Shown: one piece after another, positions 1 through 42,003 of the stretch
How the letters are laid out: each line of letters starts with the position of its first letter
Numbering within the stretch: the stretch's first letter is position 1
Position numbers and translations under genes: made by a program
Assembly (NCBI RefSeq): GCF_016405985.1
Contig: NZ_JAEFCF010000047.1
Location: 1-42,003, forward strand
DNA: 42,003 bases
Direction: 5' to 3'
From: Paracoccus sp. IB05
GTDB lineage: Bacteria; Pseudomonadota; Alphaproteobacteria; Rhodobacterales; Rhodobacteraceae
The notes under the pieces: model-generated
Databases searched by the model: none
Told to the model about the DNA's origin: nothing
Seen by the model: only the letters and a program-made list of their open reading frames with translations

Positions 1-1
1 A

Positions 2-112
2 ACCCCACAGAAAAATCGGCGGAAATCCCCCGTTCCAATCATGGGAACCGTTGATTCCAGTGAGCGGGCAATGAAACTGGAAATGATCAGCTTGCCGGAT
101 CCTGACTGCTAA
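2..112 (+). CDS. Possible C-terminal end of an upstream gene (partial)
   Basis: An open frame runs from the left edge to a TAA at 110-112, giving 37 codons with no in-frame stop. Possible internal ATG starts lie at 41 and 71. The residues match no family I recognise. The stop codon sits in the hairpin at 101-123, as is common where a gene ends in a terminator. The frame may be fortuitous. Confidence 0.2.
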   Translation, partial: TPQKNRRKSPVPIMGTVDSSERAMKLEMISLPDPDC

Positions 113-123
113 AAGCAGTCAGG
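101..123 (+). terminator. Perfect 10-bp hairpin, terminator-like
   Basis: CCTGACTGCT and AGCAGTCAGG form a perfect 10-bp stem around an AAA loop. No T-run follows, so it is either a Rho-assisted terminator or a transcript-stabilising hairpin. It separates whatever lies to the left from the glutaredoxin-MauE gene. Confidence 0.45.
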
Positions 124-181
124 GGCAGTGAGACAGCACGCGGAAGAAGTGGCTTCAGAAAAAGCGAAGCCTCCGGTCATA

Positions 182-955
182 ATGAGGAGCGAGCCATTGA
201 CCTCAAAACACCGACAGGCCGAGATCTACAGAATGGTGATGCCGGGTCACATCTGCCCATATGGCCTCAAATCGCTCGACCTGCTGAAACGCAATGGGTT
301 TTCCGTCAGGGACCATCATCTGACGAGCAAAGCAGAGACGGAAGCCTTCAAGGCAGAGCATGGCGTTAAGACAACGCCACAGACCTTCATTGACGGAAAA
401 CGTATTGGCGGACATGACGATCTTGTCGAATTTTTGGGTGGAACTACGGCCACCAAAGACACCGTCACCTACCAGCCGGTCATTGCACTTTTCGGGATGG
501 CAGCACTCATGGCACTGGCGGTCGGCTGGATCGCCGAGGGCCGCATTGTCCCGGTTCCTGCCATCGAGCGTTTTATCTCCACCGCCATGTGTCTTCTGGC
601 GCTGCAGAAGCTGAAAGATGTCGAGGGGTTCTCGACGATGTTCCTGAACTACGACCTGCTCGCGCAGCGATGGGTTCCTTATGCGTATATCTATGCCTAT
701 GCCGAAGCTCTCGCAGGTCTGCTGATGCTGGCAGGTATCATGATGTGGCTTTCCATTCCGCTTGCGCTCTTCATCGGAACGATTGGTGCCGTTTCCGTTT
801 TCAAGGCCGTTTATATCGACAAGCGCGAACTGAAATGCGCCTGTGTCGGCGGCGACAGCAATGTGCCATTGGGTTTCGTGTCGTTGACCGAAAACCTGAT
901 GATGATCGCCATGGCTGTGTGGATGCTGTCGAAAACCGGGATGGCGATGCCTTGA
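182..955 (+). CDS. Glutaredoxin-MauE fusion membrane protein
   Basis: The N-terminal ~85 residues are a glutaredoxin-type thioredoxin fold with the CPYG active site (MPGHICPYGLKS) and the TTPQTFIDGKRIGG segment, where the Pro is the cis-proline next to the redox site and GG belongs to the glutathione-binding region. The rest is a four-helix membrane domain of the MauE/DoxX type, with a CACVGG cysteine pair near the C-terminus. The expected role is electron transfer between cytoplasmic thiols and a membrane or periplasmic thiol partner. I chose the ATG at 182; a GTG at 128 would add 18 residues with no domain match. The CDF pump follows 135 bases downstream on the same strand, so a metal or redox-stress context is plausible. 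The fusion is known in proteobacteria, but its substrate is not evident here. Confidence 0.8.
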   Translation: MRSEPLTSKHRQAEIYRMVMPGHICPYGLKSLDLLKRNGFSVRDHHLTSKAETEAFKAEHGVKTTPQTFIDGKRIGGHDDLVEFLGGTTATKDTVTYQPVIALFGMAALMALAVGWIAEGRIVPVPAIERFISTAMCLLALQKLKDVEGFSTMFLNYDLLAQRWVPYAYIYAYAEALAGLLMLAGIMMWLSIPLALFIGTIGAVSVFKAVYIDKRELKCACVGGDSNVPLGFVSLTENLMMIAMAVWMLSKTGMAMP

Positions 956-1090
956 CCAGAATGCAGGCTCTTTCTCTGAAGGAGTTCTAAAAGAACCGTT
1001 TGTCCCGAAACGTCGCCACGTCTCCGGGCCAGAAGTAGATAAAACAGACAGAAATCGATCAGTGTTTCTGAGTCATCCAGAGGAACGAGC

Positions 1091-2005
1091 ATGGCAGCGC
1101 AACACGATGATGAAGACGGTCATGATCATGGCCAGACCGTAACCTCCGACAACGAACGCCGGATACGCTTCGTCTTCATCTTTACCGCAGGCTATGCGGT
1201 GGTTCAGGCCATCGGAGGCTGGCTGTCCGGGTCTCTTGCTCTCATTGCCGACTCTGGCCACATGGTTTCCGATGCGGCGGCTCTCCTCCTGGCCCTGATT
1301 GCCTATAGGGTTGCGCGACGGCCGGCCGATGGCACCCGGACTTATGGCTTCCATCGGGTGCGCGTCCTGGCGGCTCTGGCAAACGGGGCTACGCTCTTGC
1401 TGCTTGTTGCCTGGATCACCTGGGAGGCCATCCAGCGCTTCAACCAGCCGGTCGAGGTGCTGGCCGGACCAATGCTGATCGTTGCTACAATCGGGCTTCT
1501 GGTGAACCTTGCCGGTGCCTGGATCCTGTGGTCGGGCAACAAGGGCGATGGCAACCTGCGCGGCGCCCTGTTGCATGTGATCGGCGATCTTCTAGGTTCG
1601 GTTGGGGCCATCGCCGCTGCGATCGGCATTATGCTCACCGGCTGGTCCTTCCTTGATCCGCTGCTATCCGTTCTGGTTGCGGTGCTTGTCGTCAGGTCAG
1701 CATGGGCGCTGGTCTCGGACTCGATCCGCGTCTTGCTGCAGGCTGTCCCCAAAGGTCTGGATGCAAGAGCGGCAGAGTTGGCGCTGGCAGAACTCGATGA
1801 AGTTGACGAAGCCGCGCATTTTCATGCGTGGACACTCACCGACGACACCGTCGTTGCTACGGTGCATGTCACTCCGGCTACAGGAGCAGACACTCTTTCT
1901 TTGCCTCGGATTGTCGCAGACTCGCTCAAGAAGAAATATGATATTGATCATGTAACTGTGCAGGTGGACCCGCCGGGCGAACTTTGGCGGGGTGAAAACC
2001 TGTAG
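1091..2005 (+). CDS. Cation diffusion facilitator (CDF) metal efflux protein
   Basis: A 304-aa CDF family protein (CzcD/ZitB/DmeF type) that exchanges protons for Zn2+, Cd2+, Co2+ or similar ions across the inner membrane. The N-terminus is His/Asp rich (HDDEDGHDHGQ), typical of a cytoplasmic metal-gathering tail. Helix 2 carries the transport-site HxxxD-type pattern in LIADSGHMVSDAAAL, and a second one appears as HVIGDLLGS in helix 5. Six membrane segments are followed by a ~90-aa cytoplasmic domain with HFHAWTLTDDTVVATVHV, the usual CDF C-terminal ferredoxin-like fold. Start: ATG at 1091 behind GAGGAACG. The exact metal cannot be read from the sequence. Confidence 0.9.
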   Translation: MAAQHDDEDGHDHGQTVTSDNERRIRFVFIFTAGYAVVQAIGGWLSGSLALIADSGHMVSDAAALLLALIAYRVARRPADGTRTYGFHRVRVLAALANGATLLLLVAWITWEAIQRFNQPVEVLAGPMLIVATIGLLVNLAGAWILWSGNKGDGNLRGALLHVIGDLLGSVGAIAAAIGIMLTGWSFLDPLLSVLVAVLVVRSAWALVSDSIRVLLQAVPKGLDARAAELALAELDEVDEAAHFHAWTLTDDTVVATVHVTPATGADTLSLPRIVADSLKKKYDIDHVTVQVDPPGELWRGENL

Positions 2006-2514
2006 AAATAAGTGCCAACCATTTTGCGGCAGTTGTGGCTGGCTTCTGATCGAGAAACGGGGCCGTAACCTCGCTTGGGAGGGCCTAGAGGTGGCCCTCT
2101 CAACTTGGAGCAGTTCGCGCGTCTTTTGTTCAATTGCCGTCGAAACGGCGGCTGGCCGATCGAGAGCTCCGCCTGTCGTCACTAACTAGTCCGGCTAAAC
2201 TATCCCACGCTCCCATGGCCTGCCGCGAGATTCAGCCCTCCTGTCTGCCTTGGAACAGTGCGCCAGCAACTCAGTGGGGTGATATCCATCCTCGAGCAGC
2301 GAAGCGGCTTCGCGAACCATAGCGATTGGCTGGACCATAGCGCAGGCCATCCTCTTCGAAATACGCCAGAGAGCCCAAAAGCCAGGCTCGATGCCAACGC
2401 GACTGCGCGAACAGCTTTCGCAGCCAGCGCGGAAAGACATAGCCCGTATAGCCTGAAAGGTAGAGGTGCAGTAGTACCTCTCCTGCCAACTGTTCAGTGC
2501 CGGTTGGATAAATC
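2006..2514. other. 509-base stretch without a supportable gene
   Basis: Short open frames on both strands match nothing I recognise. On the minus strand, two neighbouring frames (about 2195-2440 and 2271-2515) read like pieces of one decayed protein, but no family could be named. A GAGGGCC/GGCCCTC stem at 2079-2099 with a 7-nt loop lies just after the CDF gene and may be a weak terminator. Confidence 0.4.
2079..2099 (+). terminator. Weak terminator-like hairpin after the CDF gene
   Basis: GAGGGCC (2079-2085) pairs with GGCCCTC (2093-2099) across a 7-nt loop, about 75 bases past the CDF stop codon. There is no T-run, so confidence is low. Confidence 0.3.
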
Positions 2515-2856
2515 CTATGCATCCTTGCCGGTCGGCACGACAGCAAACCGGTCGGCCGCGAGCGAAGTCTCATAGACGGTCTGCCCGTCTTTCTCATAGT
2601 TACTTTCCGCGATCCGTCCCCGGACATGCACCAGATCACCGGGCTTCAGGTTTTCCTTCAGCCAGGCAAAACCTGTGGTGCTACGTTCAAAGAGAGTGAC
2701 GGTGTTCCAGTCGGTGCGCTCGCGCAACTCGCCGCTGTCCTTGTCGCGCCAGCTGTCGGTGGCCGCGATGCTGACCTTCAGCACCTTGCCGCCTCCGAGT
2801 TCGGTCCGGCGCCCCACATAGCCCTGAATCTGGAATTCGGCATGGGTGTACAACAT
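2515..2856 (-). CDS. ssb: Plasmid-type single-stranded DNA-binding protein
   Basis: A 113-aa OB-fold protein of the SSB/PriB-like family. It begins MLYTHAEFQIQGYVG, with conserved features KVSIAATDSWRD, RTDWNTVTLFER and the GDLVHVRGRI strand. It would coat single-stranded DNA during conjugative transfer or replication. It ends shortly after the OB fold (TGKDA) and lacks the acidic DDDIPF-type tip that housekeeping SSBs use to recruit partners. Start: ATG at 2856 behind AGGAG; a longer frame to 2898 lacks a good ribosome site. It is the last gene of the virB operon, 53 bases after virB6. Confidence 0.85.
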   Translation of the reverse strand: MLYTHAEFQIQGYVGRRTELGGGKVLKVSIAATDSWRDKDSGELRERTDWNTVTLFERSTTGFAWLKENLKPGDLVHVRGRIAESNYEKDGQTVYETSLAADRFAVVPTGKDA

Positions 2857-2909
2857 CTCTGTTCTCCTCGTTACGATACTGATTTCAAAGGCTCGCACCG
2901 CGGGCGGTT

Positions 2910-3935
2910 CTATTTCCCGAGACGGCGGGCCCTTTCGGCAACCCGCACGATCTGACCACCAGCGGCCATGGCGGCGGTTTTCACGGCGGGGGCGTTTTGG
3001 GCGATCTGGCGGCCAACCATCTCTCCGGTGCTGAGACTGCCCGTCCTCTCGCGCGCTCGGACGCCCGGGGTGTTCATCATCCCGCGTGTCATCGCGGCGG
3101 TGCCCGCTGCCACCGCCGGCGCAGCAACCACCATGAAATTCCCCGAAAGCCCACGCACGATCAGAGGCGTCGCAGCGACAAAGCCCTTGGCGAGGAAGAC
3201 GATGACGAAAAAAGGCACCAGCGATCCGATATTGGTCGCCGAAGCCGGATCTCCCATCTGCGTGAGCAGCGCGTTCGCCATCCCAACCACAGTCGAGAAC
3301 ATTGCGGCGATCACAACCGGATAGAAGGCATAGCTGACAGTGGTCGAGACCCAGCGATGGAAGAAGTCCTTCGTCGCGTCAAACAGCGACAGCGCGATCA
3401 TCACCGGCGCGAGGCCCAGCATCAGCGAGAGCATCATTTTGGCGAAGATCAGCACGATCCCGGTCATAAAGCCGAGCAGGCTCAGAAGGATCAGCCCGAT
3501 GCCACTCAGGATCGCGCCGGCCATCCAACCGAGATTGTTGCCGATCGCGTTCAGATAGCCGGTGAACTGTTCGATCAGATTGTCGAACTCCGCCGCAAAA
3601 TGCGTTGCGCCTGCGCCACCACCGCCAACCGAGGCAACCAGCGCACCCGCAATGTAATCCAGACCGCCGATCACCGCATTGGCAACAGCGTTGAAATGGG
3701 TCCAGTTGAAGGCAAAAAAGCCGATCAGGGTCAGCTTCAGCAGGTACCAGAAGAAAGTGGCCCCATCCATGCTGCGATACTGGAAGGCCATGTTGATACA
3801 GAGCCCGATCAGGGACAGGGTCACCATCAGCAGGGTGATCGTGCCGATATTGCCCGCCACCGCCCCGAACTGCGATTCCGCAGCAGAGGCGAGAAAGCTA
3901 TCGGCGGAACCGACCATCCAGCTGACGACGCCCAT
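2910..3935 (-). CDS. virB6: VirB6/TrbL inner-membrane channel protein
   Basis: A 341-aa polytopic membrane protein of the VirB6/TrbL family, part of the inner-membrane complex of the conjugation machine. Hydrophobic segments include TITLLMVTLSLIGLCINMAF, LKLTLIGFFAFNWTHF, a large glycine-rich periplasmic loop (VASVGGGGAGATHF), then a run of helices rich in Ile, Leu and Phe. The C-terminal ~70 residues are soluble and basic, with RARERTGSLSTGEMVGRQ. The start codon overlaps the stop of the preceding secreted-protein gene by one base (TAATG), so translation is probably coupled. Length and helix pattern fit VirB6. Confidence 0.85.
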   Translation of the reverse strand: MGVVSWMVGSADSFLASAAESQFGAVAGNIGTITLLMVTLSLIGLCINMAFQYRSMDGATFFWYLLKLTLIGFFAFNWTHFNAVANAVIGGLDYIAGALVASVGGGGAGATHFAAEFDNLIEQFTGYLNAIGNNLGWMAGAILSGIGLILLSLLGFMTGIVLIFAKMMLSLMLGLAPVMIALSLFDATKDFFHRWVSTTVSYAFYPVVIAAMFSTVVGMANALLTQMGDPASATNIGSLVPFFVIVFLAKGFVAATPLIVRGLSGNFMVVAAPAVAAGTAAMTRGMMNTPGVRARERTGSLSTGEMVGRQIAQNAPAVKTAAMAAGGQIVRVAERARRLGK

Positions 3936-4348
3936 TACCAGTTGCCCTGGGCTTCGCAGATCGCCTGGACAGCATGGCGCAGATCATTGGTCTGCCGTCG
4001 GAGGGCGCGTTGCGTTTGCGTGTGCTCCGGCGCAGAAATGTCTGCGAACCGCTCGGTGTATTCGGCGGCGGCGGCCGCCCAGTCCGGGAACCGGATTTCA
4101 CAGGAGCAATCCTCGCTCTGCACAATGGCCTCCCAGGAGCGCAGCTCATAGAGGCCCATCAGGGTCAGGGCTTTGTATGCCTCGCGCGGATTGACCTCTT
4201 CGACCCAGATCGGTCGCGCGGGCCGGTCATTGCAGATCCGGTATCGCTGCGGCTCCATCGTCACCGTCAGATCATTGGTGATCGGAGTCTGGGCGAGCGC
4301 CGGAAGCGCGGTGGCCGCGAAGACAGCGGCAATGCAAAGATTGCGCAT
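3935..4348 (-). CDS. Secreted protein of unknown function in the virB operon
   Basis: A 137-aa protein with a clear signal peptide (MRNLCIAAVFAATALPALA, cleavage before Q). The mature part has cysteines in RICNDRP, EDCSCEI and AICEAQ, consistent with periplasmic disulfides. I do not recognise a named family. The start at 4348 sits 8 bases after AAAGGGA; an ATG 18 bases upstream would weaken the signal peptide. It lies between virB11 and virB6, where P-type operons commonly carry no gene or an entry-exclusion/lipoprotein gene, so an accessory role in the pilus or channel, or in entry exclusion, is possible but unproven. Confidence 0.65.
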   Translation of the reverse strand: MRNLCIAAVFAATALPALAQTPITNDLTVTMEPQRYRICNDRPARPIWVEEVNPREAYKALTLMGLYELRSWEAIVQSEDCSCEIRFPDWAAAAAEYTERFADISAPEHTQTQRALRRQTNDLRHAVQAICEAQGNW

Positions 4349-4362
4349 GGGATTCCCTTTCA

Positions 4363-5367
4363 TCATTCGGCGACAAGGCGGGTTCGGGTGGCTGCCTCGC
4401 CCGTGCCGGGCAGGTAGAATTCGGTGATGCCGCGCGCGCCTTCATGGCGGCCTGCCTGGATGATCACGTCGATCGAGCCCTCGATATAGGTGATCATATC
4501 GGCATAGGTCATCGGCAGGTCGGTCTTCAGGGCAGCAATGGCAAGGCGGCGGACCGCGAGCTGCGGGGTCTCGGCATGAAGGGTGGTGAGCGATCCACCA
4601 TGGCCGGTGTTGATCGCCTCGAGGAAGGTGAGGGCCTCCTTGCCGCGCACCTCGCCCAGCACGATCCGGTCGGGCCGCATCCGCAGGGTCGAGGTCAGCA
4701 GGGCATCGGCACTGCGCATCTCTGACTCCCGGTCCGAGATCAGCGTCACCACATTCGGCTGCTCGGGCCGCAGTTCGGCCGCCTCCTCGATGGTCAGAAT
4801 GCGCTCTTCGACTGGAACAAGGGAGAGGATCTTGCGGGCCGCGACGGTCTTACCGGTCGAGGTGCCGCCCGAGACGATCATGTTGAGTTTATTCTCGACG
4901 CAGAACCGCAGCGACGCTTCGATATCGCCCGAGGCGACGACCGTGCGCAGCGCGAGATTGCGTTCCTTGCGCAACCCCTCAAGGCTTCGTTCACGCCCGT
5001 AGAGAAACCCGAAACTGATCTTGTCCAGGGGCAGGGAGGAGAAGAAGCGCAGCGAAATGGAAAATCCACCCTCGACCGCTGGCGGCTGGATCACCTGCGC
5101 CCGGATCGGCCGGTCGCCCCAGGTGATGCTGACCGAGACGATGGGCTTGCGGGCGCTGAGCGTGGTGTTCGCAGCCGAGGCGATCTGATTGCCGAGGTCG
5201 CGGATTTCCGTGAGCGAGAGCGGGCGCCCGAGATCCCGCATAAAATGATCGCCCTGGAACTCGCCCCAGATCCTTCCATCGGGGTTGATGCAGATCTCGA
5301 TCAGATCCGGGCGGCGGATCGCGTCGCCGAGGCGGGCGAGGGAGGCTTCAAGATAACTTGCCGCCAT
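4363..5367 (-). CDS. virB11: VirB11 traffic ATPase
   Basis: A 334-aa hexameric ATPase of the VirB11/PulE family that works at the cytoplasmic face and switches the machine between pilus assembly and DNA transfer. Walker A is GGTSTGKT (residues 167-174). The Asp-box region is LTIEEAAELRPEQPNVV, Walker B is RIVLGEVRGKEA (234-245), and the His-box is GHGGSLTTLHA (255-265). All diagnostic elements are intact. The ATG overlaps the virB10 stop by one base (TGATG). Confidence 0.95.
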   Translation of the reverse strand: MAASYLEASLARLGDAIRRPDLIEICINPDGRIWGEFQGDHFMRDLGRPLSLTEIRDLGNQIASAANTTLSARKPIVSVSITWGDRPIRAQVIQPPAVEGGFSISLRFFSSLPLDKISFGFLYGRERSLEGLRKERNLALRTVVASGDIEASLRFCVENKLNMIVSGGTSTGKTVAARKILSLVPVEERILTIEEAAELRPEQPNVVTLISDRESEMRSADALLTSTLRMRPDRIVLGEVRGKEALTFLEAINTGHGGSLTTLHAETPQLAVRRLAIAALKTDLPMTYADMITYIEGSIDVIIQAGRHEGARGITEFYLPGTGEAATRTRLVAE

Positions 5368-6680
5368 CAGAGGATCTCCAGATCGTGGTCGACCATGACG
5401 GTAATGCGGGTGCCCTGCGGCACGCGGATCACCGGGCGGATCGACAGGTAGTCCTGCATGACGCTGCGGCTGGCATCGCGCAGATCGCCCGCAACATCGC
5501 TCGCAGCTTCCGATGTGGTCTCGCCGTCGATACTGGCCGCTGCCGCTGCGGGCACCGCTCCGATCAGAGAAATCAGCGCCGCCGAGCCGAAGCGCTGGCC
5601 AAAGCGGGTGTCGACATCGCCGGTGACACCGGAGCGCCCGAGTTCGTCCCCGCCGAATGCGCTGATCGCAACCGTCTGGTTGTCGGGAAGAATGATGCGG
5701 TCCCAGCCGACCATGACACGGGACTGCGCCAGCGAGACCTCGGAGCGGTAGCGCCCGATCAGTTGCGCGCCGCGCGGGATCAGCACACGGGTGCCGTCAA
5801 AGGAATGCACGTCCTCGGAGACCACGGCGCGGATCACGCCCGGCAGGGTGCTGTCCATCGCAGTCTCCAGCACGGCCTGGATCATCGTACCCTGCACGAC
5901 GGTATGGCCTGGATTCACGATCAACTCGGCACGGGTCACCGGCGCAGGCGCTGCGCCGCCGCGGACAAAGGCCTCATCGGGGCTGAGACGAGCGGCTTCG
6001 ACTGCCGTTTCGCCTTCAGCCCCGCCGCCCATCCCGGACCAGGCCAGCATGGGCGAATTCACCCGCGCTTCGCGTGCGGCAGCCTCCGCGGCGCGACGAC
6101 GTTCCAGCTCGGCAAGTCGCGCATCTTCCTCGCCCTCTCCCTGCGGTCCGAGGCGTGCGATTTCCAGATCCATGCGGATCCGCTCCAGCTCGCGATCCCG
6201 CTCGACCAGTTGGCGCTCTAGGGCGGCGCGTGCCTCCGCTGAGCTCGCTTCCAGTGCCGCCATCTGTGCCGTCAGATCGGTGATTGCCGCCTGCGCTCCA
6301 GGATCCCCGGTCTCTACCGGGCGTGCACGAAGCTCCTCGAGTTCGCTCTGAAGTCGGGCAAGGGCTTCGCGCAATTCGAGTTCGGCAGCACTTGGCCCTT
6401 CCGGAACCGGGGCAGGGGCGGGCGCAGGTTCCGGGGCCGGCGTTCGCGGGAACTCTCCAAAGCCCGAACCCGCCGTCTGGAATTCTTCAGCGGCAGCAGT
6501 CGGCATACTGGGTTCTGACTTTGGCTGCATCAGCATCCAGCCCAGACCACCGACGGTCAGGATGGCGACACTGCCCAGAAGAGCCGTGAAGAGGGAAGGG
6601 CGGGCGCGGGCTTTGCGTTTGCCGGTTGACGCTTCGATGGCTGCAAGGCGGGCGGAGAGATCGTCGGGCTCGCTGCTCAT
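5367..6680 (-). CDS. virB10: VirB10/TrbI energy-sensing channel protein
   Basis: A 437-aa VirB10 family protein spanning both membranes. It has a cytoplasmic N-terminus (1-29) and one membrane helix (about 30-51). A proline-rich periplasmic stretch (PAPEPAPAPAPVPEG) is followed by a long coiled coil with many Glu/Arg heptads (about 105-195). The C-terminal TrbI domain carries the outer-membrane barrel and antenna region (GTMIQAVLETAMDSTLPG, IPRGAQLIGRY, IRVPQGTRITVMVDHDLE). It overlaps virB9 by the 4-base ATGA. The coiled coil is long compared with Agrobacterium VirB10. Confidence 0.93.
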   Translation of the reverse strand: MSSEPDDLSARLAAIEASTGKRKARARPSLFTALLGSVAILTVGGLGWMLMQPKSEPSMPTAAAEEFQTAGSGFGEFPRTPAPEPAPAPAPVPEGPSAAELELREALARLQSELEELRARPVETGDPGAQAAITDLTAQMAALEASSAEARAALERQLVERDRELERIRMDLEIARLGPQGEGEEDARLAELERRRAAEAAAREARVNSPMLAWSGMGGGAEGETAVEAARLSPDEAFVRGGAAPAPVTRAELIVNPGHTVVQGTMIQAVLETAMDSTLPGVIRAVVSEDVHSFDGTRVLIPRGAQLIGRYRSEVSLAQSRVMVGWDRIILPDNQTVAISAFGGDELGRSGVTGDVDTRFGQRFGSAALISLIGAVPAAAAASIDGETTSEAASDVAGDLRDASRSVMQDYLSIRPVIRVPQGTRITVMVDHDLEIL

Positions 6681-7417
6681 GACGCGGCTCCGTTCTCGGC
6701 ATCCGACATGTCCTGGATGCAGATCACTTCCTCACCGAGACGCAGCACCCATTGGCGGTGGACTCCGGAGACGCGGATCACGCCTTCGTCCTGCGCCACC
6801 GAATTTACCGTGCGCTCGCGGCCGCCCGTCCAGCGGAAGATCGCCGGGATCGGCGTGTTCCGCGGGAAGCGGAAGTAGGTGAAGGTGCCGTCATCCCAGA
6901 CTGCGGTCGGCGTAAACTCGGTCTGGCTGCTGGCCGCATAGTTGCTGTTCGGCGCGCCGGCAGCCACGGCATTCGCCACTGGCGTGGTGCTGTCCGGATA
7001 GCGGAACTGAACGACATAATGCGGGGTCTCGCGCACCTCGACCACGTGGAAATAATAGGAGCGCCGGTTGGTGTAGACGGTGATATTGGTCGCCACCCCG
7101 GAGGCCACCGGCTTGATGGCAAAGGCCCGGCCGCCCGGAACACCGTCAAACTGGAACCCGGCGGTGTCGCCGGCAATGATCGAGCGGATGGACTCGCCCT
7201 CGCCGAACTCGACCGAAGTGACCCGGGTCAGGTTGGTGACCACCCGGTAGACCTGACCCTCGGTCCAAGTGGCAATCCGCACCCGACGGTCATGACCACC
7301 CGGGCGCGGCGTGGTTTCCGCGAGAGCGGGAAAGGCAGCCATGGCAATGAGTGCCGCGGCCAGAAGCCGGGAAGGCGAGGTGAGGCGGGGCAGGGCGCTT
7401 GGCCTGAAGCGGTTCAT
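6677..7417 (-). CDS. virB9: VirB9/TrbG outer-membrane complex protein
   Basis: A 246-aa secreted protein with signal peptide LLAAALIAMAAFPALAE. The mature N-domain contains GQVYRVVTNLTRVTSVEFGE and FAIKPV, and the C-domain has WDDGTFTYFRFPRNTPIPAIF and DEGVIRVSGVHRQWVLRLGEEVICI, the classic VirB9/TrbG/CagX pattern. It forms the outer-membrane core with VirB10 and a VirB7 lipoprotein. It overlaps virB8 by ATGA, supporting co-translation. Confidence 0.93.
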   Translation of the reverse strand: MNRFRPSALPRLTSPSRLLAAALIAMAAFPALAETTPRPGGHDRRVRIATWTEGQVYRVVTNLTRVTSVEFGEGESIRSIIAGDTAGFQFDGVPGGRAFAIKPVASGVATNITVYTNRRSYYFHVVEVRETPHYVVQFRYPDSTTPVANAVAAGAPNSNYAASSQTEFTPTAVWDDGTFTYFRFPRNTPIPAIFRWTGGRERTVNSVAQDEGVIRVSGVHRQWVLRLGEEVICIQDMSDAENGAAS

Positions 7418-8082
7418 TCCGACCGGTCCGATCTGATGGCATATTGGGTCACGGTGAAGCCGAAGGGGTTCTGCCAGACATCATCGATGCTGCGTGCCCG
7501 CTCGGGCCGGAACTCGAACATCAGCGTTGCGGTGAAGAGGCCGACCTGACCGCCCTGCGGGCTCGTCAGACGTTTGCGCAGCCGGATCTGCGCCCGGTTC
7601 TCGCCGATCAGGGTGATGCTGGCGATCTCGACTGCCATCTCAGCAGTGGGCCCATAGCGCGTCGGTGGGAAACTCTCCTGCCCGCTGGTCCACATCGCCC
7701 GCATGCCGGCTTCGGCCGCACCCGCCGATTGCGCCAGAACCCGGTTCACCCGCAGATCATTGTCGAGCTGGTTGTAGGTCTCTCGATCCAGAATGTAGCG
7801 GTAGATCTGGGACTCGATCACCGCCGGGCGCTCGGATAGCCGCACGGCCTGCACCGTGGCATTGGGCAGGGCGAGGCCGCTTTCCGGATCATAGGGCACA
7901 ACGACAGGCAGCGGGGGTTCCACAAAGATCGCGACAGCGGCGGCCGCCAGACAGCCGAGAACCCCAAAGCCCGCGCCCGCGATCCCGATGACCCGCCACT
8001 GCCGTTCCCGGCGCAGAGCACCATAAACTAGCTCTTCCTCGACCACATCCCGGATGCTCATCGTCGGATCCGCCGCGCTCAC
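7414..8082 (-). CDS. virB8: VirB8 inner-membrane assembly factor
   Basis: A bitopic VirB8 family protein. A short cytoplasmic tail is followed by a single membrane helix (VIGIAGAGFGVLGCLAAAAV) and a periplasmic NTF2-like domain with YDPESGLAL, QIYRYILDRETYNQLDNDLR and IRLRKRL. I chose the GTG at 8082, whose codon overlaps the upstream virB5 stop (GTGA); an ATG at 8061 (MSIRDVVEEE) is the alternative. A longer frame to 8193 is only read-through into virB5 and has no homology. Confidence 0.9.
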   Translation of the reverse strand: MSAADPTMSIRDVVEEELVYGALRRERQWRVIGIAGAGFGVLGCLAAAAVAIFVEPPLPVVVPYDPESGLALPNATVQAVRLSERPAVIESQIYRYILDRETYNQLDNDLRVNRVLAQSAGAAEAGMRAMWTSGQESFPPTRYGPTAEMAVEIASITLIGENRAQIRLRKRLTSPQGGQVGLFTATLMFEFRPERARSIDDVWQNPFGFTVTQYAIRSDRSE

Positions 8083-8849
8083 TCGAGGCTCGGCATGGTG
8101 AAATCCATGTAGCGCCGCTCTTCGGCGATGGTCGCGGCATCGACCACGCCCGCATTGCCCGCACCGATGGTCTGGATCGCCTCCAACTCCCACATGCGTG
8201 TCATGGCAATCGCGAGTTCCGCTGTGACACGGGTATTGTGGTCCATCGAGGCCTTCAGATCCTCCATATCGGGAATCATCGCGACCAGACGTTCAACCCG
8301 GGCGAGCGACTGCGCGGCTTCCTCGTGACTGTTCTGGGCCGCCGCCGAGAGCACGGCACCGGTGGTTGCCCGCGTGGCGATCCCCTCGGCACCGGGATTG
8401 CCGCTGGTTGCGATCTCGCGCAGGGAATCCTCGTCAAACCCCGCACTTGCGAGCGCCGCCTGCATCTGACTGCGCATCGGCCCGGCGGTCACGCCGAGCA
8501 GGTTGCTCCAGTCGCCTTGCTGGATGCCACGGATCAGACCGGGGATGTCCTCGAACTTGGCCTCAAGCAGCTGATCGAGGTCACCGCCCATGAGTAGACC
8601 AAGGATCTCGCGCGGCCCGGTCAGCGAGGTATACATGGTCTGGAGCTGGTCGAATTGCTGCTGGAGCACATCGAGTTGCTCGAGTGCATTCTCGAAGATA
8701 TCGCTCTGGATGCCAAAATCCTCCAGCATCTGCTGCAGCTGGCGGATCTCCTGGGCGATGTTCTGGGTATCAACCGTGGGCACACCCTGCGCGGAAGCAC
8801 CGGTGGCGAGGCCGAGGCAAAGGGCAGTGCTGATCAGCAGATATCTCAT
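8079..8849 (-). CDS. virB5: VirB5/TrbJ pilus-tip protein
   Basis: A 256-aa exported protein with signal peptide MRYLLISTALCLGLATGASA. The mature protein is mostly helical: QGVPTVDTQNIAQEIRQLQQ, then long amphipathic helices with repeated Gln/Leu and an Asp/Leu-rich MGGDLDQLLEAKFED region. This fits the VirB5/TrbJ minor pilin, which adheres at the pilus tip. The C-terminus RRYMDFTMPSLE and the mature N-terminus QGVPTVD are shared with the upstream lytic transglycosylase (see findings). It overlaps that gene by ATGA. Confidence 0.88.
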   Translation of the reverse strand: MRYLLISTALCLGLATGASAQGVPTVDTQNIAQEIRQLQQMLEDFGIQSDIFENALEQLDVLQQQFDQLQTMYTSLTGPREILGLLMGGDLDQLLEAKFEDIPGLIRGIQQGDWSNLLGVTAGPMRSQMQAALASAGFDEDSLREIATSGNPGAEGIATRATTGAVLSAAAQNSHEEAAQSLARVERLVAMIPDMEDLKASMDHNTRVTAELAIAMTRMWELEAIQTIGAGNAGVVDAATIAEERRYMDFTMPSLE

Positions 8850-9991
8850 CGCAGATCCTCCATTGTAAAATCCATGAACCGCCGCTCGGCCGCCTGGGCT
8901 GCGGCCAGTGCCAGCTGTTCATCGCTGAGGGGTTGGGTTTGCGCCGCCTTCAGGCGGGTGCGGATCGCGACGATCCGCGCCAGTTCGGCGCGCGCATAGG
9001 TGTTGAGGGCGAGGGATTCCTGTACGTCTTCCGTTTGGCTGATAAGACTTATTATGTCATGCAAGCGTTGTGCCGCGGCCTGAACTGACACCATCGAGTA
9101 GTCGCCATAGACGCCGGATCCATGCGCCGAGAGGCTGAAACTCGCGTTCGCCAGCAACACCGGATCGATGGTCCCGAGCGCATCCGGACCGCCGACCATG
9201 GCGAGGTAGCGGTTGTACTGCGCCGGGATCACCACGACATAGTTCTGGGTCTCGGCGAAGGGCGGCACGCCGCTGTATTGCTGCACGCGCCCCGGCCCGG
9301 CGTTGTAGGCCGCGAGCGCATGGATGATATTGCCATCGAACATGGCGAGCATCTGCGCCAGATAGCGCGCGCCCCCGGTCACCTGCAGGTAGGGATCGTC
9401 GTAGTATTCCGGATTGATCCCCAGATCGCTGGCGGTGCCGGGCATGATCTGGGTCAGACCGAACGCACCCACAGGGGAACGCGCTCCGATCTGGAAGCGG
9501 CTTTCCTGCCAGATCAGCGCCTGCAACAGGCAGCGCCATTGCACTGGTGTCAGGCCGGCACGCGAGACGCCGGAAAGAGAATGGGTGTCGCGGGCCGCGC
9601 GGATGATCAGTTCCTCGACCGTCTCCCGAGCGTCCCCGAAGAGCCGGCTGGCGGCAGGATTACCGTCGTCAGTTGCATAGACCGCCACCGCCGCCGTCTC
9701 TCCCCCATTCCCGGCCTCCAGTGCTGCCACCGTCGCGCGCACGGACGGGCTAGCACCTGTGGTCACCGCGCCCAGAATGCTCTCGAGCGAGACGAGCTGC
9801 TGACGCTCGATTTCGGCCAGCTCCTCTTCCCGGGCTAGTCGGTCCCGTTGCAGGGCGATGTCACGATCCCGCTGCGTGATGGTGGCCGCAGTTCGGGCAA
9901 TCGCCTGAGCATCAACCGTGGGCACGCCCTGCGCCGCCAGGGGCTGCGCCAGCGACATGCCGATCAGAACCTGTGGCAGAAGCCTGACCAT
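8846..9991 (-). CDS. VirB5-like/lytic transglycosylase chimera
   Basis: A 381-aa exported protein. Signal peptide (about 1-20), then QGVPTVDAQAIARTA and a coiled coil (about 25-75) resembling the mature N-terminus of VirB5. Next comes a goose-type lysozyme-like SLT domain with catalytic Glu163 in IWQESRF, GLTQIMPGTA, and AAYNAGPG. The last ~55 residues again resemble VirB5 (NTYARAELA, AERRFMDFTM). The SLT domain would cut peptidoglycan to let the channel through. A frame reaching 10192 starts inside the neighbouring lipoprotein gene; the ATG at 9991 gives a proper signal peptide. A second transglycosylase (VirB1) opens the operon, so this is an extra, specialised copy. Confidence 0.88.
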   Translation of the reverse strand: MVRLLPQVLIGMSLAQPLAAQGVPTVDAQAIARTAATITQRDRDIALQRDRLAREEELAEIERQQLVSLESILGAVTTGASPSVRATVAALEAGNGGETAAVAVYATDDGNPAASRLFGDARETVEELIIRAARDTHSLSGVSRAGLTPVQWRCLLQALIWQESRFQIGARSPVGAFGLTQIMPGTASDLGINPEYYDDPYLQVTGGARYLAQMLAMFDGNIIHALAAYNAGPGRVQQYSGVPPFAETQNYVVVIPAQYNRYLAMVGGPDALGTIDPVLLANASFSLSAHGSGVYGDYSMVSVQAAAQRLHDIISLISQTEDVQESLALNTYARAELARIVAIRTRLKAAQTQPLSDEQLALAAAQAAERRFMDFTMEDLR

Positions 9992-9995
9992 GGCT

Positions 9996-10205
9996 TCAGT
10001 CCACCGCGCCGAGCAGAGTAAAGGAACAAGGATCTGATGCCCGCGCGACCTCGCCGCCCATGGTCGAGACCGTGACACCAGTTGGGTGCTCCGCAAAGCT
10101 GAAGCAATTGGCCCGTGGGGCCTGCCCGCCCGCGCAAGCGGCGAGGAGCAGGAGACTGCCGAGGACGGGAAGATGGGTAAACCGGAAACCATTTACACGA
10201 GACAT
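9996..10205 (-). CDS. Small lipoprotein, VirB7-like
   Basis: A 69-aa protein beginning MSRVNGFRFTHLPVLG with a lipobox LLLLAAC, so the mature lipoprotein would be about 45 residues. The rest has two further Cys (NCFSFAEH, DPCSFTL). VirB7 proteins are small lipoproteins that pin VirB9 to the outer membrane, and size and operon context fit, though VirB7s are too variable for a firm match. It sits between virB4 and the transglycosylase chimera with only a few bases on either side. Confidence 0.65.
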   Translation of the reverse strand: MSRVNGFRFTHLPVLGSLLLLAACAGGQAPRANCFSFAEHPTGVTVSTMGGEVARASDPCSFTLLGAVD

Positions 10206-10209
10206 CACA

Positions 10210-12600
10210 CTACACCTTCCAGAAATCAGGGCGGTCGCGGTAATCCGCCCCCACGAGTTGCTCGCCCTTCTCCATGCCGCCAAGGACGGTCACGAGAGGG
10301 CCGAGGGCTGAGAGATCGGCGTCGATGACGACCGAGCCACGGTCGTCGCGCACCAGCGCCAGTCGCGAGGCTGTGCCGACGCCCAGAAGGACATCGAGTT
10401 CCTTTCCGCTGAGACCCAGCATGGCATAGTCGGCCGCGCTGGCGCGGATGTTCGGCAGCAGGATCTGGGTCGGCACCGCTTCGACGATGGTCTTGCCGGT
10501 CCGGGTGCGCTCCAACTGGCTAGCATACTGAGTCATCATCACGACGACGGCGTTCTGCTTACGGGCCGTGACCAGCCAGTTGCTCAAGCGATCCGCAAAA
10601 TAGGCATTGTCGAGCGCCTTCCAGGCCTCATCGATCAGGATGACGGTCGGGCAGCGGTCCTCGATCACCCGTTCCACGCGCCGAAAGAGATAGGAGAGCA
10701 CTGCCATCCGCTCTTGCTCGCTTTCGGAATCGAGGATGCCGGTCAGATCAAAGCCGGAGACTTCGCCGCCGAGCGAGAAGCTGTCTTCCGCATTGGCGCC
10801 GAAGATCCAGCCGTAGCGGCCAGTCTCGGTCCATTCCTGCATCCGCTCGAAGAGATCGCCATCATCATCCGTGGACACCAGCAACGAAGCAAAGTCTGAC
10901 CAATTGCGCAGCCCGGCGTGATCGGCGCCGGCGTTCTGGCGCACCACCTCCTGCAGCCGATTGGTTTGCACCGGCGTCAGGGGCCGGTCGCGACGTTCAA
11001 GCAATGTTGCGAGCCAGTCTGTCAACCAGGCCTGACCGCGATTGTCGATCTCGGTCTGGAGTGGATTCAGCCCGGTGGGCTTGCCAGCGCGGACGGTTGC
11101 ATAGCTGCCGCCAAGCGCGCGCACGGCCATTTCCATCCCGGCGCGGTAGTCGAAGATGAAGAGGCGTGCCCCGGCCCGCCGCGCCATGGTCATGAGGAAT
11201 GCCGCCAGCACCGACTTGCCGGAACCGGGACGGCCGAGGATAAGGGTATGCCCCCCGGTTGGCTCCTTGTCCGGCGATCCCTGTTCGTGAAAGCTGAACC
11301 GAAACCCGCTGCGCTCGGGCGTCGGGAAGAGGGCAATCGGTACGCCCCAGGGCAGTTCCGGCCCTGTCTTGCCGAGTGGCGTGCGGTGGAAGGTCGCGAG
11401 ATCTGCAAAATTGTGGTTGGTGATCGCTGCCTTGCGGCTGCGCGCACCGGTGTTGCCCGGATGCTGCGCCATGTAATGCGCACGCGACCCGAAGCCTTCC
11501 GAGATCAGGTTTATGCCGGAACTGGCCGAGATGTTGCGGATCTCGGCGCAGACATCATCGAGATGGGCGCGGCTTCGGGCATAGACCGCCACGGTCATAT
11601 GGTGCTCGCCAAAGATCAGGCGCTTCGATTCCAGATCGTCCTGCGCCAGCTCCAGCTCTTGGGCCAGACTGACCGCGCCGTCATTGCTGGCCTGCATCAA
11701 CCGCAGCTGGCGCTTGATCCGGCCCGCCATGATGTTCGAGTTGATCGGTACGAAGGAATGGGTGACGACCATGTCGACCGGCAGGTTCAACTCATCGAGC
11801 ATCAGGCTGTCGGTCTTGGCTGGATAGTTCTTCACCGCGAAGATCGCGCCGAACTTCTCGCCCACTGCCCCATCGGTGAGGTGGATCTCCGCGCCACGGA
11901 AGGTCACGCGGGTATTGGCGACGTCTTCGGCGAGGATACCGAGGCGCGAGGCCGGGAAGAGCGGGTGTTCCTCGCCGGTGTTGAGGCTGCCGAGGAAACC
12001 GAGCAACTCGCCGCTCTCGGCCGAGAGCAGACGCGGCTTCAGGTCGGCGAAGCTGGACAGGAGGAATCCCACCACCTCATCGAGCTTGCGCAGGCGGCGT
12101 GCCGTGTCGGCGGCAAGGCGGCTGCGGGACAGGTTTGCCGCGAAAGGAATGCGACTGCCGGGATCGGGGCGCTTCAGGACAGAGAGGGTCAGGGTCTTGT
12201 CGCGCAGGCCGCCTTTGGCCAGGTCTGACTGCCAGCGTGCATCGACCGCCGCCGCAAAGCCCTCGCCCGGAATGGGTGGCAAGCCGGTCTCGACCGCCTT
12301 CGAGACCTTGTGCAGAAAGAAGGAGAACTCGGTCCCGACCTGCGCCACCACTCCGGCAAGAATGGCGCCGATGCGATCCAGATGGCTGTCCTCGGTGGTG
12401 GTGCTGTTGACCCCTTCAAGCCGGAGGCATTGCATCAGCTCATTGCCCCGCGTGCGGATAGTGGTGGCGTTCACCAGGCTGACATAGGGCAGCATATGCG
12501 CCAGCCGCCGCTCCTTCCCGGCCCACTCCGGCAAAGCAGCAAGCGGGTTGTCGGGTAGGTCGATCTCGGCGGACCGAACGGCAATCGTGTCACGGGGCAT
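10210..12600 (-). CDS. virB4: VirB4/TrbE conjugation ATPase
   Basis: A ~796-aa ATPase that powers substrate transfer and pilus biogenesis with VirB11. The N-terminal half is the CagE/TrbE/VirB domain (EWAGKERRLAHMLPYVSL, LRLEGVNSTT). The C-terminal RecA-like half has Walker A ILGRPGSGKSV (about 455-462) and Walker B TVILIDEAWKAL (about 650), followed by VVVMMTQYASQLE. I chose the ATG at 12600 behind GGGGGTGA; a GTG at 12609 is possible. The start lies inside the end of virB3, so the two are coupled. Confidence 0.95.
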   Translation of the reverse strand: MPRDTIAVRSAEIDLPDNPLAALPEWAGKERRLAHMLPYVSLVNATTIRTRGNELMQCLRLEGVNSTTTEDSHLDRIGAILAGVVAQVGTEFSFFLHKVSKAVETGLPPIPGEGFAAAVDARWQSDLAKGGLRDKTLTLSVLKRPDPGSRIPFAANLSRSRLAADTARRLRKLDEVVGFLLSSFADLKPRLLSAESGELLGFLGSLNTGEEHPLFPASRLGILAEDVANTRVTFRGAEIHLTDGAVGEKFGAIFAVKNYPAKTDSLMLDELNLPVDMVVTHSFVPINSNIMAGRIKRQLRLMQASNDGAVSLAQELELAQDDLESKRLIFGEHHMTVAVYARSRAHLDDVCAEIRNISASSGINLISEGFGSRAHYMAQHPGNTGARSRKAAITNHNFADLATFHRTPLGKTGPELPWGVPIALFPTPERSGFRFSFHEQGSPDKEPTGGHTLILGRPGSGKSVLAAFLMTMARRAGARLFIFDYRAGMEMAVRALGGSYATVRAGKPTGLNPLQTEIDNRGQAWLTDWLATLLERRDRPLTPVQTNRLQEVVRQNAGADHAGLRNWSDFASLLVSTDDDGDLFERMQEWTETGRYGWIFGANAEDSFSLGGEVSGFDLTGILDSESEQERMAVLSYLFRRVERVIEDRCPTVILIDEAWKALDNAYFADRLSNWLVTARKQNAVVVMMTQYASQLERTRTGKTIVEAVPTQILLPNIRASAADYAMLGLSGKELDVLLGVGTASRLALVRDDRGSVVIDADLSALGPLVTVLGGMEKGEQLVGADYRDRPDFWKV

Positions 12601-12868
12601 AGCTGTCACCCCCGTGCTGCTTGCGGTTCCGCGTCGGCGGCGTTTCCTGCAGAGTGATCACCAGCACGTCGAGGAAATGCGGATCCCAGTCTGCGGCCTT
12701 CCACAAGAGCGGCCAGGAGATCCCGGCCGCCACGGCGATGATCCAGTTCTGGATCCAGAGGAACAGCATCGACGAGCCGAAAAGCCAGACCATGGCATAC
12801 ATGATCGGCAGCCCCAGCAATTTGGGGGGCCGCAAAAGGCCGATGAAGACGCGCGATTGTTCCGCCAT
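12590..12868 (-). CDS. virB3: VirB3 inner-membrane protein
   Basis: A 92-aa protein with the VirB3/TrbD layout: a short N-terminus with GLLRPPKLLGLP, two adjacent membrane helices (YAMVWLFGSSMLFLWIQNW and IIAVAAGISWPLLWKAADW), and a soluble tail with DPHFLDVLVI. It cooperates with VirB4 and VirB6 in the inner-membrane complex. The gene overlaps virB4 and follows virB2 by 12 bases. Confidence 0.9.
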   Translation of the reverse strand: MAEQSRVFIGLLRPPKLLGLPIMYAMVWLFGSSMLFLWIQNWIIAVAAGISWPLLWKAADWDPHFLDVLVITLQETPPTRNRKQHGGDSYAP

Positions 12869-12880
12869 GGATCTTACCCC

Positions 12881-13183
12881 TCAAGGCCTCGGGGAGGGTG
12901 TGGTCCAGATGGCTGCAACGATGGTCGGTGCGGCGGCAATGCCGGCGATCGCCACCAGCACCCAGAGTGCCTGACGGAAGTCGAGAATACCAAAGAGCCA
13001 GGACAGGAACACGCCGATTAGTGCCAGCGTGCCGATCACGATACCAAGAGGGCCGGTGATCGCGGTGACGATGCCCTGCAGGAGGGTTTGCACCGGCGAA
13101 AGATCAATACTCTGGGCAAGAACCGGGCCGGCCAACACCACAAAGGCCATCGTCATGATGGCGGTGACAGGCGTGTACTTCAT
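12881..13183 (-). CDS. virB2: VirB2/TrbC major pilin
   Basis: A 100-aa pilin precursor with signal peptide MKYTPVTAIMTMAFVVLAGPVLA, leaving a mature ~75-aa protein with two membrane helices (ITGPLGIVIGTLALIGVFLS and ALWVLVAIAGIAAAPTIVAA) joined by a short polar loop (WLFGILDFRQ). This is the canonical VirB2/TrbC form. It overlaps the end of virB1 by ATGA. Confidence 0.9.
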   Translation of the reverse strand: MKYTPVTAIMTMAFVVLAGPVLAQSIDLSPVQTLLQGIVTAITGPLGIVIGTLALIGVFLSWLFGILDFRQALWVLVAIAGIAAAPTIVAAIWTTPSPRP

Positions 13184-13896
13184 GAACTCGCTCCTCTCAG
13201 CCGCGCATAGACGGCCTGCACACGGGCCACATGGCCCTGGGTCTCGGTGTAAGGGGGAATGCCGCCGTGGCGGGTAACCGCCTCGGGCCCGGCGTTGTAT
13301 GCGGCGAGCGCCAGTTCCGGCGTGCCGAAACTCTCCAGCATCATCAGGAGATAGCGGGCCGATCCGTCGAGGTTTTGCCGCCAGTCATTCGGATCGACCC
13401 CGAGGAAGCTGGCGGTATCCGGCATCAGTTGACCAAGCCCGATGGCGCCAGCATGACTGAGCGCTGACGGATCATAGGCGCTCTCGACCTCGATATTGGC
13501 GCGGTAAAACAGCGTCCAGTCGGTGACGCTCATGCCGGCGAGGCGGAGCGCGACATGGCCGCCATACCGCAAAGCCGTGTCCTCGATGCCTTGCAGAACT
13601 TCGGCGCTGGCCACCGCCGAGCGCGGCGGGGCCACTATCGCCCCTGTCCCGTCTTCTTCATCGGTTGGGGTGGAAAAGAGAAACAGGCGCTCCGGCGTCT
13701 CGGCGCCTAACTGGCGCATGAAGCCGGGTTCCGATGATACCGAGGCCAGCTGGCCATCCGATGCCATCGCGAAGATGAAGCCTTCGGCCCTGACCCCGGT
13801 CGCACCGAGCGCCGCCAAGGTCAGAATTGCCAGTAGGCTGCAGGTGGACTCAGTCCGCCTGCGATGTCTCGGGCAAAGTGTGGCGGGCGCGACCAC
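13180..13896 (-). CDS. virB1: VirB1 lytic transglycosylase
   Basis: A ~238-aa exported SLT-type transglycosylase: hydrophobic segment LLAILTLAALGATGVRA, then catalytic Glu in YRANIEVESAYDP, AIGLGQLMPDTA and ALAAYNAGPEAV. It opens the peptidoglycan for assembly of the secretion channel. The start is uncertain. The open frame extends to 14160 across the upstream gene without homology. The GTG at 13896, directly behind GGAAGAAG, gives an N-terminus with positive charges before the hydrophobic core, and overlaps the upstream gene by 47 bases. Confidence 0.85.
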   Translation of the reverse strand: MVAPATLCPRHRRRTESTCSLLAILTLAALGATGVRAEGFIFAMASDGQLASVSSEPGFMRQLGAETPERLFLFSTPTDEEDGTGAIVAPPRSAVASAEVLQGIEDTALRYGGHVALRLAGMSVTDWTLFYRANIEVESAYDPSALSHAGAIGLGQLMPDTASFLGVDPNDWRQNLDGSARYLLMMLESFGTPELALAAYNAGPEAVTRHGGIPPYTETQGHVARVQAVYARLRGASS

Positions 13897-14179
13897 CTTC
13901 TTCCAACGGAATATGCGCCGTGCGCATTCCGAGATCGGAAAGGAAGCTGACAAGGCCAACCACGGTCTTGAACTCGCGCGCCTTGATATAGCTGCGGCTG
14001 GTGACGACGATCTTCTCGTCACCGCCGTTCGGTCCGATGGCGCGGACGATCCAGAGCCCATACCAGGCATTGAGCCGCTTCTCGGCAGCCGATCGGCAGA
14101 TGACCTCGGCGGCATAACCTTGGGCCAGCAACTGGCGCAGTCCGTCTTCTGTAACCACATTCGGGGCGTCTTCTAGCAT
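13850..14179 (-). CDS. Unknown cytoplasmic protein, first gene of the virB operon
   Basis: A 109-aa protein without signal peptide or membrane helix. I do not recognise its family. Features are a helical first half (TEDGLRQLLAQGYAAEVICR), a beta-like middle (WYGLWIVRAIGP, EKIVVTSRSYIKAREFKTV) and a polar tail. The ATG at 14179 follows GGGGAG closely and is preferred over the ATG at 14230. As the promoter-proximal gene, just after the palindrome-bearing promoter at 14236-14280, it could be a regulator or an assembly accessory; nothing in the sequence decides. Confidence 0.65.
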   Translation of the reverse strand: MLEDAPNVVTEDGLRQLLAQGYAAEVICRSAAEKRLNAWYGLWIVRAIGPNGGDEKIVVTSRSYIKAREFKTVVGLVSFLSDLGMRTAHIPLEEGGRARHTLPETSQAD

Positions 14180-14235
14180 GGTCTCCCCGCGGCTCCTCTC
14201 CATAGGATGGCTCGGGCCGAGGTGAATCAAATCAC

Positions 14236-14280
14236 CTTAGCCGTATCATTACACTATCATTGCTTGCAATGATTATTTAT
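14236..14280 (-). promoter_or_regulatory. virB operon promoter with 18-bp palindrome
   Basis: The perfect inverted repeat ATCATTGC-TT-GCAATGAT lies at 14256-14273. Read on the minus strand, TTGCAA followed after 17 bases by an ATACGG-type box gives a plausible promoter reading into the virB operon. The element and the ~20 bases after it are nearly the same as the plus-strand element at 14692-14728, so both probably bind the same regulator. Confidence 0.6.
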
Positions 14281-14357
14281 TGTCTTGACGACAGACCATC
14301 GCTGCACAAAGCTGGATAGCCCAGATCTGTGACAAATCAAAGCAATGAAGGGGCTTC

Positions 14358-14642
14358 GTGCAAACCGTGGTGGCAAGAAGCATTGCTCCATACGCCGTTG
14401 CGATCATGGTGATGTGTGGATCTGCATCCGCCACCTGCCTGCCACCGGAGCGTCCGTGGCTGCCATCCGACGCGACTGACGTCCGCGCTTACGCCGACCT
14501 GATCCGCGAGGACTTCGAGAGCTACATCGCCGACGTGCAGGACTATTTCCGCTGCCTTGATGCGGAACGGGCCCGGGCCTTCCTTGAGGCGCAGGAGGTC
14601 AGTCAGGACTACGGGCGCTTCCAGGCCATCGTCAGCAATTGA
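14358..14642 (+). CDS. Small exported protein of unknown function
   Basis: A 94-aa protein with an N-terminal signal sequence (SIAPYAVAIMVMCGSASA). The mature region is helical with two cysteines (ATCLPPERPW, YFRCLDAERA), consistent with a periplasmic disulfide-linked helical hairpin. GTG start at 14358. It is divergent from the virB operon and next to the palindromic promoter, so an accessory conjugation role is plausible, but I cannot name a family. Confidence 0.6.
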   Translation: MQTVVARSIAPYAVAIMVMCGSASATCLPPERPWLPSDATDVRAYADLIREDFESYIADVQDYFRCLDAERARAFLEAQEVSQDYGRFQAIVSN

Positions 14643-14658
14643 CGTACTGCGCAGTACG
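14643..14658. repeat. Perfect 16-bp palindrome after a stop codon
   Basis: CGTACTGCGCAGTACG is a perfect palindrome starting one base past the stop codon of the exported-protein gene. It has no loop, so it looks more like a binding site for a dimeric protein than a terminator. Confidence 0.5.
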
Positions 14659-14691
14659 CGTGCAGGACTCGGCGCGCCGAATCAAAGCAAG

Positions 14692-14728
14692 ATCATTGCA
14701 ATCAATGATAGTGCATTGTAGCGATAAG
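14692..14728 (+). promoter_or_regulatory. Promoter element matching the virB promoter
   Basis: ATCATTG-CAAT-CAATGAT (14692-14709) followed by AGTGCATTGTAGCGATAAGG. The minus-strand virB promoter reads ATCATTGCAAGCAATGAT then AGTGTAATGATACGGCTAAGG. TTGCAA (14696-14701) with a 17-bp spacer to TAGCGA would be the -35/-10 pair. It lies about 30 bases upstream of the gene at 14752. Confidence 0.6.
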
Positions 14729-14751
14729 GCGTAACTGAGTGAGTCGCCTTC

Positions 14752-15420
14752 ATGTATTCTGCCTTCAAACACAGACTTCTGACAGCCTCTCTGGCGCTCG
14801 CCGCTGCCGTCGGGGCACCCCCTCCAGCGTTGGCGCAGAGCTATCCGATCGACTGCGCCATCCTGCTTTGCCTCGCAGGCGGCTGGCCCGCTTCCGTGCC
14901 CTGCGCCCGCGCTCGGGCGGAGTTCATCCGTCGCATCACGCCCTGGCCGGTCGAGCCTCCACTCCAGATCTGGCGCTGCCCAATGGGCGCAGCCTTTGAT
15001 AGGCCCTCGCCTCTCAGCCCGATGGAGCGCCTCTACGACATTGCGTTCCGGGAAGAGCGGGAGATTGCCGGAACCGGTCAGAGCGCCGCAGCAGATCTAA
15101 CCCTGGTGCAGGCACAGGAGCGGGCCGATATCGACATATCCGATGATGCCTTCGACTTTGTCCGCAGCATCCGGGTCTATCACATCCAGTTCAGCCAACA
15201 TCAAAACCGTGATGGTGATTGTATCCGCAGCGATGCCACAAGGCTGGGATCCTACGGCCTCCAGGGCGACTACGCGTGGGCGCGATCGTCAGTCGCCGCT
15301 GTCCCTGATGCCTCTGATCTAGCTATTCCCCCACATTGCAGCAGCTATTCTTGGCGCTCGGTCTTTGTGGACTGGCGCGATCATGCCGGCAACTACGGGT
15401 CGGAAGAGGTTCGCTACTGA
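14752..15420 (+). CDS. Exported cysteine-containing protein of unknown function
   Basis: A 222-aa protein with a signal peptide (LLTASLALAAAVGAPPPALA). The mature N-terminus has a compact cysteine-rich part (PIDCAILLCLAGGWP, PCARARAEF, IWRCPM). The second half includes IRVYHIQFSQHQNRDGDC and SSYSWRSVFVDWRDHAGNYG. I recognise no catalytic motif or named family. Given the shared promoter element with the virB operon and the virB-proximal location, a periplasmic accessory protein of conjugation is the most likely reading. Confidence 0.65.
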   Translation: MYSAFKHRLLTASLALAAAVGAPPPALAQSYPIDCAILLCLAGGWPASVPCARARAEFIRRITPWPVEPPLQIWRCPMGAAFDRPSPLSPMERLYDIAFREEREIAGTGQSAAADLTLVQAQERADIDISDDAFDFVRSIRVYHIQFSQHQNRDGDCIRSDATRLGSYGLQGDYAWARSSVAAVPDASDLAIPPHCSSYSWRSVFVDWRDHAGNYGSEEVRY

Positions 15421-15426
15421 GGAGCC

Positions 15427-15455
15427 GCCGGGGCCTTGCGGCCCCGGCTTCGTTT
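15427..15455 (+). terminator. Intrinsic terminator
   Basis: GCCGGGGCC and GGCCCCGGC form a perfect 9-bp stem with a TTGC loop (15427-15448), followed by TTCGTTT. It closes the exported-protein transcription unit. Confidence 0.75.
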
Positions 15456-15572
15456 ACAGCCCGGGGATCACCGATCCCCCGGTAAAGCGACATTCGGTCA
15501 GAGACAGAACACCACCCACCCCAAAAGGCTAACACTCACCTAGCCAGAGTGGTCTAGCCGATGGGGCGAGGT

Positions 15573-15604
15573 AGTGCAAGCAATAATGTTCTATTGATTG
15601 CACT
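15573..15604. promoter_or_regulatory. 13-bp inverted repeat related to the virB promoter palindromes
   Basis: AGTGCAAGCAATA (15573-15585) and TATTGATTGCACT (15592-15604) are inverted copies with one mismatch and a 6-bp spacer. Each arm carries the TGCAAKCAAT core seen in the virB and 14752 promoters. It sits about 50 bases upstream of the winged-helix gene, where it could mediate autoregulation. Confidence 0.55.
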
Positions 15605-15652
15605 GGTGGTGTTTTGATCCTGAATCCGGATGCTCGCCCGGAGACAACCATC

Positions 15653-16489
15653 ATGGAACTCACCACCGGCGCCATCCTTCGTTGCATCACCAACACCAGC
15701 CTGTCGACAGCCGCGCACAAGCTCGCCACCCTCATCCTCGACGGCATTGCCTGGAAGGATGGCTACAATGGCCTTCCGCGCGGGACCGCAGCCTTTGCGC
15801 TCGTAGATCTCGCCGAGAGGATGGATGTCTCGCGCCAGTATCTGCACACCTTGCTGAATGAGTTGGCAGCTTCAGGGCTGCGCCTCGTCCGCCACAGGGG
15901 GCGCGGGAACTTGGCCCCCTGGCTCTTCCGCTTCGCCGGCTGTGATGAGACTGACCGCGAGGAGAAGGTGTCAACCACAGATGACACCGCTCTATATAAG
16001 GAAGATTCAAACAAAAATGTATTCTTCGGAACGATAAGGGTGTATTGTGAAAAGCAAGCCACATCGCCTCGATGGTTGGCGCTGATCAGTAAGGCTAAGG
16101 CCACCCTGCCCTGCCACAGCGCAGACAGTCGCTACATCTGGGACAGGTTCCGGGAGTTCAACCGGCGGCGCGGCTATGAGGCGGTGCCGGCAGGCTATCT
16201 GCTCGGGTTCATGCGGAAATGGCGGGTGCAGGGAATGGGCCACACACCGGTAGTTGTAGAGTGCTCGGTGCCGGGCATCAGCCCGCTCCAGCAGGAACTA
16301 CAAAGCCTCATCGCTCGGGCACCCTTTGCCAATCGACATTTCCACGAAATCGATTTGAAGCGAATGATCGGAGAGAAGCGATACCACGCACAACTTGCGG
16401 AGATCCGAGAGAGATTTAGCTGCTCAGAGTTCCAGGCGAGGCTCGCTCTTCATGGAAAAGCCGTCGCGTCCGCAACCATATCCAGATGA
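15653..16489 (+). CDS. Winged-helix protein, possible plasmid regulator or replication factor
   Basis: A 278-aa protein. Residues ~1-85 form a winged helix-turn-helix: a helical start (TGAILRCITNTSLSTAAHKL), a recognition region ALVDLAERMDVSRQYLHTLL and a wing RLVRHRGRG. The C-terminal half (DRFREFNRRRGYEAVPAGYL, RMIGEKRYHAQLAEIRERFS) is helical and basic. It may be a DNA-binding regulator or a replication initiator; I cannot choose. Start: ATG at 15653 with GGAGA upstream; a TTG at 15614 is possible. The linker at about 15990-16050 is notably AT rich compared with the rest. The related inverted repeat just upstream suggests it controls itself and the virB operon. Confidence 0.55.
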   Translation: MELTTGAILRCITNTSLSTAAHKLATLILDGIAWKDGYNGLPRGTAAFALVDLAERMDVSRQYLHTLLNELAASGLRLVRHRGRGNLAPWLFRFAGCDETDREEKVSTTDDTALYKEDSNKNVFFGTIRVYCEKQATSPRWLALISKAKATLPCHSADSRYIWDRFREFNRRRGYEAVPAGYLLGFMRKWRVQGMGHTPVVVECSVPGISPLQQELQSLIARAPFANRHFHEIDLKRMIGEKRYHAQLAEIRERFSCSEFQARLALHGKAVASATISR

Positions 16490-16651
16490 ATCTGCGGGCA
16501 CATACCCTCGCCCTTCGGCAAGGCCAAACTCATGCGTTCGACAACACAACAATGAGCGAGCCCACTCGATTGCAAACGACCGAGTGCCCTCTGGCGGCAA
16601 AGGCATTATCGTGTTGTCATTCCGGCATTGGCCTGTCGCCGGGCCAAGCCA

Positions 16652-17212
16652 TCATCCGCTCACGTCATCGCCAAGGCCGGCGATATGCTCGGCGAGTGTG
16701 GCCTCGACGTCATCGAGAAACGTGATCCATGCGCCTTCTTCGTCGATGCCATTGATCCGCATCAGGAACAGCCCTTCAACCGCCAGAAAGGCCACGCGCG
16801 CCGCCCGCGCCCGGTGCGAGGGGCCGTCAAGGCGGCCGAACATCCCCTGATACCAGTCCCGCGTCTCTTGCTGATGCACCGGATCTTTGAGGGAACTGAT
16901 CAGCAGGCCCGCCATTTTGGCGTTCATCAACTGCTGCGAGGCCCGGGTGGCCGCTATGTAACGGCGAACGAAGTCAACCGGGTCGTCCGGTAGCGGCTCT
17001 GCCAACAGAGCATCGAACTGTTGGTTCCAGCGGTCGACCAGGCTCCGCACCAGATCTTCCTTTGAGGTAAAGGAGTACTGCACCCCGCCTTTGGAAATGC
17101 CTGCCGCTTGGGCCAGCGCGCCGATGGTCAGCGCCGGCGCGCCGCCGCTGCGCACCAGTTCCTCGGCGATATCAAGCAGCTTTTCACGGGTGATCGTCGG
17201 CTTTCTGCCCAA
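16652..17212 (-). CDS. TetR-family repressor of the efflux gene
   Basis: A ~186-aa TetR family regulator. The N-terminal helix-turn-helix is ALTIGALAQAAGISKGGVQYSFTSKEDLV, followed by an all-helical ligand domain. The open frame reaches 17296, but that would overlap the start of the divergent MFS gene and the operator. The TTG at 17212 (GRKPTITREKLLDIAEELV) gives the normal TetR N-terminus with GAGGG upstream, so I chose it. It most likely represses the adjacent MFS pump and itself through the site at 17246-17259. Confidence 0.85.
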   Translation of the reverse strand: MGRKPTITREKLLDIAEELVRSGGAPALTIGALAQAAGISKGGVQYSFTSKEDLVRSLVDRWNQQFDALLAEPLPDDPVDFVRRYIAATRASQQLMNAKMAGLLISSLKDPVHQQETRDWYQGMFGRLDGPSHRARAARVAFLAVEGLFLMRINGIDEEGAWITFLDDVEATLAEHIAGLGDDVSG

Positions 17213-17245
17213 GTTCCCTGGCCCTCGCAGATTCTTGTTGAAAAC

Positions 17246-17259
17246 AATACGACCGTATT
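17246..17259. promoter_or_regulatory. Probable TetR operator
   Basis: AATACG-AC-CGTATT is a perfect 6-bp inverted repeat in the short region between the divergent TetR and MFS genes, 36 bases before the MFS start. Position and symmetry fit a TetR dimer site. Confidence 0.6.
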
Positions 17260-17294
17260 TATATGAGACCTGCGAAGTGAAGCCAAGGTGAATC

Positions 17295-18812
17295 ATGTCT
17301 GTCCGTCAACCCGACCCGAAACGCTGGCTGGTGCTGCTGGCGGTGATGCTGGCATTCCTGCCGGTCGTGCTGGACATGACAATTCTGCATGTCGCTGTGC
17401 CCAGCCTGACCCAGGCGCTGGCCGCCTCCAGCACTCAGGTGCTGTGGGTGATCGACATCTATCCGCTGCTTATGGCTGGCCTTCTGGTGCCGATGGGGAC
17501 CCTGGCGGACCGGATCGGCAACCGGCGCATCCTGCTGACCGGGCTGGTGATCTTTGGCTTCGCCTCGGCTTTCGCGGCCTTTGCCCCCAATGCGCCGGTG
17601 CTGATCACGGCGCGGATGCTGCTGGCGCTCGGCGGCTCGATGATCATGCCCTGCGTACTGGGGATCATCCGCCGCACCTTCGAGGATGAGAAGGAACGCG
17701 GTCTGGCACTTGGTCTCTGGGGCACGGTCGGCGCGGCGGGGGCGGCGGTTGGCCCGCTGATCGGCGGCGCGCTGCTGGAGCATTTCTGGTGGGGTTCCGT
17801 CTTTCTGATCAATATCCCGGTGATGGTGGTTGTCGTGGCCGCCTGCTGGCTGCTTCTGCCCCGGCAAGAGGCAACTACCCCGGGTCACTGGGCTATCGGG
17901 CAGGCGCTTTTGCTGATTTTCGGCATGATCGCCACGGTTTACGCGATCAAGGCCGGGTTCGGTGCAAAGCAGTCGCTGCCTGTCGTGCTGGCGGTGCTGG
18001 CACTCGGGTTGGGCCTGTTGACGCTTTTCGCCCGCAAGCAGATGAACGCCGCCGAGCCCATGCTGGATCTGTCGCTGTTCTCGCATCCGGCCATTCTGGC
18101 GGGGATGGTCATGGCGATGGTGGCCAGCGGATCGCTGGCAGGGGTCGAACTGACGCTGGCGCAAGAGCTGCAATATGTGCTGGACAAAACCCCGCTGCAG
18201 GCCGGGATCTTCTTGATCCCGATCATGGTGGCGGCGGCAGTTGGCGGACCGGTGGCGGGTTGGCTCTCGGCCCGGTTCGGCCTGCGCGCGGTGGCCAGCC
18301 TGTCGATGGCGGTGTCGTCAGGCGCGCTGGCCTGGCTGGCGCTGAGCGACTTCCACACACCGGGGCTGGCGGTACCGATGGTGTTGGCGGTGCTGGGCCT
18401 CGCGCTCTCCATCGGACTGACAGCCTCGTCCATTGCCATCATGGGCTCAGTGGAGGCCAGCAAGGGCGGCGCGGCAGGTTCGCTTGAGGCGACCGGCTAT
18501 GAACTGGGCACCGGACTGGGCATCACCTTCTTTGGTGTCTTCATGTCGGTGGTCTATGGACGGCATTTCGATGCCCCTGCGGCGCTCGCGGCGGAACAGG
18601 TGGCACAGGCGACCCGTTCGATCGGGGACAGCTATCTGGTAGCCCGCGATCTGGCACCGGGTCAGGGCGAGGCGGTGATTGCCGCCGGCAAGGCGGCATT
18701 TTCCGCCACCCATTCAGTGCTGCTGCTGACCGCTGCCGCGCTGATCGGTGCGCTGGCGGTGCTGGTGTTCGTCCTGCTGGCAAAGGTGAAAAGCGGCGCT
18801 TCGAACCACTGA
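17295..18812 (+). CDS. MFS multidrug efflux pump, DHA2 (SmvA/EmrB-like)
   Basis: A 505-aa major facilitator with about 14 membrane helices, the DHA2 drug:proton antiporter layout. N-terminal features are VVLDMTILHVAVPSLTQAL, the TQVLWVIDIYPLLMAGLLVP segment, the loop 2-3 motif GTLADRIGNRRIL, and the motif C-like GAAVGPLIGGALLEHFWWGS. Closest in feel to SmvA, which exports methyl viologen and cationic biocides. Start: ATG at 17295 (a GTG-free, clean N-terminus). Regulated by the divergent TetR. The compound exported here is unknown. Confidence 0.9.
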   Translation: MSVRQPDPKRWLVLLAVMLAFLPVVLDMTILHVAVPSLTQALAASSTQVLWVIDIYPLLMAGLLVPMGTLADRIGNRRILLTGLVIFGFASAFAAFAPNAPVLITARMLLALGGSMIMPCVLGIIRRTFEDEKERGLALGLWGTVGAAGAAVGPLIGGALLEHFWWGSVFLINIPVMVVVVAACWLLLPRQEATTPGHWAIGQALLLIFGMIATVYAIKAGFGAKQSLPVVLAVLALGLGLLTLFARKQMNAAEPMLDLSLFSHPAILAGMVMAMVASGSLAGVELTLAQELQYVLDKTPLQAGIFLIPIMVAAAVGGPVAGWLSARFGLRAVASLSMAVSSGALAWLALSDFHTPGLAVPMVLAVLGLALSIGLTASSIAIMGSVEASKGGAAGSLEATGYELGTGLGITFFGVFMSVVYGRHFDAPAALAAEQVAQATRSIGDSYLVARDLAPGQGEAVIAAGKAAFSATHSVLLLTAAALIGALAVLVFVLLAKVKSGASNH

Positions 18813-18822
18813 TATCTTATCA

Positions 18823-18847
18823 GCGGGGGCGCATTCTGCGCCCCCGC
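18823..18847. terminator. GC-rich hairpin between convergent genes
   Basis: GCGGGGGCGCA and TGCGCCCCCGC form a perfect 11-bp stem with a TTC loop, between the convergent MFS and MliC-like genes. It could serve both directions, though no T-run is present. Confidence 0.65.
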
Positions 18848-18855
18848 CCGACCAA

Positions 18856-19218
18856 TCAGTCCGCCGCCGGCAAATCCGCCGAGACGCAGTCTTTGAGGCT
18901 GCCCTCTTCCAGCTCATCCTCAAGCGTCGCGGTCTCGCCCTTTGACCACCAGACATACGGGCCCGAGGCATAGCGCGCCCCCGAGCCTGAGACGACATTG
19001 ACGAAGATGCGCTGCTCGCCGTCGATGGGCAGCAGGGCCAGCGCATTGGCCCCGGCATTGACATATTGTACCTGAAACGGCTCGCCCCCGGCGCAACTGT
19101 AGGTCGCCGTGATCACCGTGCTGGTCGCGCCGGTTTGCAGCGGGATCGACAGCGAGACCTCCGCATGAGCGGTGCCAGCGATCATTGTCGCAACGAGGGT
19201 CGGAATAACTGCGCGCAT
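18856..19218 (-). CDS. MliC/PliC-like lysozyme inhibitor
   Basis: A 120-aa periplasmic protein with signal peptide MRAVIPTLVATMIAGTAHA. The mature domain has the MliC pattern: ITATYSCAGGEPFQVQYVN, then GSGARYASGPYVWWSKGETA, where the SGxxY and K regions insert into the lysozyme active site. Two cysteines (YSC and KDC) probably form the family disulfide. No lipobox, so it is the soluble form. The ATG at 19218 is 8 bases from AAGGAG; a TTG two codons earlier is less likely. The role is protection of peptidoglycan from c-type lysozyme, or moderation of the island's own muramidases. Confidence 0.8.
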   Translation of the reverse strand: MRAVIPTLVATMIAGTAHAEVSLSIPLQTGATSTVITATYSCAGGEPFQVQYVNAGANALALLPIDGEQRIFVNVVSGSGARYASGPYVWWSKGETATLEDELEEGSLKDCVSADLPAAD

Positions 19219-19275
19219 TGTCAAAACTCCTTACACTGCAGCCGGGCTTATGGCACCGCCCCGGCTGCCCACAAA

Positions 19276-19623
19276 TCACGAACAGCTGTTCGCGGCGGCG
19301 ACAATATAGCTGCCGACCTGCTTTGCGGCGATTTCTGCCTCACTTTCCAGCCGGATATGACGGCGCAACTTGCCCTTGCCCTCAAGCACCGTGAGGGGAT
19401 CCGCAAGTGCATGACCTGCACTGAATTCGACCGTCACATGCGATCTATAGGCGAAGATGCCGCAGAAAGGGCGCGGCGCGGCAAAAAGAATACCGCCATA
19501 TTTGAATTCCTCGGAAACGCTCGGCCCCGCTGCCAGCGCAAGTTGCCGCAAAGTGCGGACAATCGGGTAAAGCTCACCGGCAGTCAGGCGCAGATCTTCC
19601 AGATACTGTGTAATCTTGTCCAT
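19276..19623 (-). CDS. DUF1801 (YdhG-like) family protein
   Basis: A 115-aa cytoplasmic protein with the DUF1801/YdhG pattern: an N-terminal helix (MDKITQYLEDLRLTAGELYPIV), a central ...FKYGGILFAAPRPFCGIFAYRSHVTVEF region and the C-terminal RRHIRLESEAEIAA helix. Related to Bacillus FdhG-type frataxin-like proteins, but the function in proteobacteria is not established. It is divergent from the ClbS-like gene, 143 bases away. Confidence 0.7.
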   Translation of the reverse strand: MDKITQYLEDLRLTAGELYPIVRTLRQLALAAGPSVSEEFKYGGILFAAPRPFCGIFAYRSHVTVEFSAGHALADPLTVLEGKGKLRRHIRLESEAEIAAKQVGSYIVAAANSCS

Positions 19624-19766
19624 GATGCGCTTTCAGGTGCTCTCGTCTGGCCAATCTGGTGTGCCGGATTGCGCCAGATCATTGCAGCGGGCTGACCCGC
19701 GCTGCAAGGTTGGCATTGAAGGGGCACATCCCCTTCGCCGCTGAAATCATACGGAAGGCATACAGG

Positions 19767-20273
19767 ATGGCCGTTCCTCAGTCCCGGGATACGTTGCTCG
19801 CCGCCATAGATACGACGTTCGAGAGACTTATCACCGATCTCAAGCGTGTGCCGCCACCGCTGGCCCGCGACGCTTCGCTCGACGGGCATGTTACGGGCAC
19901 GCGCATGAGCCCGGCCGATCTGGTGGCCTATCTGATCGGCTGGAACGAGTTGGTGCTGAAATGGCTCGACCTAGATGATCGAGGCGAGGCACCAGATTTC
20001 CCGGAGACCGGATTTCAATGGAACCAGCTTGGACTGCTGGCGCAGAAATTTTACGCAGATCACGCCGAAGCAGACTGGCCAGCACTGCTCTTGCGGCTGA
20101 AGGCGGCCAAAGTGCGGCTGTCCGCGACGATCAAGGCGCGCTCGAATGAGGACCTTTATGGCAGGCCGTGGTATGGCAAGTGGACGAAGGGCCGGATGAT
20201 CCAGTTCAATACGTCCTCTCCCTATACCAATGCGCGTGGCAGGATACGCAGTTGGATGCGACAACAGGACTGA
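19767..20273 (+). CDS. ClbS/DfsB-like four-helix protein (DUF1706)
   Basis: A 168-aa protein matching the ClbS/DfsB family: SRDTLLAAIDTTFERLITDL, GTRMSPADLVAYLIGWNELVLKWL, PDFPETGFQWNQLGLLAQKFY and a C-terminal SSPYTNARGRIRSWMR. ClbS protects colibactin producers by hydrolysing the cyclopropane warhead; most relatives are uncharacterised DinB-like proteins. The ATG at 19767 follows GGAAGG; the frame extends to 19659 without homology. The hydrolase gene starts 4 bases after its stop, so the two are co-transcribed and possibly cooperate in detoxification. Confidence 0.75.
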   Translation: MAVPQSRDTLLAAIDTTFERLITDLKRVPPPLARDASLDGHVTGTRMSPADLVAYLIGWNELVLKWLDLDDRGEAPDFPETGFQWNQLGLLAQKFYADHAEADWPALLLRLKAAKVRLSATIKARSNEDLYGRPWYGKWTKGRMIQFNTSSPYTNARGRIRSWMRQQD

Positions 20274-20276
20274 GCG

Positions 20277-21044
20277 ATGACACGCGCCTACAACATTGGG
20301 AAAGCTTTCGCCCCTTCGCGTGAGGTGGGCGTGGGGCTGGAGCTTGTGATCGCAACACCGCCCGGCAATGGCCCCTTTCCGGCAATGATCTTCAACCATG
20401 GCTCCACCGGGCGCGGGCTGAATGAGGCCGTCTTCCGGCGCACGATCAGCCCTGCCGTGATCGCGGGATACTTCGCACAGCGCGGCTGGATGACGATTTT
20501 CCCGCAGCGGCGCGGCAGGGGGAAATCCGGCGGCGCCTATGGCGAAGGACTGGCCCCCGCTGGCGGCTATTCCTGTGATGTTGCTGTCGCCCTGGCCGGG
20601 TTTGAGCGCGCGGTCGAGGATATAGACGACGTGATGGCGCATCTTCCTGCGCTTGCGCGCGCCGATACGGAGCGGCTGGCTATCGGCGGGGTGTCGTGGG
20701 GCGGGATCCTCGCCATTGCCTATGCGGGTATGCGGCCGGGGCTGTTCAGGGCAGCGATCAATTTCAACGGCGGCTGGCTCGGGCGGGCCTGCCCGGGCCA
20801 TGAGGTGTTGAACCCGCAGCTTTTTCGCCGAGGTGCCAGCGCCGGCATTCCGACGCTTTGGCTGCATGGCAGCCAAGACCCCTATTACAGCATCGGCCAT
20901 TGCCGCGAAAACCATGGGCAGTTTCTGGCGGCTGGTGGACAGGGCCAGTTCGTCGCGGCCCGGGCCGGTCATGGGCTGATGTTCAAACCTGCGCTGTGGC
21001 AGCTCCATCTTGACCACATGCTGAACGCTCCGACCGCGCATTGA
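20277..21044 (+). CDS. Alpha/beta hydrolase (dienelactone-hydrolase-like)
   Basis: A 255-aa alpha/beta hydrolase. Oxyanion region FNHGSTGRG, nucleophile Ser140 in GGVSWGG, acid Asp201 in HGSQDPYY and His232 in AGHGLMF give a complete catalytic triad. No signal peptide. Substrate unknown; coupling to the ClbS/DfsB-like gene hints at hydrolysis of a reactive metabolite or ester. A fairly certain fold with an open function. Confidence 0.8.
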   Translation: MTRAYNIGKAFAPSREVGVGLELVIATPPGNGPFPAMIFNHGSTGRGLNEAVFRRTISPAVIAGYFAQRGWMTIFPQRRGRGKSGGAYGEGLAPAGGYSCDVAVALAGFERAVEDIDDVMAHLPALARADTERLAIGGVSWGGILAIAYAGMRPGLFRAAINFNGGWLGRACPGHEVLNPQLFRRGASAGIPTLWLHGSQDPYYSIGHCRENHGQFLAAGGQGQFVAARAGHGLMFKPALWQLHLDHMLNAPTAH

Positions 21045-21970
21045 GCGCTTGTTAGGTGTCGCACTCTTGCCAGAAACTCCCCAAGCGCGAACAGGGCAGA
21101 CAAGGTCTGGATGAAAACGACGATTGCCACGCCGAAGGCCCGGTAACGATGACACACCACTCCGCAGGAAAAGTCGTTCAGAAGGGCGTGCAGTGTGACG
21201 CAACAGCCCAGCCAATGAGCTAAAGAAACAAACTCGCTGTCGCTAGCACCAAACCTCACCGCATCTCCCGCAATGTCACAAAGGGCTGCAAGCGGGATGG
21301 CGGAAGCACGGGGTGGCGGCCGCCGCGAACCTAAGAAAGAGGTCAGGCATGCCTATCGCCGCGTACCGTTCTGTCGCTTCGCTTTCGAAGAGTCAGACAG
21401 AGATAGATATTAAAGCGAGAAGCTCCACCTCCTGGATTTGCGGCGGAGATCCTGCTCGAGTGCTACTTCTGCAACGACGTTGGCGACAGATCTTGCCTCG
21501 ATTTTACGGTTGCGATTCCATCCCGCCTGTGCCCCCATCAGACGTCAGGCGGCGTAGTTTCATTCGGCGATCGTCACGGCCGGGAAGCCTGAAAGGGTCC
21601 GCCGACGCCATATCAGAGGGAGACCATGGCACCCCACTATCGGCGCATTGTCGGCTGTGCTCGCGCAGCGCCAGGTTCCCCTTGAACCGATTGTCAGGTT
21701 ACTGGCCGTCGCGGAGCATTTCATGTCTTGCCGCTGGCTGAGTTGGAACGTCCGGTCAAGCTCATAAGAGGCAGCATAACCGGCTTGGATTATGGGAGGT
21801 TTGAGCTTGCAACGGGTTAGATTTCAGCACAGTTATTCGGCCTGCTGCACCATGAGTAGAAAATCAGTGGAGAGAAACAGAGGTCGCATGCGAGAAGGCC
21901 CATTTGCCAATAGTTGACGATTAGTCCTATCCTCACTTTCAAAGATTCACTTGAGATAGGGTCGACCTTA
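21045..21970. other. 926-base gap before the defence island
   Basis: No supportable gene, tRNA or insertion-sequence end. Open frames at 20969-21259 (minus, hydrophobic) and 21313-21741 (plus) have no recognisable family. The gap separates high-GC cargo genes from the compositionally different defence block, so it may be the left junction of the island, but I saw no direct repeat that would mark an attachment site. Confidence 0.4.
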
Positions 21971-24250
21971 ATGATCTTCGTAGATCGTGGCGCTGTTCCA
22001 AATCCACTTCTAGATTCGCCCCTTGCTGCTCAAGCAGCGCGCGAGCTTGAAAGGGCGCGGGCGGTAATATCCACTGGCTCACTCCAGCGTCGGGTTGAAT
22101 TTTCGGCTTATAAACACCCGACGATCAAGGCCGCGCTAAATGTTCTTTTCCACGAGAAATGCGCCTATTGCGAAACCCCATTGGTCAGTGCGATGGGCGA
22201 CATCGAGCAGTTCCGACCGAAATCCGGAGTATCCGAAGCTAACGGTCATCCCGGTTATTGGTGGCTCGCCGTAACGTGGGAAAACCTTTTAATCGCTTGT
22301 CAGTACTGCAATCGCTTGGCGAAGGCGGAAATAGGTGAGGGTGGTCGCTCCGAGTCGATCGGCAAAGCGAACCGATTTCCACTCCTCGACGAAAATAAGC
22401 GAGCTCGCGAGCCTGACGATGATATCAACCTCGAACAGCCCTTACTGCTCGATCCCACGCTTGATAACCCGTCCCCGCACCTGACCTTTGCAGAAGATGG
22501 CCAAGTCTTCAGTGAAACGGAACGAGGGAATGCGACCATCTCGATCTTGGGCCTTAATCGGCTCAGTCTTCTTCAGCAGCGACGTGGCACTGCGGCGCGA
22601 TATCGTTCTCTCTTCGCCTACGCGCTTTCGTCGTTGTCCAGCGGCGACGGCGAGGCATCCAGGCTCGTCCGAGAGTTGATTGAGATGACTTCGAGCAGTG
22701 CGCCCTACGCGGGTATGGTGCGCCAGTTCCTGCAACGCGATCGAGCGCAGTTGGAGACGAAGCAGGTTGTCATCCCTATCCCGAGCTCTGTGGACCAAGG
22801 GTCTTTGGCAGCGACGTCTATGAGGGTGAAGCGTGCGGTTCGATCGACCAACGCGTTTCGTCAGCGAATGGCCAACTACTCGCTAGCCGACGATGAGGGC
22901 GTCCGCAAATATAAGTCACAGCGACGCGCAATCGAGACAATTGCAATCCGGAACGTACGTGCGATCAGTAGCTTCGACATAAACTTGCAGGCCCTCGGCA
23001 CGGGGGCTGGTAGGTGGCTCATGCTGCTTGGTGAGAACGGCACGGGTAAAAGCACGGTACTTCAAGCAATTGCATTGGTGCTTGGTGGATCTGAATATGT
23101 CTCGAAACTTATCAAAGAAAATCGAATGTCCATCAGCGACCTCGTTCGGTTTCGATGCCGTTCCGGTGAGGTCGCCGTTAAGCTGAGTGGCTTTGATGTT
23201 CCTCACCGCCTCAGAATATTTAGAGATCGTCTGGAATTCATTAGTCCAGGGAAGAAAGTTGTTACCATCACTGCTGATGGAGAGATCGCCGGAGCCAGCG
23301 GAGCACCTCAGACCGTCATCGCTGGATATGGAGCGATCCGCCTGCCATCGCGACGTCAAAATGACGTCGCATTCGGCGGTGAATTCTCTAGGCTGGAAAA
23401 CCTCTTTGACCCATTCGCCCCGTTGATAGATGCACAACGTTGGCTGAACGGACTCAGCCGAAAAGATTTCGATCATACAGCCATTGTTCTCAAGGACTTA
23501 CTCTCGATCGATGTCGAAGCGAAGCTCGTAAGAAGCAAGGGGCGGGTCGCAGTGCACACATCCGGGGCAACGGTGTCCCTTGCCAATCTCAGCGTTGGCT
23601 ATCAAACTGTAGTCGCGCTGGCTGCGGACATACTCGAAATCCTCTCGCGAGTTTGGCCGAACCGAATGGACGCCGAAGGCATAGTGCTGATCGACGAACT
23701 CGACGCCCATCTTCATCCCACGTGGCAGATGCAGATCGTTAGTTCACTGCGTCGGGCCCTGCCGTTCGTTCAATTCATCAGTACCACCCACCAGCCACTT
23801 TGCCTGCGCGGCCTCTATGAAGGTGAGGTCGTGGTCATGCACCGCCGTCAGAATCATCAGATCGAAGTGATTACCGATTTACCGTCTCCAGCCGACTTTA
23901 GGGTCGACCAACTCCTGACCTCGTCCTTCTTCGGTCTGAGTTCCACCGTCGACCCCAACACAGAACGGCTCTTTGATCGCTACTATGCGCTGCTGGCCTT
24001 AGACGTGCGCACCGACACCGAAAAGGCAGAGCTTGCCCAACTCACCTCCGACCTAGCGACACGAAAACAATTCGGGTCCACGCTTAGAGAAGGGCTCTAC
24101 CTTGAAGCAATTGATCAAGTTTTGGCACGGAGAAAGGTAATGCCAGAGATCTCGACCGAAGAGGTACGAGAGGAAGCGGTTAATGAAATCTCAGCGATCT
24201 GGCACCGCCTCACTTCGGACGTCGTATCAAGCGGTGGAGGCACGGCTTGA
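21971..24250 (+). CDS. HNH-AAA ATPase fusion, Septu/PtuA-like defence protein
   Basis: A 759-aa protein. Residues ~60-200 are a TIGR02646/PtuB-type HNH domain: CAYC (C64, C67), DIEQFRPK and LIACQYCNR. Residues ~330-640 are an SMC/RecF-like ATPase: Walker A GENGTGKST (354-362), signature-like NLSVGYQ, Walker B GIVLIDELDAHLHP (Asp575-Glu576) and H-loop STTHQP. In the HNH domain, the position usually holding the catalytic His is Gln80, whereas the next gene keeps His there; the fused nuclease may be inactive or a DNA-binding module. Start: ATG at 21971; a TTG upstream adds 19 residues without homology. The stop overlaps the next gene by 4 bases. In Septu, PtuA is the ATPase and PtuB the nuclease; here one HNH is fused to the ATPase and a second stands alone. 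Confidence 0.75.
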   Translation: MIFVDRGAVPNPLLDSPLAAQAARELERARAVISTGSLQRRVEFSAYKHPTIKAALNVLFHEKCAYCETPLVSAMGDIEQFRPKSGVSEANGHPGYWWLAVTWENLLIACQYCNRLAKAEIGEGGRSESIGKANRFPLLDENKRAREPDDDINLEQPLLLDPTLDNPSPHLTFAEDGQVFSETERGNATISILGLNRLSLLQQRRGTAARYRSLFAYALSSLSSGDGEASRLVRELIEMTSSSAPYAGMVRQFLQRDRAQLETKQVVIPIPSSVDQGSLAATSMRVKRAVRSTNAFRQRMANYSLADDEGVRKYKSQRRAIETIAIRNVRAISSFDINLQALGTGAGRWLMLLGENGTGKSTVLQAIALVLGGSEYVSKLIKENRMSISDLVRFRCRSGEVAVKLSGFDVPHRLRIFRDRLEFISPGKKVVTITADGEIAGASGAPQTVIAGYGAIRLPSRRQNDVAFGGEFSRLENLFDPFAPLIDAQRWLNGLSRKDFDHTAIVLKDLLSIDVEAKLVRSKGRVAVHTSGATVSLANLSVGYQTVVALAADILEILSRVWPNRMDAEGIVLIDELDAHLHPTWQMQIVSSLRRALPFVQFISTTHQPLCLRGLYEGEVVVMHRRQNHQIEVITDLPSPADFRVDQLLTSSFFGLSSTVDPNTERLFDRYYALLALDVRTDTEKAELAQLTSDLATRKQFGSTLREGLYLEAIDQVLARRKVMPEISTEEVREEAVNEISAIWHRLTSDVVSSGGGTA

Positions 24251-25242
24251 TTTCGATAGAGCGAACAACCGACGCTGCGGCATTGGCCTGTTACGCCGTT
24301 GCCACCGTCTACGACCTCGGCGGCGCGGCGAAGGTTACGCGTCACGAGCGTGAGCGCGAATTGGCTATCCAGTTCTTCACAAACCCAGCGAACTATTTCA
24401 ACAATCAAAAGCTGGCCTCTAAATCGTTTGCGTTCAAGGTCTACAAGGACAAGGAGCTGGCTAAGGTACTGTCCCGCGAATTCTGCAAGAAATGCGCCTA
24501 CTGTGAAAGCAAGTTCGCCGCCGTCACCGCGAGTGACATCGAACACTATCGACCGAAGTCTTCGGTCGGCCTCGGCGCGACAGAGTTAAAACCGGGCTAC
24601 TACTGGCTTGGAGGTGATTGGGACAACCTTCTTATTTCATGTCCGGACTGCAATCGCGTTCGTACCCATGAAGTGCCAGGGCAGAGCAAGGGAATCGTTC
24701 TAGGCAAGGGCACTCAGTTCCCGCTTACTGACGAAACTAGGCGCGTACGTAGCCACAATCAAAATATCTCGACCGAGGATGATGCTCGCCTATTGCTCAA
24801 TCCTTGCATCGACAAACCTGAGGATCATCTGACCTTCGACGAGACCGGTTTGGTTCATGCTATTTGTAATGGCGTCGCGAGTCAAAAAGGCAAAATTTCT
24901 ATCGACGTGTATGCTTTGCAACGCAAAGATCTCGTTGAGGCTAGGCTAGATGAAGTTAACGAGCTTCGATCGAAAGTCGAAGACCTTCAAAGGTTGGTGC
25001 GCCAACACAATACCTTGAGTTCGCTGGGGAGCGCGACCTATCATGCCCGGGCAGACAATCTCGATCACATCGCGAAAGTTCTCAATGGGATCAAGGCAAT
25101 GATGTTGCCATCGGCAGAATATGTCGCAGCCAAGCGGTCATGGCTGCGCGTCGCGCAACAGCGCGGTGAGTTCGACACGATTCGGAAGTTTGGCATCAAG
25201 CTCGAAGTCTTCCAGAGCCTCGCGGCCCAACCCACAGCGTGA
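24247..25242 (+). CDS. HNH nuclease, PtuB-like
   Basis: A 331-aa HNH endonuclease of the TIGR02646/PtuB type: CAYC (C83, C86), DIEHYRPK with the catalytic His100, YYWLGGDWDNLLISCPDCNR (C132, C135, N136), and a helical C-terminal half (VNELRSKVEDLQRLVRQHN). It should be the active DNase of the pair, cutting host or phage DNA when the ATPase partner is triggered. TTG start at 24247 with GGTGGAGG seven bases upstream, overlapping the ATPase stop (TTGA), so expression is translationally coupled. The C-terminal ~110 residues may contact the ATPase. Confidence 0.78.
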   Translation: MISIERTTDAAALACYAVATVYDLGGAAKVTRHERERELAIQFFTNPANYFNNQKLASKSFAFKVYKDKELAKVLSREFCKKCAYCESKFAAVTASDIEHYRPKSSVGLGATELKPGYYWLGGDWDNLLISCPDCNRVRTHEVPGQSKGIVLGKGTQFPLTDETRRVRSHNQNISTEDDARLLLNPCIDKPEDHLTFDETGLVHAICNGVASQKGKISIDVYALQRKDLVEARLDEVNELRSKVEDLQRLVRQHNTLSSLGSATYHARADNLDHIAKVLNGIKAMMLPSAEYVAAKRSWLRVAQQRGEFDTIRKFGIKLEVFQSLAAQPTA

Positions 25243-25258
25243 ACGTTGGGCACCCCAT

Positions 25259-25306
25259 CCAATGACGTGAGACTCGGCGAGCCGATGGCAACACGTCAGT
25301 CATTGG
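25259..25306. repeat. Imperfect inverted repeat before the methylase gene
   Basis: CCAATGACGTG (25259-25269) and CACGTCAGTCATTGG (25292-25306) are inverted copies differing by a 4-base insertion. The repeat lies in the 188-base gap between the HNH pair and the methylase operon, where a terminator for the first unit or an operator for the second would be expected. Confidence 0.35.
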
Positions 25307-25430
25307 CTGAGTTGCCTGCAGGGTGAAGAATTTTCTTGAACACATGAAGCATTCTGTATCTGAAGCACCCTAGGAACTCAAATAACGTTCAAAGTACTTT
25401 TGCCGACTAACTCATCATCCTATAGTTGCC

Positions 25431-27077
25431 ATGTATTGCGTTATGGCAAGGCTTAGGCGAGCGATGAATTTGGGCGACTGGGGGTCAAAAGCTACGTTGC
25501 TTGCGCATGCACGAGCCGCTGCGCGTATGCTCGCGGAGGTCGCCTCCAGCGCTCAATCGCGCGCAGACATCTGTCTCGGCATGCTCTATCATACCGACGA
25601 GGATCTTTGCCGAAGCAAATTCCAGCGCATGCTGCAGGCACTGCCCATCGACGAGCGGCACTACTGGATCGGAACACTGTATACGCTTCTGCTTCCAACA
25701 AAGCTACGCCGCTCCCAGGCGACCTACTTCACTCCGCCAACTGTCGCCGACGCCGTCGTAGACTTATCTATTAAGGCGGGCTTTGACCTTGGAGCGGACA
25801 CCGTGCTTGACCCAGCGGCCGGTGGCGCAGCCTTCTTGTCTACTATTGCAGGTCGTATGGTGAATGCCGGACTGAATGCAGAGGAGGTCGCCTACCGCCT
25901 GAACGGCATCGAGATCGATACCGGGCTGTCAGCGCTCTCCAACTGCCTCATCGCCCAGAGACTGGGCAAGCCTCTCCCCCGTGAAGTAATCATCACAGGC
26001 GACGCACTGAAGGTGACGATTCCCGGCTCCTACGGCCTTGTGATCGCTAACCCGCCGTATGGCCGTGTCGCGCTAGAAGACGTGCAAGATAAGGCTTGGC
26101 GCAAAGTTGCCCACAGTGGCCATATAAACAAGTACGCCCTGTTCACAGAGCTCTGCTTCAGACAGGCAAGGCCCGGCGGCATTGTCGCGCTTGTGATACC
26201 GTCCAGTTTCCGAGCAGGCCCTCTCTACGACCGAATGCGTGCCTTTATTCGTTCTCAAGCCGAGGTGCTCGCGGTCGGATCAATCGCCGGGCGGGATGGG
26301 GTATTCATCGACGTAGCGCAAGACATCAGTGTTCTGATCGCCCGTAAAGGCAAGGTTCACGTCGCTAGTGCACCCGTCAGCTTCCACATCGTGGGCCTTG
26401 TGCCATCGACCAGCCAAGCGATTAAGCAGCTGTTGCCCGCAGAGCAAGGTGGTGCCTGGCCACTGCCAGCTATCGATCCAGCGCTTATCGGTGGCGCTAC
26501 ACTGGCCGATTACGGTGTGACCGTTCGCGCGGGATACTTCGTTTGGAATCGGGAAAAGGCGCGGCTCTTTAGCAAGCTCCAGAGCAAGCAGCATTGTTAC
26601 CCACTCATCTGGGCGCAAAATATAAAAGCGGGAGAACTCTGTAGGCCAGCGGGCAAGAAAGGCCAGGGTGTTGACTTCGTTTCTTTCCCTAGTAGCAGCA
26701 CTGCGATCATCATGGGCGTCGCGGCCGTGATGCAGCGAACCACAAACGACAAGCAGCCACGCAGGCTTGTTGCTGCTATGGTCGATCCATCCGTAATTTC
26801 CGCATGGGGAGGCTTCGTGAGTGAGAACCACACTATCGTGTTAACCTGTGAGGACCCCAACAGACTCGCTCTCGCAGTGCGCCTTCTAAATACCACTGCT
26901 GTTGATCAGCGCTACCGTCGTGTCTCGGGAACAGCTGCAGTGTCAGTGACTTTGCTGAGGCAGCTCGATCTTCCCTCGCCGACCGCCTTCGCTGCCGCCC
27001 TCGCCGTGAGCAATGACGATGCAGAGGCCGCCGCCGCTGCGGCATACCGGTCCACCCAAGAGGCGATTGACGCCTAA
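25431..27077 (+). CDS. N6-adenine DNA methyltransferase (DISARM-type operon)
   Basis: A 548-aa class I-type DNA methylase. SAM-binding motif I is DPAAGGAAFL (from residue 127) and catalytic motif IV is NPPYGR (207-212), the N6-adenine/N4-cytosine signature; the arrangement suits N6-adenine. QATYFTPPTVADAVVDL upstream is typical of Eco57I/HsdM-like enzymes. The C-terminal ~180 residues (FVWNREKARLF, SENHTIVL) resemble target-recognition regions. It would mark host DNA and spare it from the neighbouring helicase/nuclease functions, matching the drmMI role in class 1 DISARM. ATG at 25431 is chosen, and another at 25443 is possible. Its stop overlaps the next ATG by one base. Confidence 0.82.
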   Translation: MYCVMARLRRAMNLGDWGSKATLLAHARAAARMLAEVASSAQSRADICLGMLYHTDEDLCRSKFQRMLQALPIDERHYWIGTLYTLLLPTKLRRSQATYFTPPTVADAVVDLSIKAGFDLGADTVLDPAAGGAAFLSTIAGRMVNAGLNAEEVAYRLNGIEIDTGLSALSNCLIAQRLGKPLPREVIITGDALKVTIPGSYGLVIANPPYGRVALEDVQDKAWRKVAHSGHINKYALFTELCFRQARPGGIVALVIPSSFRAGPLYDRMRAFIRSQAEVLAVGSIAGRDGVFIDVAQDISVLIARKGKVHVASAPVSFHIVGLVPSTSQAIKQLLPAEQGGAWPLPAIDPALIGGATLADYGVTVRAGYFVWNREKARLFSKLQSKQHCYPLIWAQNIKAGELCRPAGKKGQGVDFVSFPSSSTAIIMGVAAVMQRTTNDKQPRRLVAAMVDPSVISAWGGFVSENHTIVLTCEDPNRLALAVRLLNTTAVDQRYRRVSGTAAVSVTLLRQLDLPSPTAFAAALAVSNDDAEAAAAAAYRSTQEAIDA

Positions 27078-29827
27078 TGGCACGCAACCCTTCATTCCCG
27101 AAACCGCTTAGGGCAGATTTGGACGACCGCGCCGAGCAACGTCGCGCGGCTTTGGATAAGAGACAGTCGTTGCTCTCGAAGATGGCAAAAGCCAGTTCGG
27201 ACCGAGCGGAAGTCACGTCCGCTATGCAAAGTAAGCAAGCGATACCAAAGCGCACAAGGCGCGACGTCGAGCGCTATATGGCAGCCCTGGCTGCTCAGCC
27301 GTTCCACCAACTCGGCCAATCCGACACGGCGGTATTAACTCCATCATACGCTCTTCTGGTGCGATCCGCCGCCGAGGTTGCATCAGACGGATCAGTTCAG
27401 GTCGTTATGCCATGGCCACCGGTCAAGGTTTCGCCTTCAGCGATCACCGGACTGCTCACGATAGCTGCGATTGGTAGCGCGGAAGTGAAGCAGTTCATCA
27501 TCCAAGGTGCCACCGAGACAGGTCGCCGCCGATCCGACGAAGTGCGAGCACTCGTGTTCCCCTACGCGCGAGGCAGTCATGCCCAGGCCCGACAGGTTCA
27601 GGTTGACCGGAAAGTACTCGGCACCGTCAACTTTGAGCATGTTAAGCGATACGTCAAAGGCGGTGACGACGCCGCCAAGGACTTCCATCAGGTTCTCGCC
27701 CGGGTCCGCAACCTTACAGGGCGCGCGTCCGACGGTCGTGAATACGCCGAGTTCGAACACCCGATCCTTGACGAGATTGTGCCGCATGGCTCGCCACGCG
27801 GTGAGCGCTCGGCTAATAGCAAACTCCTCTGGAGGACGCGCTCGAAGACTGACATTGTCAAGCAGAGCAGATCGGGCGACGCTGACGACCCGTCGAAGGC
27901 CGACTTTTTCCTGTACACGCTTCGTGTTGGCGACCAGATCAGCGCCGATCTGCGGGCTATTAAGCGAAGTCCCGATCTGCTTATCCTCGACCTCACACGA
28001 AATGCTCGCACCCGGTTAGGCTGGAATTGGGTGGACAAATCGACCGAATTTGTTGCCTCCCTGCGCGAGGTCCACCCTATGACAGGTATCCTCGCCATCG
28101 CCGACGATCCCTGGACCTACCGCACCGCGCGGTTCGATGTCCTGGGCACTCGGAAGCCAGGGCGAGGCGGCAAGGTGATACCAGCGATCGGCCACGTTGC
28201 TTATTCCGAGGTGGCTAACATCGTCAGCCCCGTGGCAGCCGAGGCTCCCTCGTTCGAAGGAGCCGATTGCATTGATGTCGACGGCTTCTTCGGTGAAGTC
28301 GACCAAAACATCGAGACCCTTCGGCGCCTGGCGAACAGCCTCGACGACAAGGGTGACCTTAAGGGAGCGATCGTCGTGCGCAACCTAGTCGCGACGGTTC
28401 GCCGCACAGCCTCTCTGCCGGGCTCGCTCGCTGAGTTGAGCAGATTTCTGGAACAGGAGACATCAACCGCAGCAGCCAACGATCTGCTTGCGATCTACCG
28501 TGTTACAGCCGATCTCGCAACCTTGGAGGATCCGCGCGGCCTTGCCAATCAGGTCGACGCCGAGACCGGCGCGCTGGCGACCACGCGCGAATTGATGCGC
28601 AACTTCGGCAGCGCCACACCGATGACCACGCTACTCGAGGCGGCGATATTGCCCGCGCTCAGGTCCAGCTCGAAATCCGTGTTCGTGTTCAGGTCGGAAC
28701 TGGTCGCAGAGTTTGCAGTTAACCGGCTTGGTATCTCCCATCCTAAACTGGCCGCGCGGCTCGAATCCGGGTTCATTCGCTTCGGAGGTGAACGGACACT
28801 CAGAGGCGTGGCTGACCTGCCACGGGTTGCGCGTAACCAGTTCAAGCGGGTCGTGCTCGTGGCGCCGACGCGGACCTCTATCCTGACGACACTTACCCAG
28901 CCGTGGCTTCCGGAGCACGTAACCGTTCTTGCCGACGCCGACACCCTCGCATTCGCCGCGCGCGACGCCGGGCGTCTCGCGGACGAAATCGACATCGCGC
29001 CATTGGCAGTCCGGCTGCGAATGTTTGCAAGAAAAGCTAATGAGCGGGTGGAGGAGATCGGTCGGCACGTCGTGCGGTTCGAAATGCCGCCGGACGACGT
29101 CGAATTCCCCAATGGCTCAGTGGTTGACCTGAGCGGCGGCAAGGGCGAACGAAACCTCGTCGAAATCGAATTAAAGAACGGCCAGCGCATTATTGCTCGC
29201 CGCAGCACCGAGATTGTGTTGCGCGACGACGGCGCGGCGACGACCTCGTTCGTCGAGCGTCCGGCATCGCAAGTAAAGGTGGGCGACGAGGTTTGCGTCA
29301 TAGGCCACGGCTTCATTGAGCGGGCACGCACGTTGGTGAACATCCGCGCAACCGCCGCGGAGGAGATCCGCGACTACCACCAGTTGGTGTCCGATCGCTT
29401 CGCTGCGATGCCTGAGCCGACGACGATAGGGAAGCTGCGGTCACTTGTTGCCACGATGGGCGAACCCGCAGTGGCGCCCGAAACCGCGCGATACTGGATC
29501 GACCTCGGCGAAGAGATCGAAAAACCTCTGCACGACGTCGTTCCGCACGCGCCGCAGGATCAGGACACGTTCATGCGCTTCACCGCCGCCCTCGGCATCA
29601 GCGAACGCATGGCTGGCAACTTCTGGAGGTGGGCGGTGGTCGCGCAGCGGTCTCACCGCATCCGTTACGGAAACGTCTTCCACGATGCCTTTCGCGGAAT
29701 TCTCACCGATCCGCACGCGGCCATAAGCAGCAATCGCGATCGGGTCGACCAAATCCGCATGTTAAGGTCTATGGCGGAAGAGCATGTTGCTATCGTTGAC
29801 AAGGTTCGGAGCTTTACGGCGCGATGA
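27077..29827 (+). CDS. 916-aa defence-operon protein of unknown fold, candidate DrmE
   Basis: A 916-aa cytoplasmic protein. No Walker, PD-(D/E)xK, HKD or zinc motif is evident. The N-terminal ~80 residues are basic and helical. The middle (about 150-420) alternates beta strands and helices. The region about 530-680 (SVFVFRSELVAEFAVNRL, FKRVVLVAPTRTSILTTL) looks like a degenerate helicase-like Rossmann lobe without motor motifs. About 690-760 is beta-rich and ends SQVKVGDEVCVIG, followed by a helical C-terminus (YWIDLGEEIEKPL, MAGNFWRWAVVAQR). The position before drmA/drmB-like genes and the size suggest a DrmE-like part of DISARM, but I cannot confirm homology by eye. It overlaps the downstream helicase gene by ATGA. 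Confidence 0.5.
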   Translation: MARNPSFPKPLRADLDDRAEQRRAALDKRQSLLSKMAKASSDRAEVTSAMQSKQAIPKRTRRDVERYMAALAAQPFHQLGQSDTAVLTPSYALLVRSAAEVASDGSVQVVMPWPPVKVSPSAITGLLTIAAIGSAEVKQFIIQGATETGRRRSDEVRALVFPYARGSHAQARQVQVDRKVLGTVNFEHVKRYVKGGDDAAKDFHQVLARVRNLTGRASDGREYAEFEHPILDEIVPHGSPRGERSANSKLLWRTRSKTDIVKQSRSGDADDPSKADFFLYTLRVGDQISADLRAIKRSPDLLILDLTRNARTRLGWNWVDKSTEFVASLREVHPMTGILAIADDPWTYRTARFDVLGTRKPGRGGKVIPAIGHVAYSEVANIVSPVAAEAPSFEGADCIDVDGFFGEVDQNIETLRRLANSLDDKGDLKGAIVVRNLVATVRRTASLPGSLAELSRFLEQETSTAAANDLLAIYRVTADLATLEDPRGLANQVDAETGALATTRELMRNFGSATPMTTLLEAAILPALRSSSKSVFVFRSELVAEFAVNRLGISHPKLAARLESGFIRFGGERTLRGVADLPRVARNQFKRVVLVAPTRTSILTTLTQPWLPEHVTVLADADTLAFAARDAGRLADEIDIAPLAVRLRMFARKANERVEEIGRHVVRFEMPPDDVEFPNGSVVDLSGGKGERNLVEIELKNGQRIIARRSTEIVLRDDGAATTSFVERPASQVKVGDEVCVIGHGFIERARTLVNIRATAAEEIRDYHQLVSDRFAAMPEPTTIGKLRSLVATMGEPAVAPETARYWIDLGEEIEKPLHDVVPHAPQDQDTFMRFTAALGISERMAGNFWRWAVVAQRSHRIRYGNVFHDAFRGILTDPHAAISSNRDRVDQIRMLRSMAEEHVAIVDKVRSFTAR

Positions 29828-32800
29828 AGGGAAAGTCGAACAGCGAGCTAACGGCGATTGACGTCGAACTAAAGGAAGCCGTCTGCGACGCGCTGACATA
29901 TTCGCTGGTGCAGCGCGTCACCGGTGCGGACGAGCGCGGCCGCAACTTGCTCGGTAGTTCGCCTCGCAGGGGCATTTTCGCCAGCCAGCTCCTCCCGCGC
30001 TTCGACACGTCGGGACAGGATGATGAGACGACAGACATCCGCATCGCGGCGGTGGGCATTGACTTGATTGCGGTGGCTGGCGGAGGTGGGCCGATACGCG
30101 TCACGCCCCGGTTCTCGGTCTATCTCCGAGTGATCCCCGACTGGCTGGACCTTGCGCCCCACGGCGAACTCGAGTTCGACTTCCGCCTGCAGAGGAACAT
30201 CCAGCAGCAGATCGACGATGCGATCCGGGCAGAGCGCGTGCCCGCGCTGCGAGCGGCGGGCGTCGAAAAGCCTGACTGGAAGGCGATGGACGAGACCAAG
30301 CGTTCCAAAGTCAGAGCGACGCGAGCACAGATCCTCACCGAAGTCCGGCGCAAAGCATACGCCGCACACGGCATCAAGCTAGTCTCTGGCGATGCAGATC
30401 CGGACGATGCGGCAAAGGTGTCGAGAGATACGTCCGACATAGATCCGAACACGCCTGACGACATCAAGCCAGCGGTACTGCCCATCCCGCGTCTGCTTCG
30501 CGATCAGCGAGAGCTTCCGCTCCACCTCGTCGATCCAGCGCCAATCCCGGGGAAGTGGACACGGCTGGACCTCGAAATGCCAACCCTCGAGTTCAACTAT
30601 GATGCGCCCGACGAAGACCTCAAATCTGCAGTCGAAACGTATAACCGTGCCTTAAGCGGCTCGGTTGCCGCGCAAATCGAAGCTTGGGTCAACGGGCCTG
30701 GCGCCTCCACGGCATGGCGGGAGGTGACAGTCCAACCCAGCGAAACGCTGACGGAAGAGAAATGGCGTGCAGCAATGGCTGCGATCGCCACCCGCCCGGT
30801 GGATCGCAACCGGGTCGTACCCGACCTCTCGCGCGTCGTAGTCAAAGTCGAGCGCCAGACCGACTTCCTCAACCCGAGCGCTCTATCGATGCGCATCACA
30901 CTCGACAATCAGTCGCTTGAGCAGTCGCCAATCGACGCGCGCGGCCGCTGCAACACGGTCTTCGATGCCGGCCTTACAATCGAGCTGCCATCGGCTGCGC
31001 ACCGCCCACTGCGCCTCGACCGCGTCGAGCCATCCTATCGTTTCCGCGAGCACCTCGACTATCCGGCTATAGGCCTCAACTGCGGAGTCGAGGCCCATTG
31101 CGAGGGAGCGAACTTGCACCTGCGCACGACGTGCGCGCCCCGCTTCGCCCAGCCGCGGATCGTCGCGCGCAAGCTCGACCTGCCCTATCAGTTTGCCGTC
31201 TTGAAGGATCCAGATTTCGATGCATCTAGGCTGCTCGAACTGCCTTGTGAGTACAGGCAGTGGATCGACGGTCAGGAAGCGAGGCTCCGGGATACGGTCA
31301 CGGCCGGGCTGGAACCCGCCGACGCGGCGATCGAGGCCGAACGCCTGCGCAAGGACATCGCGGCACAACGCGACGAGGCGCGCTACATTGAGCGTGGCGT
31401 CGAACTGCTGATCGCGTCCAAGAAGGCAGCGGACGCGCTTGCCGCCTGTGGTGGCGGGGATAACCAAGCCCTCGAGCGGCGTGCCGCGCCTTGGCGAGCT
31501 TGGACCATGGCGAACGAGGCCTTTGCGTCGCGCGATGTCTCCGACCCCGGCCGGGGATGGCGCCTGTTCCAGATGGCTTTCATACTCGCCCACGTGCCGG
31601 TGTTCGCTTCGAGGATGGACGAGTGGCGCGAAACGCACGACCCTCGACTCGACGAGGAAGGCGTCAGCCTTCTCTACTTCCCGACCGGCGGTGGCAAGTC
31701 TGAAGCGTTCTACGGAACACTGCTCTTCGCGATGTTCCTCGACCGGCTGCGTGGCAAGGACCGCGGCATCACCGCGATGATCCGGTATCCCCTGCGGCTG
31801 CTAACCCTCCAGCAGGCCCAGCGGCTCCTGAAACTTATTGCCAGGGCGGAATTGGTCCGCAAGCGTCACAGCGTCGGCTCATGGCCGTTCGAGATGGGCT
31901 TCTGGGTCGGCAGCCAGAACACGCCGAATAACTACGGGGCCTTCAAATCGGACATCCCGCTTACTACCGATCATGACCATCCGGACGACAGTGGCCTCGA
32001 TGGCGAGACCGGCGATGACCAGGAGCGAGATCGCGGCCGGCGCTACCTTGTCGCCCGCGAGGCGTACGATAAGATCCCGGACTGTCCGGTCTGCGGCAAA
32101 CCAACCGGCCTCAGACGCGACGAGACCGATGGTCAGTACGGCAGGCGCGCCGCGATCCTCTGCTTCAACGACGATTGCGATTGGAACAAGGAGCATGGTG
32201 GTCGCCACCCACTGCCATTCCTCCTCACGGATGACGCCGTCTACGCGCGCGCGCCATCGATAGTGCTGGGCACCGTAGATAAGCTGGCAATGCTAGGGCA
32301 AAACACCAGCACAATCAGCAAGGTGCTTGGCATGTTTGGCCTGGCAAGGCGCGTCGATCACCGCGGCAACCTCAGCAACCCGCGCAGCGAGGCGGACCTC
32401 AAACGCGATCCCGCCCTTGACCGCTGCGCCAATGTCTACCCCGCGTACGCGAGCGGCAGGCACATCTTTCACGACCCCTTCCCATCGCTTATCATTCAGG
32501 ACGAGGCGCATCTGCTGGAAGAGAGCCTCGGCACGTTCAGCGGCTTGTTCGACACTTTACTCGACACGATGCTAGAGGACATCGCCGACATGGCGGGCGA
32601 CGCACTGGGCGTTGCTCGACGCTGGACCGGCGTCGGTTGGGGTCCGCCCCGAATGCCGAAGATCATCGCGGCGACCGCCACTATCTCAGCACCCGAACGG
32701 CAGTTGGAGACGCTTTACCAACGCATCCCCCTGCGCTTCCCTTACCCCGGACCTGACCTCTACCACTCCTTTTTCGCCGAGCCAGCCGCGCCACCGGAAG

Positions 32801-34158
32801 AGAATGAGGACCGTGTCACTCTCGCCAAGTCGCTCCCATTCGCGCAGGTTCCAGAGGCGACCGCGCCGTGGATGCGCCTCTACGTTTCGCTGTTGACGAA
32901 CGACGCTACCCACACCGTCACGACGGTTGGAGTCCTCGCCGCCTTCCACGGCATCGTCACATCTCTGTGGGACGGCATGCTGGACGGCGCGCAGCGGGTT
33001 CAGACGATCGCCGCAATCCGAGCATCGGTCCCGCCAGGTCGCGCGGGCGACTGGCACCGTGCCGCCATCGATCGCGCCGTCGAGCAGGGTCGTGATGCGG
33101 AGATCATGGCGCTCGTGGACCTGCATCGCATCGCCCTCGCGTACGTTACGAATAAGAAGGGCGGCGACCAAGTCATCGACGCGCTGAGCGCAGCGGTCGA
33201 AAAGGAGCACCGCCGTATCGGCCGCGCCCATATCGCTTTCGACAGCCGCCTTATCTCCGGCGGCATTGACATGAAGGATATACAGGCGGTGATGGAGGCC
33301 GCCGACAGGTCGTTCGTTGGAGCCGACTATCCGGATGTGGCCGAGACCGTGCGCAACATCGTGGCGACGTCGGCGATCAGCCACGGCGTCGATGTCGACC
33401 GCTTCAACAGCATGTTCTTTGCCGGTCTTCCCTCTGACATTGCCGAGTACATCCAGGCATCCAGCCGCGTCGGCCGCACCCATGTCGGCTTCGTCATGCT
33501 GCTGCCCACGCCACAGAACCGACGCGACCGCTATGTGGTCGAGACTCATGACATCTTCCACCGCTTCCTTGAACGCATGATCGCGCCGCCGGCGGTTGAG
33601 AGATGGGCGGAAAACGCGATCAAGCGGACGATGGCTTCGTATGTCCAAGCCTGGGCGATGCTGCGCGAGGCACGCGAGTTCATCGGCAAGGATGACGCCC
33701 GTAAGTTCGAGGAGGCACACATGGACCAAGTCAGCCGGCTGGCAGCCCTGGAAAAGCGCGACCACCTCCGTTTCACAAAGGAACTCGTCTCTTTCATACT
33801 CCGAGCGAGCGGTTTCGCCGGAAAAGGTGCTTTGCACCTCGGGGCGCCGTACTACGAGGAATTCTATCGCGGGCTCGTCGACAATCAGGTCGAGAGGTTC
33901 GCGCGGCACATTTCCGGTCTAGCCACGATATCGAGCCTACGTGACTACTGGGGCGACGTCCCGGTCTTCAAGCCTCCGATGACGTCGTTGCGCGACGTCG
34001 ACGAAGCCGGTTACATCGTCGCTGCGATGCGCGACCCGCTCGCGCGCGGCAGGTCATCGGACGTCGACCGCCGCGACCTGGCTAAAGTGATGAAAGCTAT
34101 AAGGACCCAGCGCGGCAGTGCCTCGGAGCTGGACGCGGATGGGGGAAAAGATGGCTGA
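29824..34158 (+). CDS. drmA: DrmA-like SF2 helicase
   Basis: A 1444-aa helicase. The N-terminal ~600 residues are unassigned. Walker A is FPTGGGKSEAF (PTGGGKS, 620-626), motif Ia IRYPLRLLTLQQAQRL, Walker B DEAH (893-896), motif III AATATIS (near 950), and motifs V-VI SHGVDVDRFNSMFFAGLPSD and QASSRVGR (1211-1218). A zinc-binding insert lies between the lobes: C754, C757, C780, C785 (CPVCG and CFNDDCDW). This layout is that of DISARM DrmA, which loads on phage DNA with DrmB and hinders its entry or replication. Translationally coupled on both sides (ATGA with the upstream gene, 8-base overlap downstream). Confidence 0.8.
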   Translation: MKGKSNSELTAIDVELKEAVCDALTYSLVQRVTGADERGRNLLGSSPRRGIFASQLLPRFDTSGQDDETTDIRIAAVGIDLIAVAGGGGPIRVTPRFSVYLRVIPDWLDLAPHGELEFDFRLQRNIQQQIDDAIRAERVPALRAAGVEKPDWKAMDETKRSKVRATRAQILTEVRRKAYAAHGIKLVSGDADPDDAAKVSRDTSDIDPNTPDDIKPAVLPIPRLLRDQRELPLHLVDPAPIPGKWTRLDLEMPTLEFNYDAPDEDLKSAVETYNRALSGSVAAQIEAWVNGPGASTAWREVTVQPSETLTEEKWRAAMAAIATRPVDRNRVVPDLSRVVVKVERQTDFLNPSALSMRITLDNQSLEQSPIDARGRCNTVFDAGLTIELPSAAHRPLRLDRVEPSYRFREHLDYPAIGLNCGVEAHCEGANLHLRTTCAPRFAQPRIVARKLDLPYQFAVLKDPDFDASRLLELPCEYRQWIDGQEARLRDTVTAGLEPADAAIEAERLRKDIAAQRDEARYIERGVELLIASKKAADALAACGGGDNQALERRAAPWRAWTMANEAFASRDVSDPGRGWRLFQMAFILAHVPVFASRMDEWRETHDPRLDEEGVSLLYFPTGGGKSEAFYGTLLFAMFLDRLRGKDRGITAMIRYPLRLLTLQQAQRLLKLIARAELVRKRHSVGSWPFEMGFWVGSQNTPNNYGAFKSDIPLTTDHDHPDDSGLDGETGDDQERDRGRRYLVAREAYDKIPDCPVCGKPTGLRRDETDGQYGRRAAILCFNDDCDWNKEHGGRHPLPFLLTDDAVYARAPSIVLGTVDKLAMLGQNTSTISKVLGMFGLARRVDHRGNLSNPRSEADLKRDPALDRCANVYPAYASGRHIFHDPFPSLIIQDEAHLLEESLGTFSGLFDTLLDTMLEDIADMAGDALGVARRWTGVGWGPPRMPKIIAATATISAPERQLETLYQRIPLRFPYPGPDLYHSFFAEPAAPPEENEDRVTLAKSLPFAQVPEATAPWMRLYVSLLTNDATHTVTTVGVLAAFHGIVTSLWDGMLDGAQRVQTIAAIRASVPPGRAGDWHRAAIDRAVEQGRDAEIMALVDLHRIALAYVTNKKGGDQVIDALSAAVEKEHRRIGRAHIAFDSRLISGGIDMKDIQAVMEAADRSFVGADYPDVAETVRNIVATSAISHGVDVDRFNSMFFAGLPSDIAEYIQASSRVGRTHVGFVMLLPTPQNRRDRYVVETHDIFHRFLERMIAPPAVERWAENAIKRTMASYVQAWAMLREAREFIGKDDARKFEEAHMDQVSRLAALEKRDHLRFTKELVSFILRASGFAGKGALHLGAPYYEEFYRGLVDNQVERFARHISGLATISSLRDYWGDVPVFKPPMTSLRDVDEAGYIVAAMRDPLARGRSSDVDRRDLAKVMKAIRTQRGSASELDADGGKDG

Positions 34159-36394
34159 TACAGGCAAGAAAGACTGGCGCGCCCCTTCCGTCCGAAGACC
34201 CTCATCGTTCGGCGTCGGCCACGCCGACCCCGATCCGCTGGAGCCGCCCACGATGTTGCGCTCGCGGGTCCAGATCGCCGGCTCTTACGCGCCGGGCGTG
34301 CTGATGACATGGGAGGGCGGCAAGGGCATTTGTCGCTCCGTTCCCCTCGCCAACGAGGCGAAGGACCTCAACCCGACGACTGTCGATCTGATCTTCGAGA
34401 ATCTGAGCCACGCAGTGACCACCTGGCGCAATCGCGTGATGAAAGTGCTGCCCGACGCACTGCCGGAACTCGTCCTCGACACCCCGTTCCGAGACTCGAA
34501 AACCGGCGAGGCGCGGGTGCAGCGCGCCGACTTCCAGATGACGAGCCCTGACAAGGTCGGCTACGTACCCTATCCGCTCCTGTACCGCTGCGGGATATGC
34601 GGATCGACCCGCGAGTTCGACAGCGTCGCCGATCAGGCGCGACAGCCACTACCCAGGAAGTGCAATGGCCACGAGGCCCGTTGGACGCAGGTTGACGTGG
34701 TCTACGCCCACTGGTCGGGCGACATCGAGCCGCTCAGCCCCTTCAACTACAACTTTGACTCGCAGACCGGTACCGCCAAGCAGATCAGGATGTGTACCTG
34801 CGGATCGTCGAGTTTCAAGCTGCGCAACACAGCACCTGTGTTCTCCGAATGGCGCTACGTCTGTGAGGGTTGCGGCGAGACAAGGTCGCTCAAGAAAGCC
34901 AACCCCGATGTGCTTACGCGTCTCCAGATCCAGCAGAACGAGGGCGGCCGCCAGTTCCAGTGGATCGAAGTCAACATGCTACCGGTTTCATACCGGGCAA
35001 ACTCGACCTTCTATGTTCAGCGGACCAGCTTCATTGTGTTCAAAGACAGCGCAGTGGTCGAACTAATGAGCCCCAGACGCCGCGACGGGCTGATCGCCCG
35101 GCTCGCCCAGATTCACGAAATCTCATTCGCCGAGCCGTCCGGCGATCAGATCCGCAAGAGCGTCGAGGCCGACCAAACGCGTGCAGGCGAGTGGGACGAG
35201 TACGAAACCTACCTTGATATGGCGGAGAAGGCGGAAGGTTCCGGGCGCGCCGACGCGGCGCGCCGGCACCGCGACAACGCGAGCTCGCTGCGCGAGGGCT
35301 GGTTCGCTAATGGTATCGTCGAGCGCGGCCAGCTCGGCAGCCAAGCGATCCTGCAGGCGATCGCGATGCGAGAGGACTGGACGCAACGTTACGACCCCGT
35401 CCGGCTGACGATCCAGCACGACGCATTCGTGCGTGAGCATATCGAGCAGGCGATGACGGAGCACAAAGCGGTCAACGTCATGTCCCCGGACGTCGTACTC
35501 ACGGATGTGGTCAACGATCCGGCGCGCAAGGTGAAGTACCAAGAGACCATTGGGAGGCTGCTCGGCCATCTTGGCGTCGATCGCCTAGTACTGATCCGCG
35601 GCCTTCCGATCTGCGAATTTAGCTTCGGCTATACGAGGGTCTCGGCCACTCCGATCTACCAGCGCGAGCATAACGGTCAGCGTGTCGAGATGCCGGTCCG
35701 GCTGAAGGCGTTCGACCAACTGCCTATCCCCGACAACAAGCGGCCGATCTACGTCACGCAACAGCTCAACGAGGCGCTATACTTCAAACTCGACGAGGGC
35801 CGAGTCCTGCGCTGGCTTGAGGCCAATCAGGTCGTCGACGTGCCCCGCGAACACGTCGGCCGCGCCTACCTAGAGCGCTACGATGACTTCGGGCCTTTCC
35901 TTGAAGTGTTCAAGGATCGCGAGGGCATGGGTGGTTACCCGCGCACCCTCCCAGCCTACATCTACCTGCTGCTGCACACATTGTCGCACCAGATGATGCA
36001 CTCGCTCGCGGACACATCGGGCGTGGACAGGGATGGTATCGGGGAACACATCTTCCCCGCCGACCTCTCTTTCGTCATCTACCGCAAAGGAATGACGCCC
36101 GACTTGGGGAACATCTCCGCGATGTGGCGCAACTCCGCAGAGGCGTTTTTAAAGCGGGCTCTCGACCCGAGAACGCTGCGCTGCGGATCGGGTAGCCTGT
36201 GTGATATCCGCGGCGGCGCGTGCCCGGCATGCGTAATGGTGTCCGAAGTTAGCTGTATCGCATCTAACCTGCTGCTGTCGCGGGCCGCGCTGAAGGGCGG
36301 TAGAGGCCCGGAATGGGAACCGCGGACCGCTCCAAATCTTATAGGCTTTTTCGATACCTCGCATCAGTCATCAACATCTAATCCCAACGCGTGA
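34151..36394 (+). CDS. drmB: DrmB-like protein (DUF1998)
   Basis: A 747-aa protein with cysteine clusters YRCGICGS, the KCNGHEARW region, MCTCGSS and CEGCGETR (likely zinc sites in the first ~260 residues). The C-terminal DUF1998 domain has YLLLHTLSHQMMHSLAD, FPADLSFVIYRKGMTPDLGN and a final CDIRGGACPACVMVSEVSC cluster. DrmB pairs with DrmA in DISARM to form the core DNA-binding complex. The ATG at 34151 directly follows GGGGGAAAAG and lies inside the end of drmA; the frame to 34118 is a read-back. No drmC gene (phospholipase D-like) follows. Confidence 0.82.
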   Translation: MADTGKKDWRAPSVRRPSSFGVGHADPDPLEPPTMLRSRVQIAGSYAPGVLMTWEGGKGICRSVPLANEAKDLNPTTVDLIFENLSHAVTTWRNRVMKVLPDALPELVLDTPFRDSKTGEARVQRADFQMTSPDKVGYVPYPLLYRCGICGSTREFDSVADQARQPLPRKCNGHEARWTQVDVVYAHWSGDIEPLSPFNYNFDSQTGTAKQIRMCTCGSSSFKLRNTAPVFSEWRYVCEGCGETRSLKKANPDVLTRLQIQQNEGGRQFQWIEVNMLPVSYRANSTFYVQRTSFIVFKDSAVVELMSPRRRDGLIARLAQIHEISFAEPSGDQIRKSVEADQTRAGEWDEYETYLDMAEKAEGSGRADAARRHRDNASSLREGWFANGIVERGQLGSQAILQAIAMREDWTQRYDPVRLTIQHDAFVREHIEQAMTEHKAVNVMSPDVVLTDVVNDPARKVKYQETIGRLLGHLGVDRLVLIRGLPICEFSFGYTRVSATPIYQREHNGQRVEMPVRLKAFDQLPIPDNKRPIYVTQQLNEALYFKLDEGRVLRWLEANQVVDVPREHVGRAYLERYDDFGPFLEVFKDREGMGGYPRTLPAYIYLLLHTLSHQMMHSLADTSGVDRDGIGEHIFPADLSFVIYRKGMTPDLGNISAMWRNSAEAFLKRALDPRTLRCGSGSLCDIRGGACPACVMVSEVSCIASNLLLSRAALKGGRGPEWEPRTAPNLIGFFDTSHQSSTSNPNA

Positions 36395-36665
36395 TCGATT
36401 GGAGGGAACACGGGGCTCAGGCCATCGGCTACAACCCGATTGCTTCCGACATAATCGAGGCCGTTTTCCATCGAAGTTGAAGGAGGAACGCCTCCTCATG
36501 CAGTAAAGTTGCTTTCAATCACTCAAACGACTCGCTTACATCCTCGGCTTCAATTTGCCATAGTCGCGAGGTTAGGTTGCGACCATCGTTGGACACGGAA
36601 GCGAAAACCTGCTATCGTTCCCCTTACGTTCACATAGGAGCGGAGGCCGCCTGAGACGGAGAGTA
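36395..36665. other. Gap between drmB-like and DprA-like genes
   Basis: No gene seen. A perfect 6-bp hairpin, AGGAGG-AACG-CCTCCT (36481-36496), occurs here and masks a Shine-Dalgarno-like AGGAGG in front of the tiny frame ATG-CAG-TAA. This could be a minor regulatory element or chance. The DprA-like gene probably has its own promoter in this gap. Confidence 0.3.
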
Positions 36666-37577
36666 ATGACACAACTGGATTTCGGTGCGCTAGATTTCGC
36701 AGCACGGGCTGTTTCGCCGTTCTTGGAGCTTGGGGCATATGAAGCCCTTTGGGACCAAGACAATGCCAGCTTCAAGACCATCGCCGCACGATTCGCTAGG
36801 GTGCCGGGAGCGCTCCCGTCCGATTTCATCGCCCCGGCTCAATCGACGGAGTACGCAAACGCGGTGCATCGCGCCCTCGTTGGAGCAGGTGTTCGGCATT
36901 ATGGCGTACGTGTACATGGCGCCGGAGAGTACCCTGATCGCCTGCGGGATGCAGAGCATCCGATTGAACTGCTCTACTATCAGGGCTGGTGGGAACTGGT
37001 GAATTCGCCCAGATCCGTCGCGATTGTCGGAACGCGCAATCCCTCCGAAGACGGGATCCGGCGCACCCGCAAACTAGTGCGTTCTCTGCTAGCCGATGAC
37101 TTCACCATCGTGTCCGGACTGGCGAAGGGCGTGGACGCAGCCGCGCACACGGCTGCGATCAGCGAGGGCGGCCGCACCATTGCGGTTCTCGGTACTCCAA
37201 TTTCACAGACATACCCGAAAGAGAACGCAGCGCTTCAAAGGGAAATCGCAACCAATCATCTGCTGATCAGCCAGGTTCCCGTGACGCGTTATGAGCGCGC
37301 ACCGAACCCGACCGCGAACCGACATTTCTTCCCCGCACGCAACGTCACCATGTCCGCACTAACCGATGCGACGGTGATCGTGGAAGCCGGTGAAACTTCC
37401 GGAACGCTGGTGCAAGCCCGCGCAGCACTGAAACAAGGACGCAGACTCTTCATTTTAGATAGCTGCTTCCGCAATCCGAAGCTGACCTGGCCACACACTT
37501 ACGAAGAGCGCGGCGCGATCCGCGTCCGGGATTACGATGACATCCGACAACAGCTCATACCCGGAAAGACTCACTAA
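36666..37577 (+). CDS. DprA-like Rossmann-fold protein
   Basis: A 303-aa protein with the DprA/Smf (SLOG superfamily) core: YPDRLRDAEHPIELLYYQG, VAIVGTRNPSEDG (near 120-130), IVSGLAKGVDAAAHTAA, AVLGTPISQTYPKEN, FPARNVTMSALTDATVIVEAGETSGT and ALKQGRRLFILDS. The usual C-terminal winged-helix of DprA is missing, and the N-terminal ~85 residues are not a clear SAM domain. Canonical DprA loads RecA on incoming single-stranded DNA; SLOG proteins in defence loci can instead sense or make nucleotide ligands. Start: ATG at 36666 behind GGAGA. The gene runs into a phosphoribosyltransferase, an unusual pairing, and adjoins the DISARM-like operon, which suggests a defence role over competence. Confidence 0.75.
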   Translation: MTQLDFGALDFAARAVSPFLELGAYEALWDQDNASFKTIAARFARVPGALPSDFIAPAQSTEYANAVHRALVGAGVRHYGVRVHGAGEYPDRLRDAEHPIELLYYQGWWELVNSPRSVAIVGTRNPSEDGIRRTRKLVRSLLADDFTIVSGLAKGVDAAAHTAAISEGGRTIAVLGTPISQTYPKENAALQREIATNHLLISQVPVTRYERAPNPTANRHFFPARNVTMSALTDATVIVEAGETSGTLVQARAALKQGRRLFILDSCFRNPKLTWPHTYEERGAIRVRDYDDIRQQLIPGKTH

Positions 37578-38220
37578 GGTCGACGCGCTGACGCGCGGCG
37601 ATCACTCCTACCTACACGAAGAAGACAACTGCCTCTTCCTCGGCGAGTACACCGCGCGCAAAGGGTTCTCCTACAGTGCAACCAACAATCTGATCATCAA
37701 TTTCAAAAAACCGATGGATCGCCAAGGACGCCCAGAATGGTCCCACAAGGCGCGTAACATCCGCAAAGCCGCCGCAGCGCTTCACAAGGCCTTCGGAAAC
37801 ACCGATCTGCGGCGTTACACCTTCGTACCGGTCCCCCCTTCGAAGGCCAGCACCGATCCGATGTACGATAATAGAATGATGGAAATGCTGGCCCATCTGA
37901 GTGCCCATGTACGGCGTTCACACGGCTACGACATCGATATCCGGGAACTGGTCAGCCAGACCCAAAGCACGGCTGCTGCGCATGATACGGATGCGCGACC
38001 CACACCCGCTGAGTTGGTCGCACTTTACCGGCTCGAGCAAGGTGCGCTCGCCGGAGTCCGTGAGGGGATATTGATCTGTGATGACGTCCTCACCACCGGC
38101 TGTCACTTTCGGGCGATGGAGGAAGTACTGTCCGCAGCGCTGCCAGGACGCCCCTGCTACGGCGTGTTTCTCGCCAGGCGCGTTCCCGAGGCAATCGATA
38201 TCGAAGACGTCGATTGGTGA
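37537..38220 (+). CDS. Phosphoribosyltransferase-fold protein paired with DprA-like gene
   Basis: A 227-aa protein with a type I PRTase core: VPVPPSK segment (as in ComF), then the PRPP-binding loop ILICDDVLTTGCHF (residues 178-191) with the paired acidic residues and TTG. A hood-like N-terminus with Tyr and Arg residues (GEYTARKGFSYSATNNLIINF) precedes it. The expected chemistry is transfer or hydrolysis of ribose-5-phosphate, or a PRPP/nucleotide-binding role. No substrate can be named. The ATG at 37537 lies 41 bases inside the end of the DprA-like gene, so the two are made together. A competence ComF-type origin is the other reading, but no other competence gene is here. Confidence 0.7.
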   Translation: MTSDNSSYPERLTKVDALTRGDHSYLHEEDNCLFLGEYTARKGFSYSATNNLIINFKKPMDRQGRPEWSHKARNIRKAAAALHKAFGNTDLRRYTFVPVPPSKASTDPMYDNRMMEMLAHLSAHVRRSHGYDIDIRELVSQTQSTAAAHDTDARPTPAELVALYRLEQGALAGVREGILICDDVLTTGCHFRAMEEVLSAALPGRPCYGVFLARRVPEAIDIEDVDW

Positions 38221-38309
38221 GTAAGGCACTCACACCTTCCTCAGCATGTTAAAGGCCCCTTCATCCTGAATCTGAACACGCTTTAGCCAGTCCGCATGCG
38301 TTCCAGCAG

Positions 38310-39191
38310 CTATCGGAAGCGTACCTCCCAGCTTTCCCTCAGGCTCTCCTCTTCATCGTCGACTTCATCCGGATCGTCCTGAAGTTGCTCGCTGGAAAGC
38401 ACCGTTAGCGTAAGACCATAGCTCCCCAAGCCTATGATCTCCTCGTCAAGAGCCCGGCTCGCGGCCCCCTCGAACCAGCGCCTCAAACTCGCTGGCGCGC
38501 AATGTCGCCTACCCTGAGCAATATTTCCCGAATCCACATTGAATGCCCGCGTTGCGGTGTCAGGCAGCGATGTCCCTTTGCGTAAGTAGTGCACACCCGG
38601 AAGCGCCTTAAAGCTATCGGGCATGAAACTATACGAGATCTCGGCTCCGCGGCTAACTATAACGGCCATAGGGTACGGAGCGCACTCCGCCGCCCTGATC
38701 GCCGCCGCCGTAAGCGATGCTTGCGCCTCCCGGGCAAGGGTCTCTATACCTTGCAAGCCGACAGGAGAACCCAGTAGCACTTCGCGCACATGGGTCGTGG
38801 GCATCAACAGACCTGATGCAAAATGATCGGCTTCCAACTCGATAGAGCTCGAACCCTCGGTGAAGCCTGCTCGAGAAACATGCGTTCCAGAGGATTTCTG
38901 TATCTCCTCCGGGTGCCCTTCAAGGAAATAATGACCCAGCTCATGTGCAACCGTGAACCGACGGAAGCCTTCGCTCCTGATGTGTGTGGAGTAAATAATC
39001 CCAACGCTGTCGCCCTGAAAAATGATGCAACCGCTCATGCCTGGCTGCCCAGCATCATTGCCTTGGACGAGAATATCTGACGCTTCGGCGATTTTGAACG
39101 GATCCACGGGAAGCGAGAAGAATCCAAACTCTTTGGCCACAGCTTCGCCTCGCTGCCTGGCCTGCCGCAGGCGAAACTTCGGCAATGTCAT
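38310..39191 (-). CDS. ImmA/IrrE-family metallopeptidase
   Basis: A 293-aa zinc peptidase with HELGHYF (H83, E84, H87) and the third ligand region ELEADHFASGLLMP (Glu120). The C-terminal ~150 residues are variable and end in an acidic tail (DDPDEVDDEEESLRE). ImmA-type enzymes cleave XRE repressors on a DNA-damage or phage signal and so switch on the genes they hold off. The gene overlaps the preceding XRE repressor by 4 bases, the usual pair arrangement. Confidence 0.88.
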   Translation of the reverse strand: MTLPKFRLRQARQRGEAVAKEFGFFSLPVDPFKIAEASDILVQGNDAGQPGMSGCIIFQGDSVGIIYSTHIRSEGFRRFTVAHELGHYFLEGHPEEIQKSSGTHVSRAGFTEGSSSIELEADHFASGLLMPTTHVREVLLGSPVGLQGIETLAREAQASLTAAAIRAAECAPYPMAVIVSRGAEISYSFMPDSFKALPGVHYLRKGTSLPDTATRAFNVDSGNIAQGRRHCAPASLRRWFEGAASRALDEEIIGLGSYGLTLTVLSSEQLQDDPDEVDDEEESLRESWEVRFR

Positions 39192-39535
39192 TCCTTCCCC
39201 CGGCGCTCTGCAAACATATCAATCATCATCTGGATACTCTGACGGTCAGCATCGGTGAGGTTCTCTTCACCTCGGAATGCCGTCGTGGCTCCTTCAATCG
39301 ATGCGGTCCTACCGAGTAGGAAGTCCGAAGACACATTTAGCGCGCGTGCCAGTGATCTGATATTTGCGAAGGATGGCTTACGCCGATTTGCTTCAAAATG
39401 CCCGATGGCGGCCGGCTGTAGTCCCGTCAGCTTCCCCAGGTCGCTTTGGTTTAGCCCACGTAATTCACGGGCCTGTCGGAGCCGCGCCGAGAAAATCCCA
39501 TCCTGATCCTCAGATCTTGACACTACGTTGCTCAT
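39188..39535 (-). CDS. XRE-family repressor
   Basis: A 115-aa Cro/C1-type helix-turn-helix protein (LNQSDLGKLTGLQPAAIGHF, FEANRRKPSFANIRSLARAL, NVSSDFLLG), with a short acidic C-terminal helix (LTDADRQSIQMMIDMF). The start at 39535 is preceded by an operator at 39545-39560 that covers its AGGA ribosome site, which predicts autorepression. The ImmA-type gene is co-transcribed downstream. Confidence 0.88.
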   Translation of the reverse strand: MSNVVSRSEDQDGIFSARLRQARELRGLNQSDLGKLTGLQPAAIGHFEANRRKPSFANIRSLARALNVSSDFLLGRTASIEGATTAFRGEENLTDADRQSIQMMIDMFAERRGKE

Positions 39536-39544
39536 TATAGTAAT

Positions 39545-39560
39545 CCTACTTTATCGTAGG
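39545..39560. promoter_or_regulatory. XRE operator, copy 1
   Basis: CCTAC-TTTATC-GTAGG is an inverted repeat 9 bases upstream of the XRE ATG. Its 14-bp core CTACTTTATCGTAG matches copy 2 at 39615-39628, so both probably bind the XRE dimer. Confidence 0.7.
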
Positions 39561-39614
39561 CTTTCCGATTCTTAAGGTTCACTGCTGGTGGGCCTTTTAC
39601 TCTGACTGATCGCC

Positions 39615-39628
39615 CTACGTTTTCGTAG
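39615..39628. promoter_or_regulatory. XRE operator, copy 2
   Basis: CTACGTTTTCGTAG is a perfect 5-bp inverted repeat with a TTTT spacer, matching copy 1 at 11 of 14 positions or better. It lies ahead of the divergent small-protein gene, about 60 bases from its start, so one repressor can shut both directions. Confidence 0.7.
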
Positions 39629-39686
39629 CAAAGTACTACACGACCAGCGACATCGTCAACCCAAACATCGAAAGGGGGTGAATACC

Positions 39687-39824
39687 ATGGCAAAATCGAA
39701 CAAGGAGGTTACCAGCGCTCGGGCTGCGTCGGCTGCATCGAAGGTTCTGAGCAATCCGAAATCCAGCGCGGCCGCGAAGACCGCAGCAGCTTCGGCACTG
39801 ACTCAGCGTCCGAACAAGAAGTGA
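39687..39824 (+). CDS. 45-aa Ala/Ser/Lys-rich protein
   Basis: A very small basic protein, MAKSNKEVTSARAASAASKV followed by more Ala/Ser/Lys and ending RPNKK. ATG at 39687 behind a strong AGGGGGTGA. Small proteins of this composition are seen beside XRE/ImmA pairs, as far as I recall, but I know of no function. It is divergent from the XRE gene and faces operator copy 2, and is followed by a hairpin and the DUF3892 gene on the same strand. Confidence 0.7.
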   Translation: MAKSNKEVTSARAASAASKVLSNPKSSAAAKTAAASALTQRPNKK

Positions 39825-39834
39825 TACTCAAAGC

Positions 39835-39856
39835 GCTTCCGGGCAAGCCCGGAAGC
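39835..39856 (+). terminator. Hairpin between the two small genes
   Basis: GCTTCCGGGC and GCCCGGAAGC form an uninterrupted 10-bp inverted repeat with a two-base centre (in RNA, a CAAG loop on a 9-bp stem). No T-run follows, so it is more likely an attenuator or stability element than a full stop. Confidence 0.5.
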
Positions 39857-39881
39857 CTCATCAAATGAAAAGGACAGAACT

Positions 39882-40145
39882 ATGGCTGATCGCCAAGTTA
39901 CCGCATCGGGTAAAGACCGTGACGGAGACATTACCAAACTGTGCCAATCTGGCGCGATTTGGTCGCCTCGCTCGAAGGCCGATGCCATTCGAGACATCGA
40001 GGGTGGCCTGCATACTTATTATGTGCAGCGTCCCGGCACCACCCGTGTGAACGTGAATGTTGTCAATGGTGCAAGCGGAAAGTACCTGCGGTCGACGGCC
40101 GACAAGGCATCAAGCAACAACCTGGATAATCTTCCGGACTGTTGA
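39882..40145 (+). CDS. DUF3892 protein
   Basis: An 87-aa protein fitting DUF3892: MADRQVTASGKDRDGDITKL, then the WSPRSKADAIRDIEGGLHTY helix and a beta strand pair RVNVNVVNGASGKYLRSTAD. Members are small and uncharacterised. ATG at 39882 behind AAGGA. Its position downstream of the 45-aa gene and under the XRE/ImmA switch suggests an induced response gene; toxin, antitoxin or anti-restriction roles are open. Confidence 0.75.
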   Translation: MADRQVTASGKDRDGDITKLCQSGAIWSPRSKADAIRDIEGGLHTYYVQRPGTTRVNVNVVNGASGKYLRSTADKASSNNLDNLPDC

Positions 40146-40161
40146 GTTGAGAAGCGACTAA

Positions 40162-40190
40162 GGCGAGCCTGCCGATTGGCTGGGCTCGCC
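40162..40190 (+). terminator. Hairpin after DUF3892 gene
   Basis: GGCGAGCC (40162-40169) pairs with GGCTCGCC (40183-40190), enclosing a second small stem GCC-GATT-GGC. It lies between the convergent DUF3892 and ScpB genes. Confidence 0.5.
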
Positions 40191-40244
40191 CTCGAGTGTG
40201 CCTCGGTCACCCTCTTACCTTCACCGGGCGCGCACGAATACGGC

Positions 40245-40886
40245 TCACTCACCTTCACCCACAATCGGCAGATCCAGCGCGATGTCCGCAACCGGCTTCA
40301 GCAGCCCGGCATCTTCCAGCGCCTCGAGGTCTGGCAGGTCGCGCAGTGTTTCCAGCCCGAACTGCACCAGAAACCCCGGCGTAGTGACATAGGTATAGGG
40401 CGCGCCGGGTTCCGGGCTGCGCGGGCCACGGGCAATCAGAGCCTGCCGGTGCAGGCGGGCGATCAGATCGCGGCTGACTTCCCGGCCGGTCAGGCCCGAG
40501 ATCGCACCACGGGTGACCGGCTGCATATAGGCGATAATCGTCAGAACCAGCGCCTCATTCTGAGTCAGGTCGCGAGTGGCATCACCCTCACCGCGCGCCA
40601 TGCGGATAGTTGCCGCATATTGCGGCCGGCTGCGGAACTGCCAGCCGCCTGCAACGCGGGCAATCTCATAGGGGCGCCCAGCGAGTTCGGCAGAAATGTC
40701 CTCGATCAGCAGATCGAGGGCGCAGTCCCGGCCGACCACCCGGACCAACACGTCGCGGCCCACCGGCTCGGAGGATGCAAAGAGCACCGCCTCCACACGC
40801 GCCATCCATTCCCGCCAGCGCAAGGCCTGCGGCAGATCGGTAAGTTCGGTGTCCAGCGGCTCGGCAGATTTCTGGGCCATCGTCAC
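40245..40886 (-). CDS. scpB: Accessory ScpB-like protein
   Basis: A 213-aa protein with the ScpB pattern: two winged helices, with RVEAVLFASSEPVGRDVLVRVV at the start of the first and LTQNEALVLTIIAYMQPVTRGAI in the second. YTYVTTPGFLVQFGLETLRDLP is the conserved C-terminal wing. Chromosomal ScpB works with ScpA and SMC in chromosome condensation. Here no ScpA or SMC is adjacent; it is paired by an overlap of 4 bases with a DUF1403 gene, a plasmid/island arrangement. It may act in plasmid partition, copy control or regulation. Confidence 0.8.
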   Translation of the reverse strand: MTMAQKSAEPLDTELTDLPQALRWREWMARVEAVLFASSEPVGRDVLVRVVGRDCALDLLIEDISAELAGRPYEIARVAGGWQFRSRPQYAATIRMARGEGDATRDLTQNEALVLTIIAYMQPVTRGAISGLTGREVSRDLIARLHRQALIARGPRSPEPGAPYTYVTTPGFLVQFGLETLRDLPDLEALEDAGLLKPVADIALDLPIVGEGE

Positions 40887-41800
40887 AACCCGTACAGCCG
40901 GAAGGTCGGCCGTCCGGTCAGTTCGCGCACCAGCCCGAGTGACGTCAGACGATCAAACAGCCGCCGCGCCGCGCGGTCACTCGCCTCCGCCCCGGCCTGA
41001 GCGGTTATAGCATCCTCGGTCAGTAAAGCGGCAATGATGGCGGCCGTGTCTTTTCCCGGCCGCCGCAGATGTGCCGCGCGCAGAGCCGTGGCGCGGCGGG
41101 TCAGATCGACGTGCAGATCGCAGGCGGTCACCGCCGCCCTGCCCCAGGCCACAGTACAGGCCGCAACCCATGCCTCGCCTTCCATCCTGAAGGCCGCGCG
41201 CGGCAGATGCGCTGCGAGCAACTGCACTGGCCGATCCCAGCCGAGCGCCCGGGCCAAAAGAGCATCCGCCAACCAGAGCGCCAATCCACGCCAGGTCGGG
41301 CCGAGGGCGAGAACCTCCCGCGCGGCTTCGGCTGCGAAGTGCAGAGGCGGAATGCGCCCGACAAACCGCGTCCCGATGTCACGCAACACCTCAGCGCCCG
41401 GCTCGAGTGGCAAATCGAAGAAGCCGGGCAAGCGCGCGGGCCAGTCGGTTGATCTCAGCGCCCGCGCCTCGCCCAGGGCACGCCAGCCAATCAGCATCCG
41501 CCCGGCGGGGCCGGGATCATCGCCGGGTTTGCGCAGGGCAAAGGCGTCCCGCAGCTGCGCTTCGCCCTCCCGGCGCCCTTCCAGCTGGCAAACAGCCGCT
41601 GCGGCAGAGAGCGCCAGCCGCTTGCGCCAGAGGATACCAACCGGATCGTCGGACCGGGCAATCGGATCGAGAGCCGCGAGAACTGCACCGGCAGAAAACA
41701 TCGCCGTTTCAACGTCATCGCGACCCACACCCTGCCGGACCCATCGCGGCAGGGCCGGAGGATTCGGGGCGAGCTTAGGAGATTTCAGGGCACGGGACAT
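40883..41800 (-). CDS. DUF1403 family protein
   Basis: A 305-aa soluble protein rich in Ala, Leu and Arg that fits DUF1403, a family of unknown function in Rhodobacterales plasmids. Conserved-looking parts are SAGAVLAALDPIARSDDPVG, WRKRLALSAAAA, LGWDRPVQLLAAHLP and a C-terminal winged-helix-like DRAARRLFDRLTSLGLVREL. The start at 41800 is divergent from the truncated gene at the right edge. Translationally coupled to scpB (ATGA). Confidence 0.75.
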   Translation of the reverse strand: MSRALKSPKLAPNPPALPRWVRQGVGRDDVETAMFSAGAVLAALDPIARSDDPVGILWRKRLALSAAAAVCQLEGRREGEAQLRDAFALRKPGDDPGPAGRMLIGWRALGEARALRSTDWPARLPGFFDLPLEPGAEVLRDIGTRFVGRIPPLHFAAEAAREVLALGPTWRGLALWLADALLARALGWDRPVQLLAAHLPRAAFRMEGEAWVAACTVAWGRAAVTACDLHVDLTRRATALRAAHLRRPGKDTAAIIAALLTEDAITAQAGAEASDRAARRLFDRLTSLGLVRELTGRPTFRLYGL

Positions 41801-41876
41801 GGAAGAATGCTAGCAAGCATCGGCGTTTTAAACCATTTATGTTCTCTATATCCGCCGCGCCTGTCCTTTTTGCATG

Positions 41877-41905
41877 ATGTCCAATAATGTTGCATTATCG
41901 GACAT
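41877..41905. promoter_or_regulatory. 13-bp inverted repeat in a divergent promoter region
   Basis: Arms ATGTCCAATAATG (41877-41889) and CATTATCGGACAT (41893-41905) match at 12 of 13 positions around a TTG centre. The repeat lies between the DUF1403 gene and the right-edge gene. It can be an operator for a dimeric repressor or a recombinase core site. Confidence 0.55.
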
Positions 41906-41929
41906 ATCATCGCTTAACAGGAGAGACAT

Positions 41930-41971
41930 ATGCAAAAACAACCACTTATGTCGGATGACCGGAATTCGTGA
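41930..41971 (+). CDS. 13-codon leader peptide
   Basis: ATG at 41930 behind AGGAGAG opens a 13-codon frame (MQKQPLMSDDRNS) whose TGA overlaps the GTG start of the next gene. The arrangement suggests translational coupling. It may be chance, but the strong ribosome site and exact overlap argue for use. Confidence 0.35.
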   Translation: MQKQPLMSDDRNS

Positions 41972-42003
41972 GATTCAAGCACTTCGTCGAAGAACATGCC
42001 GGG
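41968..42003 (+). CDS. Start of a gene cut by the window end
   Basis: GTG at 41968 opens 12 codons (MRFKHFVEEHAG) that run to the end of the window. An in-frame stop at 41956 excludes an earlier start. Too short to assign. From recollection of plasmid contexts beside ScpB/DUF1403, a tyrosine recombinase is possible, which the inverted repeat would suit. Confidence 0.4.
   Translation, partial: MRFKHFVEEHAG

Follow-up and report, generated by a model that had tools for sequence, protein, structure and literature searches.

DISARM has been described in two classes. Class 1 consists of drmD (a SNF2 helicase), drmMI, drmA, drmB and drmC, and class 2 of drmE, drmA, drmB, drmC and drmMII, the last encoding a C5-cytosine methylase. 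The PADLOC rules for the corresponding types I and II are described in the available text of PMC9252829. ARMADA types I and II are also relevant: in the accessible part of PMC12458937, they combine a YprA-family helicase fused to DUF1998 and a Vsr nuclease with an SNF2/BrxHII-like helicase and a PglX-like adenine methylase. The window analyzed here, a stretch of 42,003 nucleotides from Paracoccus sp. IB05, contains an operon of four genes, called M, X, A and B below. We read this operon as a copy of a third DISARM arrangement, drmM(N6)-drmE-like-drmA-drmB-drmC, that has lost drmC and works as proposed below; we give this reading a probability of about 0.72. The gene set (drmE-like, drmA, drmB, drmC and a short N6 methylase) is rare and fits neither published class. 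The initial annotation had suggested a new DISARM subtype or a related system; the unusual gene set stands, but the lack of drmC, which was counted as part of it, does not belong to the system.

Table. Features of the operon and of its surroundings, in positions of the window.
Feature	Position	Strand	Description	Basis
M	25431..27077	+	N6-adenine DNA methyltransferase, 548 aa	PADLOC, Pfam, motifs
X	27077..29827	+	diverged DrmE-like protein, 916 aa	position before drmA, profile-profile match to DrmE
DrmE-aligning part of X	28556..29692	+	residues 494-872; covers Pfam DrmE_C region (placed via L030)	profile-profile
Weak intein/Hint-like stretch in X	29093..29407	+	residues 673-777	Pfam Intein_splicing E 0.075, below curated threshold
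A	29824..34158	+	DrmA-type SF2 (YprA family) helicase, 1444 aa	NF038325, PDB 7s9v, motifs
B	34151..36394	+	DrmB-type DUF1998 protein, 747 aa from ATG	DrmB_fam, 7s9v_B, cysteine cluster
drmC place in relatives	36356..36665	+	no PLD sequence before shosA at 36666	drmB C-termini compared

The four genes are real and intact. The initially annotated overlaps of 1 and 4 bases were found again at M/X and X/A, whereas that of 8 bases, at A/B, requires the ATG at 34151 as the start of drmB. The ORF list places this start upstream, at a GTG at 34118, giving 758 aa and a 41-base overlap. In two relatives, L002 and L003 (loci are numbered with an L), A and B overlap by 8 and 14 bases, respectively. The operon is not a chance arrangement, because its genes are 74-87% identical to those of L002, L007 and L008, contain no stop codons and show low dN/dS values. 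These values lay between 0.05 and 0.12 in 11 of the 12 gene-by-relative comparisons; the twelfth, of M with L008, showed saturation at synonymous sites. Thus, the genes are under purifying selection.

PADLOC, Pfam and NCBIfam searches confirmed the identities given to the N6-adenine methylase, the DrmA-like helicase and the DrmB-like DUF1998 protein. A matched the DrmA model NF038325 with an E-value of 3e-110 (369.9 bits against a curated cut-off of 950) and the DrmA of PDB 7s9v with 3.9e-47. Its Walker A (TGGGKS), DEAH and motif VI (QASSRVGR) sequences are all intact, as are the motifs of M and B, and A thus provides the YprA-type SF2 helicase of the DISARM core. The DrmB component is provided by B, which matched DrmB_fam at E 4.7e-13 (48.8 bits against a curated cut-off of 240); its profile matched that of class 2 DrmB with a Prob of 100. 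The cysteine cluster of B is CGSGSLCDIRGGACPACVMVSEVSC, and this region matched the DrmB chain 7s9v_B weakly (E 0.025). A and B are homologous to DrmA and DrmB, in agreement with the initial description of a DISARM-type operon.

M is a methylase of the N6_Mtase/Eco57I type (Pfam, E 1.9e-9 and 1.9e-8) and not the C5-cytosine enzyme DrmMII of class 2. The best PADLOC model was MTase_II PDLC03338 (E 3.6e-100), and DrmMI was absent among the best 25 of 40 matched families. Against three class 1 methylases, the M profile reached only 1e-7 to 2e-9. Motif I (LDPAAGGAAF) precedes the NPPY motif (IANPPYGR), which we take to be the order of the gamma group.

Protein X was not matched by PADLOC or NCBIfam, and no search matched it to a DrmE model; profile searches against DISARM models thus identified A and B, under the curated cut-offs, but not X. 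Pfam DrmE_C matched 7 out of 7 proteins of the DrmE set compared to none of 10 X proteins, and searching the organism's own genome with this model found nothing. Profile-profile comparison, however, aligned X with DrmE over 350 columns, in the C-terminal halves only (Prob 96.6, E 6.4e-10; 95.7 and 8.7e-9 with another alignment). In the run with this second alignment, the two true pairs reached a Prob of 100, whereas none of the 18 unrelated family pairs exceeded 7.9. Sub-alignments of either side returned the same region at 83.8-91.3, the reversed DrmE profile gave 0.1, and the N-terminal halves did not match (0.5). Of 50 column shuffles of the whole DrmE profile, 3 exceeded a Prob of 98, in matches of 4-10 columns located at the end of the profile; among 50 shuffles of the N-half, the highest Prob was 98.9. 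X also lies directly upstream of drmA, in the place of drmE in class 2 loci (e.g. L030). Altogether, the statistics indicate that the C-terminal half of X is probably homologous to DrmE. The 916-aa protein can therefore be kept as a probable relative of DrmE; its single Pfam match was sub-threshold.

The intein/Hint-like stretch of X recurs at the corresponding place in DrmE. At E-values up to 1, Intein_splicing matched 2 of 10 X proteins and 1 of 7 DrmE proteins (E 0.068), all below the curated threshold, and the DrmE profile matched a Cdc21 intein chain at E 0.0022. This stretch implies no splicing. Two PDB profile searches with X gave best E-values of 0.2 and 1.5, and two scans of viral contigs with X alignments found no relatives. 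When plasmids were searched by tblastn with the Polaromonas X and two DrmE proteins, only their own records were recovered, indicating that single-sequence searches cannot reveal the X family.

X, A and B occur together in all 12 distinct loci, window included, and an N6 methylase lies beside them in 11, which upholds the annotated pairing of such an enzyme with a candidate DrmE. The five-gene block M-X-A-B-C was found in L002, L003, L007, L008, L011, L012, L043 and L044; the order is X-A-B-C-M in L009 and X-A-B-C in L010. Where hosts are named, they are alphaproteobacteria, apart from one betaproteobacterium. Single window proteins recovered A (E <=8e-221) and B (E <=2e-101) in L003, L004 and L009-L012. 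L012, from Afipia, is the weakest member: the first X profile missed its X (E 3.9), which was included because of its position (E 4e-5 in blastp to the Polaromonas X), and phmmer with M missed its methylase at 1e-3, although this enzyme is an N6 methylase. The count leaves out L005 (same record as L010), L006/L025/L026 (a Tabrizicola contig identical to the window) and H12 (Afipia OM4, with coordinates identical to those of OM5). Two X-profile matches, G730 (E 8.7e-5) and the G929:C21 fragment with stops (L045 and L046), were also left out; DrmA and DrmB were absent from the stretch fetched.

The PLD nuclease DrmC of the DISARM core is absent from the window copy. PADLOC gave neither DrmC nor the SNF2 protein DrmD among the matches listed for the ten proteins of 21914-39535, as annotated, and one PLD query (L008) against the organism's own genome gave a best match of E 0.957. 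Nevertheless, a DrmC-like PLD gene directly follows drmB in 10 of the 12 distinct loci, and the HKD motif was present in all 7 of the family's PLD proteins tested. Because of these ten loci, the absence of drmC is, as judged from sequence comparison, a local loss at the drmB 3' end and not a property of the system. The annotated lack of drmC is thus correct for this copy but misleading for the family, to which the gene belongs, and the only distinct loci without it are the window and L004, an IS-damaged plasmid copy. Class 1 loci L037 and L038 likewise have no drmC after drmB. A 29-codon frame overlapping the drmB stop was considered as a drmC remnant and rejected, being unlike the N-termini of the relatives' PLD proteins. 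When the window was searched by tblastn with 12 PLD proteins, the single match below E 0.1 (0.013, one query, inside the methylase gene) was attributed to chance.

The operon could be an ordinary class 2 DISARM, with the C5 methylase swapped for an N6 enzyme and a drifted drmE, in which case a separate class would be unwarranted. The order drmE-drmA-drmB-drmC is identical, X matches DrmE in its C-terminal half, and DrmE-type loci do vary in methylase, as in L031 (Streptomyces), where an N6_N4_Mtase gene lies beside the operon in opposite orientation. We nevertheless consider this unlikely. The short N6 methylase recurs in the family, and in an unrooted tree of 26 DrmA sequences the family's 12 were split from those of class 1 and class 2 with a support of 100/100, a split that is compatible with a sister relation to class 2; class 2 itself was weakly supported (79.7/73). 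This outgroup-free tree, from which L032 (broken DrmA) was left out, was used; MrfA/YprA-type helicases as outgroup did not place the root, the outgroup branch measuring 4-5 substitutions per site and support at its joining point being low. Class 1 shares with the family an upstream adenine methylase, DrmA, DrmB and the relatives' PLD nuclease, but the operon has a DrmE relative, drmD was not found near it, and M is 548 aa long compared to 1308 aa for the methylase of class 1 L038.

It is similarly improbable that the four-gene operon is what remains of a decaying system and is inactive for want of drmC. Such decay would fit the loss of drmC only here and in damaged L004, and the end of B similarity about 12 codons before the drmB stop, although relatives also differ from one another in the last few codons. 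Against it, the four genes are full length with intact motifs, dN/dS is about 0.1 (a value shaped more by the distant past than by the period following the loss), and DrmC is dispensable and often missing in DISARM according to the available text of PMC9142583. That the operon represents another kind of system (ARMADA, Dpd, Druantia or plain restriction-modification) seems very improbable. Bell et al. (PMC12458937) do list several YprA-helicase systems besides DISARM, the methylase alone resembles a type II enzyme, and A weakly matches the DpdF (1.8e-4) and DruE (2.2e-4) models. However, DrmA and DrmB were the best models by far, no Vsr domain was matched in A, and neither an SNF2 helicase nor a deazaguanine gene was among the matches listed for the ten proteins scanned. 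Moreover, helicase and DUF1998 are encoded by separate genes here, a separation that is consistent only in DISARM according to the accessible part of PMC12458937. The operon shares with ARMADA a YprA-family helicase and an adenine methylase, but the fusion, SNF2 helicase and PglX-like methylase of ARMADA were not found here.

For the third DISARM arrangement, the probable mechanism is a DrmAB helicase that is triggered by DNA structure and spares methylated DNA, the nuclease being dispensable. M would mark host DNA, and DrmA and DrmB would form a split YprA-type helicase. On phage or plasmid DNA entering the cell, this helicase would load at unmarked ends or single-stranded stretches and translocate, thereby blocking replication. 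X would be a third subunit, probably helping to recognize or hold the target. The PLD nuclease would be an effector that is not strictly required; here the system would operate without it or rely on another nuclease, although the copy might be inactive. Self-marking by M, the choice of substrate, the role of X and the activity of the four-gene form are what we infer; we know of no defense assay for any member of the family. The action of DrmAB follows that described for DISARM in the available text of PMC9142583. More tentatively, and with less than an even chance, the family may be a third DISARM class whose DrmA forms an old lineage of its own. Its target sensor would then be a DrmE-type subunit, distinct in the N-terminal half (about 490 aa), that works together with an adenine mark. 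On this reading, the window copy would show that the nuclease is open to loss, leaving the helicase complex as the sole weapon.

As the gene set falls under neither PADLOC definition, type I or type II, in the form available from PMC9252829, such systems are probably missed by both. The family suggests that a DrmE-type subunit need not go together with cytosine methylation, and the X proteins offer diverged sequences useful for working out DrmE function. The natural five-gene and four-gene versions bear on whether the PLD nuclease is needed. The neighbors of the operon are also defense genes, Septu and ShosTA by PADLOC.

The initial annotation described four genes overlapping by 1, 4 and 8 bases, and the open reading frames were found to be arranged in this way, the 8-base overlap holding if the last gene starts at ATG 34151. 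The first product (M) is indeed an N6-adenine methylase, matching Pfam N6_Mtase, Eco57I and PADLOC MTase_II (E 3.6e-100). The proposed DrmA-like helicase (A) and DrmB-like DUF1998 protein (B) were also recovered, with E-values of 3e-110 (NF038325) and 4.7e-13 (NF038324). Both scores were below the curated cut-offs, indicating diverged DrmA and DrmB members. The 916-aa protein (X) matched no PADLOC or NCBIfam model. The four proteins displayed 74-87% identity to those of three relatives (L002, L007 and L008), with no stop codons. dN/dS was 0.05-0.12 in 11 of the 12 gene-by-relative comparisons, in which synonymous sites approached saturation; for M against L008, the remaining comparison, these sites were saturated. 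The helicase motifs of A, the NPPY motif of M and the DUF1998 cysteines of B are intact.

Features of the window.
Feature	Coordinates	Remark
trb-type conjugation genes	2910-14160	TrbL, TrbI, TrbE-like, transglycosylases
Septu	21914-25242	defence
M	25431-27077	ORF
X	27077-29827	ORF
A	29824-34158	ORF
B	34151-36394	ORF; start if ATG
ShosA/ShosT	36666-38220	defence; PADLOC E 2.3e-101, 2.1e-43
CapP/CapH-like	38310-39535	defence; protease-repressor pair
DUF1403 gene	40886-41800	

Relatives were collected by tblastn with X, which gave four plasmid records and, from genome contigs, three loci, one identical to the window; sampled genomes were also searched. A DrmA search of plasmids returned 85 records. 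Reading of full-length matches among them added three loci (Rhizobium johnstonii, Polaromonas and Afipia OM5) and recovered the R. phaseoli locus again. The phylum genome sample added two more, leading to 12 distinct loci, window counted. Named hosts are Sphingomonas, Mesorhizobium, Sinorhizobium, Rhizobium (2), Novosphingobium, Sphingobium, Afipia and Polaromonas. Plasmid records hold seven loci, which partly reflects the searching of a plasmid collection.

When single window proteins were used as phmmer queries, A and B were matched in L003, L004 and L009-L012, X in the same loci except L012, and M in L003, L004, L009 and L011, weakly in L010 and not in L012. Family-built profiles match their own members by construction; L043 and L044 are independent of profile building, and the X profile matched them at E 5.7e-111 and 3.1e-60. 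With these profiles X, A and B were present in 12/12 loci, B of the plasmid copy L004 being interrupted by IS66 elements. An N6 methylase was found in 11/12, 5' of X in ten and 3' of the DrmC-like PLD nuclease gene (C) in L009; L010 has only a weak N6_Mtase ORF, on the opposite strand. The Afipia copy (L012) was counted on its A, B, C and gene order. Its X was missed by the first X profile (E 3.9) and matched the Polaromonas X by blastp (E 4e-5); its methylase is an N6_Mtase/Eco57I protein.

The lack of drmC, initially presented as a trait of the system, did not hold across this survey: C is present in 10 of the 12 loci, the window and L004 being those without it. The HKD motif was found in 7/7 C proteins tested (a set without L043, L044 and L007). 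B of the window resembles its relatives until about 12 codons before the stop; the relatives also differ from one another in their last few codons. The sequence 3' of it is unrelated to PLD genes, shosA starting downstream at 36666, and one query detected no close PLD gene elsewhere in the genome (best E 0.957). The absence was taken as a local loss. Among the class 1 loci read, two likewise lack drmC after drmB, type I-E cas genes following in L038 and IS elements in L037, and passages of PMC9142583 describe DrmC as dispensable and frequently missing. The ShosA/ShosT pair occupies the relatives' drmC position.

The identity of X was assessed against the proteins encoded directly 5' of drmA in L015, L016, L029, L030, L031, L033 and L035, all seven of which matched Pfam DrmE_C. 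The two of them scanned against NCBIfam, L015 and L016, matched DrmE_fam below its cut-off; L015 matched PADLOC DrmE at 7.9e-4, L016 matched no PADLOC model, and L030 is annotated as DrmE family. These patchy matches indicate that DrmE itself is very variable. Profile-profile alignment of X (10 sequences) with DrmE (7) gave Prob 96.6 and E 6.4e-10 over 350 columns (X 494-872), and Prob 95.7 and E 8.7e-9 with another aligner setting. Among 21 family pairs, the true pairs DrmA/DrmA and DrmB/DrmB scored 100, X/DrmE 95.7 and the remaining 18 at most 7.9. Subsets aligned over overlapping C-terminal stretches, with Prob 91.3 when Hymenobacter was dropped from DrmE, 88.2 with the four divergent X sequences and 83.8 with the six close ones. 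A reversed DrmE profile gave 0.1. Out of 50 column shuffles, 47 remained at or below 5%; three exceeded 98, each across 4-10 columns at the profile end, an apparent end artefact. Among 50 shuffles of the N-terminal half, the highest score was 98.9. The candidate DrmE of the initial annotation is supported for the C-terminal half. DrmE_C matched 0/10 X proteins, and the N-terminal halves of X and DrmE did not match each other (Prob 0.5). We conclude from these alignments that X is probably a diverged DrmE, or at minimum has its C-terminal half in common. A weak intein/Hint-like signal was detected at the corresponding place in both (residues 608-721 of the L030 DrmE; window 29093-29407 in X), and DrmE may have a degenerate Hint-type fold.

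According to the rules as described in PMC9252829, PADLOC type I requires drmA, drmB, drmC, drmD and drmMI and forbids drmE, while type II requires drmA, drmB, drmC, drmE and drmMII. The component set, rightly called unusual, falls outside both. The M-X-A-B(-C) arrangement is not named in the portions of the main text of Bell et al. (PMC12458937) consulted, and no named third DISARM class or variant was found among titles and abstract openings, a set covering few subscription papers. The gene set is therefore probably a variant arrangement of DISARM. An unrooted phylogeny of 26 DrmA sequences, for which no root was obtained, separated the 12 DrmA of the family from all others (100/100); class 1 and relatives were equally supported (100/100) and class 2 weakly (79.7/73). 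In L035, a Hymenobacter plasmid, a DrmE_C protein precedes a DrmA grouping on the class 1 side (2678-9202), so a subunit of the DrmE type may predate the division into classes. L031, a Streptomyces cellulosae plasmid, carries a DrmE-type DISARM (1543-12655) with an adjoining N6_N4_Mtase gene in opposite orientation, not a C5 methylase.

Serratia DrmAB is described in PMC9142583, in the part consulted, as autoinhibited until loaded on unmethylated 5'-overhang DNA. In the variant, M would mark host DNA, and DrmAB would load on unmethylated 5'-overhang DNA, translocate and block phage DNA. X would act as a third subunit, probably in recognising the target or assembling the complex, and the PLD nuclease would be an optional part.

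X is rare among sampled genomes: 1/385 of the class by single-protein search (its own genome), 2/248 of the family (its own and G503, the genome of the Tabrizicola contig) and 4/398 of the phylum by profile, its own included. One of these four, G730, was a weak match that failed on closer check. Over window positions 1-38307 (38,307 bases), a Tabrizicola sp. SY72 contig shows 100% identity. That genome is assigned to a different genus and is only 73% identical at the one other locus compared. The match indicates either recent transfer of the element or cross-contamination of one assembly.

The operon is surrounded by other defence genes, and the contig also carries conjugation genes. The 778-aa Septu-type PtuA matches the PtuB profile at residues 20-283 (E 3.3e-66) and possibly bears a second HNH-like domain; it is followed by a stand-alone PtuB that matches HNH. 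The CapP/CapH-like pair was found with no CBASS gene among the matches listed for the scanned proteins. DUF1403 genes lie near DISARM copies in both the window and L003 (22987-24024), and are perhaps a shared mobile-island marker.
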